This document shows positions 1 to 64,000 of a DNA stretch of 64,000 bases, piece by piece. The notes beneath the pieces are model-generated. The model was given only the letters and a program-made list of their open reading frames with translations. It made no database searches and was not told where the DNA came from. This DNA is from Sclerotinia nivalis (lineage: Eukaryota > Ascomycota > Leotiomycetes > Helotiales > Sclerotiniaceae). The stretch covers positions 1,550,001 to 1,614,000 of the forward strand of contig JAPEIS010000007.1 of NCBI GenBank assembly GCA_029531795.1, written 5' to 3'. Both the position numbers and the translations under genes were made by a program. Within the stretch, counting starts at the first letter, position 1. Each line of letters starts with the position of its first letter.

Positions 1-1174
1 CGCAGGTTCTAGCAATTTCCAATCGCACTTGATATCGTTCTTCGCAAATGTATCCAGTATGACCTTCGCAATTGCATCGAAATTCTCAGTTGCAAGCGCA
101 AGAATAGTTGGACCAGCTCCTGATAAACATATTCCACAGAGACCTGGGTGAGACTTAGGAGTGACAGATTGCAGGATCTCCGGTAGACCTGGAATCAGGC
201 CTTTCCTGTAAGGTTGGTGCACTTTGTCTTGCATTGCAAGGTAGATCTGCTCTGCATCAGGCGGTGACCTTCCTAGAGCCGAAGGCAGAAGAGCAATTCT
301 TTGAAGATTGAAAACGACATCCGACCTGGAATATGAAGATGGTAGGACGCTTCTAGCCTTTGCTGTAGCGACTTCGAATTGTGGAATGATTGCAATAGCT
401 TTAATCTCGGACGCCCAAGGAAATTTCATGTAGTGCCCAATTCCAACTGGCGGTTCGGGAGGATTGGACCCGGTATCTACTCCTCCGGCCGGTTCAGGTA
501 GAACTTCACTGAGTGGGATTTCTTTGCGTTCTGTGTCTTCAGCGCTTAATTCGTTGAGATATGTTCCTACAAATCCTCCATACAATGCCGCGGCTACGTT
601 ATCTGGATGTCTTTCTATATGAGGTGTTAGATATGTCGAGCTTGACAGGCAATCGCGCCATACCTATCATAAGACAATAATCCAACATCCTGGCCTTTGA
701 CAACCCCAACTTTCCGACTTCATTGCCTAGTGCAACACCAGCTACCACCGCGGCACCAGATGACCCAAGTCCGCGCCCCAATGGAATGGGATTAATGATA
801 TGAACTGAAGTCTCGGAAGGGAAGCTTCTCTGTCCGTGGCATCGCAAAACATATAGTGCTGTTCGTGTAATGAGGTTGCTATCAGCGGTCAAGGGAACCT
901 CTTCCGCGCCTTGTCCTTCATATGTGATTTTGCAATTGAGAGGTGCTTGGGATGTGATCGATGGTGTGACTTCAACCTTTAACTCGAGCCATATGGAGAG
1001 AGCGAGACCTATAACATCGAATCCAGGGCCAATGTTCGCCGAGGAACAGGGTACTTCTATTTGGATGTCAGTTTCGAATGTCTAGCATCGATGGAAAATG
1101 ATCCAAATGACTTGAACGGCGGTTTGTGCGAGGTTTTAATGAGGGGATAGAGATGACGGACTTATGGTAATCAT
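1..1174 (-). CDS. THR1: Homoserine kinase, 3' end beyond window
   Basis: Phosphorylates L-homoserine to O-phosphohomoserine with ATP, the penultimate step of threonine synthesis in the cytosol. I place three exons at 1174-1163/1162, 1056-664 and 614-<1. The first exon is only 13 nt (MITI); spliced across a 105-nt intron it gives M-I-T-I-K-V-P-C-S-S-A-N-I-G-P-G, matching the start of fungal homoserine kinases. The GHMP-kinase ATP loop PLGRGLGSSGAAV and the ERHPDNVAAALYGGFVG stretch across intron 2 are diagnostic, as is the C-terminal GAGPT-type motif (LSGAGPTILAL). The stop codon lies just outside the window. It is divergent from ADE5,7. Family assignment is firm; the tiny first exon is inferred from frame and homology. 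Confidence 0.93.
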
Positions 1175-1837
1175 TTTGATTGACGATGTTTAGAAGTTCG
1201 AGACTGGAGGGATAAATTCGAGGTTAGGTACAAAAATCAAGTGCTATCGAATCATTCGATAACCCCACTGTAACCTTTTTCATCAGCCTTTCCCGATATC
1301 GCTATAAATCGAGAAAAATTCCATTATGGTGACAAGTCACGACCAGGATTGCAGCAAGAAGATTGAAATAAGGATGAAAACACTATGATTTGTTCGCTTG
1401 TTATCAACCATGTTGACGCGCCGTGACGATCCATTTAAAATTTCTCAGACTCACTGGTGGCATGGTTAGATGAACTTTTTCAACACTCATCTGTAGTATA
1501 TTTTGGTGATACAATGCATTTGCATTCTTCAAATGAGTGGCAGAGGCGTGAAGATCTAAATTGGATAAAACATATTGTTATAAGAACCTAATTCGGATTT
1601 TAATATTGATATAATCTGATATTATTGAAGTAGGCTCAAATAACTTCAAATGTAATCGGTTAAATCATGGAGGGGTAACGTGGGTGAGTGTTAGGGATAT
1701 TGGCGGGGTTAGAGAATTTTGCCAAGGCGGTGGCACTAGCGGGCACAAAATGATTGCACCCTGATAGAGTTTCTTCTTTTGTCTCCAGCCTTTTTTTCAT
1801 ACAGCAAATATCTCAACACCGTACAGAAAACTTCACA
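1175..1837. promoter_or_regulatory. Divergent intergenic region THR1 / ADE5,7
   Basis: 663 bp between two head-to-head biosynthetic genes, so it should hold both promoters. A pyrimidine/AT-rich stretch lies at about 1560-1640. A CT-rich run (about 1768-1800) sits just upstream of the ADE5,7 ATG, whose context CACAATGG is good. I see no gene here and name no specific factor site. Confidence 0.5.
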
Positions 1838-4374
1838 ATGGAGCCCATTCGAATCCTCCTTGTCGGAAATGGTGGTCGGGAACATACTTTGGCTTGGAAA
1901 CTCAGCCAATCTCCCCGCGTCGAGTCCATAATCGCAGTCCCAGGGAATGGAGGAACCGCAAATTGCCCCAAAGTCTCCAACGATTCCAGCGTCAAGGCAG
2001 ATGATTATCCTGGACTTGTTGCGTTGGCTAAGAAACACAATGTTAACTTGGTGAGTTTGATTCTGCTTTCCTATATTCAATTCTACAAGAATGTCTCGAG
2101 AATGTTTGGTTTCATTCGAATATTTGACTATTTGATTATTCGATTCTTTTGAATGTCGACTCTACTGGATGTTTTATTGCCCTCCGAAAGCCTTTCTGAC
2201 AAGCAATTACTGACTTTCCCGTGTAGGTAGTACCGGGACCAGAAGCACCCCTCGTTGATGGAATCGAAGATTATTTCCGTGCGGCAGACATACCTTGTTA
2301 TGGACCGTCAAAACTTGCTGCGCGTTTGGAAGGAAGCAAAGCATTTTCGAAGGATTTCATGAAGAAGTACAACATACCAACTGCAGCTTACGAGAACTTT
2401 ACGAATTACGAAGATGCGCGAAAATATGTTGATAGCATAAGTCATAATGTTGTCATTAAGGCCAGTGGATTGGCAGCTGGAAAGGGTGTTATTATCCCAA
2501 CATCGAAAGAAGAAGCTCACCAGGCACTAAAGGACATTATGCTTGACCGAGAGTTCGGGGATGCTGGAGATGAGGTTGTCATCGAGGAGTTTCTGGAGGG
2601 CGATGAGCTCAGCATTCTCACTTTCTGCGATGGTTACAACATGCGGTCTTTACCTCCTGCTCAAGATCATAAGAGAATTTTCGATGGTGATAAGGGCCCA
2701 AATACTGGAGGCATGGGGTGCTATGCACCTACCAATATTGCTACCAAAGAATTGATTGAAGAAATCGAACGGACCGTATTGGAGCCTACACTTCGCGGCA
2801 TGAGAAAAGAGCGTACCAATTTCATCGGAACTCTTTTCACTGGCTTGATGATAACCAAGGATGGGCCAAAAACTTTGGAGTACAACGTTCGCTTCGGTGA
2901 CCCAGAAACACAAACTTTGTTACCACTGTTGAGTGCAGACACGGATCTTGCAGAAATCATGCTGGCATGTACTCAAGGATGCCTCGATGAAGTGGAGATC
3001 AAGGTCGATCAAAAATTTAGTGCAACGGTCGTGGTAGCTGCTGGCGGTTACCCAGGTTCATATGCCAAAGGTACACCTATGGAAGTCAAGACCCCTCCAG
3101 TCGGTTCCAATATATTTCATGCTGGTACCGTCGTGAAGGATGGACAATTACAAACATCTGGTGGACGTGTCATTGCAGCACAAGCCGTCGCAGAGACTTT
3201 GGAGCAGGCCGTAAAGGACGCTTATACCACAGTAGATCTGATCAAGTTTGATAAAATGTTCTACCGCAAGGATATTGCTCATCGAGCATTTAGATCTACC
3301 CCTGCTACCAAGGAAGCACTCACATACGCATCCGCAGGCGTCAGCATCGATGCTGGTAACGAGTTTGTTGAGCGTATCAAGAAAGCAGTCGCTTCCACCC
3401 GAAGACCAGGAGCTGATGCTGAGATTGGTGGTTTTGGTGGAGAGGTTGATCAACATATTGCTGGTTATTCAGGTGCTCCAATCATGGTTGGTGCCATTGA
3501 TGGAGTTGGTACCAAACTCATGATTGCACAATCCATGAACAAACATGACACAGTTGGCATTGATTTGGTTGGTATGAATGTGAACGATTTAGTTGTTCAA
3601 GGTGCCGAACCACTCATGTTCCTCGATTACTATGGCTGCAGCCAGTTGAATCTTGAGAACGCAGCAGCTTTCGTCGAAGGTGTTGCTGCCGGATGCAAAG
3701 ACGCCAATTGTGCACTCGTCGGCGGTGAGACCGCTGAGATGCCTGGTATGTACCAAAAAGACGATTACGATGCCGCAGGTACTGCCATCGGAGTCATGGA
3801 AAAGGAATACAGATTACCCAAAACAGAGAACATGGCAGAAGGTGATATCCTTATTGGTTTGGCATCTGCAGGAGTCCACTCCAATGGATTCTCTCTCGTG
3901 CGAAGAATTCTTGAAAGAGAAAAGCTCGCTTATACAGCCACTGCTCCGTGGGATCCTTCAACAACCGCCGGACTAAGTCTCCTAACACCCACTCGCATCT
4001 ACGTGCGCTCTTTACTGAAAGTTACCAAAAAGCACTTGCTCAAGGGTTTGGCCCACATTACTGGTGGTGGCTTAACCGAAAATGTCCCTAGAATGTTACC
4101 CTCTCACTTGGCTGCCGAGATCGATGTTGCTACTTGGAAATTACCTGCAGTATTCAAATGGTTGAAGAGTGCAGGTAACGTCACAGCCAGCGAGATGGCT
4201 AGAACATTCAACACGGGTATTGGAATGGTGGCAGTTGTTAGCAAGGAGAACGTGGAACAGGTGATTAGCGAATTGGAAGAGTCTGGCGAGAAAGTTTACA
4301 CCATTGGAAGACTGGTCAAGAGATCGGGTGAAGGTTGTGAGTTGAAGAACTTGAACTCTTGGGATCAAAACTAG
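1838..4374 (+). CDS. ADE5,7: Bifunctional GAR synthetase / AIR synthetase (purine biosynthesis)
   Basis: Catalyses two steps of de novo purine synthesis: phosphoribosylamine + glycine to GAR (N-terminal GARS, ATP-grasp) and FGAM to AIR (C-terminal AIRS/PurM). Exons are 1838-2050 and 2227-4374, giving 786 aa, close to the roughly 800 aa usual in fungi. The 176-bp intron starts GTGAGT and ends GTGTAG; splicing restores KHNVNL-VVPGPEAPLV. GARS motifs are GNGGREH near residue 9, KASGLAAGKGV, GDEVVIEEFLEGDE and EYNVRFGDPETQ. The AIRS part begins near residue 430 with GAIDGVGTKLMIAQ and contains GGETAEMPGMY and HITGGGLTENVPRML. The start is the first ATG that begins directly on the conserved ILLVGNGGREH strand. 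Confidence 0.97.
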
Positions 4375-4769
4375 AACATATGAAGGATTGGCGATGGGAT
4401 GGGTGGAATCATGAATATAAATGGCGTTAAGGATTGAGGAATACCATGAAGTTAGAAAATAGACACTTGAGGGACACGAAAAGTTATGTGCTGGCTACTT
4501 TCTATTGTAGAGCTTTTTAAATATTACATTTTGGAGATGAGTTGAGAATCTCTAGGTATGCACACCACCTATCTTCCATGCCTCTATGCATGCCGTGCCA
4601 TTTGACGTGATGCTATGCCGAATGGACCTTTTTATCTTTCCCTATTTTATCCATGGAACCAATCGCACAAACAAATAACCACACCTCCTTTCCATTCTTT
4701 CAAATCATCGTATCTTCAATTCAATTCATTCTTCCCATCATTTCCTCCTCACTCCTCACAAAACATCAT
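4375..4769. other. Convergent spacer ADE5,7 / PDX1
   Basis: Short 3'-3' intergenic region with CT-rich DNA (about 4625-4760). It probably contains both polyadenylation regions. Reading frames crossing it are shadows of the PDX1 gene on the other strand. Nothing else seen. Confidence 0.5.
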
Positions 4770-5845
4770 CTACCATCCTCTCCCCTGCATCTTCTCCTTA
4801 GGATCCATAGTCCCACAATTCAACCCCACCATCGCCTCACCCAAATCCTCACTCACCTCGGCCAAAACCTTCGCATCATTAAAATGCGTCGTGGCCTGCA
4901 CAATCGCCCGTGCCCTCTTCGCCGCATCCCCACTCTTGAATATCCCACTCCCGACAAACACGCCATCGCATCCCAACTGCATCATGAGGGCTGCATCGGC
5001 GGGCGTCGCGATACCGCCCGCGGCGAAGTTCACGACGGGCAGTCGTCCCAGTCGCGCCGTTTCTTTGAGTAGTTCAAAGGGTGCTTGGATGTCCTTGGCG
5101 AGGATGCGTAGTTCCTCGTCTGACATGAGGGATGCGGCGCGGATCTCAGAGGTTACTTGGCGTTGGTGGCGGACGGCTTCGATGACGTCGCCGGTGCCGG
5201 CTTCGCCTTTGGTGCGGATCATGGCTGCGCCTTCTGAGATGCGGCGGAGGGCTTCGCCGAGGTTGCGGCATCCGCATACGAAGGGGATGGTGAAGGGGTG
5301 TTTTTCGACGTGGTGGAGCGCGTCGGCTGGGGTGAGCACTTCGGATTCGTCTATGTAGTCTACGCCGATTGATTGGAGGATCTGGTGGGGAGGAAGGAAA
5401 AGGGTTAGTTTTTAGATTGGGTGGGGAGGATTGCGGGGAAGAGGAAGGGAAACTAACTTGACATTCTACAAAGTGACCAATTCTTGCCTTGGCCATCACG
5501 GGTATGGTAACCGCCTCCATGATTTCTCGAATCATTTTTGGATCGGACATGCGGGCTACACCTCCTTGAGCTCGGATATCGGCCGGTACACGTTCAAGGG
5601 CCATGACCGCTACTGCGCCGGCTTCTTCTGCAATTCTTGCCTTGGGGGTTTGTTAGTGGTGTTTTTGGTTTGCGGGATGGTCATGTTGAGTTGTGGAGTA
5701 TACGTACTTGTTCGGCATTAACGACATCCATAATCACACCTCCCTTCAACATACGCGCAAGACCAGCCTTGACAGTGAAGGTAGAGGAGGCATTGTTGCC
5801 ATTTCCATTACCGTTGGTGGCGGTGGTGGGAAGTTCGTTGGACAT
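4770..5845 (-). CDS. PDX1: Pyridoxal 5'-phosphate synthase subunit PDX1/SNZ
   Basis: Synthase subunit that builds PLP (vitamin B6) from ribose 5-phosphate, glyceraldehyde 3-phosphate and ammonia supplied by PDX2/SNO; cytosolic dodecamer. Exons are 5845-5708, 5640-5458 and 5381-4770, giving 310 aa, normal for the family. Both introns (67 and 76 bp) have GT..AG ends and phase 0. Visible landmarks are [16 protein letters not shown] (active-site Asp), [30 protein letters not shown] (Schiff-base Lys), [12 protein letters not shown] (second Lys) and the phosphate-binding [16 protein letters not shown]...GVFVGSGIF. The first about 20 residues are a Asn/Gly/Thr-rich tail typical of fungal copies. Confidence 0.97.
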
Positions 5846-7182
5846 TTTGTTGGTATCGTTTAGAATTGAGATGAGGTGAGGTGAGGTGAGGTGAGGTGAG
5901 TTTCTGAAGTATGCAATTGCGTGCAAGTAAAAGTAAGAGAGAGAGAGAGAGAGAGAGATGAGGTGCAAGTCAAAGTCAAATGAATCAATACAATCCCAAG
6001 TTTATATCTATTCAAATAATCACCAATAAGTAGGTCGACGGAGAAAGAAAAAAAAACTTAAAATTCCAAATTCGAAAATACTTTTTACTAAACACCAAGC
6101 ATTCTAGCATATGACTCTTCCATTTTCCTTCCAACTGTGTGTGGTAGGTCAATCTAATAACTAATAATGTAAATTAAAGCTTAGTCGCAAAATTCACCCA
6201 CCTCCACCGATCGGTAGTGCTGCCGAGACAAAGAAAAAAAGTTAGTTTGGCCTCACCTCATTTAACAACTGACTTGGACAACTGCATGATGCATTTTTAT
6301 AATAGAATTGTATATTCATGATTGGTAGGTTTACATATGTGGTCTAGTATAATGTTGGGGTATGAGTTACTAACACCAATACCCGGACCCTTCTTTATGC
6401 GGCTTGGGCTGCGATCGAGGGGTAGGTGCCATTGTGGGTAGATACGGTTGGGATCGGGGAAGGAGTTTGCGAGGTTGTGTGGTTGTGTGGTTGGGTTTGT
6501 GAGTTTGTGAGTTTGTGGGTTTGTGGGTTTGTGGGTTGTGGTGTATTCATGTATATTGTAGGAAGTTTTCGGAAGGGCGTATGCAGGAGTTTGCGAGATT
6601 GATGTAATCTTAGTAAGAATGTATCTTTGGATGTTTCAAGGAGATGTTCATGTTGATGTTGATGTCCATGTTGATGTTGATGTAATAAATATAAAAAGAG
6701 TCCCGATTTTAGCACTTGGGGATTTTGGCTCAGCTAACAATATTGAATACGAATACGATAAATCGAGTAAGAGAAATAATAATATGGATATTGTCCGGTG
6801 GTCGGAATCTTGGTATGGAATTTCTAGATGTTAAGAGTCAGAGTAATAGATAATTCTGTTGATAGTAAGAATCCATATCTTCTCTCATCTCTTCATCATC
6901 GAAGTATCATGACTAAAGGTAGGTAATAGGTAAATAAGTAAAAGTCAAAAATGAAAGTCAAAAATGAAAAATAATTCATGTGCCCCTCATTTCTTATCGT
7001 TATCGATATCATGACGTACGTCACTGAACTTGCTACCAGAAACATCACTTCCCGAGGTCACTAATGAACAAAACAAACAAACATCACCAAGCACTAAACA
7101 TCAATTCCATACCTCACCATCCCATCCCGTACCAACCCATCTTCCCAGAATATCCCACCCATAATAACCCCCCCACCAAAAA
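5846..7182. other. Intergenic with simple repeats, no gene seen
   Basis: 1.3 kb between PDX1 and the FUN14 gene. It holds short tandem repeats: GAGGT(GAGGT)n at about 5873-5898, a GA dinucleotide run at 5936-5957, a GTTTGTGG-type array at about 6479-6540, and a GTTGAT(GTC/GTT) array at about 6645-6685. The ORF-like readings across them are low-complexity and have no recognisable family. The A/C-rich stretch from about 7060 to 7180 is probably the FUN14 5' leader. Confidence 0.5.
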
Positions 7183-8070
7183 ATGTCCCGCCTCCTCCTC
7201 CGTCCCCGCCTAACAGCATCCGCCCTAGGCCTCACAACCTACAGCTCCTACACACTCCTCCAATCGCATCGATTCCCCTCTCGATTAGATTCCCTCTCTT
7301 CGCCCCTTTCTACTTCTTCCACATCGAAAGATGGGAATGTGAAGACGCCGATTGTTAGGAATGGAGGGGGATTGAATCCCAAGGCTGTGAGGCAGATTAG
7401 TAGTGGGAGTATTATTGGTATGTTTTTTGTTTTGTGTTTTGTGTTTTGGTGTTTGAGAGGTTGGATTTGGGATTTGAGGGGTTCAATTTGGGTTTTTGGA
7501 TTTGGGCTTTTGGGGGGGGGGGGGGGGATGGAAGGGGATTGGTAGGGAGTGTGAGGAGATGGGATGAGATGGGGAAGATACCTAGGTAGAGGGGAGGGAC
7601 GGGAATCAGAAGGAGGGAGTGGAAAAGATGGATATAAAGGAAGATACTAACACACAACCAAACCACAGGATTAGGAGCCGGACTGGCAGTTAGTACATTT
7701 TCACGCTCATTGGCGCTCATAATTGGATTAATGATTGTTGGCTTACAAGTACGTATTCTTTTACTTTTCCTGTATCCTTAGCTCTTCACATTCTTTCCTC
7801 TATCTCCCTATCTCTCCAGCATCTCTTCTCGTCCTCATTCTCCCCCTCTACTTCCGCACCCCCTTCCCATCCTCCCCATCCTAACAATACCAGCCCTATC
7901 TAACAAACCCCTTCCAGTGGGCCTCATCCCACGGCCTCAATCTCATCCCCACAGACCGTATCCAACGCTACATCAAACACGTTAATCTACGTTCGGCCAT
8001 CCAAGACAACGTTGCTTTTAAGGTTTCTTTCGGGACAACTTTCGCCATGGCGGCTTTTATGCGTTTCTAG
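7183..8070 (+). CDS. FUN14-family mitochondrial membrane protein
   Basis: Small FUN14-domain protein; relatives (yeast Fun14, animal FUNDC1/2) sit in the mitochondrial outer membrane. Exons 7183-7417, 7669-7748 and 7918-8070 give 155 aa. The N-terminus is Arg/Ser/Thr-rich with few acids, fitting mitochondrial targeting. The core begins with AVRQISSGSIIGLGAGLAVS, continues into a hydrophobic span (RSLALIIGLMIVGLQ), then WASSHGLNLIPTDRIQRYIKHVN, and ends with a second hydrophobic span FGTTFAMAAFMRF. Exon joins were picked so that Gly-rich helix one and the W-A-S-S-H-G turn are continuous. Intron 1 (251 bp) is long for this window and contains a run of 16 G. Confidence 0.85.
7512..7527 (+). repeat. 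Poly-G tract in FUN14 intron 1
   Basis: Sixteen consecutive G on the + strand inside the first FUN14 intron. Such tracts are unstable and error-prone in sequencing, so the exact length is unreliable. Confidence 0.9.
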
Positions 8071-8305
8071 ATTTCCACTTCTAGAGTGATATTCGAGGTC
8101 TTCATTGAAATTGGGATGGGAAATAGAAAAGAGGCGTGGAAAAGTAACATTACATTGGGAAGAGGATTGTCTCGATTTAAGATTGATTGATGGGTCCGAT
8201 CGTGTACAATACAATACCATGTGGAAAATGTTTACCTCGATTGTAGAATAATTCTTTTCCTATCTACTTATTCATCTTCATTCTGAATATTTCTACCAAC
8301 CTACC

Positions 8306-11300
8306 TCAAGAAACATATGCGAAATTTGATCCCCTGCATGCTAACCAAAATTCCCTAACCACCGAATTTGTTCCCTTGGCACCACGAAGACTTCATAAAG
8401 TTAGTTTACAACTTTCATCACATAAATGCAAATGGACAACTCACTTAATAACCTTTGTCAAAAACACCATTTTCTCCTTCTGATCTACCTTGTCACTCGG
8501 AAAATTTCCATCCATCAAAGCAGCCTCCAACCAACTTTTCGCTCTCACCTGACTAACCACGAGTTTACGCAGAGGGTCCGAAAGTTTATCGAGTTCGCTG
8601 CGAGCGGCTGCACCACCGATGTTGTAGATGAGGGCTTGGGAGAGAAGGGGACCCAGATGTTGAAGTGCGTTGGTGATGGCGTGTTGGGCGTGAGGGTCAG
8701 GATTGTTGATGGGGAGGGAGACGAATGAGGACTTAGGACTGATTAGTTTTTGGATTCTTGCGTTTGTGGAAGTAGAGGGATGATAGTTTATTACTTACCC
8801 AGAATTCAGCAGCGCTTTGTTTAGGAAGTGGATCACGGCCTGTAAGTGCTTTGAGGGTGAACATGAAAATATGTTCAAGGGAGGATTTGGGTTCATGGTT
8901 TAGGAGGATGTTGAGATTCTTTGGCGTAGAGGTTAGACGATGGAGAAATTCGATGCTTGGTTGGGAGATTTCAGGGTCATTGCTGGGCTCTATAATTTGT
9001 TAATGTTAGTTGTTCTCTTCTATTTTGCCAGATTCTGTCACTGATCTGTGGGTTCGAGTATGAGGACCTACCATGATTAATAGCTTCCATCAGTCCCGAG
9101 ACCCATGACAATAAGGCACTCAGCACTTCGCCACCACGCCTCACTGATGCTGTGTTACAAGAGTTGACAAGTGAGCAGGCCGTATTGATGACTGTGATAA
9201 CACGAGGCGTTTGATAATTGGATCTGAAAATGAATCTAAAGTCATGTTGTCAGTACCAAGGAGGCAAACCATCGGAATCTATGCAACAGTAGCTTACTTC
9301 GCGACGTCCTCGGGAGGGAAAGCAAATGGGCCGTCATCTTCGACTAGGCCAGTGCGGAAAACATGCGAGATCTCTTCGGTGATTTCGCCGTGGCTAGGGA
9401 AAGCTTCATTGGTTGCGGTGAGAATGCTCAACACCTGTACCTGAATTTCTCTGCCATTACCATTCCTCCAATATGAATAACTGGTTTCATCAGTGTTGAG
9501 ATCAACAGGTGTATCAGCAGGTACTTGGAGACCTTTCCCAATACTCGTTAGACATCGTATCGCAGTGAGTGCAATTTCATCGGCAGCAACTTGCCCATCA
9601 GGCACAGGTATATTTGAAGCCACGTTTGTGAACTGTGAGCTCAACAAATGAAGGCTTCGTTCGTGGTCCCTCCGGACAAAATCTAATAATTGCCTGAGAG
9701 GATCTAGCTTCAATTCATCATTTGGCATTGCTTCGATGATCGATGCTATGGCGCCAATGACACCTTCTTTTGCGTAACTTTCCATTGAATCTTCTCGAGT
9801 TATTTCGCTGTATTGCTGTAGGAACGCAGCAAGTTCAGGAACAAGTACTTTCCGACAGGATGAACAGAGCATGGCAATGGACTTTGACGTTACTCTGGCC
9901 AACGTTGGTGAATGTAGCATGCTAAACATAAGATTAAGGGCGCTTGGAAGATGTTGTACATGGCGTTCGAAGTAGTCCGGATAACCGTTAATGACCATGA
10001 GAAATGCCTGCCTTGTACGTGAAGGAACATTTGAGTCGGACTTTGTAAGCATAGAGAATAATGGGGATCCAAAAACTTTATTCAAGTAATCATCTGACTC
10101 CTCCTTGATGTAGTCTTGAAATTCAGCCAAGCAGGTTAATGAAGCTTCAAGTTCGCTCCAAGCATTTCCCTTCTCAGCCGATTTTAGGACAAGGTCGACG
10201 AAGGATGAAACAAGTGGCAATCCAAGTAACATGTAAGATTGCTGTATTAAATCTCCCACGTCTCTTCGAGCATCTTTGAAACCAGCACGCTCACTTGAAT
10301 CCCACGAGCTGAATATATGTTGTGGCGGGAATTGCATTTTATGCCAGCACTTCTCAATTGCTTGCATCAGCATTGATCGAGCTGCTGGCAGCCAGGCAGG
10401 TGAGGCATCAACGTTGTATGACAAGTCAAGTACTGTTTCAAGATAAATAGCCCAAAACTCTACCGCTGGGACAAATATCTTGTCTTCGTTGACAATGTAA
10501 CCATCGGTACCAAGTAGTCCTACAAGAGCCGAGAGTATCTGCTGACTTCGAGGGTCGGTGGTGATATTTTGGGCTAGATCTTGCACCGTAGCATCGCCAA
10601 AGCTTAGCAGAAATTGGCCAAATTGCAATGAGTCAAAGTCAAAACCACCCTGGATCAATCTCGTGTATCTTTCCTGTGCCCAAGAGCTACTAAAGAGATC
10701 GTATAACATAGTGAAGTCGTTCTCGGAAAGGAAGGACGAGTAGTTGGCTAATATGTCCGCAAACAGCTCTACAGTGATTTCGTAAAGATCATCGTCGATA
10801 ATTAACATCAATGCAGGCTGAGTCAGAGTTCTCAAAGGATTAAGAACAATGGCGGCATCGAGAAACGCACGATGAGAGTAAAGAACCCATGACTGTTCAT
10901 GTTAGTGATGACTCCGAAATTGGTCCAACCGTGGTTCTTGGATAGGGAACATGCTTTGGCACAATTGAGGCTTTTTGGTCCTGTCTAAAGATCAAGCTAT
11001 ACAAGTGATTCTCAATAACTCATTGATCTTTCAAGGCTTTCGGGTATGGTTATGATACAGCCTTGGGACGCTTCAGCATATCTTGGCCTTACAATATATG
11101 AAATGTGCAGTCATAATGCCCGTCTAATGGTAATGGATGGCAATGCATAGGAATGTGAGACTGACTTGAAAACATTTCATTGATTCTTGGCGGATTTTAT
11201 TGTTGAGAAGAGCCCCTGTAGTATTGACAATGCCCTTCGTCATGATGGTGACAATATCATCAACATTCTGGACCACATGCTCGTGAAATTTATGGCTGGG

Positions 11301-12158
11301 AAATGTTAGTGACTAGTCAGGCTGTTTAAAAAGTGGTATACATACTGCTTCATTGAATTTGAATCCGTCTTTCCCACTTCTTCGACTAAGGTCGCGGAGA
11401 ACCACAATATTGCCATATTTTTGTCATCTGATAGACTCTGGGCAAGAACCTCCATAGTAGGAGCATCTTCGAGTTTATGGTAAGGAACAGCCTCGCCAAG
11501 GCATAGGCAATATGTAAGATGAGAAATACAACGAGCCCAAGAGCCAGAGAAATGAAGAAAGTAAGTGACTAATGTTGTGCACAACTTTCTGATTACAAGT
11601 GGCCCGCAGCCAGAATTTAGGCACTTGATAAGCCATCCGATGATCTTTTGTAGCACAACTTGTGCATCCTCATCTTTTAGAGATTGCCTAAAGCACAGAC
11701 ATTAGAAGAAATGGTAAAAGAAAAATAGGAATCAGCCTACGAATCTGTATTAAGCTTGATAGTGAACGTTAATGCTCCAATGAATTTAACATTTTCCGAG
11801 CTTCTTCCTAATAAGCCATCTGCCAAACCCCAACCAGCAGGAGAACGCTGTAGCTTTTGGAGAGTTTCGTTAACCTTTAAAACTCTCTCAGGAGGACCAG
11901 GCTTGTACAATTGATGGATGAGCTATGAATGCATTAGTAGATGTTGTATTCTTGGAGATCAAACAGAATAAGAGTGTGTTTGCCGGTAGAGAATATCTTG
12001 ACTTCTCTCGTTTCTCTCGTGACCTTCGATTTGCAGCGAAAATTTGTTGAATCAATAGTCACCATTTCCAACCAACCAAACTATTATAAAAGCGTAGAAC
12101 GAGGGAAACTTACAGCTTCCACCTCATCAAGTGATGAAGGTAATGTCTCGGTCTCCAT
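8306..12158 (-). CDS. Importin-13 / Kap122-type karyopherin beta, with an apparent C-terminal frameshift
   Basis: HEAT-repeat nuclear import receptor that binds RanGTP through its N-terminal importin-beta domain. I rebuild nine exons: 12158-12114, 11922-11741, 11687-11346, 11295-11166, 10892-9298, 9223-9072, 8989-8799, 8731-8446 and 8390-8306, about 1002 aa. The N-terminus LIHQLYKPGPPERV..ETLQKLQRSPAGW and GALTFTIKLNTDS is the classic importin-beta/Exportin-1 N-domain. The C-terminus TLKALTGRDPLPKQSAAEFW and LRGAKGTNSVVREFWLACRG is highly characteristic of fungal importin-13. All junctions keep frame except near 8459-8464: a TGA (8461-8459) interrupts exon 8 in a T4 run (minus strand) and the conserved tail lies one frame away. 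Either a single-base sequence error or a genuine loss of the last about 35 residues. Transportin-3/Mtr10 is a less likely alternative. Confidence 0.88.
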
Positions 12159-13084
12159 ATCTTTTTTGTAAAGGTATCCTTTGTGTAGCAGTCAAGCAAA
12201 ACGGAAGCAACACGCGATCTAAAGCAACACAGGTTAGGAGGAAGATTGATTTTGATACATGGCCGGAGCCAAATAATCGAACTTATAGATTCTGGAGATC
12301 TTCCTACAGATTTTTTGGAATCTATGATGTGGTAGGGAAAGAAATTAATGTTGTAAAATGGTTTTGTTTATGGCCGGTGAATCTTTGGTCCAGCCTTCTC
12401 GACCGCACCTAGGTAGTGAGCCTTACAAGCCTCGTAAAGTGGACAATCAATCAATCCTTTCAATGGAAATAAATATATGTTGGTTGCTACTTATGATTTC
12501 TCATTTCTTGATTGATAGAATAAAGAATGAAATTTCATGAATTATCTAGGTACAACTCGATGATTGATTTTTTATTTTTTATTTTTTATTTTTTATTTTT
12601 TATTTTTTATTTTTTATTTTTTATTTTTTATTTTTTATTTTTTATTTTTTATTTTTTATTTTTTATTTTTTATTTTTTTTTGGGAATATTGTAGCAATTT
12701 TGAACAAGCATTTACCTTTTTAACTGGATGAGTTGATTCTTTTAGAAATTTGGTGATGTCAACCCCGCTAGAGTAGTAGTACTGTAGTAGCCTCGCCGAT
12801 TAATTATTCCACTATGCCTCTATTCAAACATCAACACTAACTCCATCAGGGAATTTGAACAGCCCAAGATAACATTGGAAGGTCGTGAATTAGCCTGACT
12901 ATCCAATAATCAAATTATAAAAGAACCTTACCTTACTTTACTTTACCTTTCAGGTTTCCTTGATGCCGATCGATCTATATTCGTACCGGTACCTTCTTTC
13001 AAGTTACACCGAGCCTTGCTGTTATCTGCCCCATCTTCCTTAACCACTCATTTCCGTTTCACTACCTACCTTCTTGGGAGACCG
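12159..13084. promoter_or_regulatory. Divergent region importin / aminopeptidase P
   Basis: 926 bp holding both promoters. Main features are the perfect heptamer array at 12568-12672 and a CTTTACC/CTTACCTTACTTTACTTTACC pyrimidine stretch at about 12926-12952. No gene seen. Confidence 0.45.
12568..12672 (+). repeat. (TTTTTTA)15 minisatellite
   Basis: Fifteen perfect copies of the 7-mer TTTTTTA (105 bp), followed by nine T. It sits in the divergent promoter region between two housekeeping genes. The purity suggests recent expansion. Confidence 0.97.
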
Positions 13085-15506
13085 ATGCGATACTTTCGTC
13101 CTCTAAATAGTTGCTTACGTGGAATTCGTTCTTGCACCTTTTTTCAACCCTTCGCACAAACTCTCAGCATTCGCATTCGATATTCATCTAGTTTCGCCGG
13201 TACGTGCATTGCAAAATCGAAGCGGTACTCTTCTTTGTTGTCGCTTGGGGTTAACGAGGTCTTAGAAACAGATATGGAAACTATTAATACTACGGAGCGC
13301 TTGGCGGCGTTGAGGGATCTTATGAAGAAGAACAAGGTCGATATTTACAGTATGTAAGTCACCTAGTGACCATAGTGACCACTCTTCTACGAATTAACCT
13401 TGCCTAACCTTTATATAGTCGTTCCTTCAGAAGATAGCCATAGCTCCGAATATATCGCAGCGTGTGATGCGCGGAGGGAATTTATATCGGGGTTTTCAGG
13501 ATCCGCTGGATGCGCGGTAGTGACCTTGGACAAAGCTGCTTTGGCCACGGATGGTAGGCTATGATAATCAGTCCGCGTAAAGACTCTACTGAATTTTCCA
13601 TAGGTCGATATTTCAACCAAGCCTCGCGCCAGCTTGACGGTAAGTGAATTGATAAAATTGCTTAATTATAACCCTACGGAGCCTTGGCACCATCGCCTTG
13701 TTAAAACTCCCCATCAAAACTCATATTCTAGCTACTGAAGTACCGAGAAACTAATCGTGGTATTTAGACAATTGGCTTCTTTTGAAACAAGGTCTACAGG
13801 ATGTACCTACATGGCAAGAGTGGGCGGCTGAACAGTCCGAGAGCGGGAAAGTCGTTGGTGTTGACCCCACTATCATATCTGCGCCTGACGCTCGAAAGCT
13901 CTTAGAAAAGGTCAAAAAGCGTGGCGGGTAAGCTTGAGAAATTCATTTACCTCCATCAATGCCAGAAGTGCATCACTGATTTATGCCCTATATGAGCGAT
14001 ACTGACTTGATCGTGGTAGAAGCGACTTAATTGCTGTGGAAGAAAATCTGGTGGACCTTGTTTGGGGAGACAATCGACCTTCCTGCCCGAAGGAGCCTGT
14101 TAAGGTTCTGGCGCGTGGTTTTTCCGGGAAAGATGTCAAGACGAAACTAGAGGATCTCCGAAAGGAATTTCAGAAGAAAAAGAGTTCGGGTTTTATTGTA
14201 TCCATGTTAGACGAGATAGCCTGGCTATTTAATCTACGTGGAAATGATATTCCTTACAACCCCGTTTTCTTTTCCTATGCTTCAGTCACACCGTCATCCG
14301 CCACTCTTTATGTGGATTCAAGCAAATTAAGTGAAGAATGCACAGCACATCTCAATGATAACGGTGTGTCCATCAGAGAATACTCGAAGATATTTAGCGA
14401 CGTCGAGGTCTTGAGCCAATCTTTGGGCTCAAAAGACGCCAAGCTTAAGAAGTTCTTGGTATCAAGTAGGGCATCATGGGCATTGAAACGCGCTCTTGGC
14501 GGTGATGCTAAGGTCGATGAAGTCCGAAGTCCAATCGGTGATGCTAAATCTGTCAAAAATGAGACCGAATTAGAAGGAATGAGAGCTTGCCATATTAGAG
14601 ATGGGGCAGCACTTATCGAGTACTTCGCATGGCTTGAGCATCAGCTCGTAGTGGAAAAAGTAGAGATGGATGAAGTTACTGCGGCTGACAAACTTGAGCA
14701 ACTGCGGTCGAAACAGAAGCATTTTGTTGGATTATCCTTTGATACAATATCCTCCACAGGAGCCAATGCAGCAGTCATTCATTACAAACCCGAACCTGGT
14801 AACTGCTCGATAATTGATCCGAAGGCTGTTTATCTATGCGATTCTGGGGCTCAGTACTTTGATGGAACTACTGACACTACTCGCACACTTCATTTCGGTG
14901 AGCCAACAGAAATGGAAAAGAAGGCCTATACACTAGTTTTAAAAGGAAATATTGCTCTAGACGTCGCAGTTTTTCCTAAAGGAACTAGTGGATTTGCTCT
15001 CGATGCCCTCGCTAGACAGTTCCTCTGGGTAAGTCGTCCAAATATTTGACATGGTTGGTATCGTACTAACAATCGATTAGGAAGAAGGTTTGGACTACAG
15101 GCATGGAACAGGCCACGGAGTCGGTTCTTATTTGAATGTCCACGAAGGGCCAATAGGAATTGGGACCAGGATTCAATACTCAGAGGTCCCATTAGCACCT
15201 GGAAACGTCATATCGAACGAACCTGGATACTACGAGGATGGCTCTTTTGGTATTCGAATTGAGAACATTGTCATGGTGAAAGAGGTCGAGACTAAACATC
15301 AATTTGGCGATAAGCCGTATTTGGGCTTTGAACATGTCACAATGGTGCCATATTGCCGAAAACTCATCGATGAGACTCTTCTGACTCGAAGAGAAAAGCA
15401 CTGGTTGAACGAGTATCATGCCGATATCTATTCTAAAACTAAAGATTTCTTCAACGGAGATGAATTGACCATGAGTTGGTTAGAAAGGGAGATTGAGCCG
15501 TTGTAA
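13085..15506 (+). CDS. Xaa-Pro aminopeptidase (aminopeptidase P, M24B)
   Basis: Metallopeptidase that removes N-terminal residues preceding proline, with a dinuclear Mn/Zn site. Exons are 13085-13349, 13419-13553, 13604-13639, 13768-13927, 14020-15028 and 15081-15506, about 676 aa. The N-terminal creatinase-like half has [13 protein letters not shown] and [10 protein letters not shown]; the pita-bread half has [18 protein letters not shown], the metal ligands in [52 protein letters not shown] and the typical end [13 protein letters not shown]. From 13085 the first about 60 residues are Arg/Ser-rich without acids, like a mitochondrial presequence. An internal ATG at 13274 ([17 protein letters not shown]) gives the about 613-aa cytosolic length. 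Both starts may be used. Confidence 0.95.
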
Positions 15507-16105
15507 TTGCGCATGGGGGGTATATGGCCAGTGAGGCAAACGAAAGGGGGCATGAGGCAGCCCCTGACAACATAGCATACATATTTACTATACAGCATAT
15601 TTGATAGCGCAGAAGGTTTCACTGTTGTACTTGCATCAAATGAAGAAACTCCACTATATTGAATTTGTGGAAAGCTTTGTATCGTGAAAATAGCGTCAAA
15701 AACATCTCACTTCCCAAACTATCGTGGGCCGCGATTCGTGGCCAAAGTTCATGCACAATTATGGAGAAAATTTTGATGAGTTGCAAGGATCACGTGCATA
15801 CAATATCCCTGGAACCAATTAAGGCCAGCAGATGGATCGCTTCAAGGTCTAGCTTTAACAGTGAGTTTACCTTGAGGAGGAAACGAACAGCAAGAAGAAA
15901 CAAGGAATCAAAGAAAATTATGTTTTTCTCTGTTGGATTCCGCTCACCGCACAATTAAGTCCACAAAATTTCATGATTGTGCATTGTCCCAAATTTGCAG
16001 TTGCATCACTTCCGGTACACCTTGGCACATTATCGAAATAACTCACTTGTTCACTCCTCCCAAACATCCCGCCTTCAACTCAGAACACTATGAGGCCGAG
16101 CCAGA
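15507..16105. other. Intergenic aminopeptidase P / SUN protein
   Basis: 600 bp between two genes on the same strand, containing the 3' region of the peptidase and the promoter of the next gene. I see no gene or repeat in it. Confidence 0.4.
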
Positions 16106-19100
16106 ATGGTCTTCGCAGGTCATCGAGGTATGGTGGCAGCAACTGCGTTTTTATTCCTTTGCAACCTACCTAGCAGGATAATTGCGAGCAGTGTGACAAC
16201 CGCCACCAGCGTAAACTCGATAATTAGTGTTCCAAATACTACTGGAACATGCGAATTTAGGACGATCAACTATATAACAGATATTCTACCTCAGCAATGC
16301 CTTCGCTCCTCTTGGAGTAGCACAGACTCTCTGCTTACCACAGTGACCAGAGCTATCGATGCGGTTGGAGCCTCAGAAAGCCAAGGCAATGATGGCCTAA
16401 TAGACACAATATCGAACACACCTTCTTTCAGCGAGTATGTTGCCCAAACGAATGACGGGGGAGTCGCAAGGGAAACCAGCCGTACCTCCGAGTCCCGACA
16501 GTCCACATCATCAAGCCCATCTCCAAATATACCGACTCCCGCTGCATCTTCAATTACCGTCGATGAAGGAGAGCTTACTCATGCCTCGTTCTTGTCTTTT
16601 GAAGAGTGGAAGAAACAAATATTAGAGCAGGCTGGACAGCAAGATTTGAGTCTTGGAAAGAGAAGATCCGCGGAAGCGGCTAGGAAAAGGGAGTCGGAAG
16701 CTTTCCAAAATAATCTTGAGTCTCTGGGCGACGATGGGGAAATCGATTTGGATTTTCGCGCTTTCAGGAGCGGAGCGGCAGAACAGACCTCAAGAATGAC
16801 GGAAGACAACCATGCGGATTCTTCTAAAGGTTCACGAAAGGAGAAAAGCGATACTGGACATCGAAGGGATCAACACAGAAGCAAGGATGCTGGCAAGACT
16901 TGCAAAGAGCGTTTTTCATATGCATCCTTTGATGCCGGTGCCACTGTCCTGAAAACCCATCAAGGTGCAAAAAACTCGAAAGCTGTGTTAATAGAGAACA
17001 AGGACTCCTATATGCTTTCGGAATGCAAAACACCGAATAAGTTTCTGATAATTGAGCTTTCGGTACGATTTGTAGAAACCTGCAGTGGAGTTCACATTGC
17101 TAACAAGTAATTAGGAGGACATTTGGATTGACACTCTAGTTCTGGCAAATTACGAATTTTTCTCCAGCATGCTAAGGACCTTCCGTGTTAGTGTCAGCGA
17201 TCGTTGGCCTGTGAAGACAGACAAGTGGAAAGATTTAGGTATCTATGAAGCTCGAAACTCAAGAGAAATACAAGCTTTTCTGATAGAGAATCCACAAATT
17301 TGGGCAAGGTATATACGCATCGAATTTTTGACACACTATGGAAAGGAGTACTATTGTCCACTTTCACTCGTGAGAGTTCATGGCACTCGCATGCTTGAAA
17401 GCTGGAAGGATACTGAAGCTAACAATGACGACGATGAAGAGGCGGATGAGGACCCCGAGGACGGATTTGTTCCAGAAGCTGTGGCAGAAGCCATTCAGGT
17501 AACATCAACTGAAGTACAGACTGTGCATGTAACAACCAGTGGCCAAACAGAGACTACAGGATCATATGCACCTCGAGACGTTCAGAAAGATGAGACGCCA
17601 TTGGAGACACACCTCAAACCACCGCCAACACCAACCTCTCCTTGGAAGAAGTCTGTTGTCGGGCAACCTGAAATACTTATTGTACAAGCTAGGGGCTTGT
17701 GCTTCCCTTCAGATGCCCCAGAACATATTCTCACAAGTCAAGCTGCTGTTGAAAATGAGTCAGCTGATTTCAAAACGACTATGCAAGTCCCACCATCACC
17801 TGAAATGATTTCTACCGCCTTTACAGATAACTGGATCACGTCCTCATCGTCAGCTTTTACCGGACCCTCCGCACAGCAGACGTTGTCCGAAGATAGAGCA
17901 TCCTTAGCAAGCACTTCACTTACCCAGGAAACCCATGAATCTTCTAGGATCGCGCATGGCAGCTTACATTCAACAACTCCGACAAGTTCCACAACTGCTA
18001 ACATTCATAAACCCCAAGATGCTACAAGTACAAATAAAACTCGTAGTACAAACACTGCTTCTGCGTCTGCCTCTCTCCCCACCATCCAAGAGAGCTTCTT
18101 CAAAGCTGTGTCGAGGCGCCTGCAGCTGTTGGAAACAAACTCAACCTTATCATTAAAGTACATTGAAGAGCAATCGAAGATGCTACGAGAAGCTTTCCTG
18201 AAAATTGAAAAGAGGCAACTGCAGAAGACAACTGATTTCCTCGAAAATCTTAATAGTACAGTTCTTACGGAACTTCGCGTGTTTCGTCAACAATATGACG
18301 AAATTTGGCAGTCTACTGTCATATCCCTTGAAAGTCAGCGAGAAGAATCTCGTCGAGAAATCCTGGCTATTAGTGCTCGTCTTAACATCCTCGCAGATGA
18401 AGTTGTCTTCCAAAAGCGCATGTCTATCATCCAATCCGTACTGCTTCTTCTATGTCTTGGCCTCGTGATTTTCTCCCGTGTCTCCAGCGCGGAGCCTCTC
18501 AGTTTTTCTCTCCATAGTCGACGCTTGCGCCGCAGCGCCAATAGTATGGGAAGTCCAACCGATACTCCGGGCTATACCTCTCGGGATCGCGAAGATTATA
18601 TTGGCGGCGCTAGCTTTCCTGTAAACGCCTGGAACAATCAGCATCGCCGTCAACCCTCGGATGAATCTGTCAACTCGCGCTCACGATCGAGAGGTTGGGG
18701 TCCTCCAACACCCATATCAACATATTCTCGTTCTGATACCGAGCTCACTCCTCCACGTTCCTTCGACGATGCCGCCGCAAATACCATAACTGGAGCTTCA
18801 ACCGGTACATTTTCTCGCCTTCGTAGAAGCATCTCTATGAGGTACCAAAATTCCAACCCTTTATTATCTGCATCGAAAGAACATGAACTCCTTCGCACCT
18901 CATCATTCGGCCCTTCCCTTAGATCGCAGAATTCATCGCCTGCTTCTTTCTTGTCCGTTGCAGATGCGAAGGAAAGAGGTGGTAAAGAAAGAATTACTAG
19001 CGGTTTGGCTAGTCCCCCGCCAAGTGATAACGACAGTCACGATCCTATGGATGAGGTGAACTCTGCACCCACAGGCGTTCAGCACGAGACATTGGAGGGA

Positions 19101-19214
19101 CGAAGTGTCAATGACATCAGGGAATCTCAGGCTTCTCAAACGCTTACTCAAGAGGAACCTGATAATGAGCGAAAACCTTTACCTGCCTTGCCTGTTGGAA
19201 TCCAAAGCCCATAG
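16106..19214 (+). CDS. SUN-domain ER membrane protein, SLP1/SUCO type
   Basis: Exons 16106-17062 and 17115-19214 give 1018 aa. The order is: signal peptide (about 1-27, hydrophobic VAATAFLFLCNLPSRIIA), low-complexity Ser/Thr stretch, the SLP1/SUCO hallmark FLSFEEWKKQILEQ (about 160-175), SUN domain (about 265-412: FSYASFDAGATVLKTH, SKAVLIENKDSYMLSEC, EDIWIDTLVLANYEFFSS, KWKDLGIYEARNSREIQAF, YYCPLSLVRVHG), a Ser/Thr-rich linker, a coiled coil (about 640-750), one transmembrane helix (about 756-773, SIIQSVLLLLCLGLVIFS) and a Ser/Pro-rich tail. The 52-bp intron interrupts the SUN domain. Yeast Slp1 acts with Emp65 in the ER to protect folding of soluble proteins; the same role is inferred. It is not a nuclear-envelope Sad1-type SUN protein, which has the TM before the SUN domain. 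Confidence 0.9.
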
Positions 19215-20757
19215 GATTATTTGTCTTTATGTTGGTCTTTGAATTATTATTATTTTACTTTAGCGAGGAGTCTGGTTTGGGAATCTAGGAGTACTTTGGT
19301 CTTGGCGTATACCATGATTGCTCTGTGGTTTATGGCTATCATACTGATAGTGAAATGAAATTTATGTTTTAGTCGCAACAATTGCTGGACTTTTACTAAT
19401 TGTAAGGTTGTGAATACTTGAAATCTTTTGAATATTCAGATCCATTTTAATGTTCAAATCGTCTGAATACGTTCCAATGCTTGAACCCACTTCAATCTTC
19501 AAATACATTCAAAATTTAAGATAATTTTATTGTTGGGCTGCAGTCCGGACTATTGGACGCTATGAGGTTCCTCCATATCACTCGCCGCTAAAGCTCCGTC
19601 TTTCTCATTGAGGTCAGTCATATAATAAATAGCATGTCTCAAAATGAAGCAGCTGGACTAATACTTTCAGCCAAAGCATTTCTGCTACCCAAGAGCCGAC
19701 GACAATAGCTATCATATGCCGTATCAATACATCAGTTCCCATTCCGACATTCATTGCAGCACAGTCATATATAGAGCCCCTACTACCTCAAACTGGAGCA
19801 TTAGTTTTTGAACTAAAACGTCAGAGAAGTTCCTGTCGCCCTTGGTCCACCTGCAGTTTATCTCTCCGGTGTATGCACAACCAATTTTATTGGGAAATGT
19901 CCAGTGGTGCAAGTAATTTTGGTAGCATTTGTAGGAAGAGAAGCTTCTTTATGATGTGGAAGTCGTGTTTGATCCATAATCGGAGAGTTCTAGACATTAT
20001 CATACAGGCCCCTGGAGAGATGAAGTTTAGGATGCAATAAAAAGACAGTAATTGTCTACATCATATTTTGTTATGATTCTTTCTATTCTCAGTCACATAA
20101 TTTCATACTTGTGAGTATCATCACTTTTTTGCAAATATCAATAATGGGTGTGCGAACTTCCAAAAAGATTCGAAAACTGAATTTAACTAGAAAAACGATA
20201 TATACTACAATTAATATTATTTTGATATTCGATATCTAGATGTTTCTCTCCCACGTTCCACAGTTGGTCTTTCATACCAAGGCTGCGCTTCCACATAGCG
20301 CAAAACAATTAATGGGTAGTGGAGAAACTTTCTACCATGTGTCGAAATACTGTAGTGACCTGTCCACGGAATAGTAGAGGGAATAATGGCAATTTTGGGT
20401 ATTGGTTTACGGGAAATGTTTGTTTTAGTCGTTTGGAGAACCAAAATCCGAGGGCAGAGTGCACATGGTAAGCTTAACAAGTTTTGGGCGTGAAATTGAG
20501 ATGAGAAGTCACTATTAATAGTCTTATTGAAGTATGAAGTAGCCTTTTAAATTACGAATCTAACAACAAGTGTAAAGAATGGATCCCCAAATACCAAGTG
20601 GTTGGAACAGTCGACTAACACGACAATTCCCCGTCCTACTTCCCATCCTTTAGAAAATAGCAGCAAGTAACATCCAAACAATGCCAAGAAGTTTGCAACG
20701 AGTAGTGAAAAGAGTGTGCTATAAGGTAGTTCCCTAGAATGCTACCCCTTAAGCTTT
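19215..20757. other. Intergenic boundary between housekeeping block and accessory block
   Basis: 1.5 kb AT-rich DNA between the SUN gene and the first accessory gene. It includes the dispersed repeat copy described separately (19400-19560) and otherwise no supported gene. A minus-strand open frame at about 20217-20480 has no recognisable family and I do not call it. Confidence 0.5.
19400..19560 (-). repeat. Dispersed repeat with TTGAA/TTCAA motifs (copy 1)
   Basis: Read on the minus strand from about 19560 it begins GTCCAATAGTCCGGACTG and continues into CCCAACAATAAAATT, then many TTGAA/TTCAA hexamer-like motifs. The same opening (GTCCAATAGTTCAAACTGG, then TTCAACAATGAAAATT) occurs at about 53950 inside an intron of the second MFS gene. 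So it is a non-coding repeat family, type unknown. Confidence 0.5.
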
Positions 20758-22618
20758 TTAAGTAACGTCAATCTTTTGCCTTTTTAAGAAAACTGACAAG
20801 ACGAGCGCCACTGCTCCAGCAGCGATAGGTAGGACGAAAAGCTTCTTGAAGCTGCTCATGATTATGTCCAGAATATCATCCTGTACGTTACGGTCTAAAG
20901 TCTCAAAGAATGAATTCCCCAGACCGGAGATAAGCCCTTGAATTTCGGACAAGCTTCGATCTGGAAGGAGCTTTATAATGCCGTTCTGTGCAGTATTCAG
21001 AAAGACAGTATCGCCAATTGCCAAGGAAAGTGCTGCTCCACCTGACTGGGCACAAGTCAAGAAGCCCGTTACAATGGGAATATCTTCGGGAGCAACAAGG
21101 AATTGAGCAACCGCGAATGATGCTTGACTCCAGCCGCCGACGAATGCCATGAGCACAGTATATCCATAGATGGCGCTGAGAGAAGTGTGTCTCCCGATTG
21201 TAAAGAGGAGCGCAGAACCAATAACTTGGAGAGCGGAGCACCCAAAATACCAAGGCATATAGTAGCCCCATTTTGATAAGGTGAAGCCATTGACAAAAGT
21301 CATAGTAACCATGACCAGAATAAATGGAAGGAGCTTGAGACCCGAATCCAATGCCGACTCGCCGTGGATAATTTCGAAAAAAATGGGAATGAAGTATATT
21401 GGAAGGAATACTGCTGCTCCAGCGCACGCTGTCTCGATGAACAGAATGACTATCTCTTTTGATCGGAGGTATTTTATCGGAATCAATCTGTGTTCCTCCG
21501 TCGTCCCCAATGTATATACTTGCTGAGCGGCTAATGCAATGAATAAAATGCCCCCGGTCACGAAAAGGCCTATGATTGACCCAGAATTCCATGGAAACAA
21601 TAAACCGCCGAAGGCGATTGCCATCAGCAAGCAAGCTATGGCACCCAAGAGAAGGATAGCACCAATCCAGTCGATTTTTCCCCATCGCTGGAGAAGGCTC
21701 AAGCTAGATCGGGGTTTGGAGTTTGGGACAAGGAATACGTATACAGGAGCGAAGACTCCTCCGATGCAAAGGTTGATATAGAATCCCCATCTCCACGTGG
21801 CGCTACTATCAGCAAAAGCGCCTCCTATGAAAGGACCGACTCTATAAATTTGTCAACGTTATGTACTAGATTGAGTAGGATTGATTCTTACACCGTGCCA
21901 ATACCCCAGAGTATCTATGGTTATCCAGATTAGTATATTGGGCACGAAGATCTATATGGAATGCTTACACCTATCAGACCAAGATATATTGGCCGCTCAG
22001 TTTTTGATGTATTCTCCGACATCACAGTCATGACGCCGATATACATTCCTATGCCTCCCAGTCCGCAAATAGCTCGACCAACAATAAGAGCGTCCATGCC
22101 AGGGGCACCGCCACATATCGCGGAGCCGACCTCAAAAATCAATGTTGTAAAAATATAAACATACTTCGCGTCGAATGTGCTATATGCCTTCCCCCTGTGT
22201 GTCACTACATGTTAGTACTGATGATCTGTGCATAGGGCAGGATCGCAGCTGCTTACCACATGAGGTTTGTTCCAGCCGCTCCTAGCATGAAAGCTACTGA
22301 AACCCACGTTAGCTTTCCCACTTCATCGAATTCTTCGACAATTGCCGTCTGAATATCGGCAACGATAGTGTTGTCTATGGCGAACAAAAATGTCGATGAT
22401 GAGATACAAGCCACGACTAAGATCCAAGAAATCCCTCTGATTGTTCGAGTAGAGCTTTCCCCTGCAGTATCTCCCTCTCTTTCGACCGCAGCTTGGGCAG
22501 AAGATGTCTCTCTTCCGGGTCTCTTTTCGACTTCATTAGCAGAATTTCCGACGAGCTCCGGATTCTCTAACGTTCCGATTGAGCTACTGTCAGCTGGTTG
22601 CGCCGGTGAAAATGCCAT
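20758..22618 (-). CDS. MFS drug/toxin exporter, DHA2 (14-TMS) type
   Basis: Proton-driven plasma-membrane efflux transporter of the kind that commonly exports fungal secondary metabolites. Exons are 22618-22257, 22194-21969, 21914-21892 and 21841-20758, giving 564 aa. The third exon is only 23 nt (ILWGIGTV); including it restores the antiporter motif C, GIGTVVGPFIGGAF. The first about 60 residues are hydrophilic, followed by WILVVACISSSTFLFAIDNTIVADIQ (TM1 with the DHA2-type D-N-T-I motif A/D1 region) and VGRAICGLGGIGMYIG. Many further hydrophobic spans run to the Lys/Arg-rich C-terminus. It is divergent from the P450 at 23206 and defines the left edge of the accessory block. Substrate is not visible; export of the RiPP product is inferred only from position. 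Confidence 0.88.
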
Positions 22619-23205
22619 GGTACTGTATAAACGTCAAGAAAAAGTGTTGTTGTCAAATTCGTATGATAACCTTTCGCTATGTATGAATAAATTGCATTCT
22701 AAGTTCAAAAGTAATTGGCCAGGCCTTAATCTAGTATAGTATACGTGGTATTTAATGGGAATTAGATACTTTCATTGCTTCAAAAGAGATTTATTTTGAT
22801 TTCAAATATAGAATAGTACATATCCTATCAAATCGTGACTTTAGTTGATGAATACTTATTAGAAATCTAGGATCGTTTAATCCCATGTGCCGCCCGCTAG
22901 AAATTTTAGTGGTTAGTGGTTGCTCCGAACCCCCCTGCTGGCTGTTCACCGATTATGTTACACCCAATTTCGCACTAATGCTTGCCGCTGTTTTCGCATC
23001 ATAGGGACTAGGTAGTCATGGATTCTGCTTTTTGGTAAACGGTTTGATGCATGCGAGGCTGTGCCATCCACACTAAACTTGAGGGTTGGTTTCAGTTGGG
23101 ATAGTTTAAGATTCCCCCGGAATATTTCTTCTTCAAAGAATCAGAATCTTCAGTCTTTTTCTCAATTCTACCATTTGATCCGAAGACTCATACCATGTTC
23201 TAACT
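22619..23205. promoter_or_regulatory. Divergent promoter region MFS / P450-1
   Basis: 587 bp between two head-to-head accessory genes, so co-regulation is plausible. AT-rich from 22740 to 22880. No specific binding site can be assigned from sequence alone. Confidence 0.4.
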
Positions 23206-24708
23206 ATGGCTCTCTACACCACATTGGATCTCAGCTATCCATCATTATTGCTCCTCTGCACCATTCTTCTACTTACAGTTCGTGCTCTACGAAGCCACCT
23301 AAGCTCCTATCGAATGCGAAAAGGATGTCAGCCACCACCATCTATTCCTCAAAAGGATCCTTTTTTTGGGCTTGATATAATCTACGGCCGGTTTACAGAA
23401 ACATACGAAAAGCAATCGCGTGACACCATCGCCAGAGGTCTCTTCACGAAATATGGCCATACATTTCAATCATTCCCCTATGGTGTTGCCGAAATCTTCA
23501 CTGAGGCTCCTGAACACGTGAAAGCTATATATGGGACAGACTTTGAATCATTTGGCGTTGGCCCCATGAGGTCTTTTGGTTTGAAGCCCTTGGCAGGTGA
23601 CGGCTTGATGTCCACCGACGGTGCTGTTTGGAAGGCGCATCGTTCCCTTCTCACTCCGATCTTTGCACAGGCCGCAAACCATCAACATTTGTTTGAGCAA
23701 CACGTTGCACGTCTTCTGGCGTTGATTCCTGAAGATGGCTCCACTGTTGACCTACAGCCACTTTTCGATCGTCTAGCACTCGATTCCTCCTCAGACATTT
23801 TATTCGGCGAGTCGACGTTGACCCTCCTGCCAGAGACTCCAGCAGATGCCATGAAATTCCTGGATGCTTATAACTACTCCCTACAAGGCGTTGGTATGAG
23901 AATGGTACTGCCATTCTGGGATTTTCTTTCTCGCGATCCAAAGTTCTGGTCTTCATGCAAAGATGCGCAAGACTTTGTTGACAGAATACTCGACAAAGTA
24001 ATGGACACAGCTACATCGGCTAGCCAAGAGCAGAAATACTCTGTGGCATACGGGCTAGCAAGCTTAGGTCAGGATCGAGTCAAAATTAGAGATGAGCTTC
24101 TGGGTTTATTCCTTCCAGTCCACGACGCCATCGCAACACCTCTTACAAACATGTTCTTTAATCTGGCTCGGAACCCTCAAGCGTGGACGAAGTTGCAAAA
24201 AGAAATATCAACCGTTGGATCCGCAAAGCTCACTCCAAAGCTTGTCAAGAGTTTAAGGTACCTAAACTGTGTCATCAATGAGACAATGCGACTATATCCT
24301 GGCATAAGTGCAAACGAGCGTATTGCGCTTCGTGACACAGTTCTTCCGACAGGAGGGGGGCCTAATGGCACTTCTCCAATCTTCGTAAAGAAAGGCGTCA
24401 AGGTTGTAATTTGGTTTGCTTCAATGTCTCGACGGAAGGATCTTTGGGGAAATGATGCTGAAACATGGCGGCCGGAGCGATGGGAAGGCGACTTCAAACC
24501 TGATCGTTGGATTAACCTTTCCTTCGGAGCTGGATCACGAATGTGTCCAGCTAGTGATCTTGGTGTTACTCAGATTGCAATAACTACCATCAAAATTTTG
24601 CAGAAGTTCAAGGGTATTGAAAATCGTGATCCGGTGAAGGAATTTGTGGATCGTTGGAGAGTAACAACCGTGAGCAAGAACGGAGCCCAGGTTGGGTTAA
24701 TACTTTAA
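23206..24708 (+). CDS. Cytochrome P450 with degenerate I-helix and haem motifs
   Basis: Single-exon 500-aa P450 resembling the CYP52/CYP63 alkane-hydroxylase-like group. It has an N-terminal membrane anchor (about 5-30), the Pro-rich hinge with PQKDPFFGLDIIYGRF, VWKAHRSLLTPIF (C-helix), the K-helix ExxR as ETMR (359-362), and PERWEGDF. The haem loop reads FGAGSRMC at 440-447 followed by P-A, whereas the family rule is FxxGxRxCxG. The I-helix position normally AGxDT(T/S) reads PVHDAI (304-309), lacking the conserved Thr. The frame is fully open, so it is not obviously a pseudogene. It may be catalytically altered or relaxed. Substrate unknown. Shares overall layout with the P450 at 29885. Confidence 0.9.
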   Translation: MALYTTLDLSYPSLLLLCTILLLTVRALRSHLSSYRMRKGCQPPPSIPQKDPFFGLDIIYGRFTETYEKQSRDTIARGLFTKYGHTFQSFPYGVAEIFTEAPEHVKAIYGTDFESFGVGPMRSFGLKPLAGDGLMSTDGAVWKAHRSLLTPIFAQAANHQHLFEQHVARLLALIPEDGSTVDLQPLFDRLALDSSSDILFGESTLTLLPETPADAMKFLDAYNYSLQGVGMRMVLPFWDFLSRDPKFWSSCKDAQDFVDRILDKVMDTATSASQEQKYSVAYGLASLGQDRVKIRDELLGLFLPVHDAIATPLTNMFFNLARNPQAWTKLQKEISTVGSAKLTPKLVKSLRYLNCVINETMRLYPGISANERIALRDTVLPTGGGPNGTSPIFVKKGVKVVIWFASMSRRKDLWGNDAETWRPERWEGDFKPDRWINLSFGAGSRMCPASDLGVTQIAITTIKILQKFKGIENRDPVKEFVDRWRVTTVSKNGAQVGLIL

Positions 24709-25185
24709 TTGGTACCTAGAAACTAGCTCCTGAGACTTTTTAATCTTTTATTCCAAATTTTGTTCCATTCTGAGACGATATTGTGCCACCGGAAAAGTTG
24801 ATACTTGTTGAATTCTTCTCAAGTATCATTATAAGTGATTGCCAGTGCTAACATTACTACTTTTTTCAACGACGAAGCCCGAAAACGTAGAGTGGTTACG
24901 TCTCAAAATGCACGATCAAAACATGCTCAAGTAATTTTATAGGCAAGGTTTTCGTAGGAATCAATTCAAAGTCAATTAGGTTAACAATACAAAGTTTCCA
25001 GAACAACCTTCCTCGCCTGACTTCACTAGCAAACCCAAGTTCCTCGAGCCTTTTGGCTCGTAGTCGCCTTCTTTTCTTCTGAGCTTTCTTCAGCTGTATG
25101 CACAGTCCTGGGTAAAGTTTATAACATGAGGGAGTACTCCTGATACATTTTCGAATAGAAGTGACCCGTTGTCAAGGTATCTGCG
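24709..25185. other. Convergent spacer P450-1 / rhodopsin-domain gene
   Basis: 477 bp of 3'-3' intergenic sequence. Contains the pair TTGATACTTGTTGAATTC / TTCTCAAGTATCATT (about 24798-24830), an imperfect inverted repeat that could form a transcript-end hairpin. Nothing else supported. Confidence 0.35.
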
Positions 25186-26577
25186 CTAATGGCCGGCAGG
25201 TCCAGAACTGTTGGCGGGCTCAACAGTGTTTGCAAATGAACGCTCCATAACAATTCCTTCTTGATGCTCTAGGTTATCTGCGTGGTGCACGGTTTCAACG
25301 CCACCAGTGCAAACAGAGCGCTTGTTGTCTACTTCCTGCAGTTTGTGCCATTCCCTGGTTGAGTCTTCCCTTTGACTCTCTTCGTCTGTAGTTTTACGTC
25401 CAAAAGAGGCCACAGAGGGAGGTTGACTGCGTGAGAAGAGGGAGCGGAAACTTCGGACACTTCGAACCAGCGAATCTGGAGACCTTACTCCTCTGAACAG
25501 TGGCGTAAAGCAAGGAAGACAACCTGCGATGATCGATGTACAAGGTTCGATTTGGCCCCAAATTAAAGAGCTCGTAGAGTCGTCTGGAAGGTGTTAATAC
25601 AAATGATATCTCTCTAATGCCGAGCAAAGAAAAAAACGTACTTGCAAACACTGGAGTAAATGCAACGGCAGGCTTTGAGGCAGCAAAGCTGAGTTGGTAT
25701 GCGTAGTACATACGTACAGAGGCCGACACGACGCAGCTATTACAAAATATCAGACGAGGCCCTGTAATGCAGGAATGCTACTCGGAACAATACTTACAAA
25801 ATACCCAACCAGAAGACGCCCACAATTTGAATTTTGCGAGTTCGTGTCATTTGCAGTTGCTTGATGACAGGAAGTGGAAGACAAAGAATAAGGACATCGA
25901 GAAAAATGTCCATTGCGGCAAAAGAAGTGACCATTGCACCGTAATTCATGTCAAAAGATTTTCCAAAGGTCCACCAGTTCGATACTGGCCACGCTGAGAA
26001 GATTTGAGTCTGGGATGTTAGCAAAGGAAAGAGGTTTTAGCAGCTGAGTACTTACAAAGAAGCTTGCTAAGATCCAAAGCGAAACTGCAACCAGTGTAAT
26101 GTTGGCGGCTAAGTAGAACTTTGATGTTGCGAAAATCCGTTTGTAGAACATAACAACTGAACATTTGACAATGCCGCAGGATAACTGGGAGAAGATCACG
26201 GCCAAATAAAGATGCTAATCTTCATAAACCACTATACTTTCTTCCTGCTTCATTAGAGGCTACGTACCTTTGAAAGCACAGTATACTGCTCGGGGGTCAA
26301 TGTCGAGAGCGGTTGACCGATGCTGCCATTGAATGATCCTTCAAACACAATACAAGCAAGAACAATTGCCAATAACTTTTTGTGTTTTCAGCATATCATT
26401 TGCTTCCAGTGAAATTTTGGGAACTCTTACCATTGCAACAAGTATAAGATAGTCATCAGCTTTGTAAGGTAGCGATTGTATTCCTCGGGCGCAGAAGCGA
26501 AGATAGACCGCGATTCCTGCGAGGACCGGAAAGATGATGCTGCAAGTAGCCGCTGCTACTGAGTATGAAGAATACAT
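25186..26577 (-). CDS. Fungal rhodopsin-domain (PTH11-like) seven-TM integral membrane protein
   Basis: Exons are 26577-26431, 26375-26268, 26214-26056, 26009-25798, 25736-25642 and 25583-25186, giving 372 aa with every junction in frame. It begins with a TM helix, then YLRFCARGIQSLPYKADDYLILVAML, the family signature between TM1 and TM2. Next come VIFSQLSCGIVKCSVVMFYKRIF, MDIFLDVLILCLPLPVIKQLQM and WGQIEPCTSIIAGCLPCFTPLF (TM7), then a charged cytosolic tail of about 80 residues. The family is large in filamentous fungi; some members are GPCR-like sensors (Pth11) and others lie in metabolite clusters with no proven role. I infer membrane location only. Possibly part of the accessory block by position. 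Confidence 0.85.
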
Positions 26578-29500
26578 GATTGATCAAGGTCTTAGTTGAT
26601 GTTGCCTGTAGTTTGTAGCTTGTAACTCTGGGTCTCTTGTATTCAGATCGCTGTTAATTTATCAAGTGTGAGAGTGCTTTCAAAAGCCAATCGTCTTCGT
26701 TCCCTAGGGGGTTTCTGATATCGTAGGTTATAATGCTATTGATGATAGCTTAGGGCACATAAAATAAATGGAAACGTTTGTAGCTAGCTTGTGGCTAATC
26801 TTAGGACTAAAACGTAACGCTTAACAAGACAAATTCCTACAGAAGTGTTCAGGTGGTAAACTGAATGGTCATCCAAAAGTTGCGACTTAGATCCTTGAGG
26901 GTTTGGATCCAAGTGTCAGCAGCAGGTTGCCATGAGTATCTCTTTTCGAAACGGAACTGGGGGCGGCCTCTCTGCTTAGATTTCTCTTTGAATTCAACAT
27001 ATTTTCATTGAATATTGAAAAAAGAGCCAAAAAAAGGCACAGCCATGCAACTGCGACTCTGATATTCTATTCTTATTGGCTGAGGACAACAAGGGCTGCA
27101 CACCAACTCTGTTTCTTTCCAGGATTTTCCAGGGTGTAGCATTTGAAGTCAAGACGTGACTGTACCGTGGCTAATGATACATGCACTCCTTCAAAGTTTC
27201 AGATGATTCTAGCAGAAATCACGGAAAGAGCAGAGAAAAACGAAAATGCAGGTTGCCGAGGCGCCAATGCTTGTGTTCTGCAGCACATTTTCTGCATTCT
27301 TCAGTTGAGTCACCAGAACAATCCAGTAGCGCACACCAGTTGGAACAGGAATGATATGAGACCTAGGGTCTCCGCCGCACGCAAGTATTCCAAAACCCAC
27401 ACCACCAGTTCGGTGTATATTTAGTCCCGTCTTACGTGGTCTCTACTCGGCATGAAAAATCAACATCCCAATCCAAGTTCAAGAATAATGAGGAGCTGCA
27501 ATAAACTCCTAAAGTAGACCTGGGTTCGGTAAGAAAATTTCAAGGGACAAGGGTTCTCAGTGACATATGAAATGCGACTGGTCAAATTCCTTGATTTCGA
27601 TCAGGATTCTGCATTATTTCTCTGAATTTCTGCAGCAAGGTCATCATGGATTATGATTGTTGGTATCACTCCGGCGATACTATTCGCATAGTACTATTAT
27701 AGTATTTGTATTTGTTGATTCTTGATTGCTACATTATGAAATGAGGGCGCTATTTATATTGAAGGGGAAGGGGCTAGAGTTCGCTAATGGTACGGCTCCT
27801 TGTGAGGTTGGTCGCATGATATACCGACAATGATATAACATCATAGCAAGGGCAAACCTGCCCGGCGTTAAGCTACAATAACAAACTCCTGCAACATCAT
27901 CGCTGGCGTAATTCAAAACCCGTTGAAAATTCAGTGGGAGTATGCTGGTTGCAATATTGGGACTCGCGAATGGATGTGTCATCAAGGTCGAAGCGCTATA
28001 TTTGATTGTGTGAAAGCTTAGTTCCCGGATGCGGTTATGAAGCTACCTGCCCTACTAGAGAAATAATCTCTCTGTTAGTGCTTATACACTACTATTAAAT
28101 AAAGTTTCAGCAAGTTGCGCGCATCTGTGTTGGTCAAAAGCTCCACTTTGAAAGTTCTACACATGAAGATTTGCCCGAACGATGGTACGAGTTGTGGATA
28201 AGACACTACCCCACAGGATGAATGCAGTTCTGATCTCCTGAATTAAGATGATGTAAGGCTGTGGTCCAAATGTTGTGCTATGAAATATTTCCATGGATCT
28301 AGCCTATCCCCAAAATGAAACTAGCTAGTGCACTTCGTATAGAGCGCCAAGTGAGAGATCCTATTGTTTCAACAGAAATTGCCCTTTCGAGTGATATACT
28401 CATGACATATGAGAATTTTGTGGAATAAATTTACCGGAATCACCTAGTAGAAGCAAGAGCTGTCTAAATACAAGGTTTAGTTGGAACAAGGAACTGTATT
28501 TCTAGATCTAGGTTTTGTGAGAATTCCTAATAAGTTATTAAATCACTTAATAATATTTACCGAACCAATGGTTATATGATCACGTGATGTATTAATAATA
28601 TGATTTCATATTATTAAATTTTATTATTATATAAAATTTCGATTATATATTATATTAGAATGATTTATAATAGAATAGAATGAAATAGAAATATATAGAA
28701 TTTTCTTATTAAAGAGTTAAAGAATCGGCTATAACTATCAGAGTAGAAAAGCTTGTAAAACTTTGTATTATCCTTCTAATTCTATTCCTTTAATATCGTA
28801 TCGGCCCGCTTTCGGCTAGTCTACATTCCGAACCTCCATTCCATATTCAAGGATCGTAACATTTCTTATTCTTAGATTGTGTGACGATGGTGTCACGGTT
28901 CGAAGGATTAGGTAAGCCGATCACCCCGATGGGCCCCCGAGCGACTAGCGCTCGAACCCTGGTTTTCCAGCTCTTTACAGCAATTGTATTACACTAGAGA
29001 ATAACAAATTACTATATAATATATAATAGAGTTAAGCCTTTTCTAATCTCCGTAAAGGGGATCAAAACCTTAAGCGAATGAAAAGCCCTGCCCAGGGTGG
29101 CGTTCTGAGGCATTTATACCAGAATCGTTATAGATTGAATATTATTAATTATTATTTCCTTTTATTATATAAAATAATTCTATAAGATTCGATTTAAATC
29201 GATCTTATTTATCACAGAGGCAACAGACAGGACAACAGGAATCACTTTTATTAATAAGACGTAGCTCGAAGAGCTACGTTTCTATAGAAGGAACGGTTCC
29301 TTAAATACATTTATGTGTCACGGGGTCCCCGTATATGGTATACGGAGACCGCTCGGGTTCCGACCCATAGGAGTCGGACCTCGGATAAGTGTAGGCTAGC
29401 CCCGGTCGGGGCTAGCGCTACACATAAATGTATTTAAGGAACCGTTCCTTCTATAGAAACGTAGCTCTTCGAGCTACGTCTTATCAATAAAAGTGATTTC

Positions 29501-29884
29501 TGTTATCCTGTCTGCTGCCTCCGTGATATTATGTGTAGCGCTAGCCCCGACCGGGGCTAGCCTACACTTATCCGAGGTCCGACTCCTATGGGTCGGAACC
29601 CGAGCGGTCTCCGTATACCATATACGGGGACCCCGTGACATTATTTATAATTATAGAATAGTATAGAATTTCATTAAAATCTATAAATACGAAGATTTTC
29701 TTTAAAGAATTCTTCGAAAAAACAAATAGATCAAAAATCAATTTCAATATTTATATAGTTCTAACTTCAATATTATTCTATTATTTATATATTCGATCAC
29801 TTCTAAGCTAAATATGACTAAGTCTTCTACAATTATAATAGATAATATTATAGTATTATTATTATATTATTTATTATTATCCGA
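26578..29884. other. 3.3-kb repeat-bearing, AT-rich gap inside the accessory block
   Basis: No supported gene. From about 28540 to 29880 the sequence alternates very AT-rich DNA (for example 28600-28720) with compact GC-rich islands at 28890-29100 and 29310-29640. The island at 28891 starts TGTCACGG, and the one at 29316 also starts TGTCACGG and ends GTGACA at 29640; TGTCAC..GTGACA is a common LTR terminus in fungi. Together this suggests nested remnants of retroelements with AT-biased decay such as RIP. Open frames at 27143-27424 and 27734-27985 lack family resemblance and are rejected. Confidence 0.5.
29209..29640. repeat. Interleaved inverted repeat A-B-A'-B' (LTR-like termini)
   Basis: Segment A (about 29209-29319) is repeated in reverse complement as A' (about 29421-29529). 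Segment B (29316 to about 29426) is repeated in reverse complement as B' (about 29530-29640). B starts TGTCACGGGG and B' ends CCCCGTGACA. Within the segments lie short perfect palindromes, for example GACGTAGCTC/GAGCTACGTC around 29263-29280 and the GC palindrome around 29394-29416 (GGCTAGCCCC..GGGGCTAGC). A and A' differ by several substitutions while B and B' are nearly identical. I read this as a rearranged solo-LTR or fold-back element. Confidence 0.75.
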
Positions 29885-31538
29885 TCAACCTCCTCCGAGA
29901 GGTTTGAGCGAAACAACGCAACCGTGTAAGTTCTTCGCTGTCAACTGCAGCTGCCCCATCCAATCTTGGTTATCACGGCTTTCAATTTCGGAAAATTCTT
30001 GCATCATCCTAACAACTATATATCCGGATTCAATAAGTGCTTTTTGTTGACCCATACAAACCCTCGGTCCAGCACCAAATGGAATGAATTCGCCTGGACC
30101 AGGCTTGAATTTGTTGTCCCACCGTTCTGGTTTGAATTCTGCAGCATCCGGTCCCCATATAGCAGCATCTCGGTGAAGGGCATAGGATGAGGTGCTGAAC
30201 ATCGTGCCTTTGGGGATGTAGATGGGAGACTTTCCATCAGGCCCACCACCACTTGGCAACGATGTAGATTTTAGAGCCGTCCGAAAGATATTGGGTAGAA
30301 TAGGATACATTCGAAGTGCTACAGTTTGAAGGTTATTCGTCAATTAGTGTTCTCTGAATTCATAAAGTGAAGTCTCGGTTTCTCTTACCTTCATTCAGGA
30401 CCATACGGACATACTTCAGTCTGGAAATACAGTCCCAGTCTAGATCGGAATCTCCAACAGCATCCACCTCCTCTTGTAACTTCCGCCATGCTCCTGGGTG
30501 ACGGGAGAGAAGAAAGAAAACGTTTGCCAAGAGGTTGCCTGTGGTTTCTTGGGCTGCCATATGTGCTTGCATTACTTGCCATCGAAGATCCTCACGATCA
30601 CCTGTTTGTTCTGCAATGCTCTGAAGCAGGGTTCGGTTTGATGAATCGGATATTTTCGAATCTTTACCCTCAAGATACTGTTGCCGATATTCTATAGCTC
30701 TCTCGACGTAATAATCTGCGAATTGACGAACTTTCTGGCAAGCTTCATACCATTTTGGGTCGCGGTAGAGGAATCTCAATGGCCCTAAGACAACCCGGAT
30801 GCCGCATCCACGCATTGCGTAGTCGAACGCCGCCAACACACCTTCGGCATGGAAAGGTACATTCTGAGAGAGTGCGCCGATGGACTCGCCAAATAGAAAA
30901 ACTGTTGCTATGTCTAGGTACTAGGTATCAATCAATATACACTAAGGGAAAATGATTGTAAATTTGGATCGAGAAACAGAACTCACAAGATCCGCGAAAA
31001 GGGGCAATAAATCTATTGTAGATCCATCTTTTGGTATACGCGATAGCATGATTTGAAAATGCTCCTCGAGCGATGTCAAGTTAGAAATGTAGGACCGCTG
31101 AAAGCCTGGTTTAAGCAGTGACTTCGCATGTGCCCATTCCTCGCCATCAGTAGTGATGAAACCGCGTCCGCAAAACGGCTCTTGTGCCGCAAGCCTAATA
31201 GGTTGCACACCCCATTCTGTGCTTCTAGTTGAAAACACGGTATGTATATTTTCCGGCTCGATTGAGTTTATCTGAGTTCTTCCTAAGTTACTCGTTTGAA
31301 AAGTGCGTCCGTGGTCAGCGAAGCGTTGAGCAATTTCCGGAAGCATGCGATGCTCCTTGAGAAGTTTCCCCGTTTTGATAAAGAGATCAAGACCAAAAAA
31401 AGGTTCCATATGCGGGTATTTTCTAGGAGGAAGATGTCCATTTGATCGTGCAAGGCGATGTCGGTACAACCAGCAGAAGGCATGATAACCGAGTAGGATG
31501 CAGAGGGCTGCGCATGCAAATGTAGACAGGCTTGCCAT
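29885..31538 (-). CDS. Cytochrome P450 (CYP52/63-like), intact catalytic motifs
   Basis: Exons 31538-30987, 30920-30389 and 30318-29885 give 505 aa. The start was chosen at MASLSTFACAALCILLG because it opens directly on the membrane anchor; in-frame ATGs at 31622 and 31583 would add up to 28 residues. Motifs: HMEPFFGLDLF, GFITTDGEEWAHAKSLLKPGF (C-helix), I-helix AAQETTG, K-helix reconstituted across intron 2 as ENEALRMYP (ExxR in EALR), PERWDNKF, and haem loop FGAGPRVCMG with the Cys near residue 449. The acceptor TACCTAG at 30921 (not the second TAG seven bases on) keeps frame and gives FADLYLDIATVFLFGES. Unlike the P450 at 23206, all key residues are canonical. It neighbours the RiPP precursor, so an oxidation role like UstC in the ustiloxin pathway is possible but unproven. 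Confidence 0.9.
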
Positions 31539-33641
31539 CTCAATGGAAAGACGTTGAATTATTTTGTGAATTATCGACAACATACGATTTGAATTGTTAT
31601 CGGTAACAGTGTTGCAAGCCATGTTCAATTCGAGAATGAGCTTTGGGGTATAGTAAGGGAATCACGCATGCCATTCACATGACCTACAGTAAGGGTTTTG
31701 TACGCCACTGTCACCTCCACGCTAAGCCCTTCGAGAGGTAAAGCGGGGATAAAAAAAAGCCGGCGTAGAAAAGCACACATGAGCGCCATGCAACGTCCTC
31801 CACCCTCACTCACCCTCACTCCAACGATCGTGCGTGAGCCAGCCCTGTTTGACGACTGCACCTTGCAAGGATGTCATGAGGTACTTATTTATAATGGCTC
31901 GGTGAGTTATTAACGACGAATATTTTCTTCACCGAAATACTAATTAATATCTATTCGAGCATGAAAAGGCGAGATATCAAACCTTACTTAATGTTACATC
32001 AAAATCATTAACCAACCAATTGTGAATGAACCAGGCAGAATACTATCCCCTAGATCTACAAGCCTGCTACATCAATCCCATAGCTGAGAATCTAATGCCC
32101 CAATTGAATAATGTATACGGTTTCAAATATAACGTGTCACCTCGATTGTGCCGTCGTCACCTGTGGCCTAAGTAAGTATAATGATGGAAGTAAGCAGGTA
32201 ACGTAGCCTCGAAAGGGGCCAGGCTCACGCTAACTCATGCTGTACTCCTGATACCCACATTGTGCCAGATCACCATAAGGCTTGTGGTGATCTACCCACT
32301 CCGTAATTTCTACTTGAGTTGGCCTTGGAAACACAACGGCCCGGGGAGCGAGCACTGCATCGACTACAACATTGAGAGATCGTACTTACGGGGAGGGGAG
32401 TAAGCTACAACAGCAAAGAATAAAGAAAAAATATCAGCATTCTCTTCATTGGCGGCCTATACCGTAGCTACGAACATAGAACCTAGCTAGTCACTTACAA
32501 AAATAATCATAGAAATGCCGAAACATACGGGAAGTCCGAGAGATCCCAGACCCCCGTAATCTCGCCAACTACTCGTACACTGTATGGAGTACCAGCATGA
32601 CAGTCAACCTTGCTTGTCCATATTTGGAGGCATACTCCGTACTCTGAACCATTCTGTCGGTTCAAGCCAAGCAAAATAGTTCTACAAGTGTGAAGATCAG
32701 TACAGTGGTGAGCTGCCCTTGCAAGGCGGCGGAAGACCCCGTTTTTAATCTCGAGCACATTCGCATAATGAACGGACGACATTTTCAATCTTCAGCGCAG
32801 TAGCATCGTGGGTCCTTACAAGCGGATGTTGCCATCAACGGAGTAGATGGGCAATGTTACTACGGGTTAGGAAGCACGGCAGTTCATCGTAAGCTTTGCG
32901 GTGCAGCGTAGCCGTCTTGCCCCACCCACTTTGCCAATTCAATCCTTCTTCATATACTGTTACTACTTTGGTACACGTTATCTACCTATGTGACACTAGA
33001 CAGATCGGACTTCGTCTGCCACATTTTCTCAAGTGTCTGTGGCACTTATGCATTACGCTGTGCGATCAATTCAACAAGCTCATCATGTATCTACCCGCCT
33101 TCACAATAATACTCGTGCTGCCAGAAAGTATGAAACTCGGACGCTAGAGAAACCAGGTTATTCCTGAAGTTTACTATCTTCTGGTACGTGCATAGAGTTT
33201 TGGGGTTGCATACTTTCTGGCCGCACGAGTACATCGCAGGGTGTGGATCTCGCGGCTGCCTGTCATTTGTTGTTCTTGCGCCCCCATCACTGTAACTACT
33301 CCCTACAGGACTTTGTATGACAAGTGAATGGACGGATGTTCCACTGTAGGGATTACGTGGGCACTTCACGCGCAACACCCAGCACATAAATACACCACTA
33401 CAGTCCACGCCGCTCAGTTACATGATCAAATTCGTTGTTATCGTGCTTCGAAATGAATGACACTATCAAGGCTGCGCTAAAAAATGAGAGAAACACCAAG
33501 CAAGGAACTGCAGCCGAAACCAAGTCTCCACAATCCCCAAACATGAAAATATCTGCAACATAGTCCCAACTGCCTTGGAAATAACCCTGTCACACTGCCT
33601 AACACCGCCCTGTCCATACGACGGCCCATTGTAACAGTCTT
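31539..33641. other. Intergenic P450-2 / precursor, with one MITE
   Basis: 2.1 kb. Holds the P450-2 upstream region, a small TA-flanked MITE at 33112-33229 (listed separately), and a 93-codon minus-strand open frame at 32507-32788 that lacks a signal peptide or known family and is not called. No other supported feature. Confidence 0.45.
33112..33229. mobile_element. Small TIR element (MITE), family copy 1
   Basis: Terminal inverted repeats CTCGTGCTGCCAGAAAGTATG (left) and CATACTTTCTGGCCGCACGAG (right) differ by one base and are flanked on both sides by TA, the target duplication of Tc1/mariner elements. Total 118 bp with no coding capacity. Related copies occur at about 50011-50121 and 50445-50510. 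Confidence 0.75.
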
Positions 33642-33993
33642 CTAATTGATGTCTCGGCGATAATCTGGGTAAATTACAGATTCGTCTTCCTTTGCAGCGT
33701 CAACATATCTGTCTGCCACTGATCTGCGGTAGTCGGGGTAAATGACCGATTCATCGTTGGTACCTCTTCGATAGTCCGGATAGACGACCGATTCGTCACC
33801 TGTTGCTCTGCGGTAGTCTGGATAGACTACTCTCTCGTCGCTTCCATGGGCATCTCTGGCAAGTGCTAGGGTTGGTCAGCGGACACTTTTGTAAGTAGCT
33901 GTGAAGCATGATGTGACACATACCGGAAGACTTCGTTGGGGCACAGAACCCAAATGGAAGGATCGCAAGGAACGCAAGTCTCAAGAAATGCAT
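33642..33993 (-). CDS. Dikaritin-type RiPP precursor: signal peptide plus four YPDY-RR repeats
   Basis: Exons 33993-33924 and 33865-33642 (intron 58 bp, GTATGT..CTAG with branch CTGAC) encode 97 aa. Residues 1-18 form a signal peptide (MHFLRLAFLAILPFGFCA). The second exon encodes four near-identical blocks: VVYPDYRR (36-43), VVYPDYRR (50-57), VIYPDYRR (64-71) and VIYPDYRR (87-94). Three of the four are preceded by acidic DES, the first by DER. Repeat spacing is 14, 14 and 23 residues. RR is a Kex2 site, so predicted released units end in (V/I)YPDY. This layout, together with UstYa and tyrosinase neighbours, is the hallmark of UstA-like precursors (ustiloxin, phomopsin, asperipin). Only the CTAG acceptor keeps the repeat frame. 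No closely matching core is known to me. The function is inferred. Confidence 0.9.
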
Positions 33994-34396
33994 ATTGATT
34001 GTGAGTGGCGGATGGGGAATTGAGTCGATAACGAGTAATCTGTGATTCCGGAAAGCTTATGGAATTGGGACTTGGGTGGCTATTGAGATTTTAAGGAGGG
34101 AATTCTAGTTATATTTATACGTTTTTTGGAAAGTGCTATGTGCGGTCATCTGGCGTAGACACCGAATACACCAGGCACACCAGAACTGGAAAGCTCTTGA
34201 TAAATCTCTGGTAATCTTCCTACAGTTATACTTCTTCAATTGTTGGCCAATCTCATCTGTGTTAATCACAACCCCACAACTTCTCACTCCCTGTATCATT
34301 TTCGGAAAATCACAAAGTAAACATCCAAGTTTGAACAACTTCGGTGTAATTCTGGACATCTTAAGCCATCTCCTATTCTGTCAAAACCAGAAAGCA
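33994..34396. promoter_or_regulatory. Divergent promoter region RiPP precursor / UstYa-1
   Basis: 403 bp between the head-to-head precursor gene and first UstYa gene, so shared control is likely. CGGAAA occurs on each side (CCGGAAAGC at about 34048, TTCGGAAAATCACA at about 34299), but two short matches are weak evidence for a regulator site. Confidence 0.45.
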
Positions 34397-35287
34397 ATGG
34401 GACAATGGGAGGAAGAGCCGGAGGCATTTCCATTTCTTTCTTCTTCTAGCGCCCGAAAGCAAGAGAAGAAGTATGTTACAGCTATTGGCCTACATCTCTG
34501 TATCTTTCTTCTATATTCCTTGGCTATTCTTTCATACTTAAAATATCACACCTCCAAGAGTAAAATCTCCTTATCCGAAATGAGTACGTGTGCTTCAAGA
34601 TAGTCGAATGGACCAACAGCGAACTAATCAAGCTCCAGGCTTCAATCAGGAAGAACTCTTGGTAAACCCACAGTATTTTGGACTCGCTGAATCTAGCATC
34701 TATGCTGGGGCACCCAGTACAGACTTAGATAATGCGTGGCAAGACTTGCTTTCCGGGATCAACATTCGAGTTTCGCAAGCCGAGCTTGAGAGAACAAATC
34801 AGACATCCGTCCAATTGCAGAACAGTCAAGATCGACTTGCATGGCTCGAGGCTTTTCATCAGCTTCACTGTGTAGTTCGTATTAATCCTTCCGTATAGTG
34901 CTCTACTCATGCTGACAAGTGAAACGCTCAGAAATTCGTGAGGCAAGCTATATATAGCAACCACTACTTTCCTGATGTTTCAGGAGACGAGAGAACCCAC
35001 TGGCTTCTGCATGCAGGTTCGAATATCTTTCCTCTGGATATGGAGCACTTCTAACATCTTTAGATCACTGTGTTGAGCTATTGCGACAAGCAGTTATGTG
35101 TCATGCAGACACCTCATTAATGACTTTTGAGTGGACCTCAGAGAATGAAAAGCCGATGCTGAAACTGGATGGACCGAAACATACATGTGTCAATTGGGAC
35201 GATCTTCGACTTAAAGTACAGCCACGAATAGTCAGCGATGAAGAAATGGGCAGTCTCAAGAACCCGTCGATCCGAAGGAATATGTAA
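34397..35287 (+). CDS. UstYa-like (DUF3328) oxidase 1
   Basis: UstYa proteins catalyse oxidative cyclisation of Kex2-released peptides in dikaritin pathways. Exons are 34397-34583, 34639-34874, 34932-35016 and 35064-35287, giving 243 aa. A short acidic cytosolic N-tail is followed by one TM helix (about 26-48) and a lumenal domain. Both family motifs are present: HQLHC at 136-140 and HCVELLRQAVMC at 171-182, with a late TCVNWDDL cysteine/Trp site. The first intron uses donor GTACGT and an acceptor CTCCAG after a CTAAT branch; other acceptors break frame. Introns after the TM (phase 1) and after HQLHCV (phase 0) match the other two UstYa genes here. It is divergent from the precursor gene and convergent with the tyrosinase (39-bp gap). 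Confidence 0.9.
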
Positions 35288-35325
35288 ATTCGCAGTTTGT
35301 TTATAATGCTATAAATCCGTTTGGC

Positions 35326-36485
35326 TCAGTAAATATAGCATAATATCTCTGTCTCCGTGCTCATTATTTCTGACACAGTTATTGCTCGTCCCAAGCCACC
35401 GACGTGAAGAATGTCATTGATTGATGCATCTCTGCTAGACTCAGCAGTACCTACCTTTCCGCCATAATCTCTTAGCCTTCTTCTAGGGTCGATTTGCTGC
35501 CATTCCCACCATAAACGATCAACTTGTGTATGATGAAGGAAGAAAATCGGATCTGTGCTAGTATTAATTAGCATGCGAGTCTTTGCGCATCAGTACTTGA
35601 ATTTTCTTAGGCACACGAACCATTAGGAGATGTAAAACTTCCAAACTCACCCTGCAAGAATGCAGGTATAGCACGATGGGCACCATCTTCCAATGCAAGA
35701 TTGAAACTTCTGTAGTCTGAGGAGTCGAAGGTTTCTTGGAGGGATGCTGGACTAAGTCTTGAAGTAACAAATTTGTCTTTCTCCAAACCATGTCGAAAGC
35801 CACGAGATAAACAATGTTGTTGTTCGCTATCCTCGTAATAGAAAAGGGTCATGTTTGCAAAGGGTCCATCAGCAACACATCTTCCTTCCCCTACACCGAT
35901 ATCTCCTGTGCCATCGCCCCCGAATCCGTCCTCGCCGTCCCAAACCGGCGACTTTTCGATATCGGCCCAGTCTAGCTCCCAGTCCCAGTAAGCTAGATAT
36001 CCGAGGTAGTCGCATTGTTCCCTTAAAGCTTGCTCGTAGATGTGAATAAAATAACGGTGCCAGGGCAAAAAGCCGGCTGTTTCATGAGCATAATCACCAA
36101 TTTGGATATGCGAGTAGCCAAAGTCATCATATAACGAGTGATTGGTTCCTAGTATAGATGGCTTGGAACGAAGACATTTCACTGCCTCAAGATATTCGTG
36201 TTTTTCATTCCTACTGAGGGTACGCCATTCACGACGAACAACGGGAGTGATGCATATTGACGACTTAGAATGTTGTATGAGTTGGTCGGTATAGATAAAG
36301 ACGAGCGATATCATGATGAAAGAAAGGCCGCTGTATGTGAGCAGCCATGGGTTAACGTTTTTCAAAACTGCAATTGGTTTATTTGACTTCTTCAAGGTGC
36401 TGTAAGCCGGCTCGCGGAGTTCCAGATCATGATCAGGATCGAAAGTTGGAACGGTTGAGTATTCTTCAAGAGACGCCATTGTCAT
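35326..36485 (-). CDS. Membrane-anchored tyrosinase (UstQ-like)
   Basis: Type 3 dicopper oxidase that hydroxylates tyrosine side chains. Exons 36485-35617 and 35557-35326 give 366 aa. Residues 1-46 are cytosolic and a TM helix lies at about 47-66. The CuA histidines are H126 (YSH), H134 (YAH) and H143 in GFLPWHRYFIHIYEQALR. The CuB region has GAHRAIPAFLQG and, across the intron, TDPIFFLHHTQVDRLWWEWQ with His298-His299. Donor GTGTGC after GGT TC gives PNGS-TDP in frame. It lacks the C-terminal shielding domain of classical tyrosinases and is short, as is usual for RiPP-cluster tyrosinases. The type II anchor would place it in the secretory lumen with the UstYa proteins. The core peptides carry two Tyr each, a fitting substrate; this is inference. 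Confidence 0.9.
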
Positions 36486-36873
36486 TTTTATTCTTTGGAG
36501 CAAAAGGTAGACAATGAATATCTTTTGTCTCCTTAAGGAGTTCTGTGTTCAGTGGAGGTCCACAAGAACTAACATGCTATCATACAGACGAACCTCGCAG
36601 ACATGGTGTCTCTTTAGTGGTTTTACCCCGCCACTCCACGAGCTGACTAGTAGGGATTTGGATCCATTAGATGACTGATATCTACCTTGAATTAAAGCCA
36701 CAGAGACAAGTATGACAAGTTGCCGAACGTCTTCCCTCTACATCTTGTATTCTCTTAGGAGTCCACCGCTTTTTAGTGTATGTGTTGAACATTCAATTTG
36801 CACATTCGGAAATCTAAAGCCGACTTCCCTCGAGCTCATAATACAGTCTTCGGCCACTTATCACCTATCAGTG
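36486..36873. promoter_or_regulatory. Divergent promoter region tyrosinase / UstYa-2
   Basis: 388 bp between head-to-head cluster genes, carrying both promoters. No element is assigned. An upstream in-frame extension of UstYa-2 to 36712 lacks an ATG supported by family length, so I treat it as leader. Confidence 0.4.
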
Positions 36874-37852
36874 ATGCAGCAAAATATGGAAGATCAGCCA
36901 ATGCTTTCTAGCTACGAAGAAGACAGTGTGAAATTGACCGAATGCGAGTATAGGCAGCGAAACTCAAAGCCATGGAACTGGGTGCTATATGCGCTTCTAG
37001 TTCTCTCGGTTCTGGGCAATATTCTCCTCTTGACATCGCATATTCAGAAGGTCGCAATTGATAACCAGGCTTCCACTTCTGTACTTACAAAATATGGTAT
37101 GTGCACATGAGCCTTCAAAGCCTTTTTATCTAATATTGTTTCCTCTAGCTGGTCTGGCACGAGACACCGTGTTAGCCATCAACTCATCATCACCTTATGG
37201 GCTTGGAAGCAGAAGCGAGATTGAGCGATCTATATTATGGGAAAGTCTCGATACAAGCACAGGTGAAATCAGCCTCGACACCAAGTGGGCAAAGGCACAA
37301 GGCCTTCCGGACTCCCAAGAATTTTTTTGGAATAAAAATCGCAGTATCTATCTTATCAACGCTTATCATAGTGTTCACTGTCTCGTGAGTACTGCCCTCG
37401 ATGGATACTTTGATAACGAAATATTAATTTACAAGTAGCGGAAAGTCCGCCGATGGGTGACTATCAGCTATCACAATGGAACTCAGCTAGATAGCTATCC
37501 TCATCTCATCCATTGCATGGATCTTTTACTGCAAAATACTATATGCGAAGCCGACGACACACCGATGTACACATCTGCAACACAGAATGTCACAACCGGC
37601 ATGGGCCAACAACGCATGTGCCGCAGCTGGGATAAGCTTAGCAATTGGGCAAGTAAGCAAACAGCTTGCTTCAGTTACATCAACGAAACTCAGGGAGTGG
37701 ATGCTGTTATTCAGCGTTTTAGGTATTGCCCACAAGAAAGCGGTCTGCTGGAACCCATGAGACAGTCCTTCGGATATAAGGAAGACTGGTTTGAGGAGCG
37801 AGTATCAGAGATTGAAAGTATGCCACACTACTGGGAAAACTTTGAAGGATGA
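36874..37852 (+). CDS. UstYa-like (DUF3328) oxidase 2
   Basis: Exons 36874-37096, 37149-37384 and 37439-37852 give 290 aa. The N-tail (about 1-28) is acidic, and a TM helix lies at about 29-50 (NWVLYALLVLSVLGNILLL). The first family motif is YHSVHCL, with HSVHC at 148-152 instead of the more usual HQLHC. The second is HCMDLLLQNTIC at 178-189. Asn-X-Ser/Thr sites on the lumenal side (NSSS, NKNRS, NGT, NVT, NET) are consistent with secretory-pathway location. It carries an extra C-terminal segment of about 60 residues with two more cysteines (RYCPQES region). Intron positions and phases match UstYa-1 and UstYa-3. The start is the first ATG directly before the acidic tail; an ATG-independent upstream frame exists. 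Confidence 0.88.
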
Positions 37853-37982
37853 TATGAATGAAAACACCAAACTATTGGCGCAAAAATTTTCTTCAGTCGT
37901 ATGGAATCAAATTAGAAGTAACGCAGTTTCTCTCTCGTAGTTTCTACCTACTCGCTAAAGTCCCTTTATGTCGCTAGGTATG
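37853..37982. other. 3' flank of UstYa-2
   Basis: Short stretch between the UstYa-2 stop and the TIR element. No feature seen. Confidence 0.3.
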
Positions 37983-38694
37983 TGTTCCAGGCCATTGCGC
38001 AAATTTGACATTCCGAAATCAACATAGCTCATTCCGAAATATACTAGGTCGCGATATGAGCTAATTGATACCGAAATTGGAAAAAATGAGGGCATTTGCA
38101 AATAAACTAAGTTTATACAAAAATAATATATTCAATATCCTAGTTCATTGGTTAATAAACTAACAAACAGATAAAAAAGAACTACAATCTTATCGTTATC
38201 TTTATTTCAACCTCATCATCGCCATTTTCAACCTCATTATCACCATTTTCAGCCTCATCGTCGCCCCTACTCTTGTTTTCAACCCCATCGTTATCTTTAT
38301 TCCTATTTTCAATCTCATTATCGCTTCTTTCTTTATTTCATTTAATTAATATAAATAGAATTTATAATTGAAATTATTATATGAAATAATATTGAAGCTT
38401 TTTCTTATAAATCTTGAATCCTTATAAGCTTTAAATCCTTATAGACTTTAACTTTTTGTAAATCTTAATTTATTTGTTGAATTGATATAATAGGATACGA
38501 AAAATATTTGTGAATGAACTAGCTCATTTGTGAATAATCTCAATTTTACTATATACAGATGCATTTAATACCCTAGCTCATTCCAAAATTAAGCTCATTG
38601 ATGAATAAGCTAGGGCATTGATCTATGAGCTAGCTTATTTCGGAATCAACATAGTTGATTTCGGAATGAGAATATTGCGCAATGGCCCGGAACA
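37983..38694. mobile_element. Non-autonomous TIR element between UstYa-2 and UstYa-3
   Basis: The left end TGTTCCAGGCCATTGCGCAA is mirrored at the right end as TTGCGCAATGGCCCGGAACA (reverse complement with one mismatch). The inverted similarity continues inward for about 60 bp through CATTCCGAAATCAACATAG / ATTTCGGAATGAG motifs. The 712-bp interior has no coding capacity, AT-rich subterminal repeats (AGCTCATT, CTAGCTCATTC) and an internal tandem array (listed next). No target duplication is clear. I take it as a MITE-like deletion derivative of a DNA transposon. Confidence 0.75.
38190..38340 (+). repeat. Degenerate tandem array of about 18-20 bp units inside the TIR element
   Basis: About seven imperfect copies of a TTTTCAACCTCATYATCGCC-like unit, with interspersed ATCGTTATCTTTATT spacers. 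Non-coding. Confidence 0.7.
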
Positions 38695-39303
38695 TGTTAC
38701 CGTAATCACACCTTCGCGCTTCGCGTCGTTCCGTTGTAGATTGGTATTATTATCGAATTTCTGTACTTGGCCGCATGCCGGTGGTGATACATCGTATTTG
38801 GAAGCTTAAGTTAACGTTCCTGAACCCAGGATCGCATATTCATTGGAACGCAGGAGGAGGATTTGCATCAAATGACGCATTTATCCCTGGCTTGGAGCAA
38901 TTTGCTACCGAAATGCGTGCTTACGGCCCCCTTCCATCCTTTTTTACCCGCGAATTATCTCCAGAGTCCACCACCATTTCAGAATCATCCAAAAGCCGAG
39001 TTCTTCAGCCAATCAGAAATAACTCACACCCGAGCTCCGATTAAATGAATTATCTTCAGGACTTGCACCCAGCCTCACGTTTGCAGGAACCAGGGTATGG
39101 GTTATCTATGGTGGTGTGGTAATATGAGGTATACATGATGATCATGACCCATGTTATTTGGCCTTTGATGCCTGACTCTTTTTTTCGGGGACTTTGAGAC
39201 TCCCACTCCTTTTTGCAAATTCTTACTCCTTCTTTTCCCTCACTTCATCAAAATTGAGAAAGGGTGTGGTTCAGTGAATCATATTTCTTTCTCACATTCG
39301 ACT
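38695..39303. other. Intergenic upstream of UstYa-3
   Basis: 600 bp of promoter/5' region. Short open frames at 38775-39048 show no family resemblance. Pyrimidine-rich stretch at 39178-39245. No other support. Confidence 0.35.
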
Positions 39304-40046
39304 ATGTCTAGCATGGGCCATCGATATGACTTGGTAGATGGTGGGCGTGCGGGGAAGGCTAGGGGAGCTGGAGACCTTGGCAGAACTATGGCATATCATC
39401 TTCTGCTGATGTGCATAATATCAGCGGCATTTTTTGCAGGGAGGTATTCCACCACCAAGACACTTGATCTTGTGTCTGCACATGAGCTTCAGCGTTAGTG
39501 TCGATTCTAGTGTTATGGATTCATATGGCTAACCATCCAAAGTCGATACTGTACTCGACACTTTTAAATACAACAAGACCTTTGGAGAGCCCCCCTCTAA
39601 GACTTCCGATGAAGCATGGGAAAGTCTATTTCCCGTTCATGGTGGATTTTTCAAACATCCTCAATTAGCACCTGAGCGATCTGCCTTCTCTGTTTTCCAT
39701 CAACTTCATTGCTTGGTAAATTATGCACGTTCTTTGTGAAGCTTCAGAGCTGACCGTTCAACAGAATTCTCTTCGGATTGGGTTTTGGTCTGTGTATAAC
39801 GGCCGACACAAACGTTCGACTATGGGGCCAGAGCATGAACATGGAAGCGGCGATATGGTGGACCTTTCCCATATGCGCCACTGTATTGATCTTTTGCGTC
39901 AAAGTCTCATGTGCCAACCAGATTTAACAATCGAGAGAAAGAACGAAGAGCTTGGAGGGGTGACTGGATTCGGTACCGAACATCAATGTAAGAACTGGGA
40001 GCAGCTCCAACTCTGGACATCGCAATGGGAGAAATTCAACAATTAA
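39304..40046 (+). CDS. UstYa-like (DUF3328) oxidase 3
   Basis: Exons 39304-39493, 39543-39715 and 39765-40046 give 214 aa from MSSMGHRYDLV; an upstream in-frame ATG at 39274 would add ten residues. A Gly/Arg-rich N-tail is followed by a TM helix at about 29-48, then SDEAWESLFP, HQLHC at 116-120 and HCIDLLRQSLMC at 160-171, and a closing CKNWEQLQLW. First intron phase 1 after the TM; second intron phase 0 directly after HQLHCL, as in the other two copies. Shortest and most compact of the three UstYa genes. Separated from UstYa-2 by the TIR element. Confidence 0.9.
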
Positions 40047-40379
40047 AGCTTAGAATGCAAAGAACTCAAACGCTTAGATCTCAATATTCATCACTTCTGC
40101 TTCACATGTATGATTCCGGAGGCCTAAAAACAAACACCTTTTGACAATATTAGCGTGAATTGCCATTCCAGTGATCATATGCCTTTAAATGAAAGAATAG
40201 AACAGTGAAAGCCATGTCCTTAAAATGAAGTGCCTGGATTTGCTCCCACAATAAACTTCAAGATCTTAAGTCAGCGGAAAAGACCTCGGCCAAAATCACT
40301 TGCCAAACACAAACATACCACTAAATTTTCTAAACACCACAACGAGGTCCAGCCTGACTTAGAACCAAAGCACAACACA
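40047..40379. promoter_or_regulatory. Intergenic UstYa-3 / O-methyltransferase
   Basis: 333 bp between same-strand genes, containing the terminator of one and promoter of the next. An A/C-rich leader (about 40290-40379) precedes the ATG, whose context CACAATGA is good. Confidence 0.35.
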
Positions 40380-41899
40380 ATGAGCAAGCAAAACAGTAGC
40401 CGCATGGCTCAACTAGCTGCAAATATCTCGAAGAACACAGAAATATTGGACCACTATTTACAAGTCCATAACATTCCACCTCTATCTTTTGATAAAGGAG
40501 CACCCATCGATCTCAAATTCCCAGCAGAGATTCTTCAGGCACAGGACGCCATATTCGAGTCAAGTGTAGAGCTTCAAGCGCTTGTCAAAGGCCCAATTGC
40601 GAATATTCGTAATCAAACAATGCCTGTAAGTCCAGAACTTTTGAGGTCCAACACAGTGAAAAATCTTAAGCTGATATTCTTCATCTCTATCTTCAGCATT
40701 GTAATTTAATTCCTTTACAGGCTATTATTCGCTTTGGCATTGCTACGAGTTTTCCTATCGAAGCCAAGGCCTCGTACAAGCAAATATCGGAAGTCTGTGG
40801 TTTGAATGAAGTAGAACTTCGACGACTCTTGAGACATGCTATGACCAACTATATCTTTCACGAAACTGACGAAGGGCTGGTAGTTCATACAGCGTCTTCA
40901 AGGGTGCTGGCCGAGAAACCAGCTTTCAGGGATTTTATTGGAATGGTGTGCGATGAAATGTGGCCCGCTGCATCTCGTGTAAGTGTCAAATACCTGCGAG
41001 TGTTCCTACCTGGCTGCTAACACAACTTGTTCGAAGACTGTTGATGCGATGGTTAAATGGCCTGGCTCCCAGGAACCCACACATACGGTATTCTCAATTA
41101 TTTACGAGTAGAGAGGACTTTACTCACATGTTCCAGGGCTTTGCGATCGCCAACAACATCGAGAATACTTTGTTCTCCGAACTAGGCAAACATCCTTCTC
41201 GCGCAAAGAGGTTCGGTAGTGCTATGGTTATGGTGAATAGTGAGGTCGGGTTTGAGGCATCTCACATACTTCATGCATTCCCATGGTGGGATTCGATCGA
41301 AACATTCGTCGATGTTGGCGGTTCTCTTGGAGAAATAAGTATTACTCTGGCAAACCATTTTCCGAAACTTCATTGTACCAGTCAGGATCTTCCGGTAGTC
41401 GTAGCTCATGCACGTTTGTCTGTGCCCCAAGATATATCTGACCGAGTGACTTTCATGGCCCACGACTTTTTTACTCGGCAGCCTGTTGTTGGAGCCGATG
41501 TCTATTTATTCCGCTGTGTTTTACATAACCACTCTGACAAATACTGTGTCGAAATTCTCCGGTGCTTAGTTCCAGCTTTAAAACCTGGCGCTCGAATTAT
41601 CATTGCAGAATCCGTTGTACCACTGCCCGGTCAGGTTTCAAAATATAAAGAGTGGTTGATCCGGTATGCGTAAAGCTTTGTTGTTGAACGATAATTTTTA
41701 TCGCTAACATCAGTCCTCACTCAGATCCATGGACCTTGCGATGTCCGAGTTGCTCAATGCGAAAGAGAGAGATCTTGATGAGTGGAAGATGCTATTTAAG
41801 AATGCCAATGAGAACTTCCATTTCGTAGGAATTGAACAGCCGAAAAACTCAAATCTATGCTTTATCGAGGCGACATGGAACGTAGCTATGCTTGAGTAG
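40380..41899 (+). CDS. SAM-dependent O-methyltransferase (plant/fungal OMT family)
   Basis: Transfers a methyl group from S-adenosylmethionine to a hydroxyl. Exons 40380-40625, 40721-40978, 41037-41087, 41137-41663 and 41725-41899 give 418 aa, typical for fungal OMTs. The N-terminal half has the winged-helix dimerisation fold (LRRLLRHAMTNYIFHE, ASRVLAEKPAFRDFIG). The SAM loop VDVGGSLGEIS lies at about 242-252; GADVYLFRCVLHNHSDKYCVEIL holds the catalytic-His region and LKPGARIIIAESVVP the usual following strand. Exon 3 is a 51-nt micro-exon (TVDAMVKWPGSQEPTHT). Within the cluster it could methylate a (di)phenol made by the tyrosinase, or a carboxyl; substrate cannot be read from sequence. Right-most gene I assign to the block. 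Confidence 0.9.
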
Positions 41900-43823
41900 T
41901 TGGAGCTTGTTGCTTAATTTGTGAGGAATGACAGGCTCTAAGAAATCAGCAACTTGCGAGAGGCTAGAAAATCGTGGCAGCGAACTGAGAACAGGATTAA
42001 TAATCCTAAATGTTACATTTCAACCAACTTTCTAGCTATTGTGGTTTTAGATTAAGTTGGATTGGTTTGAACTCATTGAAAGTATCACGGGTTTGGTTCT
42101 TTAACAGACAAAAAAATGGATAAATTCGAGTATGGCTCATGGTGAATTCTGATATTCTAAATTACAAGAATACGAAGTGAGTATTGTTATGCCTCTCCGT
42201 GGTAGAACAGCGGCTTTAGTATAGTCAAAACATTTTCATTGTCACTGAGTCTTCCTATACAGATTATGCCCTGCCCATGGTGAAATAAAATTCTGAGGAC
42301 TGGTACTTGAGGTGTCGCTCAAGTATCCTGGACTTTCCAATCGCAAAACAATCAACGAACCATTCACTTTGCGCTACAAGGGATGAAGTCCTGTCCCGTC
42401 CCGTCCCATTCACTTCGCAAGTTTCGTGATCATCTAACACCATATAAGCACAACCTGATCTAGATCTAACACCTTTGCCATCGTTTTAATGATTTAAGAT
42501 AGAATATAACTAAGCCCATCATCTTCCACGATCCTAAATATCCATCTAACAGCATCAAATTCTTTTTTTTTGAAAACTGTTGGCCAGCTAAATTATGAAA
42601 AAGTTCTGTCACGACGTACATACAGCCGGCCTGGGGTTTATTTGTACATTCAACCAGGAGCTACCTCGACCGGATATACCCGCTCAGTTGGTGGCCGCCG
42701 CTTCTTGCTTCATCTGATGATCACATTACTGAAGATTGCAAGCAGAAATAGAAACACTCCATCTCTTTTCCAAAACAACTAAGCATGTCTCATTTAGGAA
42801 GATCCGAGCGAGCGGGGAAGAGCCCTATTCCAGTTTCCATTCTCACTTTCAACTTCAGAAACCCGGCCAGCTCATACGCATAAAAGAGCAAGAGTGCAAC
42901 CACAGTGAAGTGGGGAGTTGTGTAGATGTCCAGTAAACATGAGCCCGGAAGATCCATCATGACATTCACTTGGTCCTATACTACAAGTTTGGATTCACGA
43001 ATGTGGTCGAACTTATTGATTACCGTATGACCTTCCCACTATCTGAGGGAAGACGTTCTGGAGAATGCCTGGAATCCGAGATGGTGGAATAGCGATTATT
43101 TCAAGACCACATTAGATTGAAGACTTTGTTCTTACATGACATACATGGCAATTCATCGAGACTCTAAGGACTACCCATATAATAATATATTACTTTATAG
43201 AGAACCTAGTTATATTAGATATTTAATTCATAACACCGGAGTGAAACGAGCATACCTAATCTGATACTACTATTATTCGTCTAAACCTTCGAAACTCTGC
43301 TCCACTTTCGTACTTTCCATCAAACATTCATTAAATACGCGTCTAATGATGATATAATTTCGATACAATCTAATTAGACAACATCTTCTCTAGCAGACAA
43401 CAGATAACAGACATGACTTTGATCAGCAGTTAGTCGTTCAATTCCCCAGACAACTATCTCTCGTGTTTCAGGCATCTTTCAATGTTGAATGAGTTCTCGT
43501 CCTACATATACTATATCCACTTCACTAATATTTAGCTGTGCAGGAAATATTTCATTTTGTGGTATCTTCCTAGATACCTAAGTAAAGCAACCATAGTAAT
43601 AATACATAAATAATTACACGTCAAGAAATTTTCACCAAAAACCCTCTCGTTGACGCCATGTTTGCCCTGAAGTGCAAAAGGATATTTTTGCCGATGCCGA
43701 AATACCAGAATTCATGGATATCCCCTTCCAAACGCCATTCATAGCTAGGTATCCTTGCTCACCAGTCCAAATATCTTAATTGCACACTTTTATACCCCAC
43801 GTAAATAGCATACAGGCCACCCC
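41900..43823. other. Intergenic right boundary of the accessory block
   Basis: 1.9 kb, no supported gene. Includes a short CCGTC repeat at about 42395-42407 and AT-rich DNA at about 43180-43620 next to the 3' end of the histone acetyltransferase gene. Small open frames at 42570-42936 overlap each other and have no family resemblance. Confidence 0.45.
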
Positions 43824-46800
43824 CTATTCATCTTCGCCCTCGGCGTCCACGTCCTCTCCAGCGCCCCGATCCGAATTCGCCTCGAATTCTGGATCTGCGT
43901 CGGCATCTGCATCTGCATCCGCATTACCATCCTGGTAAGCTTCTACTTCGTCAACTGGCGCGTCAGCCATTTCCTGATTTCCTTCAGCATCAACGAGAGG
44001 ACTTTTGCCTTTTCCTGTAGCAGGCCCCTTGCCTTTGCCTTTACCCAGGAGAATAGGCTTGCCTAGTCCGGCACCCTTGCGTGACGAGTCTCTATCTCTT
44101 CTTGATCTCGGCGCAGGAGTATCGTAGATTGCTGATTCATCCTGGTCACTTTTTGACTCATCATTTTCTTCTTCGTCGCCGAGTAGTACCTCATTCCCTA
44201 ACTTACTTCGCTGTTTTAACAATCTAGGAGGTAAGCCCGGACCACTCTCGGCATTCCCAAAATCGCTCTTCTTAGTTCCCTTTGGCCATCTACCAGGTCC
44301 GCGACCCGTACCCCCGCTTTTCCTACGTGCAGCAGTCCGTGGCTTTGATGCAGACGTAGATGTAGTGGACGCACGACGAATGGACACTCCGCTTCCCCGT
44401 CGAGGTTTGGGTCGAGCAGATGAAGAGACCGACGGCCTTGCGCGTGGAGAAGGTCGCGCCAAAGCAGGGCGTGAGATAGTTCGGCTTCGAGCACCAGGTA
44501 ACGGGGGAAACACCACAAACCGTACAGGAGGAATTGAAGAGGCAAGATCATAGTATGACTTTTTGGTAATGCTACTGAGCTTTTGCGACATCGTTGACTT
44601 CCCAACACTGCCTTCTGAACTTGCAACTTTAACACCATCACCAGTCTCAGTGGTCATCTTACCTAATGATGCTGTCATCTCTTCTGTATCACCATTCGTA
44701 AGACCATTCGATGAAGCGCCCTGGACGCTCGCATTGGATATACCTTCAACGCTGGGTACTTCATCTTCGTCCTCCTCGCGTGGTGCGACGGTGTTCAGCG
44801 GCGGTGCATGATCGTAAGCAGAAGCATTCCCTCTACCCATAACGAATGGCGTCCAGACCAACCCTTTGGGATTCAACTTGGCATATCCTTTCGCTTCATG
44901 CTGACGAATGACCTCCTTGTAGTAATCAGGCTTCAACTTCATAGCATAGGTACCGGTCATGGGATCGCGGACGAGAGTGCCCATGGCATCAAGGCCTGAA
45001 ATAACATCATCTGGCGTCAAACCCATCTCATCGGAAATAGCCTTGATACTTGGGACACGTCCAGAGGGCTCGAATTTTTGTAAGTAATAACATAGAACGA
45101 GTCGCCAGTAATTGCGGTAAGAGACCAGACCCATGTCGGAAAGCGGTTTCTCAGGAGAGCCAGTCTTCCTCTCAACGCGTGTGAGAAGATACGAGAAGTC
45201 GATGAGCAAGTGGCCATATCCCTTCCGCTGATGAATAGGCAGCACGAGGATACAAGAGACATTATTGAGACTGCTAGGTCGCTTCTCCTTCGAAAAGTAA
45301 CCTACAAAATGGCAGCCTAGTTCGTCATATTCTGTCATGACATAGAAGAGGAAAGGTTCAACATCGTAGTACAAAGTTTTTGACCCGAGAAAAAGTTTTG
45401 CTAAGAGGCAAAGATTTTGGCAGTAAAGTGGGTTCTTGCGTCCATCCACTTCAAAGATCATAATCTTTCCATCTCGATATATTTCGTCGCCAGGAGGATG
45501 CTTCCATGGACATTTCGTTTTGTGTCTCCAAGCAACAATATCGGACTCCATGTACTTCAAACAGAACTCGCATATGAAAAGTGCTTTATTCCGACTATAT
45601 TCTTCCGGATATGGAGCAGCATACCAGATATCGATCTGATATGCCCCGAAATCAATATATTCAATTTGGCTGGCTGGACCAGACACCTTGCGCGCTTTTC
45701 TCAACCCTGCCTTGGCAGCAGCTTCAGCCGCAGCCGCAGCCCTTGCTTTCCAATCCTCTTCTGCCTTTTGACGAGCCTCTTCAAACTGACGTCGATGTTC
45801 TGCTCTAGGTAGTGTCAAAGATGTGTCGGCGTCAGCTTCGGAAAGAATGCCACCGTAGGGTTTAGATTTTAGTTCTTCCAATTCTTTATCATGAATGGAA
45901 GGGTAGAAGGGTTGTGAGTAACTTGAGGGGACAAGGGCGGTGGAAGTAGCTGCGGATCGAGCTTTTGATACACCACGGCCGCCACGTTTCTTTTTTGGTC
46001 TAGAGGGTAGTGAGAGAATATGTCTCAATTCCAAAGGATCAATGCGAAAACAAATTTTGAGAGTGCCGGTTCCTTTCTCGACGATACTGACAGGCGGATT
46101 TGAAGACGAAGAAGTTTTCTGACGTAGGGATCGTGAAACACGCGGACTTGTAGGCCCGTCCACCCTTCTCTTGTTTCTTTTACCGTTAGTCAATGACAAG
46201 TTACTATCATTGTCGACTTTAGCTTCATCATGTGGTTCGTCAAACGATGGTTTGGAATAATCGGAAAGAGTATCCCGATCCCGAGTCCTCTTTCTCAAAA
46301 CCAATCCCTCATCAGCCTCCACCGAAGAAGTTTTTCTCTTGCGCAACAAACGTGAGCCATCCATGGGGTCTTCTGGAGTTATTAGTTGCTCGAAGACCGA
46401 ATGTGAATCTGATTTGATCGTACCACGTCTTGGCGGTAATAAATCTCCAGGAACCCTGTCCCTTGAAATTCTCCTTTCAGTCGCTTCAACGGGCAGATCT
46501 TCATCATTAATTTCTGCTTCTCCATCTTCCTCTTCATCTGGGGCTTCAAGCATATCGACATCTGCGCTTGGACTTCCGGGCACGAGACGATTTTTATGAC
46601 ATCCTGGACAATACCAATTTTCCGCCTCTGGAATATTGTTAGCTGGGTTGTTGACTTCTGTACGGTGGAACAGCACATACCTTCGTCGGATTTGAGTGCA
46701 TCCGAATTTCTGGCGCATTGCCGATGCGCTACAGCCTCGTCAGCCTTACCGATCATAAAATACTGGGTCAACATACCATTGTCTCCACACATCTCACATG

Positions 46801-47487
46801 CCAAATAAAGTTCGAATTCCTCACCCGGATCATCATCTTCATCTTGCTCGCAGAATCTAGAAAATTATCAGTAAAGTGAAGACTTTAAGTGGGGAAAAAA
46901 GATGCATACATGCAGCGATTAGGATTTACATGTCCTTCCTCTTCCTCTTCTCCTTCTTCCCCATTAGATTGCCATCGAGTTTCTTCCTCGACATCAGTAG
47001 AGTCTTTAGATTCGTCATCTTCCTCTTCAATCTCTGCAGAGCTGTCGCTGTCTGAACCACTCTCTGCGTCTTCATCATCGTCATCTTCTAAGCCAGGCTG
47101 TATCTTAACAGCACCAACTCCCTCAGCATCGTCATCATCCTCATCTCCTTCACCCGGCTCTAAATTCTCGTCGATCTCTTCCTCCTCTGTATGCTCCATA
47201 TTTTCTCGCTCGTCGAGCATTCCATCGTCCTCCTCCCCGTCCGCATCTTCGTCTGTTAACATATCTTCTTCACCTTCCGGCCCCTCCCTATCATCCTCCA
47301 TGTCGCTGTGATTTCCCATCAAACCGTTTTGTAATTGAATATTGGCAGCATATGCATTCGCATCCTCATTAATTATGTCGGGAATTATGTCATCGTCCTC
47401 CTCGAAATCAGCATCGTCTTCGGAAGTAGCCAAGCTCCGTGAAGGCTCCCCATCCATGAGCACCGCTGCTGCTGCCGCTCCCACCAT
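43824..47487 (-). CDS. MYST-family histone acetyltransferase with PHD finger (SAS3/MST2 type)
   Basis: Catalytic subunit of an H3-acetylating complex like NuA3 (yeast Sas3) or fission-yeast Mst2. Exons 47487-46910, 46856-46681 and 46627-43824 give 1185 aa. Residues 1-185 are an acidic Asp/Glu-rich domain. A PHD finger follows at about 190-270, split by both introns: NRCIFCEQ, ACEMCGD, AHRQCARNSD and ENWYCPGC supply the C4HC3 pattern. The MYST domain starts near 572 (IDFGAYQIDIWYAAPYPEEY), with its C2HC finger ICEFCLKYM..HKTKC, catalytic-core KIMIFEVDGRKNPLYCQNLCLLAKLFL, acetyl-CoA loop QRKGYGHLLIDFSYLL (about 715) and SPEKPLSDMGLVSYRNYW with the catalytic Glu. The C-terminus is basic, then acidic, with a GKGKGKGP run. 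A MOZ-like PHD plus MYST order separates it from Esa1/Sas2. Confidence 0.95.
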
Positions 47488-48162
47488 CTTTCATGTGTTG
47501 ATTTTCATGCGCGATGTAGATGTGTTGGAAGTGAAAGAAGTACTTGTCAATTTTGGGGATATAGGAGAATAAAGCCCAGGCGGTTGGGTGGATTTTGAAA
47601 CCGTTGCTTCTGCGCCCCGTTAAATGGTCGAGTAGAATGTGAGATGATATTCGATTTCTATGGCCAACTCGATTTATTAGATGCCAAAGAACGTATAATA
47701 CCAACCAGACCAACTCAAGTAATGCGCAGCTTGCGCAAATAATTAATGGATGAATTGTTGTTTCGTAGGTATTTGGTACAGCAGTTCAAAGAAGTGAACG
47801 CGATATTTTGAACCAATTCTATCGAAAAACAATTATTAGAACCTCGAATGTGTGTGCATACCACCTTCCGACGCGTAGATCAAGCTTAATTCGAATTGAT
47901 AATCATTCCTGGTGGTGTAGTTATTGCTTCTTAGTTCTTAATACCCCAAAGTTCGTCGTTCGGGGCGCCTGCCGGGTCTTAGTCATCATTCCACTCCAGT
48001 TTGGCGCAAACCAACGTCGTCAATCAACTCTGAGGCTTTCAAAAAGCCTTATCAATCCAATTGAGAAGCCAACAACAAATACAAGGTGCGACATAATCCG
48101 CGAAACTATGCTGATATTATTATGCCAATTAAAATTCGATAGATAATTGCGAAATTTTCACG
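47488..48162. promoter_or_regulatory. Divergent region histone acetyltransferase / complex I subunit
   Basis: 675 bp holding two divergent promoters. No gene or clear element seen. Confidence 0.4.
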
Positions 48163-48670
48163 ATGGGTGTCCCTTTCGAAGCTCTCCTTCCGTATGGAAT
48201 CATGCTTGCCGTTCGTACTTCCACCATATCATTCCACCAACAAGAATTATAATACTGAGTACTGCGCAGATGTTCGGTATCACCGGTGCTGGATTGTCTG
48301 GAGTTAGAGCTATGCAGAACGGTGGAAAGAGAGCCAGACATTCTGTAGATGCCTGGGACAGAGTCAGTATTCCTATATCTTGGCCTCACATTAATGTAGG
48401 GAAGCTAATCTTTCATGTAGCAAAGTAACCTCTACCTTACGAAATTCTATACTACCATGTATGAAACTAACTACGATGTAGTGATGGACCGCGATAGGAG
48501 ATTGACCGGATTTCTTCGAGGGCAAACCGATAACCCAAGTGCCCCTCTAGGATTCGAGTTGAACAACCCATGGAGAGTAAGTCTTTCCCGGGCTTTAGAT
48601 CCCCTTCCCCATGAATAATATCACATTGATACTGATATAAACACAATAGCTTGAGAAAAGAATTATCTAA
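48163..48670 (+). CDS. NADH:ubiquinone oxidoreductase 9.5 kDa subunit (NDUFA1/MWFE-like)
   Basis: Small membrane-arm accessory subunit of mitochondrial complex I. Four short exons, 48163-48210, 48270-48366, 48482-48576 and 48650-48670, encode 86 aa. It starts VPFEALLPYGIMLAMFGITGAGLSG (the single membrane helix), then QNGGKRARHSVDAWDRVMMDRDRRLTG, LRGQTDNPSAPLGFELNNPWRLEKRII. That is the standard order of the fungal 9.5-kDa subunit. Donor GTATTC after GTC-A is needed to obtain WDRVMMDRDRRLTG; the nearer GTCAGT donor would give a stop. No exon is long enough to show as a convincing ORF, so this gene is easy to miss. Confidence 0.92.
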
Positions 48671-50010
48671 AGACTTTAGGTCCACCACTGTACATACCCA
48701 AACAAATCAAGCAAAGCAATAAAATTAACGATATTCATGTTTATGAGGAGTTTGGGATGTGATGCAATTGAGAGATGGAATCTATGAATCGAATCACCTG
48801 TTGCTACATGTCTGTGATATTGAAGGCATTGCCTCTGAATCGTTAATGACTTCTCAGATCTTCATTTCCCTTAAACAATGGTATAGTTTACCATCAAATT
48901 CAAGCCACAATCTACGAATGCAGCTCATGCTTTTTGATATTATCGATGTACGCTAGCCAATCAGGCAAGCTGCAAGACAAATTCAGTACATAGGGATGAA
49001 TACGAAAGTATTATAAGCCACACCAAAAAATAATCTTATAAGTCAAGATTTTGATCAATGATATTATTACGTCGATTGGGAATTTATATAATAGAAATCA
49101 TTAGACGAAAGTATTATAGTTTTCTAGTAAAGACTTATTTAAAATTATTAAAATTCTTATTTTTCCATTGGGGTTTACTCTAAATGTATTGAAATTTTAC
49201 TGAAAATCTTAAAAACTTGAAAATTCTAAATTTTAAAGAGAACAGTCCAATCTATGACGTTATGAAATTTCTTTATCTGCGCTCTCTTGCAAACCTTACT
49301 ACTTCAATGTTAAGACTTATACCGAATACCGTATAAGCTCATCTACACCAATATACACGAAGCATATTTCAATCCTTAGCTTCTCAGGCTGAAGCAAAAG
49401 CGGATTCCAAAGTATCCATTTCAATTGATCCTTATTTGAAATAGATTTAGTGTGTTCCGGCGTAGGTGAGTGTATGAGAACTGTACTCCGTTCCTTCTAG
49501 AGAAAAATCACATGTTAGAAATCCAAGTCCTACATTCAACGCTGGATCGAGAATCTGAGGTCGATTTTCATGACCTTTCTGCTTTATATGGTATCAGTCT
49601 ACTTTTGAATCGCCTGATACTTACTCAGTTAATATGGGATGACAAAGGAATGTAATCTATTATGCTTCGTAAATCACATTGATTCCGACCGCCAGCGATA
49701 TGTCTTAAAGTATAAACAACTACTTGTATAGATATAAATCATGCCCGAGATAAATACTTAGAAGATGTTTATCGTACCTACCTAGTATGTATTTGGAAAA
49801 TTCGGTGAGGCTAATTATAAGTAGTAGGGATGCTTAATTTTAGACCAAATCTCTATTTAACTGGGGCATTTTGTAGATTGAAAATAGAAATCTTGCTTAC
49901 AAATTTAATTTTTGAACGAATCAAAACAGTTTCCGAAGCTGCTCCGAGCCTTGACATATATAAGCTTATTTTAACCTTGCTTAGCGTCACCGGACTTTCC
50001 TAATCCGGCC

Positions 50011-50121
50011 CACGTGCCGCCAGAAAGAGTAAAACTCCGACGCTACATAAACCAGGCTATAGGTATCGATTACCATCTTAAGATACGTGCCCCTCCCTAG
50101 CTTCGGAGTTGCTGGCCGCGA
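50011..50121. mobile_element. Degenerate MITE copy 2
   Basis: CACGTGCCGCCAGAAAGAGT..CGACGCTACATAAACCAGG closely follows the 33112 copy (GTGCTGCCAGAAAGTATG..GACGCTAGAGAAACCAGG). Further on AGATACGTGC, GGAGTTGC and CTGGCCGCGAG correspond to the right half. Terminal bases are altered and TA flanks are not clear. Confidence 0.6.
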
Positions 50122-50444
50122 GGTCACAAAAAATCGCACGGTATATTTTATTTTAAGTACGGGAGTTGCATTTTTCAATGATATTTACTGCAAGTCTATG
50201 CAATCCCGGCTTCGAAACCTTTCATTCGATACATATGAATGGAGATGGTATCTTGGCCCTTGATGATCTCACAGGACAACGATCACATTGTGGCTCCTCA
50301 ATTCCGCCGTTTCCGCCGCGACGTACTCACGGACGCTTGGCACCATGGATCTAGCATTTAAGGTTGATGAAATGTATGATACCTAGTCATGAAGAAATAT
50401 GGTTGTTTCCTCTCCTAGTCAGACTTCTCCCTCTATGTGCATAC

Positions 50445-50510
50445 TACTCGTGCGGTTGAAAAGTATGACACAATATAAAGCGTGACATACTTTCTAGCTG
50501 CATGATTATA
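50445..50510. mobile_element. Short MITE copy 3 (TIRs only)
   Basis: TACTCGTGCGGTTGAAAAGTATGAC and GACATACTTTCTAGCTGCATGATTA are imperfect inverted repeats related to the 33112 element ends, with only about 16 bp between them. Deletion derivative of the same family. Confidence 0.55.
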
Positions 50511-53278
50511 TTGAAATTTCGCGAATAGATGGCGACAGAAGCTAGATAATCCCAGGGCGTCGAAATTCACTAAAGTATAGTTCGCCTCTAAGCCCTGGGT
50601 CCCATTATTCAATTATCGATTTTCTGTACAATAAAACAGAGGAAGAACAGCGGCACCACTTTCTTGTTTCTTCAACAAACGCCACTTAGATTCGCACAAC
50701 TATAAATAGAGAAAGACAGTGAATATGTCAGAATTTCCGGTGTGCTATTTCCTATCTATTAACGTGCTTGAAATGAATTTTGTGGGACACCCCTAACGCT
50801 CTGAATGATAACGGGTGATCGACTCTTCCCGGCGTTTTACGTTGTAAGTCTTTGGCCGACAAAAGGATTTTAGCCTGAACTTTATTTCCTAAGTTTTTTG
50901 AAAATAAATTTGGGGACGAGGTGGATTCTGTATGTCATCAGTATGAAGAGCGACGACACTGATCAAATCTCCATGCTTGGGTAGCACACATTCGTAGCAG
51001 AATCCTACTTCAAGCACCATATGTTTTTATTTTGGCATTTTTCCCTCAACATTCAAGCTCCTTCGTGCAAGCATGGGGCTGGCGTCGTTGCATATTCCAG
51101 ATCTTTCAATCAACAGAATCTTTGAAGCAAGAAATCTCATACGATCATTCAACTTTCGCAAAGAAAAAACTCTAAATGAGGATCAGAAAAGAAAATAAAG
51201 CTGGGCTGTAATAACCCGCTCAGTAGAGGACGCGCAATGCTTGCGATGTGATAAAAATTTTCTCATGAGCATATGCGTCCAATGTCTTGTGGGTATTAAT
51301 ACCAATGTGGCAACATCGTAATTGTCATCTATCCAGGCCCCGTTTCATTCCTACTGCCTTGCCTGAAGCATATTTTGGATGCGCCGATCAGTTTAGAAGT
51401 GTGTGGAGTACGGAGGTTGAATACTAAAGTAATTGAAGATATCAAAGGTCCACATAGCCTTATCGTAGATGAGCAGTTTGTACTGTCCCCAGGCCAATAG
51501 CTTCTGAGAGACCTAAAAATAAAACGTTTACAGAAAATTTCATGGAGGGAAAGTACTGGGTATATAGAATCTGCGTTCACAACAGACCACAACTATCTCA
51601 ATTGAAGAACACAGTCTTGTCAATCCCACAACCACTGACGGCGCACAAGCTAAGCATCGATTTTTGAAAGTTTCCAGAGGGATGGGATCTCCTTCTCCAG
51701 AGGTCTCTAATGATGCCCAGCTCATTCTCATAAATAAAAAAAAGAGTATCGGCGCCACTTCGCTCATTTATAAACTTGAGTTTCTTGGCTCTTGAAGACT
51801 GCATGATGATACTGTGAAATACATGTCGGGCAGCCCATATTGGACAACGAAGAATATATATATATATACTCTCACTAAAGAGCTTGGCTACATGTTATAT
51901 GCAATATTCACATGAGTGCAGCGATGTTGATTACGCTGCATATTTTGATAAGGCGTTTTCCAATCGTAGTGAATATCTTCAAAGATCTCAAGCTTCAGAT
52001 GAAGTGAGATGTGGGTATGTCCTAAGTACATACTAGCTGTTTATGGTTAGCCTGCTCGACTCAAGCGCTCAGGGTAGAGCCACTTTTTTCTATATGCCGG
52101 AATGTAACAGTTGCGTACCTACGACAATTAACTTTATTCAACCAACCAGTCTGTGTTATCGTCCAATCCATGATCCACCGGTAGTCCCTTTAGCTTTCTC
52201 AGCCATTTACCGGATCTTTCCGGGTCCATGCTTTCTACTTGGCAAACTCTTGGAACTGAACGCCCAACATGTGTAGTTTGAGGCTATTCGGATGTCGGAG
52301 ATAATTCGATCACCTTGTCCGTGTTTGTCGATCTCCCCCTATACGATTCCTCTCCTCTAGGAAAAGGTCCCATTGACGAATCATGTGTATACTTTCAGTG
52401 CCAAGAGTAGCTATGCATTATTTCACTGCTTCAGTCATTATCGCTGTGTCTTTCGCGGTTCATTGCATCATAGTGTACTTGACACACGAGCTGTCGAGCC
52501 CCCCCTTTTCCGGCCGTCTAGTTCACTAATCACTTGGCTCTTCTAAAGCAAGAAGAAGTCCTTCAGGCTTCAGCCAACTAATTCTCTGCTGCTCTCTCTC
52601 CTTGCGTGACTTATTACTGCTAGGAGCTCCACGGGCAAGCGCTGAAAGCCGTCATATACTCTCTTGCTCCGAGGTCGATCTAATCATTTCACTATCTGTC
52701 TTGCTCGAGGGCCGTTGTTTCTGCCAAGAGCTTAGCTTGCTATTGTCTGTCCAAATAAGGAAGAATGGTTATGCCTTTCAGGGGGATTTCTTTCTCTGTG
52801 AATTTCTCGAACCCCGTTTAGCGTGTTTGGCGAACCACTCTTTGAACCCTGGGCACACTATATTAAACATTCATCTTATCTTGAGATTATCAGATGCTAC
52901 AATCTTAACTATCAAACAAAACCACAACAAGACCCCCACAACAGGAGATGGATCTACAATTGGTGCAAGGTTTTTGGTTCATCCTTGTCTTTTTTGTCTT
53001 TTCATCTGCTCTAGCCAAGCCTCCAACAGTGGCTCATCAGTGCTTCATCATGATATTCGGATCCTCAAGTCTGTTCCGTCAAGTGGGCTGCGGGTCTGTA
53101 TTTTTGCATGCTTGAAATGATAGATGACTTTGCGCCGTTGCCATCCATCATTTAGGTGATCCACAGCTCTCCTGGAGGTGACTATAAACATGGAGACAGA
53201 CCTTCTCCCCAGATTTGTTCAACTCACTGTGTTTCCTTCAATTCCTTTACTTCTACATTCACAGCCTAGATCTCGAAT

Positions 53279-55503
53279 ATGAAATCAGTTGAATCTAGCC
53301 CAGTTGCCAATGGCAAACCAACATCGCCTTTCAATCAAGCACACGGAGCTATAGACCAGTCACAACCTTTACGCTCACAAGAACAAGCTTCAAATACTTC
53401 AGTTCAACAAGAAGCCGAAGCCATAGAAGCACCTCTCGGCAGCCGATCCAATGGAATTTTCATCATAGAGCCCAACCACCCAAGATATCTAGAGCCCTCT
53501 GAAGACGACGTAGAGAGATCTACCGAGTTCTTCGACAACAAGGAACAGCAAGATAGTGCTGTTACATCTTCCGCCAATAGCTTATACGTTGCGAAGAAAG
53601 AGTCAGAAGAGCCTCCTTACCACATCTTCTCTATGGCACAGAAAAAACAGCTTGTATATTTAGTATCCTTTGCAGGTTTGTTCTCGCCACTATCAAGCAA
53701 CATCTATTTTCCATCTCTAAAGGAGATTTCTACGGTATGTACATTGCCTGACCCATAACTTAAAGCCATCTCAGTCTAATGCCCTTCTAGGACCTTCATG
53801 TTTCTCTTTCACTTGTCAGTCTTACTGTAACAGTCTATATGATTGTTCAAGGACTTGCTCCATCATTCTGGGGACCGATTAGTGACACAAAAGGTTAGCT
53901 CTCCCTTGTAATACTACTCTTCGCGCTCTTCCCTACCAGGTTGTCGAATAGTCCAATAGTTCAAACTGGAGTTCAACAATGAAAATTTTTGGCTTCCTGA
54001 ATGCTCTTGAAAAATTCAATCAATTTGAAAGATCCAAATGCTTCGAAGTATTGAAGTCGATTTGCAACAATGAATCCATTAAATTGATCAAGTTATTCTC
54101 AGACATTCATAGCGTTTTCAAAATTGAAAGCTATTTGAGCATTGAGGATTCGAATCTGGCGTACTAGTCCGGACTTTTTAATATCACGTGACACATAAGC
54201 TAACCTACTCCCGCAACAGGAAGAAGAATCACGTTCATGGGTACATTTATTGTATATCTTGCTTCGAATATTGGACTTGCATTAAGTAAAGACTTTACGT
54301 CCCTCATGGTCTTGCGCGCAATCCAAGCTGCCGGTAGTGCTGCCACTATTGCCGTCGGTTAGTAATCCATATGAGTTGGTGACGAACTTAACTGACCTCA
54401 TCTGATTAGGCGCCGGTGTAATTGGAGATATAAGCTCTCCAAAAGAACGCGGAGGCCTGGTAGGCGTGTTTGGAGGTATCCGTATGCTAGGGCAATCTAT
54501 TGGCCCTGTCTTGGGGGGGATCATAACTCAATATCTCGGCTTCCGCGCAATTTTCTGGGTTCTTCTTGGCTTGGGCTCGCTAGCTCTTCTCTCAATCATT
54601 GCTTTTCTTCCGGAGACTCTTCGAAGTGTGGCAGGAAATGGTTCCATTATTCTCAAAGGTGTTCACCGGCCACTGTTCTACGCACCACCATCTACAGAAC
54701 AACTCGACCAAGAACTTCCCCCAAAGAAGAAAATTACGTTTTCCTCAGTTTTCGCCCCTCTCAAATTTCTCCTTGAAAAGGATGTCTTCGTCACACTCTT
54801 CTTCGGTGCAGTTGTCTACACTGTCTGGTCTATGGTAACATCCAGTACCACTGCCCTATTCTCAGAGCACTTCAATCTCTCCAATCTGGAACTCGGCTTG
54901 ATCTTCTTGCCAAACGGTTTCGGCTGCATCTGCGGTTCCTATCTCACAGGCATTCTAATGGACTACGACTACAAAGTTGTTGAATCCCGTTATCGCAAAC
55001 AACACAATATTCCTGCAGATGTCCCTATCAAGGCTAGTGAGCTTCTGGACTTCCCTATTGAAGTCGCAAGAATGAGGAACATCTGGTGGATAGTCCTCGT
55101 TTTCATCGTGGCCACAGGTCTTTACGGCTATTCGTTGAAGCTCGAAATCATGGCCCTGCCACTGATCCTGCAATTCTTTATTGCATACGCAGCTACTGCG
55201 GTTTTTTCTCTCAATAGCGCATTGATCATTGATCTATACCCAGGCAAATCCGCAAGCGCTACGGCAGTGAACAATCTCATTAGATGCTTAATGGGAGCAG
55301 CTGGTGTGGCCGTTGTGCAGTTGATTATTGATGTGTTGGGATCTGGAGTAACATATTTAATCTTTGCTGGAGCGACCTTTGCGTTGAGTCCATTGCTAAT
55401 GGTACAGTGGTACCACGGAGGAAGATGGAAGATGGAAAGAGCTGAAAAGCTGAAGAAAAAGAAGGAGGCGAAGCAGGCGAGAGACTTGGAAAGGGCGGGC
55501 TAA
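53279..55503 (+). CDS. MFS multidrug transporter, DHA1 (12-TMS) type
   Basis: Exons 53279-53734, 53791-53893, 54220-54357 and 54410-55503 give 596 aa. A long hydrophilic N-tail (about 1-120) precedes TM1 (VYLVSFAGLFSPLSSNIYFPSLKEIS). The MFS motif A region reads GLAPSFWGPISDTKGRRITF and is formed across the long intron 2. LRAIQAAGSAATIAVGAGVIGDI and GIRMLGQSIGPVLGGIIT (motif C) follow, and the C-terminal tail is Lys-rich. It resembles fungal Qdr/Tpo-type or itaconate-like exporters. Intron 2 is 326 bp, about five times the local norm, and carries a repeat insertion. There are no metabolic genes next to it, so substrate is unknown. Confidence 0.88.
53946..54180 (+). repeat. Repeat insertion in MFS intron 2 (dispersed family copy 2)
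   Basis: Starts GTCCAATAGTTCAAACTGGAG and ends near AGTCCGGACTTTTTAA, with many TTGAA/TTCAA motifs between. The opening matches the reverse complement of the 19400-19560 copy. The excess length of the intron is explained by this element. Confidence 0.5.
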
Positions 55504-57858
55504 ATGCAATGCTTATAACGATTCACGATTTGACACGATTTCATTATTTAGAAAGACTAGAATACCTCTTAAAAGTAAATTGAATATTTTCCTATGACTT
55601 GGCTTGAATATCTCAAATGACTTGAATCTTCGAAATGACTTGAATATTTCAAACAGGATCCAGGAATCGACACCTTTCATTTTCCGACATCAGCATGGTA
55701 AGATAAATAGGGTATCAATGCACAAGAATGTTTGTGTTATTATCAAATACACCTGGGTATAAACAAACATTCATACCACTCTTCTATTTTGTTAGGATAT
55801 CAAGAAAACCCTCTCAAGATCGCCTCACAAAATAAAAACATAACGATCACAACTTTATTCCATAAAGCTGTTTCTCCGGTTAAATAGTCAACTATATCCT
55901 TTCGAGAATCAGAACAAGATACTAAATCCGAACGCAAAGCGAATCTCATGTACCAGTAACCAGCTCCAATAATCTTTCGGATGCACGATTGAAAGGATAA
56001 ATTGTGCGAATGGGTGAAGGGAACGTCATGAGATACACACGAACAAAAAGACTATACCTTTAATCTTGGGACAATTATGGTCTTGCAGCTATTATGAGAG
56101 TCTGTAAAGCTCCGCATGCCATGGTTAGACCTCCAGGCTACTTTGGGGATGGAAGCCTCGAAAAAGCATGTTGCTCGTCGAACAGCTCGAGCCAATGGGA
56201 ATGTCCGGCCAAGAGAAGGTAGACGACGATAGAATACCCGTGATTATCCATGCTGCAAGTGTTTGCGCGGCTGTAGATAGAGTCCCAGGAGGACGCCAAT
56301 GGTGCTACATTCCGTAGCCGGATTAGTTATCAGTGCCTATGTATCATAATGAAATACCTTGATGACAGACGTCCTCCCAAACTCGATTTTATCCCGGCAC
56401 CGTGCCGCCACCCACTGTGTTAATGCCTAAATTACAGATGGCACAGTGTGTTCAATAGTCTGGACTGTAGGACATCTTAGGTTTTTTGATACAGCTAATC
56501 GAGTTATAGTCTATAGAAGAGGTAAGTTAGTAATCTATTAAGTTTTAAAAATTAACATTAGCTAGTTTGTAGTTTAGATGAGCTAAACCTTCGAAATAAT
56601 TGTTAGGAATTATATCTTAAATTTTCTAGTTTAGTTATATAATCAAAACTATAAAAGCATTATTGAGAATATTATATGGAAAATATGCGAAATTTAGATG
56701 AAAATTAGACAATCTAATTGTCTAATCCAAAAACCTGGATACTAATCTGAACTTTTCATATTGGATTAGTTGAGCTAGAATTTTTATTCCAATTTTTTAT
56801 CTCAAATTTTTCTTCAGTAGCCCAAGTGGTATAGTCAAATCACAGATTAGCTGTTTGGCTCGCCGTCGGGACGGAAGACTGCAAGACTATTGGGCACACT
56901 GAGATGGCGGCAAGAGAGCGAATTAATCAGTCTTCATAAAGAAGTACAGCAGTGGTAAAACTCTATTTCAGCATTAATAGATATATTCAACGCAGATGCA
57001 TTCGCGGTAGACGGGTACAAGTTCTCACCCACGCGCTTCCAAAGAATTAGCAGTTTGGTCTCTAGATAAACTTCAAGCTTGGTCTCAATAACAGAAGCTG
57101 TGAGAGAGATGGGATAGATTCGATTGGTGTTGGGCGAGGGATGCCAATCATATGATTTGGCTAAAGCTTTGACAATGAAGTCGGATTGAAGCGATGGAAT
57201 GTGTTGTGAGGGAAAGTCAGCTTGAAGAAAATAACGAATAGACATGGAGATCCAAGTGCAGACACATTATGGGGTGGGTATGAATTTTATGGCATGATTG
57301 TACTTCAACCAAGCAAGAAAAATATTCCAGTAGAAAGCAGCTATTGAAACATCAAGTACTTGGACCGCCCTTTGACCCGCCAATATCATCAACAGGTAAA
57401 ATAGCGCCATTGAAATTATTGTAAAACTCTAGCATACATTATTATAACTTGATCAGCTACAAGTAGGCAGTAATTTTTGCCCGCTCGGCTTTCCTAGACC
57501 AAACCGGATGAGGGGAGCATGCATAACTAGAGAGATGAGTATGGATATACATCACTTCTTTCGCTTGTGGCTAAAAGTTCTTACAGTCAATGGATAGATT
57601 TCCGCCCTAGTTTCATTTGGCAGGTGTTGTCGAGTGCGTTCAATTCACACACAGTATGAACCTGCTTTCGAAAGATAGTAAACACCCTCATTACTTCGTT
57701 CCGCACTCCAGCTTTTGGGTTCGAGAGGTATGATATTCATCGTTATCGTTTTGATACATTTTTTTATTGATACAGTTGCCAACGCCGTTTTCCCATGCAA
57801 GCCTGAGAATTTTTAGTAAAAGAAGATACAAGCATTCATAACATTCCACACCAACCAT
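55504..57858. other. 2.4-kb repeat-bearing intergenic region
   Basis: Contains a threefold imperfect 18-bp repeat (TGACTTGAATMTTYGAAA type) at about 55593-55651, AT-rich DNA at about 56460-56820 and one possible small gene at 56934-57245 (listed). No other supported feature. Confidence 0.45.
56934..57245 (-). CDS. Hypothetical 103-aa open reading frame
   Basis: Uninterrupted frame from an ATG (57245) to a stop, beginning MSIRYFLQADFPSQHIP and containing mixed, non-repetitive composition (LQSDFIVKALAKSYDWHP, ETKLLILWKRVGENLYP). I recognise no family, signal peptide or TM helix. It could be a real small gene, an exon of one, or chance; it lies in repeat-rich DNA, which lowers confidence. Confidence 0.3.
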   Translation of the reverse strand: MSIRYFLQADFPSQHIPSLQSDFIVKALAKSYDWHPSPNTNRIYPISLTASVIETKLEVYLETKLLILWKRVGENLYPSTANASALNISINAEIEFYHCCTSL

Positions 57859-58229
57859 TTATGTCATTCCGTCAGAGATTTCCTTCCACTTCCGCAGATA
57901 TGCTTCTCCACTGAAAGCACCTTTAGGGTCATTTTCGAACCTTCCTCTCGGCGGCAATATCTTTTTTGTGACAAATGGGGTGAGCTAAATCTTCGTCAGC
58001 ACCCTGTGAAATATTCGGATTGAAATCTGCGAATTCGTACTTTACACTCCTTGAGGTTTGGCGGCACAACGTATGTCCTGACTTTATCCCATTCGATTAT
58101 GTACCCTCCATGCTGTGTATGTCGACCCGTTGAACCAGTTCCAGTACCCTTGTAGAACCCTTTATTTGCTTTCTTCGTACTCAGAGCATGTCGGGTTATC
58201 CGTTTCATCAGGCATTGTGTGGGCTGCAT
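57859..58229 (-). CDS. Mitochondrial ribosomal protein mL41 (MRPL27 family)
   Basis: Large-subunit protein of the mitochondrial ribosome. Exons 58229-58041 and 57984-57859 (56-bp intron, GTACGA..TTTAG, branch CTGAC) encode 104 aa. The N-terminus is basic (MKRITRHALSTKKANK). The core GFYKGTGTGSTGRHTQHGGYIIEWDKVRTYVVPPNLKECKLTPFVTKKI is the mL41 signature, made continuous only by the splice. The protein ends with a WKEISDGMT tail. Divergent from UTP14 with 207 bp between start codons. Confidence 0.92.
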
Positions 58230-58436
58230 GATTGCAATCGATGTTATAAGCGTTTGATATTGGATTTTGCAGACTCGTGAAGCTTCTCCAAAATTGTCTT
58301 TGGAACGCTAACCTTAGTGTTGACCCGGCGGCCGCGTTTATCCGGTGGTGGTAAAAAAAAGTTTCCCGATAAAATTGATAAAAGATAATCGCCGATTCTA
58401 GCACACAATTGCGACACGAATATTGAAATTGCAATT
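58230..58436. promoter_or_regulatory. Compact bidirectional promoter mL41 / UTP14
   Basis: Only 207 bp separate the start codons of a mitochondrial ribosomal protein and a small-subunit processome factor. Contains GCGGCCGCG at about 58328-58336. Co-regulation of the two ribosome-related genes is plausible but not shown. Confidence 0.5.
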
Positions 58437-61354
58437 ATGCCTGGAAGACAGTCGCATGGCAGGTCGCTATTGAAGCAGCCCAAGATTAGGACAAAGTGTA
58501 AGAAGAAGACGGGCGATGCATTTTCTGCTGCGCAGCAACAAATTGGGGAACGTCACAAAGTCAGACAAAGTCGACTGGGCCATGCTGAAGGCGGGAACAG
58601 ACCTGGGAAGCGAAATAGGAATGAGGATGATGAAGAAGACGACGAGGATGAAGAGTCTAGTGCGAAGAAACAAAAAAAGGGTCCAACGAAAGGTCGATTC
58701 GATGAGCTAGATATCGACGAGGGAAGCGACAGTGAAGGAAACGCCTGGAAAATGGGAGTGGTGGACAGTGACGACGATAGCGATATTGACAGCGATGAAG
58801 CCTTTGGAGAGAGTGATGAGGAAAAATTTGAAGGATATGCGTTTTCAGGGAGCTCAAGTAATAAGAGTTCCAAGAAACATATTTCACGAAATAAGGACCT
58901 AAACCTGGATGAGGACGATGATGGCGAAGACTCGGGGTCAGAATTGGAGGAAGGTGACCTGGGAGAGGGTGCTGTTGATCTTGCAGATATGTTGGATGCT
59001 TCATCAGATGATAATGACGAAGGTGAGGCTGAAGGCTCGAACGAATCTGGTTTCGACGACGAGGATGAAGAAAGCGACGAAGAGTCTTCCGCATCCTCTG
59101 CCGACGATGAAGACGAAGACGATTCTACAGATCCATCGAAACTTGCGGCACTGCAAAATCTCATTGCGAATCTTCCGCAGAATGAAAGCAAAGCCCTTGC
59201 CAAACAGCGGAGTGATGGGGCAAGCGAATATGCTACTCCTTCGGACTTTGGTCTCACATCGAAGAACAAACTTACATTAGAAGACCTTGGTCTACCTAAG
59301 ATCAGTGATCCTCAAATCAAAAAGTCTCTGAAGTTTTTGGAAACAGGCGATGGCAAGAAAAAAGTTGCTGGCAAGCTAGAAGTGCCCCTCGCAAGACGTC
59401 AACAAGACCGCCTCGATCGCAGCGTAGCCTACGACAAGAGCAAAGAAACCTTGGATAGATGGACGGACACCGTAAAGCATAACCGACGAGCAGATCATTT
59501 GGTTTTTCCTCTGGCGGATCCAGATGCAGATTCCGCACGCGCAAATACTCGACTTCAATCAACAACACAGTCTAAACCATTTAATGAGCTTGAAGCCACT
59601 ATCCAGAGTATTCTTGAGGAGAGTGGACTCGCCACTGCGGGTGGCAGAGATGACGAGGATAAGATCCGAGAATTTGAGGAATTAGAAATGAACAAACTAT
59701 CAATGGAGGAAGTGAAAGCTCGTAGAGATCAGTTACGAATGGCGCGAGAGCTCCTTTACCGAGAAGAGCTCAAGGCGAAGCGAGTAAAGAAAATTAAGAG
59801 CAAGTCTTATCGCAAAGTCCATCGAAAACAACGTGAAAAGGAAGAGGCGAAAAATAGAGCAGCTCTCGAAGAGGGAGGTTTCGTTCCTTCTGAGGATGAG
59901 CTAGAGGCTCAGGACAGACGACGTGCAACCGAGAGAATGGGGGCAAAGCACCGAAATAGCAAATGGGCTAAGGCCACAAAAGCTATGGGTCGAGCAGCAT
60001 GGGATGAAGATGCTAGAGATGGAATTACCGAAATGGCACGAAGAGAGGAGGAGTTGCGAAAGAGGGTAGAAGGGCGGGCGGTGAGGAAAGAGTTTGAAGA
60101 TGACTCGGATGAATCAATGGTTGATTCTGATGATGGTTTGAGCGACGATGAAGAAACGGAGCAGAAGCGACTACTTCGACGCTTGGAAAAGGCCGGGAAA
60201 GACAATGTTATCGATGACTCCGCACCGGGTGCAAAACTGGCAAATATGAAATTCATGCGCAATGCAGAGGAATCACGCAGAAAGGCAAATAACGCTATGA
60301 TAGAGGAAATGCGGAAGGAGCTCGCAGGAGAGGAAAGCCCTAGTGAAGAGGAAGAAGATGGCGATATTGGGCGTAGAATATTTGGACCCGGGTCCAAAGC
60401 CAAAGATGCTTCGACGAAACCACAAAAACTTAATGAATTCGAAGAAGCTGCAGACTCAGAGGATGAGGAGGGAAATCTGGATGTAGAATTCACAGGGGTT
60501 GATAATGGCCCGAGAACAGCTGCGAGCGCACCAAAAGCAAAGAAGACTAATGGCGCGAGCAAAAGTTTTGGAAATCCATCTGTCGCGGAATCAGAGGTAG
60601 CTACTGAAGGTGGAGCATGGTCGAAGGTACTGCTCAAATCCGGCATGGTCAGCAAGAAGGAGGCAAACAAACGCAGACATAAGAGCAACAATGCTATGGA
60701 TGTTGAAGAGCTTGATCTCTCACAAGCTGCTATAATGGCCAAGCAGCCCAAATCCAAAAAGGCCACGTCTAAAACAGCCCAGATTCTCGAGGCTTCTGAT
60801 GAAGATAGTGAGGATGATGGTGCTATCCACCTCCCATTCGCTATCAAAGATCAAGAGCTTATCAAGCGTGCTTTTGCTGGAGCTGATGTTGTCGGCGATT
60901 TTGAAGCCGAGAAAAAACAGACGATTGAGGATGAGGATGAAAAAGTCATCGATAATACCATACCTGGTTGGGGAAGTTGGGTAGGAGACGGCGTGAGCAA
61001 AAGAGAGAAGGCAAAGAACAAGGGAAGATTCCTTACCAAGTCCGAGGGTATCAAGGAGCAGAACAGGAAAGATGCAAAGCTTGACCGCGTTATCATTAAT
61101 GAGAAACGTGTCAAGAAGGTACGTATCTCACAGATGTTAACTATTATTACATTTGCTAACGGAAACTTTAGAACGGTAAATACTATGCATCACAATTACC
61201 CCATCCTTTCGAGAACCGCCAGCAATATGAGCGTTCATTACGATTGCCAGTTGGCCCGGAATGGGCCACCAAGGAGACCTTCCAGGACTCGACTAAGCCG
61301 AGAGTCATGGTCAAGCAAGGCATTATTGCTCCTATGTCAAAGCCTTTGTTGTAG
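58437..61354 (+). CDS. UTP14: U3 snoRNP / SSU-processome protein UTP14
   Basis: Nucleolar factor for 18S rRNA maturation that activates the helicase Dhr1 in yeast. Exons 58437-61118 and 61172-61354 give 954 aa. It begins GRSLLKQPKIRTKCKKK, then extensive acidic Asp/Glu/Ser stretches (about 60-250). Utp14 motifs follow: VPLARRQQDRLDRSVAYDKSKETLDRW, IKSKSYRKVHRKQREKEE, RMGAKHRNSKWAKATKAMGRAAWDEDARDGI and PGWGSWVGDGVSKREKAKNKGRF. The 53-bp intron (GTACGT..CTTTAG) lies near the end; splicing yields the conserved tail NGKYYASQLPHPFENRQQYERSL and APMSKPLL. Without the splice a false 1002-codon frame results. Confidence 0.96.
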
Positions 61355-61922
61355 ACTGATAGATGTGGAATCCAAGATTATCATAATTCTAGTAATATGT
61401 GCTGTGCAGGGTCAAGAAACACCGCACGTTAAAATAGCGTGTTAACTAACCTAGGTACCTCATAAAAACATGTATCATGAAAAGTTTTACTCGAGCTCAA
61501 TGAAAAAAAAAATCTCAGCACGAGGCATGTGCTGTTCTTGCCCAATGGTTTTTGAGTTCTTCAAGTATCGGTATGTTCCTCTGGATCGTGAATTGTGAAT
61601 CAGGTATTGGACTGATTTGATTTGTGACTTTTCAAAACCCTAATCACATCTCATACCAAGTTCAACTTTTGCATGGGACCCAATCAATAACTACTATTAC
61701 TTGGAAGAGGCTGGCTATTGGATTCACTCAATGTAGCAAGTTTAGTGTTTATTGCTTAGTCTTGCCTTTAGATTACAAGGCTCCAAGAAGAGCTCTAAAC
61801 AAAACACCTTATTTTATCTTTCACTGGACCTGTAGCTAAGCTCGAAAGAGGAGGTTTAATATGATGATGGGCACAAGAATAAAGCCACGTAGGAGCGAAT
61901 GTGCAAGTGGTAATTAATTCCA
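61355..61922. other. Intergenic UTP14 / isocyanide synthase relic
   Basis: 570 bp. No trace of the TauD-type dioxygenase domain that often follows a DIT1 domain in fungal isocyanide synthases. Nothing supported. Confidence 0.4.
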
Positions 61923-63151
61923 TCAAAATTGTAAACCTTGCACTTTTTCGATCCCGCCATTAGAACACAACTGCAAAGAATTGCAAAACCCTGTCACTAT
62001 AACCGGTCCACAATACAAATCTACAAGCTTTTGGAGTTTGCATATATGGTCTGGCTCCAGCGTCCATTTCTTGCTTTGTACCGCAATGTTTGGTCGAATA
62101 AGCAGTCCCCTTGGGTATTGCGGTTCAAACACCGCAATGTCCTTTTCCAGTCCCAGAGATCCGATTTCTCACGATAATAGTATGGACGACCACCTCTTTG
62201 GCATGCACTGTTCGATAAGAGCCATCGATACCAATAGCAATTGTGCAATGCCACGGTGTCCGTGGAAACTCGCCGTTACTTTGTATCACAAGTGGTACAG
62301 ACATCTTCACGGCTCCTGTGGAAGGGTGTATTGACAGACGCACGAAATCGGAGCATCTATCTTGCAAAAGCTTTGTAAAAGACTGAAGTAAAAGTCAATT
62401 GGAGGCCAATGAAATGTCCTAATTGCTTCTGGGGGAAGAACAGGCTCGCCATACTTAGTAGTATTCGGCTTCGGGTTTGGCCATTTTGGGGGGAGGCGAA
62501 CTCACTTCTGCTCTAACCATCATCCCGAGAGCTACTTTCTTCACATATTTCCTGTATTGTGTGCCGCTCATTATTCGCTTGGCGTCCGGACCATATCTAC
62601 GTTCCTCATAAGCAAACAGAAATATTCAACGCCGCCTGCCTTGTTCATTCTTACCTTAAATCATCCTCCAGAAAACGGATGAAACTACAGTATGTACTTA
62701 AGGTGTCACTGTCGGATTTAATCATGATTCTTATATCTTCCTCTCTTCGACCATACTGCTCCATGAGATTGATTCGGCTTTGGTCTACCAGATTCATGTA
62801 TAAATCTTTATTCATTGCTCGGCCGGTCGACAGTCCTAGTATGTCCATGACGCGATAGAGCTTGTGTAACCTCGTTTTGTAATGATATTCAACAGTGCCT
62901 CGCTATATTCCCAGGTATCCTCGTCTGGAATGCCAACAATGTCTTAATTCTGAATCGGCGATACATGAAACATGCATCTAGAATATTTGAAGGATCATAC
63001 CATCAAACACGAGTCTGTCAGTAGCAATTGTGACCTCGGCACCAACAGAATACACGGCCTTAACATCCTGGCACATGCTGTTCAGCCTAGACAAAGCCAG
63101 CACTTCTCCAAGATCTGGCAATCTTCCGATGACTTTGTCGGTGGTATTGAT
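61923..63151 (-). pseudogene. Isocyanide synthase relic (DIT1/PvcA family), truncated and frameshifted
   Basis: Reading the minus strand with plausible splicing (63151-63001, 62942-62655, 62596-62506, 62382 onward) gives family landmarks in order: KVIGRLPDLGEVLALSRLN, GAEVTIATDRLVFDDIVGIPDEDTWEYSEALLNII, LYRVMDILGLSTGRAMNKD, YCSFIRFLEDDLRYGPDAKRIMSG, DFVRLSIHPSTGAVKMSVPL, TPWHCTIAIGIDGSYRTVHAKE, YYYREKSDLWDW and AVFEPQYPRGLLIRPNI. Enzymes of this family convert an amino acid's amine to an isonitrile, or make dityrosine precursors. Frame breaks occur near 62872-62880, 62188-62195 and 62140-62146. The N-terminal part is missing upstream of 63151, and the frame stops shortly after VDLYCGPVIVTGF, where a TauD-like domain would begin. 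Several independent lesions argue for a dead gene, not sequencing error. Confidence 0.8.
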
Positions 63152-63153
63152 CT

Positions 63154-64000
63154 ACGTACGTCCATCGATTTGGCACTCTTTTACCACCATCATTCTCTCG
63201 GGATGAAGACCCTACAGTAGGATATACCGGAACCTTAGTACCCGATGATCTCTCATGGAGTTTTGTGGTGGGTGCCGATTCCGTTATTTTCGATGAAGAA
63301 CGAGGCCTTCGAATTCTCGGTGCCCCGAAAATCTAGCAAAAATATATAGAAATATTAAGCGTGATTCACGTGGCGCCAATCTATGTACCAGATCTAAACA
63401 AACTTTTCGTCACCCAAGATGGACCCCCGGGCAATTTGACAAATCTCATGATCGACCTAAATGACGACCCACCAACAGTCACAGCTTTCGAGACAGATCC
63501 TCCAGTATATCAACCCACTGGAGGCATACTTCACGATAATATGATCTATTGGGCCACGCAAGGCAACAATGTCACCTTGCCAGGAGGCCTCAAACAACGT
63601 CCAGGGGTAGTTCGTGTTGATCCTAAAACGCTCAAGGCAGAATGGTTGATCAACAATTTCTACGGAGTTTTCTTTGGAGGGCTAAATGATTTGAAGGTTG
63701 ATCCAATGGGAGATATATGGTTCACCGACAGTGGTAAGCTCACCTGCAGATCTCACTTGATAGAGTAGTAAATAGCGAATATCTAAGATTACGCCCTTGG
63801 TCTGGGACTTGCTAATATGTCCAACCAACTTCAATTGGCTACATATCGCTTTCGACCGTCTACAGGTGAGATTACCGTAACGGATGCCACACTCGAGCAT
63901 CCAAACGGAATCGTATTTTCTCGCGATGGAAAGACAATTTACATCTTAGACACCGGTCTAGAAACCGTTGGGCCTGTAGCGAGAAAGGGGAACTATGACT
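63154..64000 (+). pseudogene. SMP-30/gluconolactonase-like gene, in-frame stop, runs off window
   Basis: Beta-propeller SGL-domain protein. Coding sequence is visible as VPDDLSWSFVVGADSVIFDEERGLRILG, then HVAPIYVPDLNKLFVTQDGPPGNLTNLM, QPTGGILHDNMIYWATQGN, DLKVDPMGDIWFTDS, a 54-bp intron (63734-63787) and DYALGLGLANMSNQLQLATYRF, EHPNGIVFSRDGKTIYILDTG, continuing beyond 64000. An in-frame TAG at 63334-63336 splits the two first blocks, and no ATG or first exon is found before 63154; a 30-nt intron would be needed to bypass the stop. I therefore call it probably decayed, though an unrecognised gene structure or a sequence error could leave it alive. Confidence 0.6.

What the first reader, a model, noticed from the sequence alone, without database searches (positions are those of the whole stretch)
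29885..41899. Probable undescribed dikaritin-type RiPP biosynthetic cluster
A Kex2-repeat precursor with a signal peptide, three UstYa (DUF3328) oxidases, a membrane-anchored tyrosinase, an O-methyltransferase and an intact P450 lie within 12 kb. Known ustiloxin, phomopsin and asperipin pathways combine exactly such a precursor with UstYa proteins, often with a tyrosinase, a methyltransferase and a P450. The core here (YPDY type) differs from the published cores I know (YAIG, YVIPID/YVIPFD, FYYTGY). The product is therefore likely a new Tyr-rich cyclic peptide. Function is inferred from gene content.
Basis: partly seen in the sequence, partly recalled or inferred. Interest (0 to 1): 0.95.

Follow-up and report, generated by a model that had tools for sequence, protein, structure and literature searches.

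The report
Fungal cluster making tyrosine-rich cyclic peptide
A stretch of an unnamed fungal genome holds a complete-looking gene set for a small ribosomally made, probably ring-shaped peptide of the dikaritin kind, with a repeat core (V-V/I-Y-P-D-Y) that I found in no paper I could search, and with an O-methyltransferase-type gene that recurs in two sister clusters of the same genome.

Summary
All seven genes are at the stated coordinates and read as intact spliced models: a 97-aa precursor with signal peptide and four V-(V/I)-Y-P-D-Y-R-R repeats, three UstYa (PF11807) genes, a tyrosinase-family gene, a P450 and a PF00891 O-methyltransferase-type gene. The repeats are real: 22 of 22 pairwise differences in YPDYRR are synonymous, and 4 of the genome's 5 YPDYRR-type sites lie in this gene. 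Gene content supports the dikaritin-type reading. Beyond the finding: the cluster probably reaches back to an MFS gene at about 20.8 kb, whose best relative in the genome sits in another precursor/UstYa locus; and relatives of the O-methyltransferase lie near two other UstYa loci with repeat precursors of their own (AYAWA, and AYAWF without dibasic sites). A 2025 paper says such enzymes had never been reported in dikaritin clusters. The tyrosinase, like its nearest relative among those read, lacks the second histidine of the CuB motif. 1758 precursors beside UstYa genes were already counted in print, so this is a new member of a known kind. "Undescribed" could not be proved: the protein database was off and supplements were closed. 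Cyclisation, expression and product are inferred.

The parts
20758..22620 (-). MFS transporter (last open stretch 20758-21852; 5' exons not modelled, start approximate), probable cluster exporter
   Evidence: PF07690/PF06609; best of 51 other exon-level genome matches is the MFS of the C6 precursor/UstYa locus, 312.8 bits, next 222.2
23206..24708 (+). second cytochrome P450, one exon, 500 aa; cluster membership uncertain
   Evidence: PF00067 166.7 bits; 33% identity to the other P450
25794..26583 (-). exons of a fungal-rhodopsin-domain membrane protein (not fully modelled); membership uncertain
   Evidence: PF20684 48.6 bits for the stretch 25794-26036; weak match (35%) to a like protein beside the C6 UstYa locus
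29885..31538 (-). cytochrome P450, 505 aa, introns 30986-30921 and 30388-30319
   Evidence: relative beside two UstYa genes on C8
33642..33993 (-). precursor, 97 aa, signal peptide then 4 x V(V/I)YPDYRR; intron 33923-33866
34397..35287 (+). UstYa1, 242 aa, 3 introns; 403 bp between its start and the start of the divergent precursor
   Evidence: PF11807 137.7 bits; HQLHC and HADHC
35326..36485 (-). membrane-anchored tyrosinase-family protein, 366 aa, intron 35616-35558; CuB motif HRAIP instead of HxxxH
   Evidence: PF00264 127.3 bits; motifs
36874..37852 (+). UstYa2, 290 aa, 2 introns; divergent from the tyrosinase (388 bp between starts)
   Evidence: PF11807 54.5 bits; HSVHC and HLIHC
39304..40046 (+). 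UstYa3, 214 aa, 2 introns
   Evidence: PF11807 98.6 bits; HQLHC and HMRHC
40380..41899 (+). PF00891 O-methyltransferase-type protein, 418 aa, 4 introns
   Evidence: PF00891 99.3 bits; relatives near two other UstYa/precursor loci

Best explanation
A dikaritin-type RiPP gene cluster. Inferred working: the precursor enters the secretory pathway by its signal peptide; Kex2 cuts after each RR, and a carboxypeptidase trims RR to leave peptides ending in ...V-(V/I)-Y-P-D-Y. The membrane-anchored UstYa proteins, with the tyrosinase-like protein, oxidise the peptide in the lumen and tie a tyrosine ring to a neighbouring side chain; one or more UstYa proteins may also desaturate Pro or Asp, as reported for phomopsin. 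Peptidases trim the N-terminal part, the P450 and OMT tailor the product (hydroxyl, methyl), and the MFS protein exports it. Shown here: gene content, open frames, repeats kept by selection on the protein, and recurrence of much of the gene kit in sister loci. Inferred: every chemical step, expression, and the exact core length.
For: Open spliced genes and Pfam matches; synonymous-only variation in the core; uniqueness of the repeat; two HxxHC motifs in 3 of 3 UstYa proteins. Sister loci in the same genome: C6 (OMT, MFS, two-repeat AYAWF precursor, two UstYa) and C16 (OMT, P450, four-repeat AYAWA precursor, two UstYa). The window MFS has the C6 one as best relative, and the C6 OMT is the best relative of the window OMT when exon scores are summed by hand. 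Tyrosinase relatives within 10 kb of UstYa: 2 of 10 loci outside the window, P 0.004; OMT 2 of 17, P 0.011 (loci grouped by hand from capped lists). A gene with a Kex2-type P domain exists on C5.
Against: No S41 peptidase or Zn2Cys6 pattern in the window, both types named as conserved in dikaritin clusters in PMC6514808. No shared promoter word beyond chance: 23 of 200 random draws did as well. P450 relatives near UstYa: 2 of 58, P 0.11. Of 8 other UstYa loci read over 7 kb or more, only 2 showed a repeat precursor, and one of these lacks dibasic sites. The tyrosinase lacks a CuB histidine, so ordinary tyrosinase activity is doubtful. Mobile elements lie at or in the cluster, so silence is possible. 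No transcript or product data.
Confidence: 0.82

Rival explanations
1. The repeat protein is a linear secreted signal or pheromone precursor, and its UstYa neighbours act on something else.
For: Signal peptide plus Kex2 repeats is also the layout of alpha-pheromone precursors (PMC6339444, passages); 6120 of 7878 such proteins have no DUF3328 neighbour (PMC7329392 section 7).
Against: The residues after the three internal repeat-RR sites are AT, GT and SV, not the XA/XP STE13 signature (DI follows the last); UstYa1 starts 403 bp from the precursor start; precursor-UstYa pairing recurs at two other loci; the abstract of PMC7329392 says that almost all genes annotated as pheromone or mating-factor precursors lack DUF3328 neighbours.
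Confidence: 0.07
2. A once-active dikaritin cluster that is now silent or decaying, with transposable elements inside it.
For: A repeat end supplies the last codons and stop of the P450; a 712-bp element with 68-bp inverted ends lies between UstYa2 and UstYa3.
Against: All seven reading frames are open and variation in YPDYRR is wholly synonymous.
Confidence: 0.12
3. Two unrelated neighbouring sets: precursor/UstYa/tyrosinase, and an OMT, P450 and MFS of another pathway.
For: The P450 association is not significant; the nearest solved relatives of the OMT are not named as RiPP enzymes.
Against: OMT and MFS relatives recur with precursor/UstYa genes on C6, and an OMT relative on C16; no open frame longer than 509 aa, so none of PKS or NRPS size, between 19.3 and 43.8 kb (introns could hide one).
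Confidence: 0.1

Closest known systems
Phomopsin and ustiloxin clusters (dikaritins)
   Same: Signal-peptide Kex2-repeat precursor, several UstYa/DUF3328 genes, a tyrosinase (UstQ, PhomQ); ustiloxin also has a P450 (PMC6514808, PMC7329392, PMC12048977, passages and sections)
   Different: The core is not of the YxI class; PF00891 enzyme instead of an N-methyltransferase; no S41 peptidase, and no flavin monooxygenase or PLP enzyme among the genes identified; RR rather than KR sites
Asperipin-2a cluster
   Same: Repeat precursor with a core holding several tyrosines (FYYTGY) plus a UstYa-type oxidase and a transporter
   Different: Four genes only, with one UstYa homologue and a reductase, no tyrosinase in the list (PMC6514808, passage)
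Epichloecyclins (gigA)
   Same: Four-repeat Kex2 precursor; cross-link between an N-terminal Ile and an internal Tyr, an order that V/I before Y here would allow (PMC9233826, PMC6514808, passages)
   Different: Different core; cross-link here not shown
Lichen RiPP clan R1 (Parmeliaceae)
   Same: Two UstYa-type genes, tyrosinase and an O-methyltransferase between the two (PMC12048977 section 14)
   Different: Clan R1 has an FGE-sulfatase and no P450, and its candidate precursors lack conserved repeats; the window has three UstYa genes, a P450 and a clear repeat precursor

Membership tests
Dikaritin | Precursor with signal peptide and repeats separated by Kex2 sites | tested here: met
   four repeats, RR sites; signal peptide judged by hydropathy and by eye, no dedicated predictor
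Dikaritin | UstYa/DUF3328 gene(s) beside the precursor | tested here: met
   Three PF11807 genes above cut-off; six HxxHC motifs
Dikaritin | Core peptide cyclised by UstYa proteins | not testable with these tools
   Needs the product
Dikaritin (phomopsin/ustiloxin branch) | UstQ/PhomQ-type tyrosinase | tested here: inconclusive
   PF00264 127.3 bits; no UstQ/PhomQ sequence was at hand to compare
Dikaritin (phomopsin/ustiloxin branch) | S41 peptidase in the cluster | tested here: not met
   One weak match in the whole genome, 26.3 bits on C8; the four-gene asperipin list in PMC6514808 has none either
Dikaritin (phomopsin/ustiloxin branch) | Zinc-finger regulator in the cluster | tested here: not met
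   No Zn2Cys6 pattern in any frame of the window (a motif split by an intron, or another finger type, would be missed)
Dikaritin (YxI class) | Core Y-x-I | tested here: not met
   Core is V-(V/I)-Y-P-D-Y
Alpha-pheromone precursor | XA/XP dipeptides after the Kex2 site | tested here: not met
   AT, GT, SV and DI follow the four RR sites

The most novel reading that the evidence does not exclude
The window and the C6 and C16 loci define a sub-type of dikaritin cluster in this fungal lineage in which a PF00891 enzyme is a standard part, acting on the cross-linked peptide (phenol methylation, or even a non-methylating reaction as in what I recall of its nearest solved relatives), and in which the tyrosinase-like partner of the window works without the second CuB histidine, so that it is not an ordinary tyrosinase but a partner of UstYa. 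The V-x-YPDY product would carry two tyrosines around Pro-Asp and perhaps two cross-links.
Probability: 0.3. Interest if true: 0.62.

Novelty: new member of a known kind. Interest (0 to 1): 0.45.

Why it matters
Only five dikaritins had been reported by 2022 (PMC10512285, passage), although 1758 Kex2-repeat precursor genes with DUF3328 neighbours were counted (PMC7329392 section 7). A compact, open cluster with a two-tyrosine core, three UstYa proteins and two sister clusters with different cores in one genome gives a natural comparison set for asking what each UstYa protein, the tyrosinase-like partner and the OMT do.

Tried and rejected
Protein database search with the precursor: not possible (database switched off). 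Viral-contig scan with the precursor: 16 stretches matched a pattern, none confirmed. Shared promoter word: the best (ACCACTAAA, 3 of 6 promoters) is no better than chance. CGG-type sites: none shared by two promoters at one spacing. Species by ITS: the only 5.8S match is below cut-off. No repeat precursor found in the C8 (L037) or C1 (L033) UstYa loci. Solved structures related to UstYa1: nothing better than E 0.21. Structure prediction was not tried, because I read the rule for that tool as covering contiguous translations and these proteins are spliced. Solved-structure searches were made for the tyrosinase, UstYa1 and the OMT only.
Full report
What is there. The window is contig C7:1550001-1614000 of a 50.3-Mb genome in 31 contigs whose name is not given; gene structure and families are those of a filamentous fungus. 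Splicing by hand gave open models for all seven genes of the finding: P450 31538-29885(-), precursor 33993-33642(-), UstYa1 34397-35287(+), tyrosinase 36485-35326(-), UstYa2 36874-37852(+), UstYa3 39304-40046(+), OMT 40380-41899(+). In these models all 15 introns begin with GT and end with AG; alternative splice sites exist and no transcript supports the choice. Pfam confirms the families above their cut-offs; the precursor matches none.

The precursor. It has a hydrophobic start (MHFLRLAFLAILPFGFCA), one 58-bp intron and four copies of V-(V/I)-Y-P-D-Y-R-R, spaced 14, 14 and 23 residues. The wider conserved block is D-E-x-V-(V/I)-Y-P-D-Y-R-R, so the true core may be longer than YPDY. Pairwise, all 22 nucleotide differences within YPDYRR are synonymous. 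Over the eight codons V-x-Y-P-D-Y-R-R, 9 of 24 columns vary and one residue varies; a null that places the same changes at random gives 5.3 variable residues and never (0 of 20000) as few as one. The DNA pattern for YPDYR(R) occurs 5 times in the genome, 4 of them here (control 0), and the precursor has no second copy found by protein search. A simple scan of the whole window found one other ORF with a four-fold repeat before dibasic sites, a low-complexity DV repeat.

The enzymes. All three UstYa proteins carry two HxxHC motifs. They are only about 25% identical to one another in the aligned parts, which fits separate jobs. The tyrosinase-family protein has three histidines (SHIQ, AHET, WHRYF) aligned with histidines of the solved catechol oxidase 4j3p; that these are its CuA ligands is recalled. 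At CuB it reads AHRAIPAF. Its nearest relative among the 7 of 10 other tyrosinase loci that I fetched, on C1 near a UstYa gene (L033; 39% identity), reads PHDTIPNM, and a third UstYa-linked copy (L034, with stops in frame) reads SAHITSSIG; four loci without a UstYa match within 10 kb (L016, L017, L019, L021) have HxxxH. Thus 3 of 3 UstYa-linked copies lack the second CuB histidine and 4 of 4 others whose motif I read have it; the motif of L018 did not show in the scan, and three loci were not fetched. Whether UstQ and PhomQ share this I could not test. The OMT keeps the motif VDVGGSLG and the histidine of LHNHSD aligned with LHKEPD of 7bqj; that these are the SAM site and the catalytic base of the family is recalled. 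Its best solved relatives are 7bqj and 7bqo (134.6 and 123.3 bits; next 90.4). As I recall, these are methyltransferase-fold pericyclases, so the label 'methyltransferase' should be held loosely.

The sister loci. The UstYa family gives 45 exon-level matches in the genome, a lower bound, 23 loci outside the window when grouped. Relatives of the window OMT lie within 10 kb of two of them, 2 of 17 OMT loci (binomial P 0.011); tyrosinases 2 of 10 (P 0.004); P450s 2 of 58 (P 0.11, not significant) (loci grouped by hand from lists that score only the best candidates, and the test was chosen after seeing them). I read 8 of the 23 UstYa loci over 7 kb or more (L032, L033, L034, L036, L037, L038, L039, and L041 with L002 and L042), five more over 3.2-3.5 kb, and ten not at all. 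A repeat precursor showed in 2 of the 8, namely the two with an OMT relative. On C16 (L036) four VDGDD(A/T)VAYAWAVDAE-type repeats with KKR sites follow a probable signal exon, with two UstYa genes and a P450 nearby and the OMT 4.9 kb from the nearest UstYa match. On C6 (L041, L002) two APADG(A/G)DDDDAIAYAWFNEDGTEK repeats follow a probable signal exon, without dibasic sites between them, with OMT (5.7 kb from the nearest UstYa match), MFS and two UstYa genes. The window MFS gene at 20758 finds the C6 MFS as its best relative of 51 other matches (312.8 bits; next 222.2), and summing the exon scores the C6 OMT is the best OMT relative (about 315 against 253 for the next). I therefore place the cluster at about 20.8-41.9 kb. 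Membership of the second P450 (23206-24708) and of the rhodopsin-domain protein (25.8-26.6 kb) is uncertain; the latter has a weak counterpart beside the C6 locus. On C8 (L037) a P450 (49% identical to residues 362-501 of the window P450) lies by two UstYa genes in the order P450(-), UstYa1-like(+), but I found no repeat precursor there. Flanking genes are housekeeping: SUN-domain protein (to 19.2 kb) and MYST acetyltransferase (from 43.8 kb).

Reading. PMC10512285 (passages) says that RiPPs produced from Kex2-repeat precursors and cyclised by UstYa homologues were named dikaritins; the locus meets the testable parts. PMC7329392 (passages and section 7) counts 1758 such precursor genes near DUF3328 genes, more than 40 types in 20 Aspergillus strains, and says that 65.6% of repeats in the 1758 contain tyrosine; tyrosinase genes near Kex2-repeat precursors are rare (4.3% of 7878). 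So the kind is well known and a new core alone is expected. [quoted passage not shown] three OMT-bearing precursor/UstYa loci in one genome are the least ordinary part of this result. PMC9233826 (passages) describes epichloecyclins as probably joined between an N-terminal Ile and an internal Tyr, an order possible here (V/I before Y); the V/I exchange at one position would be tolerated by a link to a beta-branched carbon, but this is inference. PMC10512285 reports that three phomopsin UstYa homologues are needed for cyclisation and for desaturation of residues, so Pro or Asp of YPDY might be desaturated; also inference.

Against. No S41 peptidase and no zinc-cluster pattern in the window, no shared promoter word beyond chance, only 2 of 8 well-read sister UstYa loci with a repeat precursor, mobile elements at or in the cluster, no expression or product data, and novelty checked only against main texts that could be searched.

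Noticed in passing
window 29885-29909: A repeat with 90-91% identity at 39 other scored places ends at 29900-29909, so the last about five codons and the stop of the P450 lie inside a mobile-element end; the C8 relative ends in different residues.
   Followed up: partly
window 37983-38694: A 712-bp element with 68-bp terminal inverted repeats between UstYa2 and UstYa3; parts of it match many places, but no other match covers its full length.
   Followed up: partly
window 29210-29640: Nested inverted repeats, one pair of 112 nt with 100% complementarity and one of 122 nt with 91%, next to the P450.
   Followed up: no
L036 minus 1813-1511 (C16:1008500-1015500): Second precursor with four AYAWA repeats and KKR sites, two UstYa genes, P450 and an OMT nearby.
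   Followed up: partly
L041 minus 6851-6348 (C6:1012500-1019500): Third precursor-like gene with two AYAWF repeats but no dibasic sites between them, with OMT, MFS and two UstYa genes.
   Followed up: partly
window 36485-35326, L033 and L034: UstYa-linked tyrosinase-family proteins (3 of 3 read) lack the second CuB histidine, unlike four others read from the genome.
   Followed up: partly
L033 (C1:3881500-3891400): UstYa genes, a tyrosinase relative (39%) and a zinc-cluster regulator-like ORF together, no repeat precursor found; retroelement-like ORFs on the flank by eye.
   Followed up: no
G000:C4:2620846-2620862 (L009, L035): The only YPDYR(R)-type DNA site outside the precursor; the repeat scan of the surrounding 9.9 kb showed no YPDY repeat there.
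   Followed up: partly
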